This document shows positions 1 to 64,000 of a DNA stretch of 64,000 nucleotides, in pieces. Each line of letters opens with the position of its first letter. The stretch's first letter is position 1. The stretch comes from Nereocystis luetkeana. Taxonomy: Eukaryota > Sar > Phaeophyceae > Laminariales > Laminariaceae. A program made the translations under genes and the position numbers. The DNA lies in assembly GCA_031213475.1 (NCBI GenBank), contig JARUPZ010000004.1, positions 1,126,501-1,190,500 on the forward strand, in the 5' to 3' direction. The notes below the pieces were generated by a model. That model was not told where the DNA came from. It ran no database searches and was given only the letters and a program-made list of their open reading frames with translations.

Positions 1-639
1 ACGATCGGAGCTAGACGGACGTTCGTGTTCTTCTTCAAGCGTAAACAAATGCGGGGCAACCTGTTTTTCTTCGGGGGGGTCGTTCTCGTCTTCTTCCGAT
101 GGGCGGTTATAGGGATGGGCTTGCAGGTGAGGGGTAGACGAATATCATTGTTCAACTTTTTCACTACTGCACTGTTCACAAGCATAAATGCTGTTCTAAC
201 TCCAAGTAAACTTCCCCCCCAAAACAGGATTGCAGTCCTAAGGGGATAAACGGGTATGCATGTACAGTAAGCTATGGTTACTGTCCAGAAACATTTTAAC
301 GTGTTTACCCTTCCGTTTTTCTGGTGGTAGCAACAGCCCGCCAGTCAGTCAAGTCGTTCAGATTTTTCGGGCTCCGGGTGGGAATGGAGGTATTTTGCGG
401 TCATGGCATCGTATGCGACCCTATCCTATTCATGATACCAGTAGTAATTAACGGTGTATTTGTTCGTTAGAGTAGGATATATTATGAGTGGTACCATTGA
501 TGCTACTATTGATACCGCTATTGATACTTCAAATACTGCGAACTTGTACACCAAAGGCCTGCTGCGCTTCCGTACCTTAATCTACCCGATTCCCCTTGTC
601 CCCCGCTCCCCCCCCCCCCCCCCCCCCCGTTGGTTGACG

Positions 640-832
640 TCTTCCCTTCCCTCCCCTTCCCTTCCCTTCCCTTCCCTTCCCTTCCCTTCCCTTCCCTTCC
701 CTTCCCTTCCCTTCCCTTCCCTTCCCTTCCCTTCCCTTCCCTTCCCTTCCCTCCCCTTCCCTTCCCTCCCCTTGCCTTGCCTTGCCTTGCCTTGCCTTGC
801 CTTCCCTTCCCTTCCCTTCCCTCCCCTTCCCT
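640..832 (+). repeat. (CCTTC)n microsatellite with CCTTG variants
   Basis: Nearly uninterrupted pentanucleotide repeat, all pyrimidine except the CCTTG units, preceded by a C-run at 609-628. It opens long frames on both strands (LPFPS or GKGRE repeats) that are not genes. Confidence 0.95.
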
Positions 833-1380
833 TCGCCCGTCGAATTCCATCCTGGAAAACAATAGCTGGTCGGCTTCCTGAACCTGTTCGGCCCGTTCAT
901 CCCTATAGCGGTACAAGCAATGCGACAAACACCCGTGCTTGGCAATATACTGAGTCTTCCAATAGTATCGCCGATAGTGGACAAGCTGGCGGGGTCATCT
1001 AGTACGGGGAGAAGAGCGCCGGTGTAGTTTTCGCGAATACATAATACGTGCTGTACGTGGTACGTCGTGATGCTGTATTAGTGGCGCCCGGTACTTGTAG
1101 TGACCTTGTTTCTTTCGTGGCCATGTGACACAACAGCACTAATATTTTGGATTGATCACATAGTGGGCTGGAAAAAAAAAAGGTGCCCACCGGGAAAATA
1201 ATGTGCTCACGGGTGATCATGCAGTGCTCCGCGAACTGGAGAAGTTGTACCGACGACTGTCCCCACGGGTGATGGTCCATTTCTTCGTGAGATAACACTG
1301 TGTCCACGGACGATGATGCATCATGCCATTCAGCCCGCAGTTCTCCTATTATTAGTCAATACTGGTACTTCAGAAAGACC

Positions 1381-1628
1381 CGTTCTACGATAGAGGTAGC
1401 ACATTTCCGCTATTTTGTTTCCGAAAGGCCCGGGGTTCCTCGACCCCAAATCGTCGGAATGTCAATCTTGATGTCGAAAAAAAATGTTTTGTAGACTCGG
1501 GCCATGGGATCACTCGCCGCGATGCAGTTTGGTTTTTGTGAAATCAGTTTCCGGGTGAGGCATGGAGCTCCTTAAGTGAGGAGCCTCAGAAAAATTAGGG
1601 TGAACCTCTACCGTAGAACGCCTCGAAA
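1381..1628. mobile_element. Element E, partial copy
   Basis: Right arm intact (GAGCTCCTTAAGTGAGGAGC, CTCTACCGTAGAACG). The left arm is shortened to CGTTCTACGATAGAGG. Confidence 0.6.
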
Positions 1629-2793
1629 GGCAAATTTCTGATTTGTGATAAATCGATTGTTGTCATTCTGTCGGGCGCGGGAGGAAACCTTGTTCGTCCG
1701 CCCGGGTTCGCGCGAAGTGCGCGCACTTCAAGGCCATAAGTTGGAATGGCTCGGCTCGGGTCTGCCCGTCGTGGTTGTCGTCTCCTGCATCGACAATGTA
1801 CAAAAGACCATCGTTTACCCCCCCCCCCTGGTGTGCGATAGTGTTGTGCGTACGGTGGGTGTTGCACGAGAGAGGACGAGGGATCGAGGTTTGGGTATGA
1901 GGCAACGGGGATGGGTGTTGCTTGTCGACTTCAGTTAGGTGGGTCGCCACGCCGACGCTATCGTTTGCGTTGTCGCACTCTGGATATCGCTGTGCCCACG
2001 TGCCGTCATTGGACCAGTCCACAAATATGACTACCATCTACTGTAGTCCGTAAAACTTTGTCCGATGTAAAGAACCCCACCGTCCATGGTGGGATTACCA
2101 GTCGGGTACGTTCTATCAATAGCTTCATTACAAAAAACTTCTACTCGGGCAGCGGTGGTATTTGTGAAAGTGTTCTATGTTACTTACGGTGTAGTTGAGG
2201 ACGTACTGGTAGCTGCTAGCTCTTCTTGTAGATCAAGCATACCTGGTATAAAACTTCCTTCGACGTCAAAATATCCAGAAAGTAATCGAGGGCCACGCTT
2301 TTATCCACCGTGAAGTGCTTCACGTTGCCATTGTACCGTCGTCGCGCGCTTGTTTCGACGCGGTTGGTATCTACAGACAAGGCCGGGAAGGCCCGAGCTG
2401 AGGTTCGTGTATATTTTGGAAGCTCAACTGTTGTACGAGTAGTATACCTGGTACCTGGTAGGCTCTCATCATACCGGTACATTATCATGGTAGATGCCAT
2501 CATGGTATCTCCTGTACATAGTAACTGGGGTGGTATTGCCCTGTCTGGACCACATCACCTTGCGTGGTATCGGTGGATATCAGTAGATATTACGTATTCT
2601 CTCTACATAGTAGAGAGGCGTTATTTCCCTGGCTGAAGGTCCACTCGCCCCTTTTCGCCAGAAAACATAAGGGCAATGCAAGAGCCGTAACACTGTTTAT
2701 GGCTACGACTGCAATAATTGTCGCACCCTTGCCCATACTGCTTCATCGTGTATCCTCATGGCACAATATGTGCCTTTTCATAACCGGTGAGTA

Positions 2794-2889
2794 TTAACCC
2801 CTTTAGTGCTGCAGTCCCGTTTGGGGGCAATCCACTCAAATTACAAGTAGTTTGTCCCCGAAATGGGGCTGCAGTCCTAAAAGGGATAA
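2794..2889. mobile_element. MITE-B copy, piggyBac-like
   Basis: Palindromic ~95-bp element bounded by TTAA-type ends. The arms read CCCYTTTAG..CTGCAGTCCC and its inverse around a short centre related to CAAATTCCAAGTAG. It lies about 85 bp upstream of the patatin gene's proposed first ATG. Confidence 0.75.
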
Positions 2890-2972
2890 AACTGGCGTCG
2901 ACAGCGGTCAAATATAATTTCAAGCATTACTAGTTTGCTTCCCCACAAACAAAACGGGGTGCACTTCCAAAA

Positions 2973-3718
2973 ATGAGCTCCAGCACGGTCAAGGAAAACA
3001 CCCGTCTTGCCGAGCTTGAGAATGACCGCATGAAAAAACCCACCAAGTCGATGCAATGTGAGAGCGAGCAGGTTGGCGTCTGTCGCGCCATTCAGTCCGC
3101 CAGGTACACCGTGTGCCCCCCTGTCGCCCGCTGGTAACATACAGTCGTAGAGATGATGGAACCTCTCGCCCTGTCTCGCCTTATAAAGTCGGGCAACAGG
3201 GTGATACTCACACGACGGCCACCGTCCGCCCATCAAAAGCGATGAGTATTGTCTTACCAGGCACAGCACAAAACAGCCAGTAGTACAGGACGCTTACAGT
3301 ATTAAGAAAACGAGCAATAATAAAAAACGTAGGTTTTTAATTCGGGGGCAAGCTACTGGCAAGTAATACTGGTACGCGCTTGGAAAATAACTGCAATCAA
3401 CACGGTCAACCACCTGTTTTCAACCCACAATAATACTACCGAGTACCAGGTATACCGCAGCATGCTGTACGAGTAGGTTTAGCAGGTTGGGAGAAGGGAT
3501 CTTTAGGGATTGTTGTACGAAGCGTGCAACTGCCTGTACCGACGTTTTGGCGTCAAGCTGTGTACAGAGTACAGATGCAGTAGTTAAATTGAAAAATTAC
3601 ATACATACGCCAGTACAGGACATTGACTACCGTAACAAGAATCAGGAAAAAGCTGATCCATGCTGGATTTCTTATTCAAGAACGGGTGCGTTCTACCTGG
3701 TACACTACTACGACTACG

Positions 3719-3774
<56 letters not shown>

Positions 3775-6700
3775 TACTATACTGTAGCCCCAAGTAAAAT
3801 AGCGACCGCCGAAGTTCTTAAGGGTGTCTACGAGGACTCGCTGTGTCGACGAACGTGTTTCCCACCCAGCACCATCCTACCACAGGCGGCGCGTACAGAA
3901 GTAAAACAGGAAACCAACTGGAAACACGGGCGAAATGGAAACCCGACCGCTGAAACAACGCGCAGAAACCGCTGAAACGAAACTGCCGAAACTGCCGATA
4001 AATTTAAATTTTAAATCATCTATTTTATACTCGGAGTATTTTATGCCCGGCACACGAAAATTCGAAAGAACAGTGGAAACCCATTGTTTTTCAAGTTGGT
4101 GTGTTCTCTAAATTCTCAACTCCGATGGTGGGCACCTTGAGGGAGTGGCTGGGTGAAGGCCCCTTTAGTCTTTCTCTGAGTTCGAGTTGGCTGGGTCTAT
4201 TTTGCCATGCAGGGGTGGTGTGCGCTTTGGCGGAGAGTGGACTGTTTCCTTCGAAAATATCTGGATCATCAGGTCAGTCCCCCCGCTTTCACAGCCGCCC
4301 CCCCCCGCTTGCACAGCGCAGCAGCACAGCAGCAGCAGCAGCTCGTTGCGCTACGAGCGGCCACACCGCCTGTAATCTGGCAGCGCAGCTGCTGTCGTAA
4401 GTTACCCATGAACCGTATCGACCACTTTAGAGTCGCTAGCACACCGCAAGCCACTTCTCGCGTCAGGCCACTTTGCGCATACAGCGAGACCTACTGCTGA
4501 CGTACAGTAGTTACTGCTGTAGTACATAATACAGCAGTATAATACCAGGTACCAGGTACGAGTCTGATATTTAATTTGGGCACATTTGGATGACAACAAA
4601 TTTAGGGCACACATGTGAAGTTCAGTACGAGTACGAGTATCAGGCCATCTCTTACGGCAAACCGGTTTTGGTTTCTGGAAATCGAGGTTTTAGCACCTTC
4701 GCAGGCGTGTTTGAACAGGGAAACGGGCGAATCGGGCCCGCTTTTCTTGAAGTCCCACCAGCCATTTTCCGAGAGGCATGCAACGCCGTTTGCCGTTTCT
4801 TCAGGATAGCATTTTGAAAAATTGTCGGTACACTCCACTTTCCTCTATTTATTCAGTTTCGGACGCGATTTATCTGAAAAAGAGGCCATTTTTTCGGCTG
4901 AAAAGTCGATACATATCTGAAAATGCTTTGTTGATTTTTTTGTCTGAAAATGACAAATTCGTAAAAACCTCGAACGACACCCCTGAAAAAAACTAAAACG
5001 GGTCTAGATACCTCTCCCCGAAAAACTGCAAGTATTCTGAGAAGAGCGAGCCTGATTCGGTCGGACTCCCGGTCTAAAATACATGAAAGCACGTATAAAA
5101 CACAGTTTCGGGTAAGTTTTTCGGTTTTCAAAACCCTCCCGTAAGAGATGGCCTCAGCAGTCGAATGGGGTACGTACTGCTGAACCCAAGAATCGTCTAC
5201 AATCGTATCTCCATGCAGGTAGGTGTCATGGTCCCAGCGAAGCACGAGCTTGTCTCTCAGTCTCCGCGTTGCACGAAAGGAACAAAGCTGCTATTCTTCT
5301 CTAAGCAAACAACACACGTGAATACCAACCAGTACAGGCAAACCTGTTCAGGGATACAAAGTGTCCCGACCTTGATCTTAACATAGGTGAAAGGGTTGAA
5401 AACCCAATTGATTGACCTGGGATAGTGTAGATATCACCCCCCCCCCCCCCCGCAGTCTTAAGATTTCGCGCAATTTTCCCAGTGATGACTTTTTAGGGCT
5501 TTTAGACCTATGAAATATGCCAAGGAAAACGCAAAGTTTCCATAAAAAGTTTGAATTTCATAGATACCCGCCAGAAGTTTCCAGGTATAGCTGGCTATGA
5601 GCACGGTTCTTCAAACGGAGTTCCAAACTTTAGAAAAAAACCCGAAAAAAAACCTCTGGAGCCGATGTTGGGTTTTGATCGGCTTCAGAAAAACTCAGGC
5701 TTGTGTTCAGTTCGAAGCGGTGAGATTCCGAGTCCTCGACAGACATCGATCGACTAAACCAACGACTGCGTCATGAATTCTGAACGGAGTGCGCTCGTTA
5801 CGGGCTCCGACCCGCCTTAGGGTTACCGTGTTCACAACATGGCCGGTGATATGTGGCGGGTGCTGGCTAGGCGAATGATAAAAAACAATTAGCCGTTGCT
5901 GTGCACATAACAGATGACAAAATTCCTCGATCCGTCCCCAACTGCTAAGGTCGAGACACTTGTATCCCTTGTTAGGTTTGCCTATGGAACAGGTACTCGT
6001 TGGGACTCACGTGTGTTATTTTCTTTACCCTTTTAGAACCGCAGTCCCGGTTTTGGGGACAAACCAGTCAAATTCCAAGTAGTTTGTCCCCCGAACGGGA
6101 CTGCGGTCCTAACAGGGTTAAGAGATAAAAGAAGAGCAGCTTTATTCCTTTCGCACGATGAGAGACTGAGGGCAAGGCTTGTGCCTCGCTGGAAGGGTTT
6201 TCCATCTAAGATACGCCTCCCAAGTACTACAAATACGATCCCAATACCTGAACCCAGGAAATTACCGGCCTTTCGGCCTCCTTCAAAGCAGTACCATAAC
6301 ATTAGCCCACTCTGATGAGCTTTTACGCAGAATTATGAAAATTTCACAGAAACCTCGATTTCACGAGCTCGAACATGAGTCGAAGTTGCGGCTCCTCAAA
6401 ACCCACTCCCACACCTCTGAACGGCAAGGTTACGAAGCCGGTTAGGGACGCCAAAACAAAGATAGAAAGGAAGGCCTAGCCGTAAGGGACAAGTATAAAT
6501 CGTCAACGAAAGCCATCGCCATACCACCCGCAAGGGGGGTGGGGCGAGAAAGTGTCTGCGGAAAAGCGAAAGGTTTGCACAAAAAAGCGAGGCGATCCTG
6601 TGCCCAAAAGTATGCGTAGTCCATTTTATCCAGACCGACCCCGGCTCCGGGGAGGGATCGTCAGAACGAGAAGGAAAATAACACGGAATACGCCATAAAC

Positions 6701-9700
6701 CACCTAAACCCAGACCGCAACTCCGGAAACGTGTCTTGTGCCACAAATGAGTGGCCCGATTTCCCAGACCAACCCCGACACTGAGCGGGGGGGTGGGCAG
6801 GACGAAATACCCAAAAACCATCCCCAACCCGGCCCAAGAAAACAATCAGGAAGCGCTAAAACATACCGAATAGAAAACACCGACCCGAAAAGTCGGAAAA
6901 CGTAACAAAATAGAAGACAACCCCCCATACTCCAGGAAAACAGCATAAAAAAACCCTCGAGGGCAGCTGAGTCAAAGCAGTACCATAACAGAACGGCTAA
7001 TAATAGCCTTTTTTTCAGGTTTGGGAGAAGACCGTAGGACGCCGCGGGCAAGCTCTCGCCCCCAAGACCATGGGTCCACCTGATATTTTCGAGGTCGCCA
7101 TCTATACTCGTTGGCCTTGCCCGACACCAAGCGGGTTGGCCGTGGGCCGAGTCTATGCCGAGATCGAGCGTCTCTCGTCGCACGAGCTGGTTGTAACAAT
7201 CAGCCTGTTGACAATTCGCAACGAGAAAAAACGTACTGCGCCGCCTGCAGCCGCTTGGAAAAAAAAGAAGAAACCATCAAACTTTTTTCCCCTTTTTTCC
7301 CACACTGGCGGTACGAAAATATCTTCGGCTGTTTACTGAAGGCAGTATTTTTCCAAGAAAATCTTCAGAGCTCGCGTCCCCATTGGCATAGGTCTTATTA
7401 CGGAGTTCCCATAGACCGAAAAATCGGGATTTTTTACGTTCGTTTTTACCTACTTTTAGCCATATCAAGAACTGCTCGTTGCGATAAGTATCACACATCA
7501 TTGCTCTTAACCGGTGAAAATAAATAGTCCGATCCGAGTGCTAATTTGAGTGAGTCTACATACGTTTGCGCAATCATAATTATTAAATTTTTCGAGTTGA
7601 AACAAGAAAGTGAGATCGTGGGCATGGCGGGAGTCGAACTCCGGTCGTCAGATTCGTAGTTTTATTTCATCAGTGTGCCCTAGGTGCAAGTGTGGTAGAC
7701 CGGTACAACGGTGCAGCAGTTCAGTAGAGCTTGCACAGCAGTCGTACTGCCGTACGCACTGGTTTGGGCTCGCTGTGCTCCGTGGCAAACGATCGCCGCA
7801 AGGCATGGGCATGATGTACCCTATGATACGATGCTGTATTTACTGGTACAGGTTACGTCCTACTGCTGTACAGGTGTTGATAATTACTGTGAGCCCTGGC
7901 GGATCTCTCAGTAATACGTTGTCGAATAGGCGCGTGTACGTAGGCGTTACGCCAAAAAATACACAAACGCCTTGGAAAGAGAGAACGTTAGGGATTTGCA
8001 AACAAGATCCGTGTACGACTAACATATATACTTTGAAAAACAAATATGCTGCAAATGTACTCGAATCCAAGAGCGTTGTAGCTTTTTTTCCCAGCCTTTT
8101 TTGGGCCAATAACCTACTATTAATACCTTTCACCTAACGTAATTTTATGTTCCGCGCTTTTTTCGTGTACGTCAGCTTCTACTTGAAAAGATCCGCGAGG
8201 GAGCCAGCCAAATTATGTTAAAAAGGCGTTTTTTATCGGTGACGTAGCCATGGTTACTACAGAGTAGGCTCCGGCGGGCCAAGCGAACCGAATACCTGGT
8301 ATCCATTTTGGCGACTTTTTTGTGCTGCTGGCTCGCAACTTCGACCTCACGAAAACACCTCGTGAGTCGTTCCTGGCTGCCTTCGACATACTGTAGTCTG
8401 GCGCAACCGACCGAGGCCCTCACACACCCCTTAAGGAGCGTGCCTCGAACGGTTACAACTTCGATCACTGCGGCACCCCAAAGCCGAGGCGTTGTCTTCT
8501 GTTGAGAAAGCGCGGACGGTCGATCTGGAGAGAGTCACAACCTGCTGTCAATGGATCACGAGGTTGATGCATCGGCCCTCTTGCTAAGGCGCGAACCAGC
8601 CTAAGACCCGAACGCAGCGTTTCAACACATCGGCGCGATTGACCGCACCGAATAAAATGTCTACTACGGGGGGCCATAGTTAACAGGACCAAATATTGTT
8701 AGTAAAAATGGTCAAACATATACCATGGTAGGTTTTTATGTGTACCATAGGTCCTGTTAACTATGGTCCCCCGTAATAGAAGAATAGAGTCACCCGGAAA
8801 CCCGGGAATGGGAGGCGGATAAGACTCTCCGTGGCATTAATTAAGGCTATTAACAGGTACACCAGGCGACGAGCGGTGCATGGGCATGATGCGGTACAGT
8901 ATGTTGAAGACGGCGGAACGGTGCCTCACGTGGAGCAACTTTTTTTGTATTGCCTATCCCTAACCGCACCTCGTCAAGGTGTACTCCGTATTACAGTATC
9001 GTCGACCAACAACTGGCGTCGGTTCCATGTCATTCGATGTAGTTATTTAATTCGAACGACGACAATATGTCGTACCTTCTCCGAGACCAACTTGAATCGA
9101 ATATTCTCTGATACGGCAGTAGTACACAGTAGTACTTCTTGCGCCACCCACTCCGAACCTTTTGAGTATCGCACTTTCCCTTCTTGGAAGGCTCCTACTT
9201 GCACATCTCTACCCCGGAAAAAAAGCCGTTTACTTTACTCCTCGTCAATGTTCCACCACCCCCGCGTCATTGGTAGCTGTACTCACATTAACGTTGCTGG
9301 TTGCACAAGAACTCGTTTTTGTTTTGTTTTTTTACTTTTTTGTGTACTTTACGTGGACACGCCCCCCTGTTCTTGTTGTTTTGCCTGTCCTGCCCGCTTC
9401 CCGCTGCCTGCATGCTTCTTGAAAATTCGTTGCCGACTTACGGATGTGCGGATAGCTGGGGCGCTAGTTGCCGTCCTCTGGGCAGCGGTGAGTGCGAAAA
9501 AGGCAACGTTTATTCATATCGGACAGATTGTCTACAGATCAGATATATCATACCTGGTATAGATCAATTTCCTCTTCATGATCTAGATCGTTCAGTTCCT
9601 GATCTGTATTATCTGTAGGATCTAGCTCGTCTTGTCGGTTTAGAGCCTTGTAACCCGCATGATTTACGGAGCACATGTTCCTTGAGTTGGATCCGTACTA

Positions 9701-12700
9701 TACAGCAGTAGATTCTGCACAACGTATAGTAACGGCAGGTTATAATCTAGATTACCTATCTGTAGATGATCTATCTGTAGATTATCTATCTGTACACGAT
9801 CTGCCCGATATGTGGTTTATTTTTCCCTTTGGGCGTCGGTAACTCAGACGGAAACAATGTAATTTTTTTGGACCATCACGACATTGGTCACACGAAGCAG
9901 CCGGAGTTGCTTGGGTAGGGGAGGTGTCCTTAGCACCAGGTGGTTATACTCGTATATTTCGTACGAGTACCGGATCTTTCCCCCCCCTCCTTTTTTAAGC
10001 ATCCGATTTATTATCTTCGCCCTTGTCGTCTCTTTCCCCCCCCCCCCTATTGTTAGACGTAACTCAGATCCGGGGCCACATAGCAGGCCCTCCTCCACTC
10101 TCCCCACTCCCTTTCGTGCTTTTTTTTTTAACACTTTAGCCCTTGCTTCCCTCGCCGACACGCGTCTACTTGATTGCGCCTATCCACGCTACGAGGCCAC
10201 TCTCAGCACTTTATTCCTTTTTATTTTTGTAAATGGTGAATGTACTCACAATATAACGACAGTGGAATTAGAACTCCAAAACCAACTGTATTGATATTAA
10301 TATTAATATTACGGGGGACCATAGTTAATAGGACCTATGGTATACATAAAAACCTATATGTTTTCAACATTGTTATCAAGAATATTTGGTCCTATTAACT
10401 ATGGTCCCCCGTAATAGTAGCTTTCGAGGGTATCCACTATTACTTGGGACCATATTAAATAGGACCTATGGTACACACAAACCTATATGTTTACCTTTTT
10501 TTACTAACAACATTTGGTCCTATTTACTATGGTCCCCCGTATTAGACCAACGGGGTGGCGGGGGTATCATATGGTATTGCAGTAGCTTCTTGAGGAATGT
10601 ATCGAATGCTGTTCCGTTTTGGTCGGTTTCGCGCTGCGTGCTTCAGAAAAGATAGCCGAGCATGCGTTATATATCGGACTGCAGCATGCGCTGTGTTTTG
10701 TCGGGAGGCCAACGAAATAGCAACGAGCTTCCACAAGTCGGACAGATCATGTACAGATAGAATATCTACAGATAGATCATATAGATCATCTATATATTTA
10801 ACTTCCGTTGTGAGGTGTTGTGCAGGATCTGTGGAGCACGGATCTCAACCAAGGAAAACTATACTTGATCATGCTGGTTATACGACTCTCACCCGGCAAC
10901 ATGAGCTAGATCATACAGATCATACAGATCAGGAATATATATTCCCTGAAAGATCTTGATCATGAAGTGGGAATGATCTCACTAATCTGTGCGATTTCTG
11001 CTATGTTTTACATGCAGGGCACCTGCTGTAAGACCGAGTGAAGAAACAGAAATGCTGGCCCAGGCTCGGTGTCTTAACTTGGGAAAAGAGTGCATTTTTC
11101 GCGCAGGATTCCGAAAGTCCTCTCTTCCTGTTGATGACGCGTGCTCCGGTAGGGTTATATGTATAGCACCTATAATATAGTATAGTACAGTATAGTGTAT
11201 AGCACCTATGTACTATATATATACTTAATAGTATACAGCACATATATATGCATCTATGTATTAATAGTACTTATCACCTGTTATAAGTATTCAGCACCTA
11301 TCGCATTTTTTCTGACCCTCCTCGTTTGAGGAGCTCTACACTATTTATACTACTATATCACAAAAACCATGATTTTGATAACAGCCCAAAGCCTACCAGT
11401 CTAAAATAAATGTTCAACCTGATGAAACATGCCTAATAGCCTACCAGGTATAGTCTAAATATAGTATATTGGCGTATCAGGAGTAATAGTGTTGAAGCAC
11501 TATTTCGGGGGGCCCTATTAAATAGGACCGATGGTACACATAAAAACCTTCATGTTTACCTATTTTTACTAACGATATTTGATCCTATTTACTGTGGTCC
11601 CCCGTAATAGTATTATCAATGGTATTGCAACGATATTGGGGTGAGGAATCTATTGGTAGCCAGGCCCGGTGACACTTTGGCCGAAAAGTGCTATTACTAC
11701 ACCTGTGGTAGAACGCATCGAATGCCAACCTGTCTTTCTTGGGGCTCGTACGGTAGCATTTTACCTGGTTTTAATAGGTGTTACGTGCAAACTGTATGAT
11801 GCATGCATGACATGTACCCCATTTGTCCTCTGTCTTGTCTCGTGTATCCGTCCTGTCCTATGCCTGTCGCACGCATCTCTTCTGTCTTCCGCCTTAACGT
11901 TGTACTTCGTACCTGGTACGCGTTTATGTACCGAAACTGCATGCATTCAGGCACGAAGTGCGTTCCTTCTGTCCTATGTCTGTCGCATGCATCCCTTCTG
12001 TCTTCTGCCTTTTCGAATGGTTGAACAGACCGTGGACGCGGACAGGCTGAGAGAAGTCATGCAGCGAGCAGAGGCCAGGTGCGTCGCGCCCATACGTCAA
12101 ACACATCACCGATCCCCTCTTGATGATCTATGATACTATAGATCTTTCTGGGCAGGTATACTCCTGATCTGTATGAGCTACTGTAGCTCATGCTGCCGGG
12201 TGAGAACCGAATAGTCTGCTTGACCTATTAATAGTACGTATTTCCTGTGTTTGATCTGCGCTATCCAGATCCTGCGAGAATCTTATAACGGCAACTGAGG
12301 ATCTATGTGATACCTGGTATGTGTTATCTGTCTGTACGACCAGTGGCCGCGCCCCTCCGAGCATTCTCCATCGACAGCAAGAAACTTCAATTGTCAGCAG
12401 CGCGATTCTGCGCGATGTCTTTTTTCTGTCTCGTGTCGAAACGCGACGAAGCAAAGCAAAGCATCCCCAACGTGATGGTAACGTATGAGCCCCCTGAGCT
12501 ACCCGTGAAGGTTTCAACTACCCAATTACCCACCCAAACTAGGCCTTGAAAATACTCCCACCTCCCCCTCCTGGAACCGCGAGATGGGTTTTAGCAAGCA
12601 CATCGACTACCGACTCAAGTACACGCACATCGACTACCGACTCAAGTACACGCGGTCGGAACTATCAGAGCCAGGCGATTCCATGGACGAAGAGTGCTGT

Positions 12701-15700
12701 AGGGCTTAGTTCGGGTGGGCTTTTTGGTTTTCTTTTACACAGGTAGTCTGTATGTAGTGCAACACGTTTGATACTATATAACACCGTACAACACGTGCGA
12801 TAACATGTTACACTGTGCAACACGTGTGATGACATAACACTATCACACTATAATAGGGTGATATGATAACACACCCCCCGAAAATAAAAACACTTGTGCT
12901 ACTTTTTGGCCTGAAAAACGCCTACTTATGCCGAAATAATTGCGAGATAATGTTTTTAAGCCTAGCTAAGGCATCGGCCACACGAAATACAACCCGACGC
13001 TGCTTGGGTTAAGGGATGACACATGTAGTAGCGGGAGGGACGACAAAGCGCACGCTACCTAGTATTCTGTAGGACATACTGCTCTACTGTACGTACTCTT
13101 GATAATCAGAACCAAATATGTTTTTTGGTCAAAGATACCGTAGGGGGAAACATGATATTTGAGTCCATCGTGAATTCTGATTACTGTGTATTTACTATGC
13201 AATATTATAGCCCGAAGCAATAGTAGCTACTAATAGCCTCTGCGGGACTTCAGAGGGAAAACGTGTCGAAACCAAGTGACCATTTCGACCACACGAAGTT
13301 CGTGCTGCACTGTCGCGCGCTCCTCCTGCTATAGATCATCTGCACACGCCGAACACACCATCTACAGATCATACAGATCATGATCTAGATTATCTGGGAC
13401 CCTAACCTGCCGTTGTTAGAGGTTGTGCAGGATCTGCCTTGTAGGGCAGATCCAACCCAGGAAACATCTTGTAGGTCATGCGGCTTATGTGGTTCCCACC
13501 CGGCAACATGAGCTAGATCATATATACGAGAACGGGCTACATCTGTCCTGAAAATATGTGCAGTAGATGGTCAAGTAGGAATTATCTGTATGGTATGCCC
13601 GCGGCGTGGACGGTTGATAGGCCCGCGCGTTTCGCTCGCTGGTGCCTTAAGAGGGCTTACAGTAGTGCTCCTCGCACCGTTGATCGCTCACCCCAGAGAC
13701 GGTCGCCGAGACCGCGCATCTCCATGTTTTTGTTCTTTTGCGTCTTACCCTCCAGCGGATTGGTTTTCAACAGAGCTCAAGCTCACTAACTTTGTTTTGA
13801 TTTTTTCTCCTGAGTGCCAAAAATGTTTGGCTAAGCACGGGGCCGTGTGGTCTCCTGTTGGTGGTCTTGCCACTTCCAAACTTCCAACTTGACTGTGTTT
13901 GGGCTAGGCTGACTCCGAGGAGGATTCCATGGGTTGAGTTCATTATTCTATAGGAGACAGCCTACAAGAAACCCAACCAAATCGGTTCCATCAAATTCTT
14001 CGCGAACTACATAATGATATCGTAAGCACACACAAGGCTATTCCGACGACATCGGGTGGTTCCCAAGTTGAGGAGCTCCGTCTGTCAGAAATATTTCAGG
14101 GAAAAAAAGGTACAATACCCCTATCGCAGCACGCCTCCAAAAAATGGTACAGCACCCACATCGAGCGGTCGGTCGTGTACGAACATTCGTGCCTTCTTGC
14201 GCGCATGTAAAAGGTCCCCCTCCCATCCTACTAGGAGAAAGGCGGTGGCCACAGGCGGGGAAACAAGAAGGGGGTAAGACAGGCAAAAAGTTTCTTATGC
14301 AATATGCATGGAATAAAAACGTGCTGTACGTCCAAACGTTGGAGGCAGGGTAGGTATCTCTATTAGTAGGAATAGGAACGGTGCTCCGTCTCGAAAAGGG
14401 ATGCGTGGTCAATGGTCAAACGCCTACAAGGTAGGGCAAGCAACAACCGAGTACGCCCTCCCCCGGATTGGCGTCGATTGGCGGCGACGCTGAAAACACA
14501 CCTCTCACTTGCGTGAGCTTAATCAACCAGGGTACCGTTTTTCTTTTTTTTTGGCGGTCATCACGACTGGCGGTCGAGTTAAATATTTTTGTGCGGGGAG
14601 AACGTTCACTCCGCACAAGGGGGTGATCGTATCACGTCGTGTGTTTATGGTAAGGCACCCAAGAGGCACTTACATAGTAAACCCATTGCTGTCTCTGGAA
14701 GTGGCCACACAAGAAAGTAAATCAATTCATTGACGCTATTATCCATGTGCAAGAAAATCCGCCTCGAAAGCGGTTCTTAATAGGATGCAGCTCACCCTTC
14801 GTGCGACTCGCCCAACACCTCATGGCGCTTCGCGCATGGTGCAAGCAATGTACGCCTGGTCGGTGAAAACCCGACGTGCTCCGTCCCGGCATTGTAGGGA
14901 TGCGAGGGTCTATGGTCATACGACTGCGGCCATGCATGACATGAGTACACCCCCCCCCCCCCCCCCCTCCCCTTTCTGCCAGAAAAAAGAAAGATGTATA
15001 CCAGCAGCCGAGAGGAGGAGGAAGTAGATGCACAGGTGTGCCCGTGTGGCAAAGCAATAGAGAGTATAACTCCCATAGTAGGAGAATGTGAAATGTACAA
15101 GGAGGAACGGGATGCGTTAGAAGAGGAGATGAGGGAAATAGACGAATGTGACATGGAGGAGTTTGGTACACTAGATAGCAGCGATAAAACGATCCCTACC
15201 CTAGGAGATAGATGGTGGCCACAGGCGGCCAAACAGGAAGGGGATAAGATTAGCAAAAAGTTTCTATGTAATATGTGGAAACAACGTACTGAGCGCCCAA
15301 TTGTTGGAGGTGTCTCTATTAGGAGTAGAAAAGGTACTCCGTCTCGAACGGGATGCGTGGCCAATGGTGAGATGACTAAGGCAGGCAACAAATGAGTACG
15401 CCCCCCCCCCCCCCCCCCCCTCCCTTTCCTATGCACGAAATTGCTGCGCGTGAAACAAGGAATCCGATCATGTGGGCGTCTCTGTTTTCTCGGAATATGC
15501 TTCCTGGCGTGGTGAACATCCACAAGTCCACCCGCGAGCTGCTGGAACGCATCCTGGAAGGACAGTCCGTCCCTGATTTGGACCAGAATTCGATTCCCGT
15601 TTTGGTTTCGGCCTTCGACATCACCAGGTAAATAAACCGCGGGGCTGTGAGTCGGAGAGAAAAACCGATTTATTTCGCAATTCGGACAGATGGGATAGAT

Positions 15701-18700
15701 CATTCTCATAGTTCATCATCTAGATTTTTCAGGGCAGATAGATAGATTAGTCCATCTGTATGATCTATTGTAAGCTCACGTTGCCGTGTGGGAGCCGTAC
15801 CAGCTGCATGATCTAGGGCATGTTTCCTGGGTTGGATCTGTACTATACAGATCCTGCGCAACTAACACAACGACAGGCTATGATCTACAGTAGATGATCT
15901 ATTTATAGACGATCTATCTGTAGATGACCTACCTGTAGATTATATATCTGTAGATCATCTATCTGTAGATCGTCTATCTGTAGATTATATATCTGTAGAC
16001 GATATATCTGTAGATGATCTATCTGTAGTAGATGATGTGTCCGAGGTGTGATTTACTATGTATCGGTCTCGGCGAAACCGATTGATCGAATCTGGTATTA
16101 AACGAAGCGGCTCGCTTGAATTTTTGGTAAAATCGAACGAGCGAAGCGAGCCCCCAATCACCCTCCACCCCCCCCTGCGCGCGGTTGGCGAGGGGCCGAA
16201 TATAGCCGGTAAAAGACGTTGTGAGTATATCGCCACCGTCGTTGGCGATTTCGATGTCGATTAAATCGTACCATTGACTCAGCTGCGATTCACAGACCTA
16301 TTGCGTGAGCTATGAATACTGTAATTTGGTTTGTTAGCAAAGAACACCCATGCGGGCTACAGTATAACTCTACTGTAGCATATACTGACGCATGCTGCAT
16401 AGGGATGCGTGAACCAGCAATTTGCTGAAGCTCATCCTCGCTTGAAGCTACTGTAGGAATTTCACCCAAAAAAATGAATGTATGAAACTATTGTACGCTC
16501 AACCCGATAAGCAATTGCCTGGCCTACCAAGTACTGGTGGGTTTATTATCGAGAAATATCGTCTAAAAACAACACCACGTGTCGCCACATGGGAAAGTGT
16601 TGTCAGCTGAGAAGCCCCATCAGTCAGAAATATGTTTTTACAAAATTAGGCACAGTCGCTAATCATTTTGCCAAATTTGGGTACTGGTAGTACCCCTATC
16701 GTATAACGCGTCTTTTGCCATAGTGTGATGATGAAGTTATGAGCTAATGTGGGCTGTCAACCATTTTGTCGAGACTGGGCCAAGCCGTCAGTAAAGACGA
16801 CTGGCGAAGCAGACCCGCGCATGCCTCGGTACGTCTCTCCCCTATCGTGTGCGTAGGGGCAAGACCAGAGTTTTCTCCGAGGGGAGCGCTGCAGACGCGC
16901 TGGCGGCTTCCATGGCGGTACCGCTGCTGTTCAAGCCCGTTTGGGCGGCCGGAAGGCCGATGCTAGACGGGGCAGTCGGCGACGTGGCTGGGGTGGACGG
17001 GCTCGAGCGCTCGGAGAGAGTCCTTTACCACCACGTGAGCTGTCGCGTTGTCACTCCCATAGCGCAGGCCCGGCAGGTAGAGCTGTTGGTTGGCACGACT
17101 TCAGTTCACCAGCTACTTGTTAGTAAGACTTAACGGTTTGTCGTTTCCCGGAGGCGTCGACTATCCTGTACTTGTACGGTTTTTTGTTGGATGCTACTGT
17201 AGATACTGTTCTTATTTTTTTGGGCCGGGAAGGGATGCTTTGGTTCGGTTCGCTCGCCTCACTTAAGTCGACAAGTCGACTGCCCATCAGGCTTCGCCAG
17301 CCGACTTGCCGACTAAAGTCAGTTAGTTGCCTAACGGCACCTACCGACGATTTTTTGTCGTGAAAACCTGCCGACTCACAGCTCTACCCGGGGGGCTATC
17401 TGGTCTTCAAGAAACGGTCATCGTTAGGGCTGTAAATTGACTGGACGTCCCGGATAGGTATTAGCTGGCTGGCGAGGCAAGCCAACTAACTGACTTTAGT
17501 TGACTAGTCAGCTGGCGACATTTTGCTTTGTTTTGCACACAAAAAACATAAAATAAGCGGCAACTATTTTCGGCACTGCCATCGGCGCCGGCACCTTCGA
17601 TGGCGATATCTTTTGATGCGCCATGAGTTTGGCAGACCTCTCAGCTCTCTTTCCCTCCTTTGAGCGAGTGGTATTCCGGGGAAATGCGCACCCAGTAGCA
17701 AAAAAGCCCTCCGTACACGAGGAAACCCAAATATTCGGATAGTTTGCTCCGCTGAACACTACAATATCTAGCCAACTAGAGTATCACCTACAGCCCTACA
17801 GCAGAAGGCGGCGACTCTCGGTCATCCTAATTACTGCTCCGGTCGTCGTTGCTTGCCTCACAGCCTCGTCAATGGTGACAGATGGCACACCTTTCTAGTC
17901 TATCTGTATCCCGAATTATCTACAGTTCAGTCGCGCGGCACACTTTAGTACTGCAGTCCCGTTTTGGCAACAACACCCCTGAAAAAATTGTGGTTTATCC
18001 CCAAAACGGGACTGCAGTACTAAAAAAGGGTTAGGCTGAAGCAGTAAAATCCCTTTTCTCGGCGTTTTCTTCCCCCAATTTTCTTGCTGGTGCGTTAACC
18101 CTTTTAGAACTGCAGTCTCATTTTGGGGCCAATCCACTCAAATTTCAAGTAGTTTGTCCCCAAATCGGGACTGCGGTTCTAAAAGGGTTAATATTCCCTC
18201 AACCGGTCCTGTTGTTCTTCCCTAAAATTGCTGATGGTGTGACGTTATTTCCGTATATAGGCGACCTACCTCCCGTTGTGGCTCACGCAGCATCTGCGAG
18301 GGTTCCCGGATCTCCTGGTGCTCAAGATTGACGGTGAGTGCTTCCTGTCGTCTAGAGGAGGCAAACGTATGACCGTGCGCTCGAAGGCCATAAAAGGGGG
18401 GGCGTTGCGGCGGCAAGGGGGGGGGTGTACTCGATAGGAGAGATGCACTCGATCTCAAGCATGGCCGTAGTCGTATGACCACAGACCCTCGCATCCCTGC
18501 AATACCGGGACGGAGTACGTCGGGTTTTAACCGACTAGGGAGACATTGCTTGCACGGAGCGCGAACCGCCGTGAGGTGTCCGGCGAGTGGCATGAAGGGT
18601 GAGCTGCATCTTACTAAGAACCGCTTGTGAGGCGGACTTGCATATGGATGACAGCCTCAATGCGTTAGTTTAATTTCCGGTGTAGGCAAGGCGGCGACGA

Positions 18701-19916
18701 GGGGGGGAGGGGGGTATTACTCATGCCATGCGTGGCCGTAGTTGCATGCCCATTGACCCGCACATCCCTGCGACGAGGTGTGGGGGGGGGTGTACTCGAT
18801 AGGAGAGATGTACTCGAACTCATGCATGGCCGTAGTCGAAAGACCATAGACCCTCGCATCCCTACAATGCCGGGACGGAGCATGTCGGGTTTTCACCGAC
18901 CAGGCAGACATTGCTTGCACCAAGCGCGAAGCGCCGTGTGGTGTCTGGCGAGTCGCATGAAGGGTGTGCTGCATCCTACTAAGAACCGCTTTTGGGGCGG
19001 ACTTGCACATGGACGACAGCTTCAATGAGTTGATTTAATTTCCGGTGTAGGCATTTCCAGAGACAGCAATGGGAGTACTATGTAACTGCCTCTTGGGTGC
19101 CTTACCTTGAACACTACGTGATACGATCATTCCCAATTGTGCGAAGTAAAGGTTCTTTACCTCGCACAAAGAATCTAACTCGACAACCGGCTGTGGGCGA
19201 CCGCCAAAAAAAAACAAAAAAACGGTACCCTGGTTGTCTAGCTGACGTAGTGAGCGGCATGTTTTACCGTGTCGTTGCCAACCGACGCCAACCCATCCTA
19301 TATAAAATAGAATGGATGGTGGGGGGGGGGGGGGGCAGATCAGAAGTATAGTGCAGGAATAATTTACTATATACTAAGGAGGCGATCTCTAAGAAAGGCA
19401 GGCTGAGGTTTACAGAAAAAAAAACAGAGGTGGTTATATTGATATTAGTGTAGACCGCACCCAGTCTCGAATAAGAAATCCAGCCTGGGTCAGTACGAGT
19501 TCAGCTTCTTACATTAGGCAGTTTCTATCGCAGTAAAACTTTGGAATCTTGGACCGTTTGGCAGAAAACGGTATACCTTGACAGAAAAACGGCATGTCCC
19601 TGTTGTATTTTGTTGGGCCTTGGGCTGATTTTCTACCGTCAATTGCGGTAAGAACCACCGGTCTGCCGCGTTTTATGGCGATTTTGGCGGTTGCCCGACT
19701 CTTTTTTGTCGGACACGTTTGGGCTTTTTATAGAAGGAAGCCCCCAGTAATCTGGAGAATCAATTAATAGGCGTCCTGTGTGTGGATACCAGGTCCCCTT
19801 CCCCTATAGACAAGTTCAAGGTCACACCCAAGCAAGGCCTGTCACTGCGTTCCGCGTAGATCCGAGGTACCGGCCCACCTTCCTCAATGCGTATTCCACA
19901 CCACAAGCGCACTATT

Positions 19917-19954
<38 letters not shown>

Positions 19955-21348
19955 AACCTACCTGGGGCGTTGGCCCCACATTGGTGTCGTCGGCAGGAAG
20001 GCAGGACCACCCTTGCATGTACTATATTTTGTATTTTCTATACAGGGCTATGGATTGGAGCCGATTCATCCGATTCAATCGGCATCCAAACCGACAAACC
20101 GAGCCGATCGTTTTCTGACGTACCAATACTTCAAAGTATCGCCTTTGACCGGGCAATTAGTTATACTGACCACATCACCGGCCAGGCCCCCGGCTCGCTT
20201 TGCTCGCCCAACCATGTCAGTAAATCAAGCTCACCCAAATATGTCCATAAATCAAGCGAGCCAATCTTTAGTTTAGTTTTTAACCCCTTTAGCACCGCAC
20301 TCCCATATGTGGGGGCAAAGTACTCTAATTAGAAGTAGTTTGTCCTCAAAACGGGACTGGGGTCCTAAGAGGTTAAAGCGATTGATCGGATTTTCGCCGA
20401 TTTGTGATGTTTGTTCTATCGACTTTTCACTCCCATTCGGTGCCCCAAACGCTTATCCTTTTACCGATTTTGGTGTCTCATGAATACATTTAGTTTTTAT
20501 GCTGCAGTCGTGCCGGATAGGTTTCTGAACACTTTTTAGAACTGCAAGAACAGCATCCCACACTAATTCCAAGTAGTTTGTACCCCAAAACGTGGGTGCA
20601 CATCAAAATATCGCAAAATATCGCAAAGGAACTTATCCTTGCTCTCTCTTTCTCTGCCTATGACAGAACCGGCATTCATGGACCAATGGAACTCGCCCAA
20701 CACCTCACCGCGCTTTGCTCTTGGTGCGAGCAATGTCCGCCAATGTCCGCTTGGTCGGTAAAACCCTACGTGCTCCCTCTCGGCATTGTAGGGATGCAAG
20801 GGTCCATGGTACATGGAAATACGACTACGGCCATGCATGCTATGAGAACACTTCCCCCCCCCCCCCCGCCATTCACTCGACGCTGTCATTCATAGTCGAG
20901 GAAGTAAAGCACAAGGTGCCGAAATCCGCCTCACGAGCGGTTCTTAGTACGATGCAACTCGCCCTTCATGCATCGAGCACCTCACGGCGTTTCTCGCTTG
21001 GTGCAAGCAATGTCTGCCTGGTCGGTGAAAACCTGACGTGCTCCGTCCCGGCATTGTAGGGATGCGCGGGTCTACGGTCATACTTGAGGCGTCGACGATG
21101 CATGACAATGAGACCCCCAACCCCCCCTCCCCCCGCCCCACACCGCCGCCTCGTTATGTTGCCCTGATTGGCCGGCATATCGCAGGGCTCCCTTATCTCA
21201 ACCCCTGGCGATTATCAGGGAATGGTATGGATGCTTTCGGACGAGCGAAAGAAGCGACGCTCAGGGCTTTGGATGCCCCCATGGTCAGGCAGAGACCACC
21301 GATGGGTACTGCTGCTCCTGCCCCTACTGCGGGAAAAAGCAGCACCAA

Positions 21349-21393
<45 letters not shown>

Positions 21394-21688
21394 GAATAGC
21401 AGTGGCAATAACAGTAGCAGTGGCAGTAGCAATGGCAGTGGCAGTAGCAGCAGTAGCAGTAGCCGTGGCAGCAGCAGCGGCGGCAACGGCAGCAACAGTA
21501 GCAACGGCAGCAGTAGCAATAGCAGTAGCAATAGCAGTAGCAGTAGCAGTAGCAGTAGCAGGAGTAGCAGGAGTAGCAACACTTCGAGACCATCGGTGGC
21601 TGAAAATGGTGGCACGCTGTTCGTTAAGGTGCGGGCGCACGGCCCTCGCGTCCTTGACAAAGATGGCTTGGTCCGCAGCAAGCTATGA
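2973..21688 (+). CDS. Patatin-like phospholipase (RssA-like, GSSAG type), 8 exons
   Basis: Seen: exons 2973-3103, 4142-4272, 9456-9487, 12029-12078, 15460-15627, 16857-17034, 18291-18333 and 21186-21688. Every intron is GT-AG and every junction keeps phase, giving about 411 aa. Exon 2 carries the oxyanion-type stretch LSLSSSWLG and ends in ISGSS. The 32-nt exon 3 completes GSSAGALVAVLWAA, so the GxSxG nucleophile is Ser87. Exon 5 ends VPVLVSAFDI-like (IPVLVSAFDIT). Exon 6 has MAVPLLFKPV and MLDGAVGD, where Asp208 is the second dyad residue, then GERVLYHH-like RVLYHH. Exons 7-8 give LVLKIDGLPYLNPWRL and the helix GMDAFGRAKEATLRALDAP. The C-terminus is a poly-Asn and Ser/Gly tail. Known: patatin domains use a Ser-Asp dyad to hydrolyse acyl lipids. 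Inferred: lipid acyl hydrolase; its location is unclear. Exon 1 (Lys/Glu-rich, MSSSTVKENT) is the least certain; translation could instead start at 4125 in an extended exon 2. No transcript was available; further 3' exons are possible. Confidence 0.82.
3711..3778 (+). repeat. (CTA)n trinucleotide array
   Basis: About 20 units of CTA/CTAC-type repeat in patatin intron 1. It creates poly-Tyr and poly-Ser frames that are artefacts. Confidence 0.9.
4643..5153. mobile_element. Element D: TIR transposon relic with TCA target duplication
   Basis: Terminal inverted repeats GGCCATCTCTTACGG and CCGTAAGAGATGGCC bound about 510 bp of AT-rich, non-coding DNA. TCA is present directly on both sides (4640-4642 and 5154-5156), a 3-bp target duplication. 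The 3-bp duplication and GG-start are compatible with PIF/Harbinger-type elements, but no transposase is present. It lies in patatin intron 2. Confidence 0.7.
5560..5860 (-). mobile_element. Element H, one end of an interrupted copy
   Basis: Matches, in reverse, the right half of the copy at 59690-60440 (shared tracts such as GAATTCTGAACGGAGTGCGC). Its other half is at 6985-7400. Confidence 0.6.
6025..6121. mobile_element. MITE-B copy, piggyBac-like
   Basis: Full palindromic copy with TTTACCCTTTTAG and the inverse GGGTTAA end, lying within the DNA that separates the two halves of element H. Confidence 0.8.
6985..7400 (-). mobile_element. Element H, other end of the interrupted copy
   Basis: Reverse match to the left half of the 59690-60440 copy, including the tract around CCATTGGCATA and the GCCGCCTGCAGCCG segment. 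About 1.1 kb of foreign DNA separates it from 5560-5860. Confidence 0.6.
8662..8778. mobile_element. MITE-A copy
   Basis: About 110-bp palindromic element with TATTACGGGGGACC-type ends, followed by ATAGTTAAYAGGACC arms. It lies in patatin intron 2. Other copies are at 10307, 10438, 11501, 33047, 48210 and 61076. Confidence 0.85.
9517..9811. mobile_element. Element C copy (ATCTACAGAT subterminal repeats)
   Basis: The ends are TCGGACAGAT and ATCTGTCCGA-type. Next to them are clusters of ATCTACAGAT/ATCTGTAGAT. The centre has a conserved module with a GGATC(C/T)..CTGCACAAC tract. It starts 30 bp after patatin exon 3. Confidence 0.75.
10045..10230 (-). mobile_element. Dispersed family L copy
   Basis: Reverse-oriented copy of a ~190-bp repeat also seen at 50085, 53165, 57130 and 63420. 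Shared landmarks are a CTTTTTCCCTCGYCGA-like tract, GATCCGGGG and ACTCCC runs. Confidence 0.55.
10307..10416. mobile_element. MITE-A copy
   Basis: Near-perfect palindrome with TATTACGGGGGACC ends, 22 bp from the next copy, so two insertions sit almost back to back. Confidence 0.9.
10438..10544. mobile_element. MITE-A copy
   Basis: Slightly diverged copy (left end TATTACTTGGGACC), directly after the copy at 10307-10416. Confidence 0.88.
10738..10995. mobile_element. Element C copy, inverted
   Basis: Starts TCGGACAGATCATGTACAG and contains the module CAACCAAGGAAA..CACCCGGCAACATGAGCTAG in the orientation opposite to the copy at 9517. Confidence 0.7.
11501..11609. mobile_element. MITE-A copy
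   Basis: Palindromic copy in patatin intron 3. The right arm ATTTACTGTGGTCCCCCG is well kept, the left arm diverged. Confidence 0.85.
12120..12342. mobile_element. Element C copy, partial
   Basis: Contains the TTTCTGGGCAGGTATACTCC and GATCCTGCGAG modules but has lost clear ends. It begins about 40 bp after the 50-nt patatin exon 4. Confidence 0.55.
13320..13560. mobile_element. Element C copy, inverted, partial
   Basis: Has the AACCTGCCGTTGTTAGAGG, GATCCAACCCAGGAAAC and CACCCGGCAACATGAGCTAG modules shared with 10738-10995. Confidence 0.6.
14041..14455 (+). mobile_element. LINE 3'-end fragment, diverged
   Basis: Matches the 3' part of the LINE copies at 14985 and 31640 (GGTGGCCACAGGCGG, GGTGCTCCGTCTCGAAA) and ends in the GAGTACG-plus-C tail. 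Reading frame is lost. In the same orientation as the patatin gene, intron 4. Confidence 0.6.
14465..14972 (+). mobile_element. SINE-like family J, full copy with poly(C) tail
   Basis: About 500 bp, shared with 18782-19312 and 39434-39968 (both inverted). It ends ATGAGTAC followed by more than 20 C, the same tail as the LINE. No coding capacity. Because J and the LINE share the 3' end, J is likely mobilised by the LINE. Confidence 0.7.
14985..15424 (+). mobile_element. LINE 3'-end, 5'-truncated, with poly(C) tail
   Basis: Keeps an open C-terminal frame from 14994 to 15395 (RYTSSRE-like start, then VCPCGKAIESITPIVGECEM), the Cys/His-type tail commonly found downstream of non-LTR reverse transcriptases. 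It ends ATGAGTACG plus about 22 C. The tail leads into the acceptor of patatin exon 5 (AG at 15458-15459). Confidence 0.75.
15681..16044. mobile_element. Element C, best full copy
   Basis: Ends TTCGGACAGAT and GTGTCCGA. The right side has at least ten ATCTGTAGAT units, an expanded subterminal array, and the left side has the TTCAGGGCAGAT module. No ORF. It starts about 50 bp after patatin exon 5. Confidence 0.8.
17081..17384. mobile_element. Element F copy (TIR AGCTGTGAGTCGGC)
   Basis: Left end AGCTGTTGGTTGGCAC and right end CTGCCGACTCACAGCT are inverted repeats. The interior matches 52434-52804. It lies just downstream of the patatin exon 6 donor. Confidence 0.65.
17427..17802. mobile_element. 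Element G, possible TIR relic
   Basis: AGGGCTGTA at the left and TACAGCCCT at the right bound about 370 bp with internal TAGCTGGCTGG/CTAGCCAACTA inverted matches. Only one copy was seen. Confidence 0.4.
17939..18033. mobile_element. MITE-B copy, piggyBac-like
   Basis: Palindromic arms around CTGCAGTCCCGTTTTGG and its inverse. The left end has lost part of the TTAA side. Confidence 0.7.
18095..18191. mobile_element. MITE-B copy, piggyBac-like
   Basis: Clean copy, TTAACCCTTTTAG to AAAAGGGTTAA, 62 bp from the previous one and 100 bp before patatin exon 7. Confidence 0.88.
18416..18683 (-). mobile_element. SINE-like family J, partial, inverted
   Basis: Tail side (GGGGGTGTACTCGATAGG) at the left. 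It breaks off in the TTTCCGGTGTAGGCA tract. Confidence 0.65.
18700..18780 (-). mobile_element. SINE-like family J, short tail-side fragment
   Basis: GGGGGAGGGGGGTATTACTC followed by the GCATGGCCGTAGT tract, inserted between two longer J copies. Confidence 0.5.
18782..19312 (-). mobile_element. SINE-like family J, full copy, inverted
   Basis: Close match over about 530 bp to 39434-39968. The G-run at the left is the complement of the poly(C) tail, and the far end is CTATATAAAATAG. Confidence 0.75.
19918..19956. repeat. (TA)n/(GA)n compound microsatellite
   Basis: About nine TA units followed by ten GA units. Confidence 0.9.
20280..20376. mobile_element. MITE-B copy, piggyBac-like
   Basis: TTAACCCCTTTAGCACCGCA left arm and GGGACTGGGGTCCTAAGAGG right arm. 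It belongs to a subfamily with CACCGCA/GGGTCC arms shared with 22496 and 47730. Confidence 0.8.
20677..20870 (+). mobile_element. SINE-like family J, partial
   Basis: Has the CGTGCTCC..CGGCATTGTAGGGATGC landmark and a C-run tail. It contains a local duplication of AATGTCCGC. Confidence 0.6.
20925..21150 (+). mobile_element. SINE-like family J, partial, C-rich tail next to a 3' splice site
   Basis: J copy whose C-rich tail (21114-21150) lies directly before the acceptor of patatin exon 8 (AG at 21184-21185). Confidence 0.6.
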
Positions 21689-22309
21689 CGCATTTCGCAG
21701 CAGGCCATAACGCGTTATTCTGTACCAGGTACCTGGTGTACAATAGCACGTTTGTTTGTGTAAAGTGTTGTACCGGTACAGTGCACGAGACCTACCAGGT
21801 ATTCACAGCAGGAAGCAAGAAGGCTGGTCCAGGCTGGGTGTCTTAGCGGAGAATGAGTGCGTTCTGCGCACCTTCAAAACTAAAGCGAGCCCAGAATTTC
21901 TTGCTGTCCTTTAGATCTCAGCCGGCCTTTCTTGCGTGGGGATCGTGTTCTTGGTATTTATGGGTGTCCTGCCGTATATCGTAAGTATGGCGAGCATGAT
22001 GAGTTTTCGCTGCGTCGCGCCCGTCGAGAAAGTGGCTTTACGGGACGCGATTTTTTTTCCCAACTGTTACCACTGAAAAAATGAAACGACACTAGTTCCA
22101 AGTAGCTTGACACGAAAATGTGGGTGAGGTTCTGGGGTTGAGAACTGCACCAACGTTTTTGGGACCAAGCGAATTGGAAACAGTGCGAGATCAATTTGCC
22201 AGTAGAATCGTACATTGTGGCACCAGAGTGCGATGTGGGGATATGGTGCTGGTGGTGCTATTGACGCTCTCGAGAGTTCAGGATGGAAAGTTGACAATAC
22301 CATGCAAGT

Positions 22310-22500
22310 GACCAATACAGCAACTGCCACTGCTTGAGTCGGGGATTATACGAATTGGTGTCCGAGCTACAATGCAAGGAGTCGTGCAGCACAGCCGCGC
22401 CATGATTCTACCCGTACCGCTGAGCGGTCACGTTGCTAATAGATGGTTGATGACGTCAAAGTTACCAACCATTGCTTTGGTCAGTATCTCGGGGTTAATT
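22310..22500 (+). mobile_element. Dispersed family K copy
   Basis: Shares GTGTCCGAGYTACAATGCAA and a downstream CGCxxCATNATYCTACCCGTAC tract with 40000-40180 and, more weakly, 47215-47350. Type unknown. Confidence 0.55.
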
Positions 22501-22597
22501 CTTTTAGCACCGCACTTCCATATGTGGGGACAAAGCACTCAAATTGTAAGTAGTTCATCCATCCCCAAAACGGGACTGGGGTCCTAAAAGGGTTAGG
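22496..22597. mobile_element. MITE-B copy, piggyBac-like
   Basis: CACCGCA/GGGTCC-arm subfamily, ending CCTAAAAGGGTTA. Confidence 0.8.
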
Positions 22598-24089
22598 GTT
22601 AATGCCAAGAGGATTAGTAATATTTTACCTATATTGGGGTCCAGGTACTGCATAGCGATGGCGACTAAAACTACGCCAAGGCGCGTCTTTATGGGCCTTC
22701 CGGGGGGGGCGCGCAGCAGTACGAGTAGTACCGCGATGCATGCGTGTCGTCGATAGATGCCCTTGCATTGTAGCTCTGGCGCACCCCCTTCCTCTGCAGC
22801 CCGGGCTTATCGGTGTTACCGGCGGCGGAACTGTCATTTTTTTTCTTCGCCTTTCCCCCTTTGAAATCCTACAGGGGTTAAGGACGGCACCCACATTTTT
22901 GGGGGCAAACTACTTGAAAAATTCTGGGGTGTTTGTTTCCGTATGCACTAGAAAAAAAAGGTTGCGGTGTCATGGTTGTAACACCGGAATGCGGCGAGGC
23001 AGTGTGGGACGGACCCTACTTCTGTTGTTTTGCGGGTTGTCTCTGGCTATACTTTGGATCACTCACACATTCCACGACGAGTTGAGGAGTGTTTTCGTGG
23101 GCTGATTGTTGTTCATATCATGTGATGATGTTTCTGCACTTTGATCAGCACAGGAGCCACATTCATTTGATGACATTATGTTGAAACAAAAAAAGCACGT
23201 CAGCCGCTGTTTTCCACCGGTATACAGATAGCATCGTAGGAACCAACGGGCCGGGCTTTGGCATAAATCGCAAGAAGTCAAGGCGGCATGAAACACTAAG
23301 TTAGAGAAAAAAAGGTGTTTGATGCCCACAGTTTTCCTATTTGCCACAAGTTAGACTGCGCCCATTATTTGGGTACAAACGACAGTATTTGTGGATATAC
23401 ACTGCTGTAGATTCGAGTGTTTTTTGCAGCGGGAACACGGTTAATATGCTGACTGCACATCAGCGACTGACTTTCTTTATGCTTTCTCCCAAATTAGTTA
23501 AATCACACGATTGATTATGTCTCCCCGCGGCTGCCAAGGACATCGCACTATTGGCCCCTTGGAGCCTTCAACGATAAAAAGTGTCGAAAACATGTGGCGG
23601 TTACAGCGCCGGCCCCACGATGATGCGGGCTGGGCAGCCGAAGTAGGGGGTGGCACCCCAGCCCCAACTATACTATTTGCGCCGCATGATGCAACTACTA
23701 CTGTAGTACGCTGCACCCTTTCGTTTGACGGGTGATATTACTGACCGCACCTAGGCACCTAGTTTGGTCTTGGCATCTACTGTACATCTGGCCCCCAACG
23801 CGGTTGATTCATCTACAATAGCAACAGCAGCAAGCAGCGGCACTGTAAACCTATATTATGCGTAAACCTGGTAGGGGCTGCAGTAATAGTATTGTGTATT
23901 TTGTGACGACTCCATCGGCAAGAGGGACCGAGTCCCGCCCGCCCACCCCCAACCCTCCCTTTCCGTACGATTAGCATACAGAGTACAGTATAGTTATAGC
24001 CCCAGAGATCTTCAACCTGGGTACACTCCAAGGCCGACCTCGTACGAACTACTCGTAGGCTACACCTCCTCCGACCCCCCCCTCCCCTC

Positions 24090-24156
24090 CCCATCTGTGA
24101 TCGTATAACTACAGCCATGCATGATACCGAGTACGCCTCCCCCACCCCCCCCCAAT
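24090..24156 (+). mobile_element. SINE-like family J, tail fragment
   Basis: CAGCCATGCATGATACC then GAGTACGCC and a C-run. It shows the family tail again without the body. Confidence 0.55.
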
Positions 24157-26277
24157 CTGTTCGGCTGTGTTTTTTATTGGGAAAAGATGAACGACGTGCC
24201 ACGTTGACAACTTTGGGCAAGTTGGAATTGTTTAGATCAGAGCATGCGGGACACTTGTATAAAAGGCAACCTTTTCATCGACCACCTGACGACGAGCGTT
24301 GTGAGGGGAAGTGAAGGGAGAACTCCACGACGAGGAAATAGTACAAATTAATGAGAACGTCTGATGATGGAGACCGCCTTGCAGGGCTTATCGTAGGCTT
24401 TTTCTTTCTTGGGTGGATAGTTTGATCAGACTCTCTTGCCAGTAAGTAGCGCATACTTGTTGGCTGATCTTCACAGAGTCAAGCTCAGGCAGGGGTCTAC
24501 AGAGATATATTGGCACGTGGCGTCGACAACAGGACGTGAGGATCGAACCAATCCACCTAAAGGCTTCTAAAACCCGTTCCCTGCCGGAGGCGTTTTTTTA
24601 CCGCAAGTATACGAGTACAGAACAGAAAACCCGAGGAGTACCTACTATACCTGGTATTTGTAAAATGTGAAACGGTAATATCGCGGAGGGTATCCCGCTT
24701 CAAGCTTCAACTAACTACGGGACCACCAAGAGGCTAGAAGACACAGGAGGGAGGGTGGGTGACAGACTGACGCCTCCAGTTATCGTAGCGCCGGGATGGA
24801 GCATAGACACGGCTTATTAGAGCCATATTACAAGTGCGAGATAATTTTAGGGTAGATGAGAGCGCAAAAACGCAGCACAGGATTGAATGGTGGAACAACA
24901 ACAGTAGTATCGGGTGGCGTGTAGGAGCTCTTCGTAGACTGCTACGTGTACAATAGGCTTCCTCACAGCAGTGAAGTACTGGTACGCGACAGCACTTTAG
25001 AGTTTCGCAGAGATTGCGAGAGCAATACTCTCTGGCTCGACTTTTATTTATTGGTAGCGCGAAACATGCCGAAAACATGTTATATACTCAAAATATTAAT
25101 ACGAGTAGTCAACATGATATATGTATGTAGGGCACAGCTTGCCTCACAAAATATGAATTCGAGCCCCAAAGTCGCCAGCACTGTCTATCAATCAACAATC
25201 AATCATCAGCCGACAACGACAACACCCGCCGAATCGTGAGAGAGGGGAGAGATAACCAGGCCGGGAAGATCACCAAAGACAAGCTTCTGGGACAGTTGGG
25301 AGTGTATACCACAGGTATTAATAGTAGTCGTCGTTAGTCGGTACGTACACAAAGTACACGAATCAGCAAACAGCAAGATATTCTCCAAGATATATATGTG
25401 TGAGGTCGTCACCCCGTCCATTATGAGACAACAATAGTGGCAGCAGCAGCACAGCCAACAGCAGCAGTGTGTGCCATGATACTGCTGTAGGTGCTCACAG
25501 CATCTTGACCGCTTGTTCACGACCCGCCGGATAGCGCGGGCCAAGTTGTATATTAACGCAGTGCATCCCCGCCCCTTCATGCGCCCATGGATCATGACCA
25601 CATTATTAACCACATGACGACAAAGGACAAACGGAATCCCCTCCAAATTCCGAAACGGCACAAACAAATTTCGAGAGTTCCTCCGTGTTCGGGATAAATG
25701 AACCAATCATATATGTCACCGGGCGGTGGGGCCAGCATCTGAGCATTTGAGCATCTACCCTGATCCCCAAGACCCCTGCACTTGAGCATCGCGCAGCCGC
25801 CTACAAGAGCAGAGGGACGGGAAAAGTTCCCCTCACAGAGAGATATCTTGTCTAGTAAGAAGGTTCCTCGTGCTTCGGTCTACTTATCACTGATTTCCCG
25901 GGGCCGCAGGTACGCTTGCCCCAATACATGGAATGTCTGCAGGCTAACGGGCCTGCAGGTGTAAGGATCCGACCCTTACCCCTTGTCACCATCCGGATAG
26001 TTCGGCAAGTTCGCAGGCGCCGGCCACCCTAGTGGGTAGTGTGGACCCAGTCTCGCCTTTCCTGTCAAGCCCTAGGCAGTCGTGTTGACATTGAGCCTGC
26101 TGGTGGCATGGCGCTTGTGTTGGCTACCGACGGTCGTTTGCTTCTACTGCTTCCGAAAACAAGATAGGATAGGATCACCTAAACCGCCGCTTGTAAAATC
26201 GAGTCTCTGCTGCTGTGCTGTCTGTGCTGCTGTACTCTTGCTACGGGCGCGCTTAGGCGTGGGTGCTTCTACTTCGC

Positions 26278-29200
26278 ATGGCTCCCTCTAAGAAGAAGGC
26301 CGCCAGGGGTCCACCGAAAGCGGACAATGTGGCTGGGGGATCTACCGCGGCGGGGTCGGCAGCTCCCTCGCAGGCGTCGTCGACTCGCGCCGCCTCGAAA
26401 CAGCAGCCGGTTCAGCAGCCTGCTGTGTCTAGCAGACCAAAGCGGAATGCAGAGAAGAGATTCTACGATGATATCGAGGACAACAAACCGCAGCATCTGA
26501 GCACTAGGGGTCCAAAGAAAAAGAAAGGTGGGAGTGGGGCTATGATTGATACGCACGCACACGGACGAGGTGGTGGTGGTGTCGCTGCTGCTGCCTCGAC
26601 CCCTGTATTAGTCGTAGTCTTTGGTTTTTTGCGAGCCGCCGCTGCTATGGAGGTGCTGTTTGAATGTCCCTTGGGAACGACGAGCGAAGTGCTGCTGCTT
26701 CTACTGCTGCTGCTGTTGCTGCTGCTGTTGCTTGTTTCGGTGGTGGCTGTGCTCGTTGCGCCGCTTCTGGGATCGTATCATACCGTGCTCACAGCAAAAT
26801 CCTGCGTTGATGATACAGACTGGGAGACGGATCTCAATTCTAGTGCTGTCGTGTACCCCTCTGAAGCGCGAGCCTTCAATAGCCTGTTTAGGCGTTGTCC
26901 GGAGTCTCTGTCGAGTCTACTTTGGGCGCATTCTCGTGTACAGCAGTAGCATACAAAAGCCCAAGCATCGGCTGTGCCTTCCTTCGTACCTGGTACATAC
27001 AGTACGGTGTTCGAATGATGCCCGATCACGCGATCATCCTCCGTCCATCCTCCTCGTTTGTACTGCATGCGTTGCGTCGAAGAGTCGCAAATGCGAGTAA
27101 AGCAGTATGCGAGTGCACGCACGCGCGCCGACCCAGCAAAACCAACAAAACTCGAGAGCGTCCCCTGCCCCATGGAAGACGGCACGACAGCCGCGAAGGA
27201 TCATCTCGATCGCTCAAAGGCAGCGTTGATTGTCGACAGCGACACTCATCAGTCTCGGAAAATACTCTCTTATCTCCTTGATCTCGGCAGTTTCTCCGTC
27301 GAAAGTACCACGCTCTGTCCGTAAATGTAAGCACCACATGAATATAAGTATGATCATAAAAATGTCCTTAAATTTCCATACGAGAGTGGTATGATAAGCT
27401 TTGGATAGGTCGACGTAACAGCAGGATCATGCTGTTCCTTTGTCATTATTCGGCACGAATCGTATTGTATGTATCACAGATCAGGTGAGGCACCCGATTC
27501 TCGTTCGATCTCCATCGGCTCGGTCGTTTCGCGATGGCATGCCTGTGCTTGCCGCTCTGCGATCGATTGATTATTTCCCACCAGGCCTCATCACATGTTC
27601 ACTCTCGCTCGGAGAATGCAACGCCTGATGCACAACATTATGGTTCAGCTTTTTTCAGAGTTTTTGAACTGAAACGCCATACCAGGTACCAGGTACTTTT
27701 TTGCTTGGTACCAAGTGGTACTCGTAGTACGTACCTGGTACATTTTAAGTTTGGCTGCACATTCCTGTGGGTTTGGCGCAATTATTGGCGGTATTCGCCT
27801 GTCCGGAAATTTAAGCACCGTTGTTTGTACTAATATCCAAAAGTACGAATACTAATATCCTAACCGCCATTAAATTTTCGGACAGAGTGGTATGTACGAC
27901 TTCGTACGTGTCGTATAACACTATTATACCAGTACCTGGTATTTGTTTTCTGTACCAGGTACGTATCTACAGCAGTAGTACTCGTACGCGTATTATTTAT
28001 AACAGTCGCTTGCTCGCTGTTGCGCTGAAAAGTACTTGCAAATGTACCACTGTCCGGAATTTTAACGACTGTTTGCTCATTAAGATGAATTCCCAAACGC
28101 TACTATTTTTTCCGGACAGAGCGGTTTTCAACTTTGAACACATATCCCAATCACGCAGGATATATACGAAGTGCTGCACATATCGCACGAGTTCGTATAC
28201 AAATAGTGCGTACGTACATACCAGTACTGCCTGATACCTGGTGCCTGGTACGTTCGTAATATTAATAGCGGTATTATAGTATTGTACGTATGGTTACGGC
28301 CAACGAAAAGTGCTAATGGCGCATTAGCCAAAAGTGTGAACGGCAACGCAAATGTTGAAAGGCTTGAATACAGGGGATGGGACACTGTCACCCCCTCTCA
28401 GGGAAAAAAGGGGTTTCCAGTACATATGGAGACATTTTTCCACCAGAGGGGCTATTTTTACGTATTCGGTCTTACTCACAGCTAATGTACGAGTATTGCA
28501 TCGTAGTTTTAAGTTGAAAAACAGGGGATTTGGGGATTCAATAGCCTAGCCCAGTAACTACGTAGCCCAGTAACTACATAGCCCAGTAACTACGTTACGG
28601 GGACTTCCAGTAATCTACGTTACTGGGGCTTTATAAATCCATTTTATGAAATTTCGCGAACGGCAAGAATTTTGCGAACGGCGCTGGGGTTGCGATTTCG
28701 AGGGTACACGTTGCGCACCACACGCATCCCTGCTATTCATATACGAGTATTAATGGTGCGAGTACGAAGAACCGTCAGTATTTGGGTGTGGTACGAGTAC
28801 CAGGTTCCGGTAACCGTCACCTGGTACCAGATACCTGGTATGTGGTATTGTACCCTAGTACCAGGTACCTGGTATGTAGTAAGGTCCACTGCTCGCGATC
28901 TTTCGAGATTTCATACTACAAGGTGTAACTCGCGCAGCAGGATGCTGTAAATTGTCGTCGTCAAACTTGTGTGCGCTGATGCGTTTGGATAACTGTACCA
29001 GCCATTGTAAAGGGTGAGCTCTATCGCAAGGACGAGGCACCCGCGAACGTACCCTCCATTTTTGCAGAAATCACTACGGTATGGTTAGTGCTACCTCGAA
29101 AACGAGGCACCCCCGAATTTACAGCAGTAACCCCCCGCCTGGATACCTCCCTATCATCCAGCCGCTGCCGCAGACAACGTTCCCACAGCGGCGGCAGCGG

Positions 29201-32200
29201 TTTCAGTAAGTACTTGAAAAAAAAATAAAATGGTAGTGCTTTTTCAAGAACGAGGGACACGAAAGCTTATCAACCCAACCCAACCCAACCCAACCCATTC
29301 TCCCTCCCCCGTGGATTATTCCGAATCACCCGACCGCCACCGCAGACAGCACAGCAACGGCGGCAGCAGCAGCTGCAGCAGCGGCTGCAGCCGCAGCCGC
29401 GGCAGCGGCCTCCAGCAGCGACGACGCATCCCCCAGCGATGACAGCAGGGGCCAGCAACAACGAAAATCTAGCTCGAACGTGGGACGAAAGGGTGGGAGC
29501 GGCGGCGGCGGCGGCGGCGGCGGTAGCGTTGGGGGTTTCGGTGGCGGCGGAGGAGGCGGTAGCGGAAAAAGTGGCGGTAACGGCGGAGGTGGTGGAAAGG
29601 GAGGTCGAAAAAGACGCAAAGGGGAGGCGGCGCACTCTGCGAACGGAGGGCGCCAACGAGGCGGTGGAGGCGCGAGCGCGAGCGCGCAGTACGGCGACGA
29701 GGGAAGAGAGATTGGGCAAGGGCGGGAGGAGATAGCGAAGAGAAAGGGGCAAGAGGGAGGGGATGTGAGCGGTAGGCGCGGGGGGCAGAGGGAGAATGCC
29801 GGGAATGGGCGGCGCCAGCGTAGGAGAACGGCAGGCACCGGCTGGCGCGGGAAGTTTTTGGAAGAGGATGATGAGGACGAGGAAGAGGAGGAGGAGGAGG
29901 AAGAGGAGGAGAGGGGTCCGAGCAGGCAACGGCAGAGACAAAGGCAGAGGCAGAGGCAGGGGCAGCGGCAGCGGCAGGGGCGACAGCGAGCGGGTTACGA
30001 AGAGGAGACGCCGGAAGACGTCTGGGTACAGTGTGACACGTGCAAGAAGTGGCGCAGGCTGCCCGACTTTGTGGATCCGGATGAGCTGCCGGCGAAGTGG
30101 CACTGCGAGATGAACAAGTACGACGAGGACAGGGCGTCCTGCAGGTGCGTGCTTTGTATCATACAAGTTGGTCGCTGCCAGAAAAGTTGGTTTCATACCG
30201 TACCATACCTTACCATACCATGACATACCATACAATACCATACCATACCATACCATACCATACCATACCATACCATGACATACCATACCATACCATTTTC
30301 GGAAGAATTGGCCGTCGGTATACACGTGTGCACGTCGCGGAAGAGATAGCAGACTCCACGAGCACGAGGCACTACCGTAGCTGTCAGGCTAGCAGCTAGC
30401 ACTAGTTGTTGTTGTTGTTGTTGTCGTTTTGATAGTTGTTTTTCGTTTCCTTGCGGCTGGCGAGTTTCGTCTTTGTCTTGCGGGGAGCGTTTTTTTTCTC
30501 GTTTTCTGGCTTGTCGTCGCGAAGAATTTTCTCTTGAGGAGCGAGCGATTTCTGGGTTAAGATGGGCGGAGCCGATGCTCGTGGTGGAGATCGACCAGCT
30601 GTGTATGCTTGGTATCCGGGTGTTTGCGAAGGATTAAGTTCGGTTGAGTGGCTTATGGTCTGTTCCCTGTATAAAAAGCAATCCCAACCAGCGAAAAAAT
30701 GATTCCGGGGAGGAAAAGTGACCGTAATGGCGTTTTTTAACCTTGAGGGTTCTTGTGTTGGGTAACTCTGTTGGGTGGTTGGCAAACGGAGCAACTCCTG
30801 AATTCACGTCAGTTGCTCCTTTATTTCGGTTTCATGTATTCGTGTAGCCTAACCCTCTGCCGGAATGGATTATCGTAAACACCGTTTTGGCAGTCGACCA
30901 CATGCTCTGGCAAGGGGGCACCCACTTTTCCCCTTACTTAGCCGCGCGTCCCGTTGGTCGTTGTGCGCAAAGAGGGGGGAGGAGCTGTAAAAAAAAAAGT
31001 CACTGACAAAAACGGACGTCAAGGAAATAAATAGGAGCAACCCGATGAGGATTCCCATGGCTTACACTATTATTAGGTATACAAGGTATAACATTGTAAA
31101 GACATACGCACGGGAACCCAACGATATTGGGTAGGGTCCTGAGTGCCCTCACGGAGCCCCTTCAGTCAGAACTGGTTTGGAAAAAACATGTCACTGGGAA
31201 ATGCTCCTACCCCTATGATCTCGCCACGCGCCCTTTCGATAGGAAAACCAATGTCACGTGGCTACCATCAAGATATGCTCTCAATTATTCATACCCAGAA
31301 TGTCAACCAACACGCTTTCTTGTCTCTCACGACGAAACCACGGATTGTGATTGGTTCGTCTTCCTGGTCCGCCGTGTTCCCTCTCCTTCTCGTCGTCAAT
31401 AGACGATCTCTGAAATAGTTTCTGGTTTCGTCACGCCGCTTCCAAAGCTGAGTATCAAAGCTCAACCGGCCGAACTCAGCAGCTGACGTGAGCACAACAT
31501 GTTTTTGCAAAAAGTTCCTGTTTTGTGTTTTCTTTTCCCCGTTGTTGTTCGCGGTTTTCTCGTCTGCCCCTAGCCCCTACCCCCCTCCCCTCCTTACCCC
31601 CACCCCACCCCCCGACGAGTAATACGGTATTATGCGCAGAACTGGGATTGTACCCACTTGAGACAAATAAAAACTTGAGAAAATTGAAATGGCAATATAA
31701 AGTAAGGAACATGCCAAAAAGGAGCTGGCATAAGGTGGGATAGCGTAGTGGAGAAAGTGTAAGTATGGCCGGATATAGGAAGAAACCAAAAAGGTGTGAT
31801 GTCTCTAGAGGAGTTTGGAAGGTACAAGACAGAGAAGTAGAAGAAATGATAGAAATAAGGAAAAGGCTAGCGCTAAGAAATAAGGTCAATTAAGAGAAAC
31901 ACGCAGAGATATGCGGGGGGTTAAGCGGAGGAATAGGAATTAAAACGTATTTGCACGACCCAATAGACTTCGCGAAAATGCTGAAACTGCGATTTCGTGT
32001 AGGGGACCTGGACCTGCCACAAAGAAGAGGTATTCCAGTAGCTCAGATGAGAAAAAGTAGATGCACAGATGTGCCCGTGTGGCATAGCAATAGAGAGTAG
32101 AATCACATAGTAGGAGAATGTGTAATGTGCAAGGAGGAACGGGATGTATTAGAAGATATGAGGGAAATAGACGAATGTGACATGGAGAAGTTTGGTACAC

Positions 32201-35200
32201 TAGATAGCAGCGATAAAAGGATCGCTATCCTAGGAGATACATGGTGGCCACATGCACAGGAAGGGGATATGACTCGCAAAACGTTTCTATGTAATATACT
32301 GAAGTGTTGAAACAACGTATTTGAGCGCCCAACTGTTGGAGGTGGATCTGTAAGGCGTAGGAACGGTGCCCCGTCACGAAAGGGATGCGTGGTCAATGGC
32401 CAGATGACTAGGGCAGGCAACAAATGAGTACGCCCCCACCCCACCCCACCCCCCGGACCCCCACCCCCGCCTCCTCATCCCCCCACCCACCACCCCTCCC
32501 TTGCCCCTACCCTGTCCTACCCCCCGCCCCCCCCCCGCCAAAGAGCAAAGCAAGAGTCGGCTACTAATACAACTAGGGCGGAAGAAGTCAGGAGTCTCCG
32601 CGAGCGCGCGCATCAGCGCCAGCAGCAGCAGCAACGCGCGGGAGGAGGAGGAAGAGGGCGTGGCGACGGCGTCGGCAATGACAGCGATGATTTCCATCAG
32701 GCGGTGTCTGATGAGGAATCCAGGGAGAAAGACTCTAATCTTCGGCGCTTCCTGAGAGGCTGGGCGCGACGCCTCAGGTATACGCCTTGCCTCCCGATCC
32801 GTTGCTGCGCGCATCACATGTGAATACCTTGTGAAATACTACTATGTCCCGAAATTTAAGCACTGATTGGTTTAACAAGTGGTGTGAAACCGGTGCTTAT
32901 ATAATGGGACAGAGTGGTACCAGGTATCACACTGTTTGCAACAGTGCCTTATGAAATATATCACAAATATGACACTGACTGTCTGTTCATAAGAGTACCG
33001 TATGTGCGTCACTCTGTTAATGCCAGTACCGTACGAAATATCACACTATTACGGGGGTCCATATTAAATAGGGCTTGCGGTACACACAAAAACCTCTATG
33101 TTTTCCTATTTTTACTAACAATATTTGGTCCTATTTACTATGGTCCCCCGTAATGTTAATAACAGTACCGTATGAAGTATCGCACTATTAATAACAGTAC
33201 AGGACAGCACTTCTTTTTCACGACTGCAATACGTATCCCACACTAATTTCAAGTACGTCCCCAAAGATGTTTTTTCGATCATCACGCGGTCAAGACCCAA
33301 GAAAACCATCATTTTGTACTTAGGGCCAATGTATACGTACGATTCGGCCTTCCTACCGGTAGAGGTTACCACTATGCCCCTCTATACAAGGACCGTTCGA
33401 ATACAATATTAATATACAAACGGTCCCTTAAGTTCGGGATAGAGTTGTCCCCATAGTTCGGGATAGAGTGGTCCTTATAGTTCGGGACAGAGTGGTCCTT
33501 GTAGTTCGGGACAGAGTGGTCCTTATAGTTCGGGACAGAGTTGTCCCCATAGTTCGGGACAGAGTGGTCCTTATGGTTCGGGGCAGAGTGGTCCTTATAG
33601 TTCGGGACAGAGTGGTCGTTATAGTTCGGGACAGAGTGGTCCTTACAGTTCGGGACAGTAGTCCTTATGGTTCGGGGCAGAGTGGTCCTTATGGTTCGGG
33701 TCCTTATGGTTCGGGACAGAGTGGTCCTTGTATTTCGGTCCTTGTATTTCGGGACAGAGGGGTCCTTATAAATCGGGACAGAGTGGTCCATATCGTTCAG
33801 AAAAGAGTGACCCTTATAGTTCGGGATGGAATGGTCCTTGTATTTCGGAACAGAGTGGTCCTTACAGCTCGGGACAACCACTCTGTCCCTCAATATAAGG
33901 TCCGCTCGGATACAATGTTAATGTACAAGAAGTCTTTGTATTTTCGGACAGAGCGGTCCTTCTAGTTCGGGACAGAGTGGTCTTTATCATTCATAACAGA
34001 CTGGTCCTTATACTTCGGGACAGAGAGTGATCGTTATAGTTCGGGACAGAGTGGTCCTTATAGTTCGGGACAGAGAGAGTGATCGTTATAGTTCGGGACA
34101 GAGTGGTCCTTATAGTTCGGGACAGAGTAGTACCACTTTGTCCCTCAATATAAGGTACGCTCGGATACAACATAAATATACAAACGGCATTTATATTGCG
34201 GGACAGAGCGGTCCTTGTATTTAGCCCAGCTTCGACAAAACGATGGACAGCCCACACTAATAATTATATTAATGCGTGTAGCTGCTGGCTTCACCCTCGT
34301 TCTTACTGCAGAAATTTCCCCGACGGTCGGGATGAAGTCAAGAGGCCTGTTTCGATGTTTGGACGCATGCTGCATACGGTAGTGGTGCACCCGCTATTAT
34401 CAGAGCCCCCTCACTCGACCTTAACCCTTTTAGAACTGCAGTCCCGTTTTGGGGACAGACCACTCAAAATCCAAGTAGTTTGACCCCCAAACGGGACTGC
34501 AGTCCTACGAGGGTTAAGGAGCTTTGCGTATGTCCCACCCCAAAAACAATGATCCCAAGAAAATATGGTACACCTAATTCGGTGGGCAGTACCATAGCCT
34601 CGGTCTGTACGAAGTGAAAAATATTGTATGAACGCACGATGCTATTGTGTGTTTGGTATGTTAGTTCCTTTTTTGTTGTTGAGAAGGTGCATCAGGCCTA
34701 GTGACGGTTTCGCCAAAAACAGTTATTATGCCTCTATCGCAGCGAACGATTTTCAACCATTCTGTCCAGAAGCAGGGCCAAGGTCTGGTCAGCCTGACAT
34801 CAGAGGGGGTGATATCAAATCAAATCGTAACTCTTGCTTGCGGTTAATCCTTGTTTCCGTTGCATCCCCTCCCGATCCGTACGGGCCACGTGTTTCCGAT
34901 TTTGGCATTTGCTGATTTATCGTTTCCTGTTTTCGGTAGCCGACTTTCGGTTTCAGATTTTCCGTTTCTGATTTGCGGTTTCTGATCCGTTTTCCAGTTC
35001 CGTTTGTTGCTTCTGGCTATGCTTTTCCCATGAGAGTAACCGGTTTGCGCATTCCGAATTGCGATGTCCGATTTTCGGAAGTCCGATTTTCCTGTTCTCA
35101 CCAGCAACAACCCGACCGATCGGTGTGTTTGTTTTCCGACGGCGCCCGATCGAAAACGATTCGGTTCGATTGCGGTCTGTTCTGTCCTGTTCTGCTCTGT

Positions 35201-36535
35201 TCGGTCAAGGTGCACGGAGAAAGCGAAGACTCGTTTCGCTCCGTCCATGTCGACTCGCGGAAAGCGCAAAGCGAACGGGCAGGTTCAGTGGGTCCGCTGC
35301 CAGAACTGCGGGAAGTGGCGGGCGCTTCTGAGGTGCATGGATGCCTCCATCTTCCTGGGGCACGGACAGGTGCGCTGCGTGCTGTGTGCGGCTGCGAGCT
35401 ACGGCAGGTGTACGAGCAGGGTACCCGATTTAAGAGCGTCCATACTATCAACATTAAGAAGATAAAACTGACTCAGGCTAGATTTCTTGTTTTGAGAATT
35501 GGCGCGTTCTACACTAAATTTTGTATAACGACTCCCGAATGTCTTGTTTTCCTGTATATATGAGCCTGTCTGTGTCATTGACCGTTTTCCCAGTAGGGGT
35601 GCTGTCATGTACCCGATTTGAGAGCGTCCCTAATATCACTATTAATATGAGTAACTTGAAGCAGGTAAGAACGGGAAGTTCGGCTTCACGGAAACTTAAA
35701 GAACCAGGTTTCTTCGCCCGACCGTTCACGCTTTACGAGCGTTTGCTCTCTTAGAACAGAAACATATCCCGAATTGAGAGACGCAATCCCTCTTATCCCG
35801 GGATAGCATCAAATCGCTCTTAAAGGGGGATACAAGCGCTTCGCAGATAAGAGCGGTCACTCTGACCTGTTCTAAGGGGCTCTTAAAGCGGGTGTCCCAC
35901 TGCTGTTGTACCTTTTGATTAAAAAATGTATGACTGACGACCCCCCCCTTCCCCTCCGCTCTTCCCCTTCTCCGTTCCTTCTTGCCGCGTCCCGCCCCGC
36001 CTGTGCGTCCGCCGCGGTGGTTGATCCCGTCGTCCGCGTGTGCGTCTCATTTTGCGACAAATGATGGCGTCTTTGGCGAACCGACGACAACGGCGACATC
36101 GACAATATCAACCACCACGACAAACCACAATAACAACAATGCCAACAGCAATTCTACTGCCTCATGAACACCTGGCACGAGTCGCTGGCGAGCTGCTCCG
36201 CCCCGCAGGAGAACCAGTACAACATCGCCACTTTTTTCCCGCCATCGCCGCCTCCGCCGAAGCAGAAGCCGCCAGCGGGGTCGGGAGCCGCGGCCGCGAC
36301 GGCTCAAGAGGACGGCGGATGCAAGGAGGCCGATGGTAGGGCGGGGGCGGATACGAACGGAACCCCCCCTGCAGCGTACGAAGAGGAGAAGGACGATGAT
36401 ATGGACGATGACGGATACCTGTACCCTTTTGGTGACCACGACGGAGCCGCGGACGTCGACCGTGGGGAGGAATCGGCTGGGCCGAACTACGGGCAAGAGT
36501 TGGGTCAGCGGTACCAGCAGCGTGGGTATTACTGA
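26278..36535 (+). CDS. Nuclear protein with two CW-type zinc fingers, 5 exons
   Basis: Seen: exons 26278-26527, 29346-30144, 32544-32777, 35210-35369 and 36149-36535, all phase-compatible, about 609 aa. Residues 1-83 are basic ([27 protein letters not shown]). Exon 2 encodes poly-Ala, a Gly-rich stretch, an acidic run and an RQ-rich run, then CW1 at about 309-349 with W310, C313, C316, W319, W335, C337 and C349. Exon 3 is charged and Gln-rich. CW2 (about 454-497) is split between exons 4 and 5: W455, C458, C461 and W464 in exon 4, then C485 and C497 in exon 5. Its third Trp is Phe483 (QFYC). The tail is Pro- and acid-rich and ends in YY. Known: CW domains bind the histone H3 tail, mostly methylated Lys4, through the aromatic cage. 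Inferred: a chromatin reader. Uncertain: exons 1-2 and 3-4 are linked by phase only, and a separate gene starting at ATG 35247 is possible. Confidence 0.8.
26683..26736 (+). repeat. (CTG)n array in CW intron 1
   Basis: Imperfect CTG/TTG trinucleotide run, giving poly-Leu or poly-Cys frames that are not genes. Confidence 0.9.
27179..27304 (+). CDS. Possible cassette exon of the CW gene
   Basis: Inside CW intron 1 lies an open stretch of 126 nt bounded by a pyrimidine-containing AG acceptor (after ATGGAAG) and a GT at 27305. It starts and ends in phase 1, exactly what is needed to sit between exons 1 and 2 without changing frame. It would encode [20 protein letters not shown] and about 20 further residues. 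The donor (AAA/GTACCA) is weak. It may be an alternative exon or a chance open frame; no domain is recognised. Confidence 0.22.
27797..27897. mobile_element. MITE-M copy (TGTCCGGAAATTTAAG ends)
   Basis: Small element with TGTCCGGAAATTTAAG at one end and AAATTTTCGGACA at the other. Related copies are at 28046 and 32845. Confidence 0.65.
28046..28128. mobile_element. MITE-M copy
   Basis: ACCACTGTCCGGAATTTTAA and TTTTTTCCGGACAGAGCGGT ends, about 80 bp. Confidence 0.65.
28552..28632. repeat. Three direct AGCCCAGTAACTACGT units plus inverted unit
   Basis: Three near-identical 16-bp units are followed by ATCTACGTTACTGGGGCT in inverse orientation, so the segment can fold as a hairpin. Confidence 0.7.
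29022..29345 (+). repeat. Duplicated 3' end of CW intron 1
   Basis: Two or three imperfect units, each with AAxGAGGxAC, pyrimidine-rich DNA and CCGC(C/T)(A/G)CCGCAG before ACA. The last one is the acceptor used for exon 2. The second unit includes an exon-like start (ACAACG..GCGGCGGCAGC) and ends at a GTAAGT. The last unit also has a (CCCAA)n run at 29273-29298. Confidence 0.5.
30190..30298 (+). repeat. (CATAC)n microsatellite
   Basis: About 20 CATAC units with CATGA variants, starting 45 bp after the CW1 exon donor. Confidence 0.92.
31640..32440 (+). mobile_element. LINE 3' portion, longest copy, with C-rich tail
   Basis: About 800 bp in gene orientation. It encodes, across broken frames, the [15 protein letters not shown]-type motif, then VCPCG-like and WWPHAQEGD segments matching 14985-15424. 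It ends AACAAATGAGTACGCCCCC. The tail grades into the C-rich tract before CW exon 3. It is 5'-truncated and no reverse transcriptase core is present. Confidence 0.72.
32845..32924. mobile_element. MITE-M copy
   Basis: ATGTCCCGAAATTTAAGCAC at the left and ATGGGACAGAGTGGTACC at the right. Its right end equals the unit of the satellite at 33420. Confidence 0.65.
33047..33154. mobile_element. MITE-A copy
   Basis: TATTACGGGGGTCC to GGTCCCCCGTAAT, about 108 bp, in CW intron 3. Confidence 0.9.
33420..34230 (+). repeat. 24-bp satellite derived from MITE-M ends
   Basis: Twenty or more units of about 24 bp (TATAGTTCGGGACAGAGTGG plus TCCT). They are broken at about 33890 and 34135 by a module with TCTGTCCCTCAATATAAGG and CTCGGATACAA. 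The array is open in frames on both strands, which reflects the unit length and not coding. Confidence 0.88.
34431..34517. mobile_element. MITE-B copy, piggyBac-like
   Basis: TTAACCCTTTTAGAACTGCA to CTACGAGGGTTAA, a clean palindrome of 87 bp. Confidence 0.88.
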
Positions 36536-36945
36536 CTCGCGGCACGGGTACTACTCCCTCTACTAAGTACTGGGGGTACTACTGTGTCAAGACACGAGTA
36601 CTACTCACCCTACCGAGTCGCGGCGTCGGTACTGTCGAGTCGCGGCGCGGGCGACGTCGGTTGCATTGAATCGCGACGCGCGAATGAGTAGTGACGCGGG
36701 ACTGTTTCGTCACGAAGCGGGTATAACTAGAGTCGAGGCGCGGATGTCGTTGAGTCGCGACTCGGGTAGCACTGAGTCGCGACGCGTGCATTGTTGAGTC
36801 GCGACGCTAGTATTCTGATTCGCGACTCGGATGTGACTGAACCGCGACGGGGGTACTTACTGATTCGCAACGCGGGCACTGCTGAGTCGTGAGGGTACTA
36901 CTGAGAGTCGCGACGGGGGTACTGCTGAGACGCGCGAGACGTGAT
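36536..36945 (+). repeat. GAGTCGCGAC minisatellite after the CW stop codon
   Basis: About 17 imperfect units of roughly 20-24 bp with core GAGTCGCGACGCGGGTAC. It begins at the stop codon of the CW model and would form its 3' UTR. Confidence 0.85.
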
Positions 36946-39433
36946 GTTTTGGGGATATCATATCCTGGCTGCTGCTGGCAACGAGAGTGTTGGACTACTA
37001 TTCGGGATTGCGCGAGCCGCTGGTGTAGGAGGCAGATAGCGCGACTGCTACTGGTTCGTTCCATTGAGTGGTGCCACCTGGTGTACTGGGGAAAGGGGCT
37101 GGGGCAGGAGGTGACGCGTCTGACAGGAAAGAGCCCTTGCGAAGTTTGAGCAGAGCCGAGCAGAACAGACAGAGCGTGTCCGGTCTGGCGGGACCCACAG
37201 GAGGAGCCCCAACGAGATTTGAGCAGAGCGAAGCGCGGTGGCGAAGAGCAGAGCAAATCAGAGCGGAGTGGGCGGGGCACGTGGGGTTCATGCTGGGAGA
37301 GGAGATCGTTTTTTTTTCCCCTCCTTTTATGGGAAAGTGGGACACCTGCGACGAGTGTTTTCGGTAACTCTGTTGGTTTGTCCCTGCGCATCGCGTATTG
37401 CTGCTATTCTGGTGTTGCTGACCAGGACATCCCGCGAAACACTGTGATGGCATGCTTCTAGTGTTAATGATGTAGGGTGGATTGGAAAGCGTGGAGTGGC
37501 CAAGTAAATGTGTGGAAGTGGGAGGGGGTGGGAGCGACGTCTAGCGTTGCTGACATTTGCCCTTTTTATTGTTATTGTCTGTTTGCAATAGATTGATGGA
37601 ACTGGGGGCGAAGCTGTGGGGGGGAGGAGGGGAGTCTTGCGTGATTGACTTTTTTTACGGCTTTCTATTGTTTGTTTTGCCTCTCTGTCTTATCTGTTTG
37701 GTTGCGGGAGTGCTTGTTGTCCTCGAGCGCGCCGCGCTCTCTTCTTTTTTCTGCTATTCGGAGATAGAGCGCTGCTACATTTTTTCGAAAAGGCGTTTAT
37801 TTGAGCGAAGGCCAGCGACGTTTAACGTGAAGCTTGTTCGAGGTTTTGTCCAGCTGTGTAGACGACGTTTCGTCTTGCGCGAAACTGATACGGGCACATG
37901 GCATGAAACGTGCAAACGAATGGTTGACACGAGTCAAGACAGAATGGCTGATAGAGACGAACGAAATCGTTGATATGAGCAGGACAAAGTTGGTACAGAC
38001 GGGGTGGTTGACAAATAAAAATGGTTGATGCACACGGGCCATTGGTTAGCACAACAGATGGTTGGTACCGACACACGGTTGATAGCATGGATATCACAAG
38101 ACACAGGGTTAATACGGATACCTAGCGGGGTTTGTGGTGTGGCTTCTCTTGCTCCATTCCTCTTTTCCCCGCCTTGTACGGTATTACACCAAGAAATTGT
38201 CTTCTAGGTGCAGTGTTGCACCAAGATGTTGTCTTTTATGTGGGTTATTACACCAAGATGTTGCGTTGCAGGCTTTTTGTCTATTGCGGGGGGGGGTTAA
38301 ACAATTAGGGCAGCAGGAGGGGTTTGGGCGAGGTTTTGGAGAGTGTTAAGGCTGCCTCGTGCGGCAGCTTGGAATGGGGGAGGGTTCCGGAGGTGTCACG
38401 CCTTCTATAAGGGCCTCCCGAGCATTTTTTTTGTAAGTGATGACTGGCGTCGTGAAACGATTTGATAATTTTTTCTTTTTCGGAGAAAAACGTCTCCGAA
38501 GAAAGTGTTGCTGTGCGTATTGGTACATTTGTAGTATCACATCTATTAATATCTACCCTGCCGAAGGACGATAAAACAGACGGCGTTCTGTAATTGCTTG
38601 GGATGGTGCCTCGTCTGTGTCGCACATATTGCGGTGTGTTGTACTATCATTTATAGGACAGCTTTGTTTATTGCTTGCTTGCTCTTTGGAGACAGACGGT
38701 AGTCGGCTGCTACTGCTGCTGCTGCTGCTGCTGATGCTGCTGCTATTCGATTGCCTTTCTCCGTGTTTGCATGCGGGGTGGGTGGGTGGGTGGGGGAGTC
38801 GTCGAGGTTTCATTTTTTTTTGCCGGTATCGTGGGGGCGTCTACTCGTACTGCCACTACTGCTGCTACTGCTAGCGCTGAGCCAACGACAAGCGTGAAGT
38901 ATTGTGAGTTGCGTGTATCTGTGTACAATAATGGTGGTGGTTGTGAAGCTACTGCTGCTACTGCTGCCGCCGCCAGTGTTGCTGTTGCTGTTGCTGTTGC
39001 TCTTCTTGCTGCCGCTGCTGCTTTGGTTGCGGTTGCTACTAGTTTGGTAGGAAGCTCGATGCCCTGTTTCTTTTGGCAGCAGCTGCGAACAATAGACGGC
39101 CAACATCCCTGGAGAAGGGAGAGGGCAGTTCAATTTCTCGGTAACCCGGTAAGCCTGGACAGCAAAATACGCATCAAATTTATATCATAAGAACCTGTCT
39201 GGGTTCTGTATGTTGCTCTGTGCTGGTGCCAGATACATGGTAAAAATCGTGCAATACGAGGGACACAAATGAAAATGATCGTAAACATATGGCGGCTGCA
39301 GCATTGATCCCACGAAACATCCCGGGCTGCTGAGATAGGAGGTACACCCGGCCTGCAAGGACATCACCGACGCGCACGCCGCATGATGCTTATTACTACG
39401 CGCTCCCACTATTAACCCTCCTGCCCCTCCAGA

Positions 39434-39968
39434 GGGGGGGGGTGTACTCGATAGGCGAGATGTACTCGATCTCATGCATGGCCGTAGTCGTATGACCATG
39501 GACCCTTGCATCCCAACAATGCCGGGACGGAGCATGTCGGGTTTTCACCGACCAGGCAGACATTGCTTGCACCAAGCGCGAAGCGCCGTGAGGTGTCTGG
39601 CGAGTCGCATGAAGGGTGAGCTGCATCCTACTAAGAACCACTTTTGAGGCGGACTTGCATATGGACGACAGCTTCAATGAGTTGATTTAATTTCCGGTGT
39701 AGGCATTTCCAGAGACAGCAATGGGAGTACTATGTAACTGCCTCTTGGGTGCCTTACCTTGAACACTACGTGATACGATCATTCACAATTGTGCGAAGTA
39801 AAGGTTCTTTACCTCGCACAAATGATCTAACTCGACAACCGGCTGTGGGCGACCGCCAAAAAAAAAAAAAAAAAAAAAAACGGTACCCTGGTTGTCTAGC
39901 TCACGTAGTGAGCGGCATGTTTTACCGTGTCGTTGCCAACCGACGCCAACCCATCCTATATAAAATAG
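39434..39968 (-). mobile_element. SINE-like family J, full copy, inverted
   Basis: Very close to 18782-19312. The A-run CAAAAAA.. differs in length, and the left G-run is the complement of the poly(C) tail. Confidence 0.75.
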
Positions 39969-39999
39969 GGGGGGGGGCGGAATGGCAACACAACTGACG

Positions 40000-40180
40000 A
40001 TTACGGCGACGGCCACTGCGTGATAAGGGGATGCTATTCTTGAACATGGTGTCCGAGTTACAATGCAAGGAGAGTCGCACGGCACAGGCGCAACATCATC
40101 AGATCCTACCCGTACATACTGCTGGGCGCTGACGCTGCTAATAAGAAATTGATATCACCAAGGCCATCAACCGTTGTGGT
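40000..40180 (+). mobile_element. Dispersed family K copy
   Basis: ACTGCGTGATAAGGGG, GTGTCCGAGTTACAATGCAA and CTACCCGTACATACTGCTG, matching 22310-22500. Confidence 0.55.
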
Positions 40181-40410
40181 CGGTCGCTATGTATCATGTA
40201 TTATGTGTCGGGGTCGCAGAGAGGTTTGTTTTTTATTTTTTAGCAGTAAAAAATTCCAATCATTTTTTTTCCACCAAATTGAATCAGAAAACTGCAGGCA
40301 CGAAATGCCTTTCTTTCTCTCTACCTGGCGTAGCTTTGGTTGCTACCGCAGCTGCTGGTCCCCGGGTTTTTATTTTATTTTTTCATCAATCATCACTTTC
40401 ACTTTCCAGC

Positions 40411-40511
40411 TTAACCCTTTTAGGACTGTAGTCTCGTTTTGGGGACAATTGGGGAAAAAAAACTCGGAGTTTAAGTGGATTGTCCCCAAAACGGGACTGG
40501 AGTTCTAAAAG
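40411..40511. mobile_element. MITE-B copy, piggyBac-like
   Basis: Left arm TTAACCCTTTTAGGACTGTA. The right arm stops at CTAAAAG without TTAA. Confidence 0.75.
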
Positions 40512-40750
40512 CAGCAGAAGTTTCACCCTCAGCGGTCGTCGGGTTTGAAAAATATCGTATTTTGGGATTGGCTCGACTTCTTGTGCTTGATTGAGTGAGG
40601 CAGGGTGTGCCCTTCACTGAATTCAGTATTCAAAAGGTACTGTAAGTTTTCTTATGTTTCGCGCAAAAGTCGAACAAACGCGTTCATGTCTTGAACTCCC
40701 CAAAGTGTTCTCGCGTTCTACAGTACTGCTGCTGTACCGCTTCTATATCT

Positions 40751-40959
40751 CGGACGGAACGTCGACTCCTACTTCTTGATCTAGATCATTCAGGGCAGAT
40801 GTATTCCTGATCTGCATGATCTAGCTCGTGTCGCTGGGTGGGAGCCATATCAGCTGCATGGTGCCCCCTGGGTTAAACCTGCACCACACAGATCCTGCGC
40901 AGCACTTCAGAACGGCAGGCCAAGATTTAGATGAGCTATCTGTAGAGTATCTGTCCGAC
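40751..40959. mobile_element. Element C copy
   Basis: CTCGGACGGAA at the left and ATCTGTCCGACA at the right, with GATCATTCAGGGCAGATG and GATCCTGCGCA modules inside. Confidence 0.65.
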
Positions 40960-43400
40960 ATGTGTCTATCGATAGGCTTCTATAGTGGTAAAAGCTTCTA
41001 CTAATAATGGATCGAGCTGTATGTTGCGCGCATCGCACGTTGCAGCGTACTTCGAAAACCAACGAACGAAGTAAACAAGAATGATGTGTTGTACCCATAT
41101 GCACAAGGAGTTACATGCGCATAATAGCACAACGCACCTCGCAGACGGGATCGTGCAGCATTCCCGTTCTCATGATTGCCAGCACTCCAACGACTCTCGG
41201 CTTGACGTACCACACAATACTGACCCCTACTGTCGCGGCCCGGCCACCTCTCTGCAGGGGTTTTCGCTCTCTGTGTGCCGCCGTGGAGATGGAAGGCACT
41301 CCTCTACGGAGCGACCTACTGCCCCCGACCGCCCATGCTACCGCTCTTACCGCCCTTTTTAACATAGTTCAAAGTGAACCATCACAACAGCAGTCGCCCA
41401 AGCCCGCCTGTATTTACGCCCGTACAGCGCATACAAATATCGCAGCAGTTGATTTTCCCTGCATTAGGTTACAGGGGGTGATGCTTTGCATGTCGGAGTA
41501 CGAGTATAATGCAAGGACCTGGATGCCATGCGCAAAGCAGAAACTGTCACCATCGTATGCTGCACGCCTACACAGACGATAAGACTGTCGCTTGTTGATC
41601 GACCGTCGGTATCGCTATACGAAGTACCAGGTACGTACGTTTATAATAAGCTGAAAAAGTAAAAAAAAAAGTGATGATCACTACTGTTGTAATGAGAAGG
41701 ATGCCCAATGGGTCGAGGCTGAACTCTACAAGACAACATAAGGACTCCACCACCAGGTGGGCAGGCTTTACGATAACCAATACTGGTACATATATAACGG
41801 CTCACTATCTATATACATTGTGCTTGGTTGCCGTTAAACAGTGTCGGGCCTGTCATTGGACACATAAAAACGCGCTTAAACGTGTTGATTGTGAACAACT
41901 GAAATTTTGTATGCGCTGAATGAGCGTAAATACGGGCGGGCCTGACCGACTGTTTTATCACTCTGCATGGAACTGTGAGGACCGTTTTGTATTTCTTATT
42001 TGTACCCCAACGGCCGTTAACCTTAGGCCTTCAGCCCACAGTGGTGCCTAGGAGTGAAAACCCTCGGCAAACCGTTTCATGGCGTTTTTCGATGTCGCTG
42101 CGTTCGGAGTTTTCCGCCAAAGAGGCCAAGAACACCTAGGAAACTACCCTAATAAATGCGAGTCGTGGCGCACGTGACGACGGCGATGATGATGGTGTTC
42201 GCACACCAGCTCTCCTCCCCTAAAATCCTGCCTGTGGTCACAAAACAGGCCGTACCTAGAATGCATCTCGATGGGAGAAACCCAATAAGTACGAAATAGT
42301 GCGCACGGCAGCAGTATCACACCAGTCCGCAAGAGAAACAAAATTGGTGCGGAATTGCTACTCTCGAGCCTTGGAGAAATCATTCACCAGAAGTCGTGCT
42401 ATATTTTTTAAACATCGAGTTCTTCTATCGAATGTGTTCCTGCCGCTCAGATCTGACCAACCGCAGCTGGTTGGCTTGGCACTCCCTGCGTTTGGCTAAC
42501 CATGCAAAGCAGCGCGAATGAAATGAACTGGCGTGCTGTTACCCAGTGTACGCTATACCGTCAAATGGCGGAAGACCCCCCGCCGACGTGTTTCGCGTCG
42601 CACGGACGCGAATAATTTAAGGGCTGTTCATTGGTCAGGCCAAGTCTCGCGGGTCATGTCGGGTCGGGTAGGGGTGATCGGACCCGACCCGATCCGACCC
42701 GTGAGATTTCAAAACCTTTCGGACCCGACCCGCGGGCCGGGTCATGACCCGTGAGGAGCCCAGATTAAAAAAAACAGGCCGCGGCTACCGTAGGGTCAGA
42801 CGCAGTGAGAAGCAAGGTGTGATTGGGTTCCTGCGTTAACCCCATCGGGAACGCAAGCTATAGCCACCAATAACAATTATATAACCTTGGTGTCATCAAC
42901 ATCGTACGAGCAGTGTGAGCGCCCAGTAGTAGACGGGTACAACCATGGTGTGCCCATGCCGTACGACTCCTTGCATCGTAAATTTCTTTCACCAACCATT
43001 GTGTCGATCCCGAATCACGTAGGGGCCGTTGCAGCCGTAATCAATCGATTTCTTTTATCTTCCATTTTTTTTTTCCTCAGATGTTCCAGGAGGGTTAAGC
43101 GGAAGCACTTCCCGCGGTGGGCTCCTCGTACCCCCTTTTCGTCCCGCCCAACCTGGGGTCACCGCACCCAGTTTTGCCCCTCTAGGCAAATAATAGCAGT
43201 GAAACCCGCCTCCTCCCCACGTATTATATACCACCGGGCCAGCAACCAATTTATTTCCGTGGCTCACACGCAGCAACGCGAAAATGTGATCGCGCCCCCA
43301 CCCCCTTTACCATCCCATGGGGGTCGGTGACCCCCCTTCCGTACACCTGTCCGATATTGCGGAAATTCTTAAGCACGGGAGGGACTTTCCTCGGCCCGGT
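40960..43400. other. Intergenic stretch, no recognised gene
   Basis: Apart from the ORF at 41115 there is a GGGTCGGGTCGG-type GC-rich run of direct and inverted repeats at 42650-42760. Nothing else stands out. Confidence 0.4.
41115..41582 (+). CDS. Unassigned 155-codon ORF
   Basis: This is one of the longer ATG-started frames that is not low-complexity. Its start overlaps a fragment related to dispersed family K (around 41130-41180). No motif, targeting signal or similarity is recognised, and the opposite strand is also partly open. It could equally be chance or transposon-derived. Confidence 0.12.
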   Translation: MRIIAQRTSQTGSCSIPVLMIASTPTTLGLTYHTILTPTVAARPPLCRGFRSLCAAVEMEGTPLRSDLLPPTAHATALTALFNIVQSEPSQQQSPKPACIYARTAHTNIAAVDFPCIRLQGVMLCMSEYEYNARTWMPCAKQKLSPSYAARLHRR

Positions 43401-43408
43401 GTGCGCAC

Positions 43409-43497
43409 TTTTTGAGCGTCATCATGTGGATCCGCGCTGCGTCGGTCTCTCGTCGTGCGTCGTGCTCTCCGCAGCAATCGAGCGATTGTTCGGCCAT
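43409..43497 (-). CDS. Possible first exon of an unassigned minus-strand gene
   Basis: On the minus strand an ATG at 43497 opens MAEQSLDCCGEHDARRETDA and continues to a GTGCGC donor at 43408, the same donor type used by three exons of the recognised genes. The exon would end in phase 2. The sequence is polar and unlike its low-complexity surroundings. No later exon could be found with confidence towards 36.6 kb, and no family is recognised. Confidence 0.22.
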
Positions 43498-43956
43498 ATT
43501 TTTTCTCTGTTTCTTTTTTTTTTTCCGTATAGCCTTCGGCGGATCGGTAAAACTAAAGCTTAAGAAAACGCCCGTTCGATCGGATCGGGCAAACAAACAA
43601 AACAAGCAGGGGAAGGGAGGAAAGACGTTTATTTCATATTCTTCACCCGATCCAGGGTGAGGTGTCACCCGACTATCCCACTTTGACCCATCACCGAGCC
43701 TGATGGTGCCCCCCCCCCCCCCCCGTTTTCCTGGTGAAAACCGCCTTCTACACGAGGGAAAACCCTCAACTCCCCTATTGGAAAACCAAAACACACGCAC
43801 GCGTGATATGCAAACCTGTCCGCCACGGTCCTTTTTCTTGGTGCGAGAGGAGGCAAGGATAGGCGGAGAGGGCGGTGCACAACATAAAAAAAATGAACAC
43901 TGACGGGACGCCATTCAAGAAATTTTAACGGGTGTGTTTTGAGAGAGGGAGTGTTA

Positions 43957-44068
43957 TTACCCTTTCTCCTACCGCAAAATGTATTCCACTCTAATTCGCA
44001 AATGTATTCCACTCTAATTCCAAGTGTTTTCCCCAAAAAAAACGTGGATTCAGCTGTAAAAGGGATAA
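43957..44068. mobile_element. MITE-B relative, diverged
   Basis: TTACCCTTTCTCC to GTAAAAGGGATAA around a duplicated CAAATGTATTCCACTCTAAT tract. Confidence 0.5.
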
Positions 44069-44427
44069 TAGATATTAGCCTTTGGGGAGCCAGTCATGTA
44101 TACCGCTGTAGCGATAAAACATACCGGTACCATACAATAATTCGTCTTCTCATATTCAGGCCGCGCAGCATACGATAAGGCATGCCAAAGACGCGCGCGT
44201 ATCGGTGCAACTCCTTTGCATCGGGGTCCGACATTAAATGCATCACCCCCTCGTACAGCAGACGAACCTACCCACGTAACAGCCCTCGTTTCTGACTGAC
44301 GCTGCAACCGTTATTTTCGTTGTGATTTTAGTTTTTGCCCTCCGACAGCAGTGCATCGTACACGTTCCAACCCGAATATTCTTTAGCACCGCAGTGGTAG
44401 TCTCTCTTCCATCACTCTGAGCCAACA

Positions 44428-44435
44428 GATTATAT

Positions 44436-44477
<42 letters not shown>

Positions 44478-44562
44478 ACTATCCCGTCTCAAAGGTTCCT
44501 CCTCACACCTCCCTCCCTCCCTCCTGCCCTCCTTCCATCCCTCCCTCCCTCCCTCCCTTGGG
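44428..44562. repeat. (TA)n followed by (CCCT)n
   Basis: TA run with one break (44428-44474), then a TCCC/CCTT tetranucleotide-like tract (44500-44562), 150-290 bp downstream of the ferredoxin stop codon. Confidence 0.9.
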
Positions 44563-44712
44563 TTTTCTACCCGTCACCCCCTTCCCCTGCGCCTGAAGTA
44601 TTATGAAAGGGTTTTAATAGGTGGCTCGGGCCTCTCTCCTTCTCTGACCGAACTCGGACTGGGTGAGTATGCTCGCTAGCTCCTAGTTTAGATGGTTGGG
44701 GTCTCTCTCTCT

Positions 44713-45586
44713 CTATCCGAACTTGGTCTTGATGTTTACGCTCGTCTTGTTTCGAGGCACGATAGCCTTGCAAATACGGATCTTCCTCCCATCTACGATG
44801 GACTCGCACGTTCCACAGTCCCCCTGCCGTCACGGTAGCACACACGACGGACGAAAAAAAAAAAAAACCCGAGTCAGCACGGAGGAAGGAAGGGAGGGAG
44901 GGAGGGAGCGTGGTGCGAGCCGACAGGACGGAGTTTCGGTATATACAGAAGTAACCCCACGGTAGGGGTTGCACTTTTTGGGCAAAAGGTTTCTGACCGA
45001 TTGAGTTCCCTAAGTGAGGGATCAGCAGTTAGGATGAAAATTGTACTCGTATATTCGGTTCAGGACTAGCGCATACAAGTGCCGGTCGGGTGGCGCGAAC
45101 AAATTTCTTCCAAGTATTGTATCGGGTGAGATATTGAGCTCCTACTGTGAGGGGCTCAGGAACTTCTGGTGCACCCCTACCGTGGGATGGCTCACAGGTA
45201 TCACTCAAGACACTCCTATTTTGGGTCAGGCTCGGTTTCTTACGCGAGGCAAGCGAAGCAAGCAAGCCCGAATAAAAAAGGAGGAAGGGACGGCAAACAA
45301 GCAAGCGAACCAGCGAGCAAGCAAGCTAGCAAGCGAGCGAACACGCAGACGAGCAAGAAAACAAGCAATAGAGCAAGCAAGCAAGCAAACAAGCGAGCAA
45401 GCATGTACGTCAGCAAGAAAGCTAGCAAGAAAGCGAGCAAACAAGCAAGACAAGCAAGAAAGTAAGCAAGCAAGCAAGAAGCAAGCTCGAGCAAAAACGG
45501 AGAAAAGCGCGGCGGCGTGAGTAGACAGCATGTACGTCAGCAAGAAAGCTAGCAAGAAAGCGAGCAAACAAGCAAGACAAGCAAGA

Positions 45587-45618
<32 letters not shown>

Positions 45619-48600
45619 TCGAGCAAAAACGGAGAAAAGCGCGGCGGCGTGAGTAGACAGGACGGAGTTACGATACGGATCAAACACAGCAGAGATGGTC
45701 GCTGTATAGAGTGTCGGTATATATGCGCCAGCCAACAAAAACCGGCACTCTAGCGGCAATCGGGACTATACACTCCGCACACTGCCACACCGGCCAATCC
45801 CATCTCTGCCAAGCGATTCCACAGGCACTGACTACGGCGGGCAGTCGGCACTATAGAGGGGCCACTACTGTATGGTGAAGCCCTTCAAAACTACATGCTT
45901 TAGTCAGGGGACGAACCACTTGGAATCAGAGTTGACTAATTTTGACAGTGGCGAAATGGTAGTAACCGTACAGCAGTGCGCGACACTACGTCAGAAAATC
46001 GCCGCTTAAGAAACTCACCGCTTGAGACGATAACAACATTTCGGGAAAGGCTGCGAGCTCTCATTCTTATGTGACGCAGGGTGTATATCCGACACTCCTG
46101 CCAGTTACGTAAAAACAAAATACGGAGTGGTCCAACCAACGGATCTGCCCTCTGCTGTGTGTTCGTTTGGTTGATCGCTTGCCTGCTTCGGTTGTTACCT
46201 TATTTATTTTTTTCGCGCGTGGTAACTCAATGCAAGGCTTCATCCGTTGGGTGGATCAGATCACTGTACAAGCGCAGATCACATAGAGACCACTTTCACG
46301 GATCTGCATCATCTGCATACGATCCAACGGGGCTGATCCACAAGATCTGAACGATCTATGCCAGCGTGGCAATTTTATCACGCGTGTGCCCGGGTTCGTA
46401 AGCACACTTTACTCTGATCTGGTACGATCTGTGTGATTTGTGCACGTTTCCACGCGGCGACCTGCAGTACACTCATGGTCAATAAGTATGTCCCAACCCA
46501 CTGGTCTGTACGGTCTACAGCTGTAGGCCAGGAAGATCGTGACCCGTCCGAAGAGCAATGCCCTATAGGGCTGACGCCTTATTTCCTGATATCCACGCCC
46601 CCGCGAGGTAAGCTCAATGTCCCAACCGAGTCACGACTGCGGTGATTTTGTTCGCTCCACCCCACCAATGTTTCCATGCGGTATATTATATATATATATA
46701 TATATAATATATATATATATATACCTGGAACATGTAACATGTATATATACACGAAGAAAAGCAAAACAAAAAAAACTGTGAAATCGAAAATATAATCCAA
46801 ACTAATCTTCGCGGGCTCATATACAATTAGTGCGTGGTAATAAGTCCTGAAAACAACACCCCGGAGTGTGCTATTAATAGTAAAACTATCATACTATTAA
46901 TATATATATAACCCGGACCTGGTATGATCGTTGCTCACTCGAGGAGCCCAACCGGTCAACAGAAAAGTTTTGACAAAAAACGTGTAACCCGGACCGCCGT
47001 GGGACGAATCCCGACTATCAACAGAGCAACAGCTGGTCACGCACCCCCCACTGAAAAAAAAACAGATTCGGGAGTCTCCGTGTACGCTAGATATCCCTTC
47101 AGTCAGTCCGTGACGGCAAAGCACTCACTCGCGTGCGTACCGCACAATACTCCACCCTCTTGAGGACTTCAAACACGAAAATCGTCGATACGTACGTTGA
47201 CGGCTATAAATAAAACGAGTACAGCAACAGCCATCGCGTGATTGGGGGGGGGGGGGGGGGGGGACGAGTTACAATGGTTGAAAGCCAAGGAGACGCACGC
47301 CACGGGCGCAACATTATCGTATAAGCGTTCACCGCTTCGAGCTCGCCGATCACACTGCTCGTACTCGTAGACGGTCGGAAACAAAAAAATATATACCATT
47401 ACTGTCGGTCCATGTCTAGGGATCCTGAAGGGACGGAATTTTTCAGGCCGATTGACGCGTTCTACGATAGAGGCAGCACACGTGAGACGTTCTACGATAG
47501 AGGTTCACCCTATTTTTTCTGAGGCTCCTCACATGAGGAGCTCCATACCCCACCCGAAAATTTTCATGGCCCACGCATGCAAATTCGTCATTTTTCGGAA
47601 CAAGATTAGCATTCCGACGATTTGGGGGTAAGAAACCCCGTCATTCAGAAAACACTTCAGCGGAAATGTGCTACCTCAATCATCGAACGCGTCATTTCCT
47701 TAAAGCTGTTTTCTGAATGGCGGGGTTCCTTAACCCCTTTAGCACCGCACTCCTATATGTGGGGACAAAACACTATAAATTTTAAGTAGTTTGTCCCCAA
47801 AACGGGACTGGGGTCCTAAGAGGGTTAACCCGAAATCGTCGAAATGCCAACAAAAACATCGAGAAATAACGTGTTTGTATGCTTGGGCGATGGAATTATT
47901 CGTCAGGGTGCAATTTGGTTTTCGCTGAGGTCAGTTTTCGGGTGAGGTATGGATCTCCTTGAGTGAGGCGCCTCAGAAACATTAGGGTGGACCTCTATCG
48001 TGAAACGCCTCGATTTTTTCGACAAACCGGAACAACAGTGATAACGCAAGAGCGATCGATGCACGCGTCGTCTAAACGTATGCGGAAACGCCTCTCTCAC
48101 ACGTGTTCTTGCTAGAGCCGCCAGTCTCGTTGTGCGCGCCCTCCTCTACCCCTATAGGCCAAACTGCCGTCCCCTTTTGGGGACACTCAAATTCCACTCA
48201 AATTCCAAGTATTACGGGGGACCATAGTTAATGGAACCTATGGTATATACAAAAAACCTATGTATTTGACCATTTTTACTAACAATATTGGGTCCTGTTA
48301 ACTGTGGTCCCCCGTAATAGTTCTTTTGGTCCCCTAGACGATACTACAGTTCAGAAAGGGTGGAGGTATGTGTCTGGAATACCTGGCACCTGGTATACCA
48401 TAAGGATGCGAGCCATGCCCCCCCCCCCCCCCCCTCCCCCCCCCTCCCCCCCCCCGCCCGCTAGACCAATTTTCAAAGCCCGATTGCTCCTCAACCGAGA
48501 GGCTGCCAAAAACCGACCGACTCGTCGACGGAAAGCTCTCCACGAGATTCTTCCGAAGCTACCCTCCTCTGCATTGACACCCTTCCGCTTGCCGAGCAAT

Positions 48601-51600
48601 CGAGCTTTCAAAATCGGCCTGTAGGGGGGGTGCGATAACCCGCACCCTTACGGTAATCGGTTCGACAATTCATCCCAGCGCGGGCGTGTTACCTCTTGCG
48701 TGTTATGCACGACAAAATACCAGAATAGCCCATGCATCACGCGACCCATACTAACGAATTATTGTTTTTGGGACAGCCTCACATTCTCGTGTGGGCCAAC
48801 TTCTTATTCGGTGATGTGCCGCTCTGGAATACGATGTGGTGGGACCATATGTGGACTCATGTGACATCATTGTGTGTTGCATTGTGGTGTGACCCGGCAT
48901 GATGTGGTTGTGACTTGATGTGGACTTCTGTGATACCTGGTATCAGTAACATGCTACCTGGTATGTGGTTGTGATGTGATATGATGTGATGTGACGGGCT
49001 GCGATATTATCTGGTGCGATGTGATATCATGTGTTGTGGTGTGGTGTGATGTTATGAGATAAGTCCTGATACGATCTGATCCGATACGAAACATGCAATT
49101 TTGTGGCGTCATGTGATACGATACACCTGGTATATGAGACTCCAAGCAACGTGTTACGTGGTAATGTGTACTGGTATAACGCACGCTCGCGGCAACCGGC
49201 CTAACATTGGGGCGGCTACCACCCTATCACCCTACCACACGTGTGATAAGTGATAAGTGATAAGTGATACCTGGTAAGTGATGATGGATAAGTGATGAGT
49301 GATGAGTGATAATATCATACACACCCTCGGACGAACTTCAAAAGCTGGTTCACAGCGGGGGGAGTGTAAACGCCTCCATACATACGTCTATGGAAATATC
49401 TAGACGAGACGTTTCACGAGATCCTTCCTTCCTAAGCCACCATTTTCGTTGTATCTCGGAGAAAATTGTCTCAGCCGGTGGGTTATCTTGCCTGTCGTAC
49501 GGTTGTCGTGTTGTTGTGTAGACGCACGTACTTCAGACTTAGAAACGATAAAACGACATCGCACGTACTTCAGACTTAGAAGCGATGAACGACATCGACG
49601 TGGAAGGTATCAAGCACTATTTTTATCACCCCATCCGCAAGAAGCATAATAATAAAATATGATCAGCTTGCGTGTGTGTGCTGTGCGATGTGCGAGATGC
49701 TCACCGCAGCTTTCAACAGCCGCACTTCATTTGTCTTTGTAGGGCGGGGGGATAAGGCCACCGGAGAGGCGCCGCGAGCAACACAGAGAGAATCAGCACA
49801 TTGAGTCCCCAACAACCTCCTATCGAACCGTCCGGCAATGGTGTAGGAACACAGCGGCATGTTGACCGCGCTGCATTTTATACGAGCCCGACCGCAGGAA
49901 CATATTCCAGGAAACGTCCTATCGAACAACTCGTAAAACCTACGTACTGGTCGGTTCACATTCTCGCAGAACGTACGAAATCGATCTCAGCAGGCTGATC
50001 TCAGCTCTCGCGCCAACGGTATACCAGGTGTCGAACGCTCCATAGTTCGATGCGTCGGCACTTCCTTTCAACACGAGGCCCAACAAGCACCACGCGATGC
50101 GAATCGAAGAGGGGAAAAAGTGCTGACCTTTTCTCGAGACAAGGTACGCACCTGGCAGTGGGGAGGGGGGGGAAGAGCCGACGACGCGACCCCGGATTTT
50201 GAGGTACGACTTAACAGGAGCGAGAGGGAAAAAGAAGGGCGGGGATACACAAAATGGGACGGAATGAAATAAATACAAACACGCCAATCAGTAAATAAAT
50301 AGTCGTTCGTTTACCTTCTCGCAGCCGTACTCGACCTTCGCTTTAGCCGCCAGCACGACATCACGAAGGCGCTGCCCCTGCACCGCCTGGATGGTCTTCC
50401 CGTTCACGGTCACCTGTGGCGGCGCCGGAAGGAAACAAAATAAATTGGAGGTTTTAAGAAATTGGGGATTGATAAACTGGGAGCTGAACAGCTGAGAGTT
50501 ATCCCTTTTACAATTATGCACTGCTGTGCAAAAACCTAAATCTGACTCTAACTCCAAGTGTTTCGTCCTCACAACAGAAGTGCAGTCCTCGAGGCCCGAA
50601 GGGGTTTCGCAACTAAGTGGGATTAATCGCCTCGACAATCTGCCATACCTTGGTGTATTAGATAATCTAACAGATCATCTCACAGATCATGATCTGCTAC
50701 AGATCTTTCGAGGAAGATCTGTTCCTGATATTGTAAGATTTAGCTCATGCTGTCGAGTGGGACAATATCACCCGCACGACCTAGCGAGCGTAACCTGGGC
50801 TTGGATCTTTCTGCACTAATAATTTGCAGATCCTCCAAAACCCCTAACAACGGCAAGGAACTACATTATCTACCGTAGATCATGATCTGTGGGATATGTG
50901 TAATCTTTCCGTTAACGGTAACCTGGGGAGACGCCGAACGGAACACAACTACTCAAGAAAACGGAAATTAAGAAACTGAGACTTCACCGGCTGGAAATAT
51001 TTCCGTTCACATTCACCAGGGGGGGGTTCCGGAAGGAATAAGGCACTTGAAAAATTGGTTGTTAAGAAACTGGAACTTGATAAATTGGGACTATATCGGC
51101 TTGACAGTATATTTCCGTTAGCGTTGGCGCCGAAAGAAATACAGATAGTACTTAATGACTTGGGAGTTCAAACAATAGGAGCTGCACCGCCTTCATAGTC
51201 CCCCCGTTGACAGTGACCAAAAGGCGATGTCGAAACAATTTTTCGAGCTGGACAGTTGGAATATAAGAAAACTAGGACTCAATTAAAGTGGAACTGCACC
51301 GTTTGGACGGTCTTCCCGTTGTAATGGTCTTCTGCAGGTGGCGCCAAAAGGAATGCAACATTTTACTCAAGAAATTGGAGTCCAAGAAATTTTGGACTGC
51401 ATCGTCTTCAGAGTGTTTCCGATAGTAGACGGAAAAACCGCTGTGACGCCGAAAGGAATACCCTGGTACGGCACATGACAAAACGGGAAGTTGAGACATT
51501 GGGACTGCGCCGCTTGGATAGTCTTTCCGTTCACGGCAACCTGCGGTGAATCGACAAACGGATTATAAGCAGAAGTTGTGAAGTTGGAGTTCCAGATATT

Positions 51601-54600
51601 AGATGATGACAATCTGGGACGTATTCGAGGAATGCCAATTTGATAAAGTGGGACTGAACCGCCTCGATAGCCCTTCCGTTGACGGTAACCTATGCCGGCG
51701 CCGAACGTAACACATCAGGATACTTGGGAAATTGGGGTATAACAAGTTGGGACTGCATCGCCTGGATAGTCTCATTAACGTTGTTCTGCGGGTGGCACCA
51801 AAAGGAAAACAGCAGGAGTACTGAATAACTTGGGAATGCATCGCTTGTAAACGGTAACCCGCGGTGATGCCGAAAGGGAAACAAAAACGTACTTGAAAAA
51901 ATGGAGTTCGAAAAAACGGGACTGCACTACCTCGATGGTCTTTTCCCGTTAAACGTGACCCGCGGTGACGCTGAAAGGAGTATACCAAGTACCTGGTACG
52001 GTACTAAATCAGAAATCGGGAGGTCAGAATTTTTGGCCAGAATTGTACCCGAAACATATGCTAGGGGGTGCTTCTTGTTGTGCAGTACGGGCCCACAGAT
52101 GTGACACAACCTACCAAGAACGTAAGACGCGCTTTTTCGGTGAACGCTCAGAAAGTCGGAATGAGAAATCGAGCAAAACAGCGAGAGCTACAGTACTGTG
52201 AATCCTGCCGGGTATATAATACGGTTAGCCTAGGGCCAAGGTTGGTGAAATATGGTATCACAATAAGGCAGCAAGGCCTCTTCACACTACACGTAATATT
52301 ACGTGCTGCCTTGTTTGGCGGGCCTGTGCTTGTTGGATTCTCTGTTCTCTTCCTGACCCTGGGGATCAATTCCCGGGGAGATGATACAGTCGCAACTTAC
52401 CCCTTCTCGCCTAAGAAAACAACAAAACGATGGAGCTGTGAGTCGGCACAACGTAAGTCACCAACCAGTTATTAGTCGGACAAGTTATTAATACCTGGTA
52501 GTCGTTTTCCGGAGGTGCCGACTATGCGATTTATTCGGCCCGACTATTCGGTTCATTCGGTATCCAAGGGTACACCCACACCTGTAGGAAGGAATACTGA
52601 ACGCGGGATACAATTCTTGAATCTTGGGCTGTCCCCATCGGCCGTAGAGGGCAAATGTGTCTCGCTTTGCTCGCCCGAGTTAAGCCGGCAGACCGGCCAG
52701 CCATCAGCTGGCTTCGTCAGCCGACTTGCCGGCTAAAGTCAATCAGTAGGCTAACGGCGCCTACCGACTAATTTTAGTCGTGAAACCCTGCCGGCTCTCA
52801 GCTTTAGAAATGGACCAACCTGGGCGATACTTCTTGTGTGTATACGGTATAGTACTGTAGTACCATGTCTCCTCTACTTGTGCAGTTATACCACTGCACA
52901 GATGGTTATACCCTATGAGGGTCTATCAAAGCAAAACATTGCTGAGGCCCAAAATACTTTAGATGGTGTTCTGTCGCCACCTGATTAATTTATACAAAGC
53001 ACATCAAGGGTATGGTGTAAGCTTGATGTTGATGGATAAGGAGGAGATATACTCCGCTGTAGTTACTATTGATAATAGAGCTGCTAAACTCCACATAGTT
53101 AATCCCGCAGAAGGAGGGTGAATGTTCAAGTTACGTACGAGTAGTATTCTCAAGGTTTGATTTGTGCATAGCGTGGGTAGGCGCAATTCGACGCGAAGGA
53201 AAGAAAGTGCTGAACTCTTCTCGTGACAATAATGCCTTCCAAGGGGAGAGGGGGGACGAGAGTCTGTCGTGATGCGTGCCACGATACACGTGGCGTCTTT
53301 AGGCCATTTCTTTTTCTGACTGACGGGGGGGTTCCCTAACTGAGAAACTCACCCAATGTCACTGGGAATTGACTTTTTGTTTGCAAGTACATTTTGAACA
53401 ACACCTACGATACGCCAAGCTTAAGCGTCCGCTTGTTTTCGTCAAAAACAGTTTTTGGGAGAGATATAGAGTTCCCTCAAGTTAGGAGCGTCAGAAAAAG
53501 AAGGTGATGTCATACCTGGTACGTACTTCTACCGTACCACACATACTTTGTGTCACCCCTGATCTGAGTTACGACTATTTTATAATTAAAAAAGGCACGT
53601 CAGCTGAGAGTTCGACCGATCGGTCGATACTCAACTTTGCAAGGTTAGGTGCGTGATAACCGTTCGCGGGTTTCCCATTATCTTCCCCGCGATTGACCTA
53701 CTGGCCGGTGACTCCCCTGGATGCTACCAAGGTCGACGAGACGATAACACGCTAGAGGCTAGATTTCCAGTTGATTTCGGCCAGTACCATCTCGTGCACT
53801 GAAACAGCAGTTCCCACGTGAGGGCCACGGTACACAAGACACTCGAAAGATTGTTTATAGCAGTTCATACGTGAGGGCCGGGGCACACACGTCATTGGAA
53901 ACGACTATTTACAGGAAGGAGAGAAATTATGGACGAATTTATACTATTAATGAATACTAATAAAAGGGGTCGTAGAAAACTAAAAAAACAACGTACCAGG
54001 TACGAATACGCAATATTTGTAGAAATGGCCAAAGTTGGATCCATCGTGTACATCCATGCCAAGGTGTTTTTCATGCGGACCGCCAAGGTTCTGGAGTACA
54101 TAATGCAAATATCAAATACCTGGTACCAAATACTCGCACAACAAGCAGCATCAAGATACAAGCAAGTATAATGCGAGGATATAAAGCGTTTACGAGCCAA
54201 GATTCAAGATTATCCAACCTATAGGTACGAGGTCTTCATGTGCTTCTTCGGTCGACATGGAGCACGTAACTTATGTATGGACTTACGGTCATTAAGTCAC
54301 GATGGCAGTGGCTTGAACCCTCGACACTCGACACTCAGCACATAACAAAGTGAGATGACGCTCACAATGACGACGTGTGTTTTCGTTTGTTCTCGAGTTT
54401 TACGAGCTGCGACGAGTACGTACGTACTTTGGAGTTTACCAGTATACTGGTACTGGTACCAGGTACGAAGGTACTACGCGTCGTTTCGACGTATATATAC
54501 TGCCCACGTACTGATTACCACTGCTGTGGGTACAGCCACACTAATGTACCTGGCTGTGCCCGGAAATGTCTGGACCGGCTTGGTCTTCATATTAATATCC

Positions 54601-55528
54601 AAACGGTCCTTACATAAGAAAACGAGAACAATAAGAACGTCAGGCCGAGGTTTTCAGGGAAACGAGAAACCTCAATGCGGTTATATTGAAGTTATTAAAT
54701 AGTGTACTGCTATTACTAAGAACACAAGAAATCCAGGCTGGGTCAGCATTCCTGCTTTATGTGGCGTTGTCTTGCACTGCTGTATCATACCAGGTACGTA
54801 TATACTTGGCACATCTACTGTGTTGTTGTACCAGGTGGTGTAGGCGAGTAGGCGTGGACAAGGTGACGCTAGCACGTCCCTTCATTCAGCAAGAAGGGAG
54901 TGCTGCTGTGCTCTCTGTGTGACGGCCGCACCTGTGCAAATCAGATTACATCAGGTACAATGGCAACCGCACCGTGAATTCATTGCACCTCCGCAAATAA
55001 ATCAACGTCGCCTCCTCTCTTCTCTACAGCCGCTGGTCTCGCCATGTTCACGTTGCAAGGACTGTTGTTGCTACTGCTGCAGCTGCTGCCGTACTGACAC
55101 AGGCAGTACTCGTATGACGTCGCCGAAGCTGCTGACTGTACAACTTTACTTCTATTTTTAATACTGCAGCAGTTGTTGTATCATGTTTATCGAGTAGTCT
55201 TCAGCTCGTCAGTCAGAGTTCATGTTGAATAAGAAAACAAGACAGGCGTGCCTTACACACTACGCACCATGCACTTCTTCGCCTCGTTCTTGAGGCCAGG
55301 ATTCTTGTTCGGGGCCATCTCCTCATTAGCGAACGCTTTCCCCAAGGCATCTCCCCATCCCATTCTCAAGGCGCCCGCCGTTGCCCTGTTCATGGGAGCT
55401 CTCACAGCTGATGGCGTGATTGCTCCATCGTACGAAGCCTTCGCCAAGGACGCGGGGCAAGGCAAGAACGCGCGTACGCAAGAGACGCAAAGTACTAGAG
55501 CAACTAGTATACGTGTGAAGTTCATCAT
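44713..55528 (-). CDS. Plastid-targeted 2Fe-2S ferredoxin-domain protein, 3 exons
   Basis: Seen: exon 1 is 55528-55268, exon 2 50413-50315, exon 3 44823-44713; both introns are phase 0 and the product is 156 aa. Residues 1-20 (MMNFTRILVALVLCVSCVRA) are a signal peptide. Phe21 follows directly, then a Ser/Ala/Arg-rich transit-like segment and GWGDALGKAFANEEM. Exon 2 starts VTVNGKTIQAVQGQRLRDVV and ends EYGCEK. Exon 3 starts GDCGTCESIVDGRKIRICKA. The cluster ligands are C118, C123 and C126 (CX4CX2C) and a fourth Cys only 11 residues later (C138). Known: Phe at +1 after a signal peptide is the hallmark of import into complex red plastids, and CX4CX2C is the plant-type 2Fe-2S motif. Canonical photosynthetic ferredoxins have a spacing of about 29 before the last Cys, so this is a specialised ferredoxin-like protein. 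The partner is unknown. Introns are 4,854 and 5,491 bp. The start at MM is preferred over an in-frame upstream Met because it puts the signal peptide first. Confidence 0.88.
45250..45661 (+). repeat. (AAGC)n with a 130-bp tandem duplication
   Basis: AAGC tetranucleotide array. Its right part is present twice in direct order (about 45400-45528 and 45529-45661), each ending GGAGAAAAGCGCGGCGGCG. Confidence 0.85.
46684..46727. repeat. (TA)n microsatellite
   Basis: About 20 TA units with one phase break. Confidence 0.9.
47215..47350 (+). mobile_element. Dispersed family K copy, diverged
   Basis: GCAACAGCCATCGCGTGATT, a run of about 20 G, then GAGTTACAATGGTTG. The G-run replaces the GGGGATG tract of the other copies. 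Confidence 0.45.
47459..48010. mobile_element. Element E with ~90-bp TIRs and a nested MITE-B
   Basis: Left arm: CGTTCTACGATAGAGG, then CTCCTCACATGAGGAG. Right arm is its inverse (CCTCTATCGTGAAACG). A partial copy is at 1381-1628. MITE-B is inserted at 47730-47827. No ORF. Confidence 0.7.
47730..47827. mobile_element. MITE-B copy nested in element E
   Basis: TTAACCCC to GGGTTAA, CACCGCA/GGGTCC-arm subfamily. Element E must be older than this insertion. Confidence 0.85.
48210..48319. mobile_element. MITE-A copy, inserted into a MITE-B relic
   Basis: TATTACGGGGGACC to GGTCCCCCGTAATA. The left flank ends CACTCAAATTCCAAG, the centre of MITE-B. Confidence 0.8.
48800..49315 (+). repeat. TGTGATG-rich and GTGATAA degenerate tandem tract
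   Basis: Degenerate GATGTGRT repeats (48830-49090), then GTGATAA/GTGATGA units (49240-49315), strongly purine/T-biased on this strand. Confidence 0.75.
50085..50255 (+). mobile_element. Dispersed family L copy
   Basis: GCGATGCGAATCGAAGAGGG through ACCCCGGATTTTGAGGTACG. It lies 60 bp downstream of ferredoxin exon 2. Confidence 0.6.
50367..51985 (-). repeat. Tandem array of decayed ferredoxin exon-2 acceptor copies
   Basis: The acceptor and first codons of ferredoxin exon 2 (CAG then VTVNGKTIQA) recur about eleven more times in the same orientation upstream in the intron. Cores lie near 50908, 50982, 51091, 51180, 51292, 51394, 51502, 51649, 51748, 51835 and 51919, about 75-150 bp apart for neighbours. 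Each core pairs an exon-like part (GACTGCACCGCCTGGAT on the plus strand) with an intron-like part (GGCGCCGAAAGGAA). The copy at 51502-51560 still reads VAVNGKTIQAAQSQ after a CAG. Confidence 0.82.
50645..50903. mobile_element. Element C copy, within the acceptor array
   Basis: GATCATCTCACAGATCATGA, GATCTGTTCCTGATATTG and CTACCGTAGATCATGATCTG modules. It separates the functional exon 2 from the decayed array. Confidence 0.6.
52434..52804. mobile_element. Element F, full copy
   Basis: AGCTGTGAGTCGGCAC and GCCGGCTCTCAGCT ends, 371 bp, no ORF, matching 17081-17384. Confidence 0.7.
53165..53280 (+). mobile_element. Dispersed family L copy, partial
   Basis: ATTCGACGCGAAGGAAAGAA, CTGAACTCTTCTCGTGACAA and a GGGGAGAGGGGGGACGAGAG tract. 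Confidence 0.5.
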
Positions 55529-56138
55529 GCCGGATGGTGCTCGTGGAGGTGAAAGCCACGACGATGCGACGATGCAATATCTGATTCGTTTACGGTCTAC
55601 AGCTGCTGTAGCGGGGAGGTCAACCACGACCCCCGGTGTGACACCGCCTTTTCCGATCGGAGATTACCCCGACTATCGGGAAAATAATTTAGAGGGTTTC
55701 CAATATCCCCCAGCGGCAGTACGTAGCCGCAGCGCGAAGTCCTCAAGGCCTATAGGAATTGGGACCCGCCGAGCGCAATGAGAGGGCAGTGGTCGTCACA
55801 GTGACAGAAGGAACTAACCACACACCAGAAAGGCACGGGATACATATAATCAATCACGGGGAGGGCGCTCTGAGGGCAGCAGCCCGGTCAGGGTCACCTG
55901 TGCCCCTGTGGGCGAAGGCTTCTTCCACGCAAATATTTTTTGATTCTCCGTCATATTTTTTTTTCGGAAAAGCAGATAAAATCAGCAGTGTTGTGGGGTT
56001 GTGGGACGGACGGAAAGCGACAACATCGGAACGAGGGTACAGCAGTTAGCTTGCTGGTATCCAGCTAGGGGTCTACGATAACCGCTTCCGAATCCACCCC
56101 CCTAGACTTGCTAGACGTGATCGCATCTCAACGCCGCG
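55529..56138. promoter_or_regulatory. Presumed divergent promoter region
   Basis: This 610-bp interval separates the minus-strand start of the ferredoxin gene from the plus-strand start at 56139. It has none of the repeat families seen elsewhere in the window, which is unusual here and suits a shared regulatory region. No TATA box or named factor site can be asserted. Confidence 0.35.
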
Positions 56139-59100
56139 ATGGGTGCCACCGGGAGCAAGACGCCGCGCGCCTCGACGAAGGAGGGACGGCAAGCGGGACT
56201 AAAGTTGTGAGTTCAGTGCCTGCTGGTGTTTTTGGTGTGCTCGTTCTGGTTTTGGTCGTTTGGTCTACGACTCTACTCCGCACCCCCCCCCCCCCCTTTA
56301 GTAGGGATGTGCCTTACGCGCCTGCTCAGGCTGATGCCCTCGCTTTGCTGGGCATTCTCCCTGCTTGAGCACGCTTCCCCCCCCCCCGATGAGGGATGGA
56401 TGCGTGTGCTGTTGGAGGCGCATGCCCTTCCATAAACGCCAGTCCGTCCCGTGCCGAGGATCATACTGCTGTAACACACGTATCGTACTGAAGCACGGGC
56501 ATAATACACTGTAAATGTGTGCTTGCCCCACGTATTTGACTGCTTGTACACACCAGATACAGAGTGCGAATGCGCACTTTTGCATAAACCCCGAGATATA
56601 CGTCCTCTCTAAAATGTCGAGGCTTGAGTACGGCGCACAAGTGCTGAGTCCTGATTCCTTCGCATCTGATATGGATGGCAAGGGGCTTCGTTCACCATGC
56701 ATGCTGTGCCAGCAGCGGGGTTGTCGAAATCACGAATCACGAACGACGTTGCCAGGTTTCCACAGATGACCTACAAAGCCGGCCTATACCATCCCTATCA
56801 TTGCCTATTAATAGGAGTGATTATTAGTACCTGGTATTCAATAGTACTGCTGTAGTACCGGGTGTACCACTGTACCTTTTGTACTGCTGCTGTAGACTAC
56901 CCACTACCTACATGTCATGTATGGATACAACAGCAGCAGTACAACGTTTCATATTATACTGCTGACATTAATACAATATTACTGCTACGATACTATTAAT
57001 ACGAGTTCTACAGCAGCAAGTACTGTCGCTCCTGCCCGGCTATTATTAATACTGCTGTTGGTACCACTCCTCCTACGAGTACTGCCGGTACTACTTTGTA
57101 CGGGCGTTGACACTATTAATAGTAGCACCTGTACGGCAGTACACAATTCGATGCGAGTCGACGAGGGAAAAAAAGGCTGAAATCTTCTCGCGATAAAAAT
57201 GAAGGCACATACCGTAGCGGGAAGGGGGGATAAGAGCCTGCTATGTGACCCCGGATCTGAATTACGAGTTGGAAGGAGAGAGAGAAAAAGATGTGCGAAG
57301 ATAATAAATATGATGAGCAAAAAAAAAAAAAAAAAAAAGTACCGGTACTCTGAATACTTAAGGTACTATACCAACCAGGTACCAGGTACAAGTTAACAGC
57401 TACCACTCGTATACCGGAACATCAGTACCCGTACATACAGTAGAAACTTGTACACGTTCTTACTGATGATAACTTCGTACGTACCTGGTACCTGGTACTC
57501 TGTCTGCTGTACACATTGCTGCTGCTGTGAACGGTACTTGGCATTTGAGCCAGTAATCCTGCCTTTCAAACGTACCTGTACATCATAACACCACTCCCAC
57601 TAAATACTGCTTTACGGGTGCTGCCTGTCGGGGTCTCTTTCGCTCCCGCTGTTTTTTTTTTTTAATTGGAACGTGGGACGCTATAAATATTGATAGTATC
57701 AAATAGTCAACCAGCGTGGAAAAATGTTGTGTTCGTCAGGCGACCATGGGCTGGCGACAAACTGGGAGCGCATCGAAAGAGCTCTCACACAATGCAATTC
57801 TCGATAATGGAAGCTTAGCATGCCAGAGCAGGGACTTGGAACGTCTCAAAACGCGCTACGTTTCGGGTACCAGGTATTTGTTTTCGGGCTCGTGCCGTAC
57901 CCAAGCACACCCCGAACTCCAGTAGTACCTGTACTTGCGTACGCATCTGGTACTAATGGTCACCTTTTTTTCGGCATTTCCCCCCTCGAAGTCGCAGAGG
58001 GGTCAACAACTCTGTTGCGTCTGTTGTGCGTTGTGGTGGGGGATGTATGATGTTCATATTTGCTCTCAGCAGTTACATGGTTATGAACACACGCCAGCTA
58101 TCACGATACGATGGTACCGTCCCTACGTGGTGCTTGTGATTTCATTTCTCACCATCGCATGTGTAAGATGTAATAATATGTACGACCGTAGAATGCAGTC
58201 AAGACCCAGGTCGCACCCGGTGATCGACTCTTACACTAGAGCGCTCATTTATGTATCATATATTCATACCAGGTATCATCAGTACTTTCAATCTGTAAGT
58301 ACAGCCCACTAAGGAAACCAGCTCCAATAACCAGAACACTAGAACGCCAAGTTGAGATTTTTACGGGGTAATCTTACATCCGCAGTCATCTTTAGAGTAG
58401 ACCGCACCCAAAACCTTATTTCACCACCCTGTACCAGCTTTCCTGTTGTACGGTACGGCAGTCTATTTATGCCGTCTATTAATAGTTGCTGTGGTCATTC
58501 ATATATACCAGGTACCTGGTATGCGATTGTTAATTGTACATCAACACTAAACTATCAATTCTTTATTTTTGTTCGTATATACCTGGTACAAACGAGTGTG
58601 CAGGTGCTACTCGCTCCTCTTCCAATATCATACTCGCACGCGCATACCAGGTCTGTACGTCTGTCCGTGCGTCTTATATACTCGCGCGGGAGTTTTACTC
58701 AATATTTCGCAGCAGCGACAAGCAGTACTTCCGTATTTTCATTTTTGTTGCTGCGAATCCAAGCTGGATTTTGCTGTTCTGTCAGCTTTGACCCACCCGC
58801 CCAAGATTGCAAGATTTCGGCTATTGAGTTTGACACCGCCGGAAACGTGACACATGGATCGCACAGCTGAACTACAGCAGTACGAAACTTTTTTCTGTCG
58901 ACTTATTATGATAATTACGGATAGCCCCGATATAAGCCTGATTGATGTGCCACCACAACTATTACTATTAATAGTGTACTTCGTATGGCAGTGTCACAAT
59001 CCGCAATGATTCGCATATCGGCGTGCCGAATTTTGAATTCCAGATTCAACATTGCCCATTTTTTTCTTTTTCTTCGATTCGATTGGTTTTTCTTCGTTTC

Positions 59101-62100
59101 TTTCGATTTTCCCTTCCTTCAACGCATGCTAGAATGTTCATGTCGTGCCTGTCGTATCCAGTACAATGACATTGCATTGTCTACTTGTCTACTTATTATT
59201 ACTCCAAACAATGACGTAGTGCTGCAGTTTCTCTGTGTTGCAGTTTTGTGACCACAGAACTTGCCATTATATTATGTACCAGGTATCTCTCGAGTATTGT
59301 CGACGGATAGAATGAGTAGCTTGATAATGTGGAGAACAAGAGACACACGGATGAAATGACATGATATGATACATACGATGCTCGCAAGGAAGAACTGGGT
59401 ACTATTAATACTAAATTCTATACCTGGTGTATACTCCTATTCGACTTATCTAGTTTTTGCCCGTCAACGCCTCTCTAGCCGTAATACTGTACGTCTATTA
59501 TCATAATACGTACCTGGTATTAATACTCGTAGTGTTTTTCTATTTTAGAGTGTTATACTAATATTATCATTCTGGGGAGATCCTCGACGGGGCATGAGTG
59601 CCGACTGTCGATTTATTTGAATTTGATACCTGGTACGAGTACCCTTGGTACCTGATACATGTTATATCTATAAAGACCTACCAGGTATGCCAATGGAAAC
59701 GCGAAGTTCAAAAGTTTTTTTTCAAATACATTGCTTTCAAAGAACAACCGAAAATTTCCTCGTACCGCCGCTGATGGGAAAAAAAGGGAAAATGTTTGAT
59801 TTTTCATCTGTTTTTTCCCAACGGCTGCAGGCGGCGGGCGCAATTTGTTTTTTCTGGTTGCAAATTGTCAACACGGTGATAGAAACCAGCTCTTGCGACG
59901 ACCGACGCTCGATCTCGACATAGACTCAGCCCACGGCCAACCCGCTAGATATCTGGCAAGGCCAACGAATATAGATGATGGCCTCGAAGATATCAGGTGG
60001 ATCCATGGTCGAGGGGGCGAGAGCTTGCCGGCCGCGTGCTATGGTATCCTCCCAAACCTGAACTAAAGCCTATTTTTTGCCATTCGAGCCGCCACATGAC
60101 ACCGGCCATGGTGTGAAGACGGTGACTCTAGGGTGGGTCGGAACCCCTAACGAGCGCACTCTGTTCAGAATTCATGACGCAATTGTTGGTTTTGTTGATC
60201 CATGTCTGTCGAGGACTCGGAATCTCGCCGCTTCGTACCAAAGATCGGTCTGGGTTTTTCTCAAGCCGATGTTGGCCCAACATCGGCCCCAGATTCCCAA
60301 CATCGGCCCCAGATTTGCTTTTTTCGGGCTTTTCCAAAAGTTAGGAACTTTTTTTTTTTTTTTTACGTGGCCCATGGGAAGCGTGTTCTATTTTTTTTTG
60401 GAGGGTATCTTCTATTATTCAAACTTTTTATTGATACTTCCCATTGGCATACCTGGTAGGTCTTTAACTCGTACCTGGTACTCGTTTTTTCAAAATAAAA
60501 AACAGCAGCAGGATCAATTGAGCAGTATTGGTCAGCCGGGTGAACTGTTCGTTCCGAATTAGCGCTGGCGGCAGCTGGATGAAAAATGGGAAATGAAAGA
60601 TGGAAAAGTGCTGCTGCTGTGTGTTTCCTTTTTCCTTTTCCTCCTGCTTTTGTCCAACCATTGTTTATTATATTTGTAATCTGAGTTTTACGGTCGCACC
60701 AAGTCGCGAATACGTGCGGATTCGATAGACTAGAAAAACTTTTCAACTTTACCGTTGGTTAAATTTAAAATATACCACTGAGATTCACAGCCAAAACCTC
60801 GCACGAAAGCACGACAGCACAAAAGCACGAAGACGGAAGATCATTCGTGTATTTCGTCGTGGGTGTTTTGAACTTTTGAACTTTTGAACCAGGTCTTCCG
60901 TACCTTATCATGCCTGGTATGAAACAAGTCTCTCGTTTTAAAATATTATAACATTAGCTTTATTAACAAACTACCGTGACCTGGTATGTTACACGACATT
61001 TACTCCTGACGTTGGGGTCACTACTAAAGCTACTATAATATCATCAATATTATCAATATTACTGTACCTGGTAGCTATTACGGGGGACCATAGTAAATAG
61101 GACCAAAGAGTGTGATTAATACTAAAAATAGCGAAATATATACCTGGTAGGTTTTTGTTTGTACCCTAGATCCTATTTCACATATACCTGGTAGCCTGTA
61201 ATAAACTAGCAAACTTTCTGTGACCTAGTATACGTATATACGACATTTTACGATACTCCCGGTCGTGGGGTCTCACCTACTCAAGCTACCCGACTACCTG
61301 TGCTTTGAAAATACCAGGTATATACTGGTACTTCGCACGCGTGTATATTTTCGCCATCCATTGTAGTATTTTCTCCCGTCATATACTCTTTCCGTCCTGC
61401 TTCTGTCATGAAAGTATTTGTATTATTACAGGTAGCACCTCAGATCCGGGTCACCATACATGCTGTAGTACGTACCAGGTACGAGGCATATACAAGGTTC
61501 CTTTCCCTCAGGGACATGCCTAAGCGAGTGACGCATGACGATTTGAGAACCATGCTCCTAAAGCAGTGCGTCTCAATAATTGTGCAGAACTGCACCTGCA
61601 TTTTTTGGGAGAAAGCATACTCGGGAATAGTGTAGCACTGCTGCTACGAACTGTTAACTGAATCGTCTTCCATGGATTTTGTTGACGACTCTGCTGAATA
61701 ATGTACGCTTTTTTTGTCAGTATGATATAAATGTATTACTGTGCATACCAGGTACGAGGTATCTTTGTTGTGGCGATCACGGCGAAAAATACCCCTGCCG
61801 CACTAATCCGAGGGCTGCCGGCGAAAAAAAGGCTTCAACGCACTCCAGGCATGACGCTCGGCACACATCGCCCGCACACCCACGGAACACAAAAGTACAG
61901 TATTAATAGTAGTGCGATAGTAGTTACAGGAATATAATAGGGTGCACCGAAGCAGGGGCTGGAAATATTGACCAGCCTCGGCTGCCCACGAAAATCACTG
62001 CGGCTGCAGCAGCAGCAGCAGCGAGCCGTACCTGTGGCAGCATGTTGTGTATGTACCTGGTATGAAAGAGCAGAGCCCCCCAGCTCTACAGATCGCATGG

Positions 62101-63350
62101 TCCGATAAAAAACAACTATGTAGGAAGCCACAGCAGACCAGTGCGGGCAAACTACCGCACACGCGTGATGTTGCTTCCTGCTCTGCTGGCGGGTGGCAGG
62201 CGTGTATAGCGTTGTAGCCAGCTGGTTGTTAATCGCACCCTGCACCTCTCATGTGATGTTTGTCGTCTGTGGTGTCTGGGTTACGCACATGATACTTCGC
62301 CCAAGAATAAAGTTGAAAACACAACTTGAAAAACAAAAAATATGATCTCTGCTACAGTAGGATCAAACTCGCGCCTTCAAGTCCAAAATCGGGCATCGTG
62401 ACCGTTTCACCATATTTCGAAAGATCCGTAGTGTTATTTTTAGTGGCGCGCGACACACCGGACGCACATGCGCAGCACAGCAGAAAAGAAAGAAGCGATG
62501 ACGGATGACAGATCGCAGCGTCCGATCAAGCAATCAGTCACAGCAGTACACCCGCACGCGCGTGGTGTTTCTGGCCGCTGCTTGTGCTGTTGGGCGGAGT
62601 TGTAGCGTTGTGTGTATTCTCTGCATTGCTGTATTTGCTGTCTACAGCAGGTGCAGTAGATGTCTGGTTTGTGCTCGCGGCAAACCAACACGAAACATCG
62701 GAAATAGAAGGACCGTTGGCCGGTGGCGTATAAAATTCAGTCCAAACGGTGCTTACATTTCCGTCCACAGCAGTTAGCGTTGGTCTGTGACACGTAGCGG
62801 CGGCAAAGACAGGTATAGATGGCGGATTAAGGACCGCAGGCTCCGATAAACACAACTACAGCAGTAGCCACAGCAACTCAGCGCAGATGGGTGTGTCACA
62901 CACGCACGGTGTTGCCTGCTGGTGCTCGTGGGCGGCAGCGTTGTAACTTTGTGCCTTCTTACTGTTGTCTGTTGTCTACCTGATACCTGATACATGTCTG
63001 GGCTGTGTGCCCATGGGGGCCGAGGGGGAAAAACAGGCAACATTCTACCTGTACGTACGTACAAAATAAGGCCTCTCGTACTTGATACATGTCTGGGCTG
63101 TGTGCCCATGGGGGCCGAGGGGGGAAAACAGGCAACATTCTACCTGTACGTACGTACAAAATAAGGCCTCTCGTACTGAATGAAACCAGGGAAATCGTCT
63201 TGTCCACTCCCGCCGAAAAAAAGTCATTGAGGACTGACTTGCCACGCGCTCCAGAGGGCATGGATCGCCCCCGGACCTCGACCAATGTGTTCGGCCGGGC
63301 TTCCCGTGTCGACTACTTTGCGTTTTGCCAAAAAGTGCTCGTACGCAAAG
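56139..63350 (+). CDS. Putative N-myristoylated protein, partial model, function unknown
   Basis: Seen: ATG at 56139 opens with MGATGSKTPRASTKEGRQAG and meets a strong GTGAGT donor after 56206 (phase 2). A phase-compatible exon at 63190-63350 encodes a charged stretch (EIVLSTPAEKKSLRTDLPR ... ASRVDYFAFCQKVLVRK) with acceptor CAG and donor GTAGTT. A third candidate exon, 57715-57872, has phase 2 at both ends and fits between them; its donor lies inside a TACCAGGTA motif. Known: Gly2 followed by small residues and Ser6-Lys7 fits an N-myristoylation signal. Inferred: a membrane-anchored protein transcribed away from the ferredoxin gene. Nothing in the visible residues identifies a family. The gene would continue beyond 63350, perhaps past the window. 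The first exon is moderately convincing; linking it to the later exons rests on phase alone. Confidence 0.35.
57130..57320 (+). mobile_element. Dispersed family L copy
   Basis: ATTCGATGCGAGTCGACGAG through TGACCCCGGATCTGAATTAC, ending near an A-run (57320-57339). Confidence 0.6.
59690..60440 (+). mobile_element. Element H, full copy
   Basis: About 750 bp matching both halves of the interrupted copy at 5560-5860 and 6985-7400. CCATTGGCATA-like tracts occur at the two ends in inverse relation (ATGCCAATGG at 59688, CCCATTGGCATACC at 60440), so it may have terminal inverted repeats. Only short frames are open. Confidence 0.6.
61076..61203. mobile_element. MITE-A copy, right arm decayed
   Basis: TATTACGGGGGACCATAG left arm. 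In the right arm TACCTGGTAG motifs have replaced part of the sequence. Confidence 0.65.
62988..63177 (+). repeat. 95-bp direct tandem duplication
   Basis: TGATACATGTCTGGGCTGTG through GGCCTCTCGTACT is present twice with almost no differences. It sits just before the proposed exon at 63190. Confidence 0.92.
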
Positions 63351-63419
63351 GTAGTTATGTTCGAGAAAGTACGAACTTTTCTCAAACATAACTACTGCTG
63401 TATACGAAAGATAGTAAAC

Positions 63420-63610
63420 TCTTCTCTCCCCTCCCCACTCGTAGGTTTGAGCCTTGCATTCTTGTTGCGAGAAGGCTTCAGCTCTTTCTTCCGTTGTCGA
63501 CTCGTGTCGAATAACGCCTACCCACTCTACGAAGCCGCTCTCCGCAATTAGTTCCTTGTTGTTTATCCAAAGGAAGATAAAAATATCACCACGTTGGGAT
63601 TCGAATTCGG
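63420..63610 (-). mobile_element. Dispersed family L copy, inverted
   Basis: Inverse of the family landmarks (GAGAAGGCTTCAGCTCTTTC, TTGTCGACTCGTGTCGAAT), with ACGTTGGGATTCGAATTCGG at the far side. Confidence 0.55.
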
Positions 63611-64000
63611 ATAACAATGCTATTAATATTTGTATCAATAGAAGTGATAGCATTTAAGGCCAACTACTATTATAGACTACCGGGGCAACTGGTTCTGCTG
63701 TATATTGTCCATAGCATCCTACTAATGATATAGTACAATACCAGTTCGTGGTATGTCATATTTAGACGGGTATGGTATTGAGGTTGAGTAAGGCTGTAAG
63801 ATGTACGGGTTGTATTCGTCTGTAATATGGCACCAGGTGTAATATATAGGTGACCGTTGGTAAGTTTTGCCCCGTTCTGCCGGCGGGTAGAACACGGCCA
63901 AACCCGAATAAAAACCCGGGCAAACACAGGTACAAACCCGGGTAAGTAGATATTTGGCGCTTCGCTGAAAGGCTACCCGACTACCCGAGTGTAGTACCCA

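Follow-up and report, generated by a model that had tools for sequence, protein, structure and literature searches.

A decayed tandem array across an intron-exon boundary of a ferredoxin-like gene, most likely a dead repeat rather than a splicing switch

An intron in which the 3' splice site and the beginning of the following exon recur many times ahead of the genuine boundary raises the question of whether the recurring acceptors serve the gene as decoys in splicing or belong to a dead local repeat. Such an intron occurs in the window, i.e. the whole 64-kb stretch of DNA that was analysed, within a predicted three-exon gene read from the minus strand (Table 1). The most likely reading of the array it carries is a tandem repeat, now dead, of a kind known from lancelets, and not a splicing switch.

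The ferredoxin-like gene and its boundary copies

As modelled from open frames, the three exons are joined in phase 0 throughout and would encode a 156-aa Fer2 ferredoxin-like protein. The name ferredoxin, already given in the initial annotation, is borne out by a Pfam Fer2 match (E 6.1e-07), profile position 1 of which falls on residue 88, i.e. the first residue of exon 2. Matches in the PDB are weak and distant, of the 2Fe-2S type (best E 0.00034), and a single-protein query, which reaches close relatives only, gave 3 pattern matches among viral contigs and 256 among genome contigs, with 0 confirmed in either set. The N-terminal extension resembles what we take to be a bipartite presequence, the sole basis for the words plastid and alga as used here. 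Over the region 44600-55700, nothing reached the Rfam gathering score.

The array consists of tandem direct copies across one intron-exon boundary: 11 decayed copies in the same orientation, distributed over 50887-52041, each comprise the end of intron 1 and 36 bases from the start of exon 2, and the terminal unit, which coincides with the boundary of a predicted Fer2 gene exon, runs on into exon 2. Copies follow one another irregularly, with 10 spacings of 83-149 and a mean of 103.5, and the unit is of minisatellite size, these spacings falling within the 10-160 bp range given in the consulted part of PMC3087553. The initial annotation had announced about eleven decaying same-orientation copies of the exon 2 boundary, and 11 direct repeats were counted at the place it indicated; its outer limit of 51985 falls short, as the array reaches ~52022-52041. 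Unit boundaries were placed by eye and, for the alignment of units, the copy at 51505 was shortened from 149 to 116 bases. In the spacer that separates exon 2 from the other copies, inverted repeats occur at 50677-50704/50868-50895 and 50692-50707/50714-50729, and what appears by eye to be the remnant of one further copy lies beside exon 2 at ~50487-50500; this remnant was excluded from every count.

Table 1. Predicted gene, native unit and decayed copies (positions in the window; a stroke marks the splice boundary)
Feature	Position	Strand	Remarks
Exon 1 (predicted)	55268..55528	-	87 aa, presequence-like N terminus; 3' end ATG/GTGCGT; open frame
Intron 1	50414..55267	-	4854 bases
Exon 2	50315..50413	-	33 aa VTVNGKTIQAVQGQRLRDVVLAAKAKVEYGCEK; acceptor CACAG/GTGACC, donor GAGAAG/GTAAAC
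Exon 3	44713..44823	-	GDCGTCESIVDGRKIRICKAIVPRNKTSVNIKTKFG then stop
Native (terminal) unit	50378..50486	-	73 bases of intron end + first 36 of exon 2
Spacer between exon 2 and other copies	50487..50886	.	copy remnant; ~375 bases of unrelated sequence, inverted repeats included
Decayed copy 1	50887..50979	-	acceptor CCCAG/GTTACC at 50923 intact
Decayed copy 2	50980..51090	-	AG lost
Decayed copy 3	51091..51181	-	acceptor deleted; weak match alone
Decayed copy 4	51182..51293	-	AG lost
Decayed copy 5	51294..51396	-	CAG/AAG at 51332
Decayed copy 6	51397..51504	-	AG lost; weak match alone
Decayed copy 7	51505..51653	-	149 bases including extra DNA; CAG/GTTGCC at 51541; VAVNGKTIQAAQ
Decayed copy 8	51654..51752	-	TAG/GTTACC at 51690; VTVNGRAIEAVQ
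Decayed copy 9	51753..51835	-	CAG/AACAAC at 51786
Decayed copy 10	51836..51921	-	AG changed to GG
Decayed copy 11, outermost	51922..52041	-	AG changed to GG

Comparison of the copies with shuffled and neighbouring DNA

With the native 109-nt unit alone as query, i.e. with a control that was not trained on the copies, 9 of the 11 copies outscored all 500 dinucleotide shuffles (scores 37-76). The copies at 51091-51181 and 51397-51504 scored 21 and 22, values matched by 24 and 26 of the 500 shuffles, respectively, and by 2 and 14 of them when the 72-nt junction was used as query; among 165 windows of other intron 1 and intron 2 DNA, the top score was 25. These two weak copies become clear only in a 12-unit profile, built from the same 12 units that it scores, with which each unit obtained 47-74 bits; scores did not exceed 4.2 bits in the remainder of the window and 8.7 bits in 20 Markov shuffles. 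A BLAST search of the 64 kb with exon 2 and its flank (50315-50500, E up to 1) returned nothing but the query itself and the array, in 7 pieces, and Tandem Repeats Finder, run with the default score, gave no row within the array.

Copies of the exon 3 acceptor are absent from intron 2 (best score 21 and mean 15.2 over 106 windows) and, among the matches listed from a self-BLAST of the whole window (E up to 1e-4; pairs less than 6 kb apart, of 324 rows), other local repeats occur, none of them at a further exon boundary of the ferredoxin-like gene. Mobile or satellite-type copies at unrelated loci were absent from the remainder of the 64-kb window. Within these 64 kb, the exon 2 boundary is matched repeatedly along the array and the unit is not encountered outside it, and the footprint of repeated local duplication, offered from the outset as one reading, is well supported.

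Decay of the copies and their splice signals

The acceptor AG is kept in 5/11 copies and AG/GT in 3/11. Compared to an average of 6.0/11 for 82 column pairs of the vicinity, among them that of the AG itself, the splice signals of the copies are not conserved above background, and overall mismatch amounts to 86/376 for the exon-derived half and to 133/499 for the intron-derived one. CAG followed by an in-frame VxVNGKTIQA, as first noticed, occurs to the letter in the copy whose acceptor lies at 51541 (VAVNGKTIQA), and further copies retain the peptide remnants VTVNGK, VTVNGRAIEAVQ and VTVNGGTMKAVQ.

Such decoys, it was suggested at the outset, could modulate splicing: surviving copies would then compete with the true acceptor and direct part of the transcripts into unproductive mRNA, thereby tuning the ferredoxin output. 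The five AG-bearing copies possess 9-12 pyrimidines among the 16 upstream bases, and acceptor-like YAG triplets with a pyrimidine-rich upstream region reach ~2.5 times the density of the remaining intron 1 (9 in 1155 array bases versus 10 in 3226), plain YAG being rarer in the array (25.1 versus 33.5 per kb). Weak donor-like words such as GTAAA at 51366, AAG/GTATG at 50648 and a few others also occur, and every decoy would lead to an early stop in the manner of a poison exon. However, AG is lost in 6/11 copies and retained no better than neighbouring column pairs, the copies are irregularly spaced, neither GTRAGT nor GTAAG occurs in 50414-52100, and RNAalifold predicted no pair on the 12 units. 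Early stops (an in-frame stop follows within 9-58 codons for 11/11 decoys, exon 2 being at least ~500 bases off) are equally expected of unconstrained intron sequence. Since the gene's own donors read GTGCGT and GTAAAC, donors alone do not decide against pseudo-exons; with no synonymous excess either, as detailed below, a functional ladder of decoys is nevertheless improbable. The A of the AG belongs to the less-kept columns (5/10 alignable copies), as it might if decoys had been purged by selection, a rather doubtful reading.

In the copied codons, mismatch to the copy consensus, which was taken by majority among the 11 copies and is not a reconstructed ancestor, is nearly the same at position 1 (33/125) and position 3 (35/126), and the ratio of synonymous to nonsynonymous changes (28:58) does not depart from the 26% of synonymous changes expected under neutrality (p 0.18); the copies look unselected. 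Second positions are better kept (18/125; column permutation p 0.002), also when CpG sites are left aside (16/115 versus 29/103 and 28/93); position 2 was picked out after the data were seen, and its better retention is not predicted by plain neutral decay. It would suit tandem exons that were once coding, either mutually exclusive or repeated, and died later, but just 36 of the 99 exon bases are copied and first positions have decayed as fast as third ones, which makes such an ancestry very improbable.

Exon 2 itself departs from the copy consensus at 4/36 sites, all of them third-position and synonymous (0.0047 if neutral), and the intron part of the native unit at 16/47 columns. A donation in the opposite direction, from a pre-existing satellite to the start of exon 2, would account for copies being more numerous than the exon, but it is hardly credible in view of the purely synonymous differences of exon 2, of the 12 copied codons forming the very start of the Fer2 domain, and of a unit that is absent elsewhere in the 64-kb window.

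Origin of the array and known boundary repeats

Very probably, the array is an old and decayed mirage, i.e. a tandem duplication of an intron-exon boundary, with a working last acceptor and near-neutral upstream copies. A segment of ~100 bp over the 3' splice site of intron 1 (~65-73 intron bases and the first 36 of exon 2) would have been duplicated in tandem, and the resulting minisatellite may have expanded via slippage or unequal exchange. The terminal copy, the only unit continuous with the remainder of exon 2, must for this reason remain the working acceptor and would be maintained by purifying selection; the copies upstream of it, as intron DNA, would decay much like neutral sequence, one of them having presumably been broken in addition by an insertion. 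These copies are most likely passed over by the spliceosome because the last acceptor alone lies near a true donor, across the 99-base exon 2, in line with exon definition.

With the insertion counted, the DNA between the acceptor and the far edge of the array represents 0.335, or a third, of intron 1, and the CAG/GT at the start of exon 2 corresponds to an AG/GT proto-splice site. Both features would be expected if intron 1 was born or grew by tandem duplication according to the Rogers model, the array being the raw material of its 3' part, and a Rogers-type model has been proposed for the amphioxus globin intron E8.1 in the consulted part of PMC3087553. However, the 72-nt junction is not matched in the remaining intron 1 (best score 21 and mean 14.7 over 61 windows), the donor end of which has, by eye, only GTG in common with exon 2; an origin of this type is quite unlikely, and intron 1 probably pre-existed and was lengthened. 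Zhuo et al. 2007, Rogers 1989 and Gao and Lynch 2009 are said to describe introns derived from tandem arrays by duplication across AG/GT boundaries. New introns are created in those cases, whereas an existing boundary was apparently multiplied here within an intron.

Mirage minisatellites have been described in amphioxus for the globin genes BflGb6 and BflGb9, Adh3, troponin C and PGBD5 and, according to the authors, seemingly leave splicing undisturbed, as stated in the consulted parts of both reports (PMC3087553; PMC3902484). The anatomy of BflGb6, with the intron 3' end and the 5' part of exon 2 repeated in tandem and in the same orientation, is identical to that found here, and in both systems many but not all copies retain splice signals (here, 5/11 AG). 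The BflGb6 unit measures 150-160 bp. The two systems differ by the copy number (6 and 3 in BflGb6, 11 here, in a single haplotype) and by the host, a lancelet in one case and apparently an alga in the other. Human segmental duplicates similarly display variable internal tandem repeats at exon-intron boundaries but, in the consulted part of PMC2812944, these mostly concern altered coding or novel introns in recent paralogs, unlike the old decayed array reported here. The same architecture outside lancelets was not found in the literature searched, in the parts consulted.

The present locus offers, in a natural gene, a true 3' splice site behind up to five AG-bearing near-copies and thus a ready test of last-acceptor choice. 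An independent non-animal case would suggest that intron-exon boundaries in general occasionally seed minisatellites, although one decayed locus carries modest weight. That mirages recur in eukaryotes at large, a photosynthetic lineage among them, and provide a general means of intron lengthening, with this locus as a fossil array whose decoys are ignored or were purged by selection, is a tentative and rather doubtful extension.

High identity and homogenisation, reported for BflGb6 (81-100%), are a trait of young arrays and are not taken as defining, the PGBD5 mirage being itself described as imperfect in the consulted parts of the same reports (PMC3087553; PMC3902484). Identity among the 12 units ranges here from 47 to 76% (mean 59%), with no sign of homogenisation, and is independent of lag (Mantel r 0.11), with neither a gradient toward exon 2 nor a similarity between neighbours; an identity this low irrespective of position points to an old and unhomogenised array. 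In a tree of the units, that of exon 2 and the copy at 50980 form a group (support 0.83). The copies at 51294 and 51753 have CAG/AA in common and are 73% identical, which hints at a multi-unit duplication.

Anatomy of the array and its host gene

In a ferredoxin-like gene, the end of intron 1 and the 36 bases with which exon 2 opens (12 codons, VTVNGKTIQAVQ) are repeated upstream in unchanged orientation. The initial annotation had noticed about eleven additional boundary copies of this kind, and the number holds: 11 decayed copies were counted between positions 50887 and 52041, a remnant copy adjoining exon 2 being excluded from all copy counts. The ten start-to-start distances range from 83 to 149 bases (mean 103.5), and two short sub-repeats, CCCAATTTCTTAA and TCCAATTTCTCAA, were recognized by eye in the alignment within the intron half of the unit. 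The remnant and the first full copy are kept apart by about 375 bases of unrelated sequence containing inverted repeats, so that the true acceptor (50414) lies some 500 bases from the closest copy acceptor (50923). This intervening DNA looks like a small hairpin-rich element, as if inserted once the array had formed.

The three-exon gene model predicts a product of 156 amino acids and introns of 4854 (intron 1) and 5491 bases (intron 2). Exons 2 and 3 encode a domain resembling 2Fe-2S ferredoxins (Pfam Fer2, E 6.1e-07, residues 88-132), whose match begins exactly at the start of exon 2, and the N terminus of the predicted protein resembles a bipartite plastid presequence of the type found in algae with secondary plastids. 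A search of two public contig collections with this protein returned no relatives.

Exons of the inferred gene model and other features of the window
Feature	Position	Strand	Remark
Exon 1	55528-55268	minus	inferred model, phase 0 join
Exon 2	50413-50315	minus	inferred model, phase 0 join
Exon 3	44823-44713	minus	inferred model, phase 0 join
Unrelated DNA inside array	50511-50886		imperfect inverted repeats, e.g., 50677-50704 with 50868-50895, 82% complementary
Tandem duplication	62984-63177		two copies, 95 bp, 97% matches
Tandem duplication	45400-45660		two copies, 127 bp, 95% matches
Open frame, CW-type zinc finger	29237-30220		Pfam zf-CW, E 2.2e-14
Open frame, CW-type zinc finger	35040-35462		zf-CW, E 7.1e-05, below Pfam's cut-off
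24-bp tandem array (CCTTATAGTTCGGGACAGAGTGGT)	33426-34128		~29 copies; partly covered by long open frames on both strands
Repeat families, inverted and direct	8651-11655; 17888-18193 with 20278-20379 and 22492-22617		roughly 100-170 bp, ~64-82% identical

Chance controls and comparison with lancelet mirages

With the native unit as the only query, so that the copies did not train the test, 9 of the 11 copies outscored all 500 dinucleotide shuffles of themselves (scores 37-76). The score of copy 51091-51181 (21) was reached by 24/500 shuffles, or 2/500 with a 72-nt junction query, and that of copy 51397-51504 (22) by 26/500 and 14/500, respectively; the best score over 165 windows of other intron 1 and intron 2 DNA was 25. 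A profile of the 12 units, built from the same units that it finds, scored 47-74 bits within the array; its highest score was 4.2 bits over the remainder of the window and 8.7 bits among 20 shuffles. The alternative named by the initial annotation, that the repeat is widespread elsewhere in the genome, finds no support within the 64-kb window, where exon 2 and its flank had BLAST matches (E up to 1) only to themselves and the array. No comparable copies of the exon 3 acceptor occur in intron 2 (106 windows, best score 21).

The array shares the anatomical features of mirages, the tandem duplications of an intron-exon boundary known from lancelets, but differs from them in host and in decay. 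Further lancelet examples are Adh3, troponin C and PGBD5 (PMC3902484). No case outside lancelets appeared among the literature matches listed, which included PMC3087553, PMC3902484 and PMC2812944; this coverage takes in few subscription journals and provides weak evidence of absence.

Decay of the copies and constraint on exon 2

Four observations argue that the copies are not under selection and that exon 2 is. The acceptor AG is kept in 5/11 copies, the consensus being kept in a mean of 6.0/11 across 82 neighbouring column pairs, AG included. Mismatches between copies and consensus number 33/125, 18/125 and 35/126 at codon positions 1, 2 and 3, and their synonymous share (28/86) shows no difference from the value of 26% that the intron part's substitution spectrum would give (p 0.18). 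An in-frame stop follows every decoy acceptor, 9 to 58 codons downstream (11/11). Exon 2 departs from the copy consensus at 4/36 sites, all of them synonymous third positions (probability 0.0047 under neutral change), and the intron half of the native unit departs at 16/47 columns. The better preservation of second codon positions in the exon-like halves of the copies (50887-52041; permutation p 0.002, for a position singled out post hoc, after the data were seen) persists with CpG sites removed, and does not fit the absence of selection on the copies.

Pairwise identity among the 12 units (47-76%, mean 59%) is independent of both their separation (Mantel r 0.11) and their distance from exon 2, and the unit tree consists chiefly of long terminal and short internal branches, a pattern consistent with a long-past expansion after which the copies decayed independently, without recent homogenisation. 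Elsewhere in the window, tandem duplication near this size still looks recent, judging from the two near-identical two-copy duplications.

Possible splicing from the repeated acceptors

The terminal copy alone runs on into the remainder of exon 2 and its donor, so a correct mRNA is possible from that acceptor only. Exon definition would favour the true acceptor, because the donor required by the coding frame lies 99 bases away. Between 50414 and 52100, neither GTRAGT nor GTAAG occurs; weaker donor-like words are present, namely GTAAA (51366 and 50511), GTGAG (50683 and 50572), GTGCG (50777) and AAG|GTATG (50648), only 1/6 of which (51366) lies inside the array of full copies. These words are not trivial, given that the donors of introns 1 and 2 in the gene model are themselves GTGCGT and GTAAAC. 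The five surviving AGs may, though with low probability, act in splicing: acceptor-like YAG is ~2.5 times denser in the array than across the remainder of intron 1 (9 per 1155 versus 10 per 3226 bases), but plain YAG is rarer there (25.1 versus 33.5 per kb). Outside the gene, the repeat families at 8651-11655 and at 17888-18193, 20278-20379 and 22492-22617 look like small hairpin-type mobile elements.
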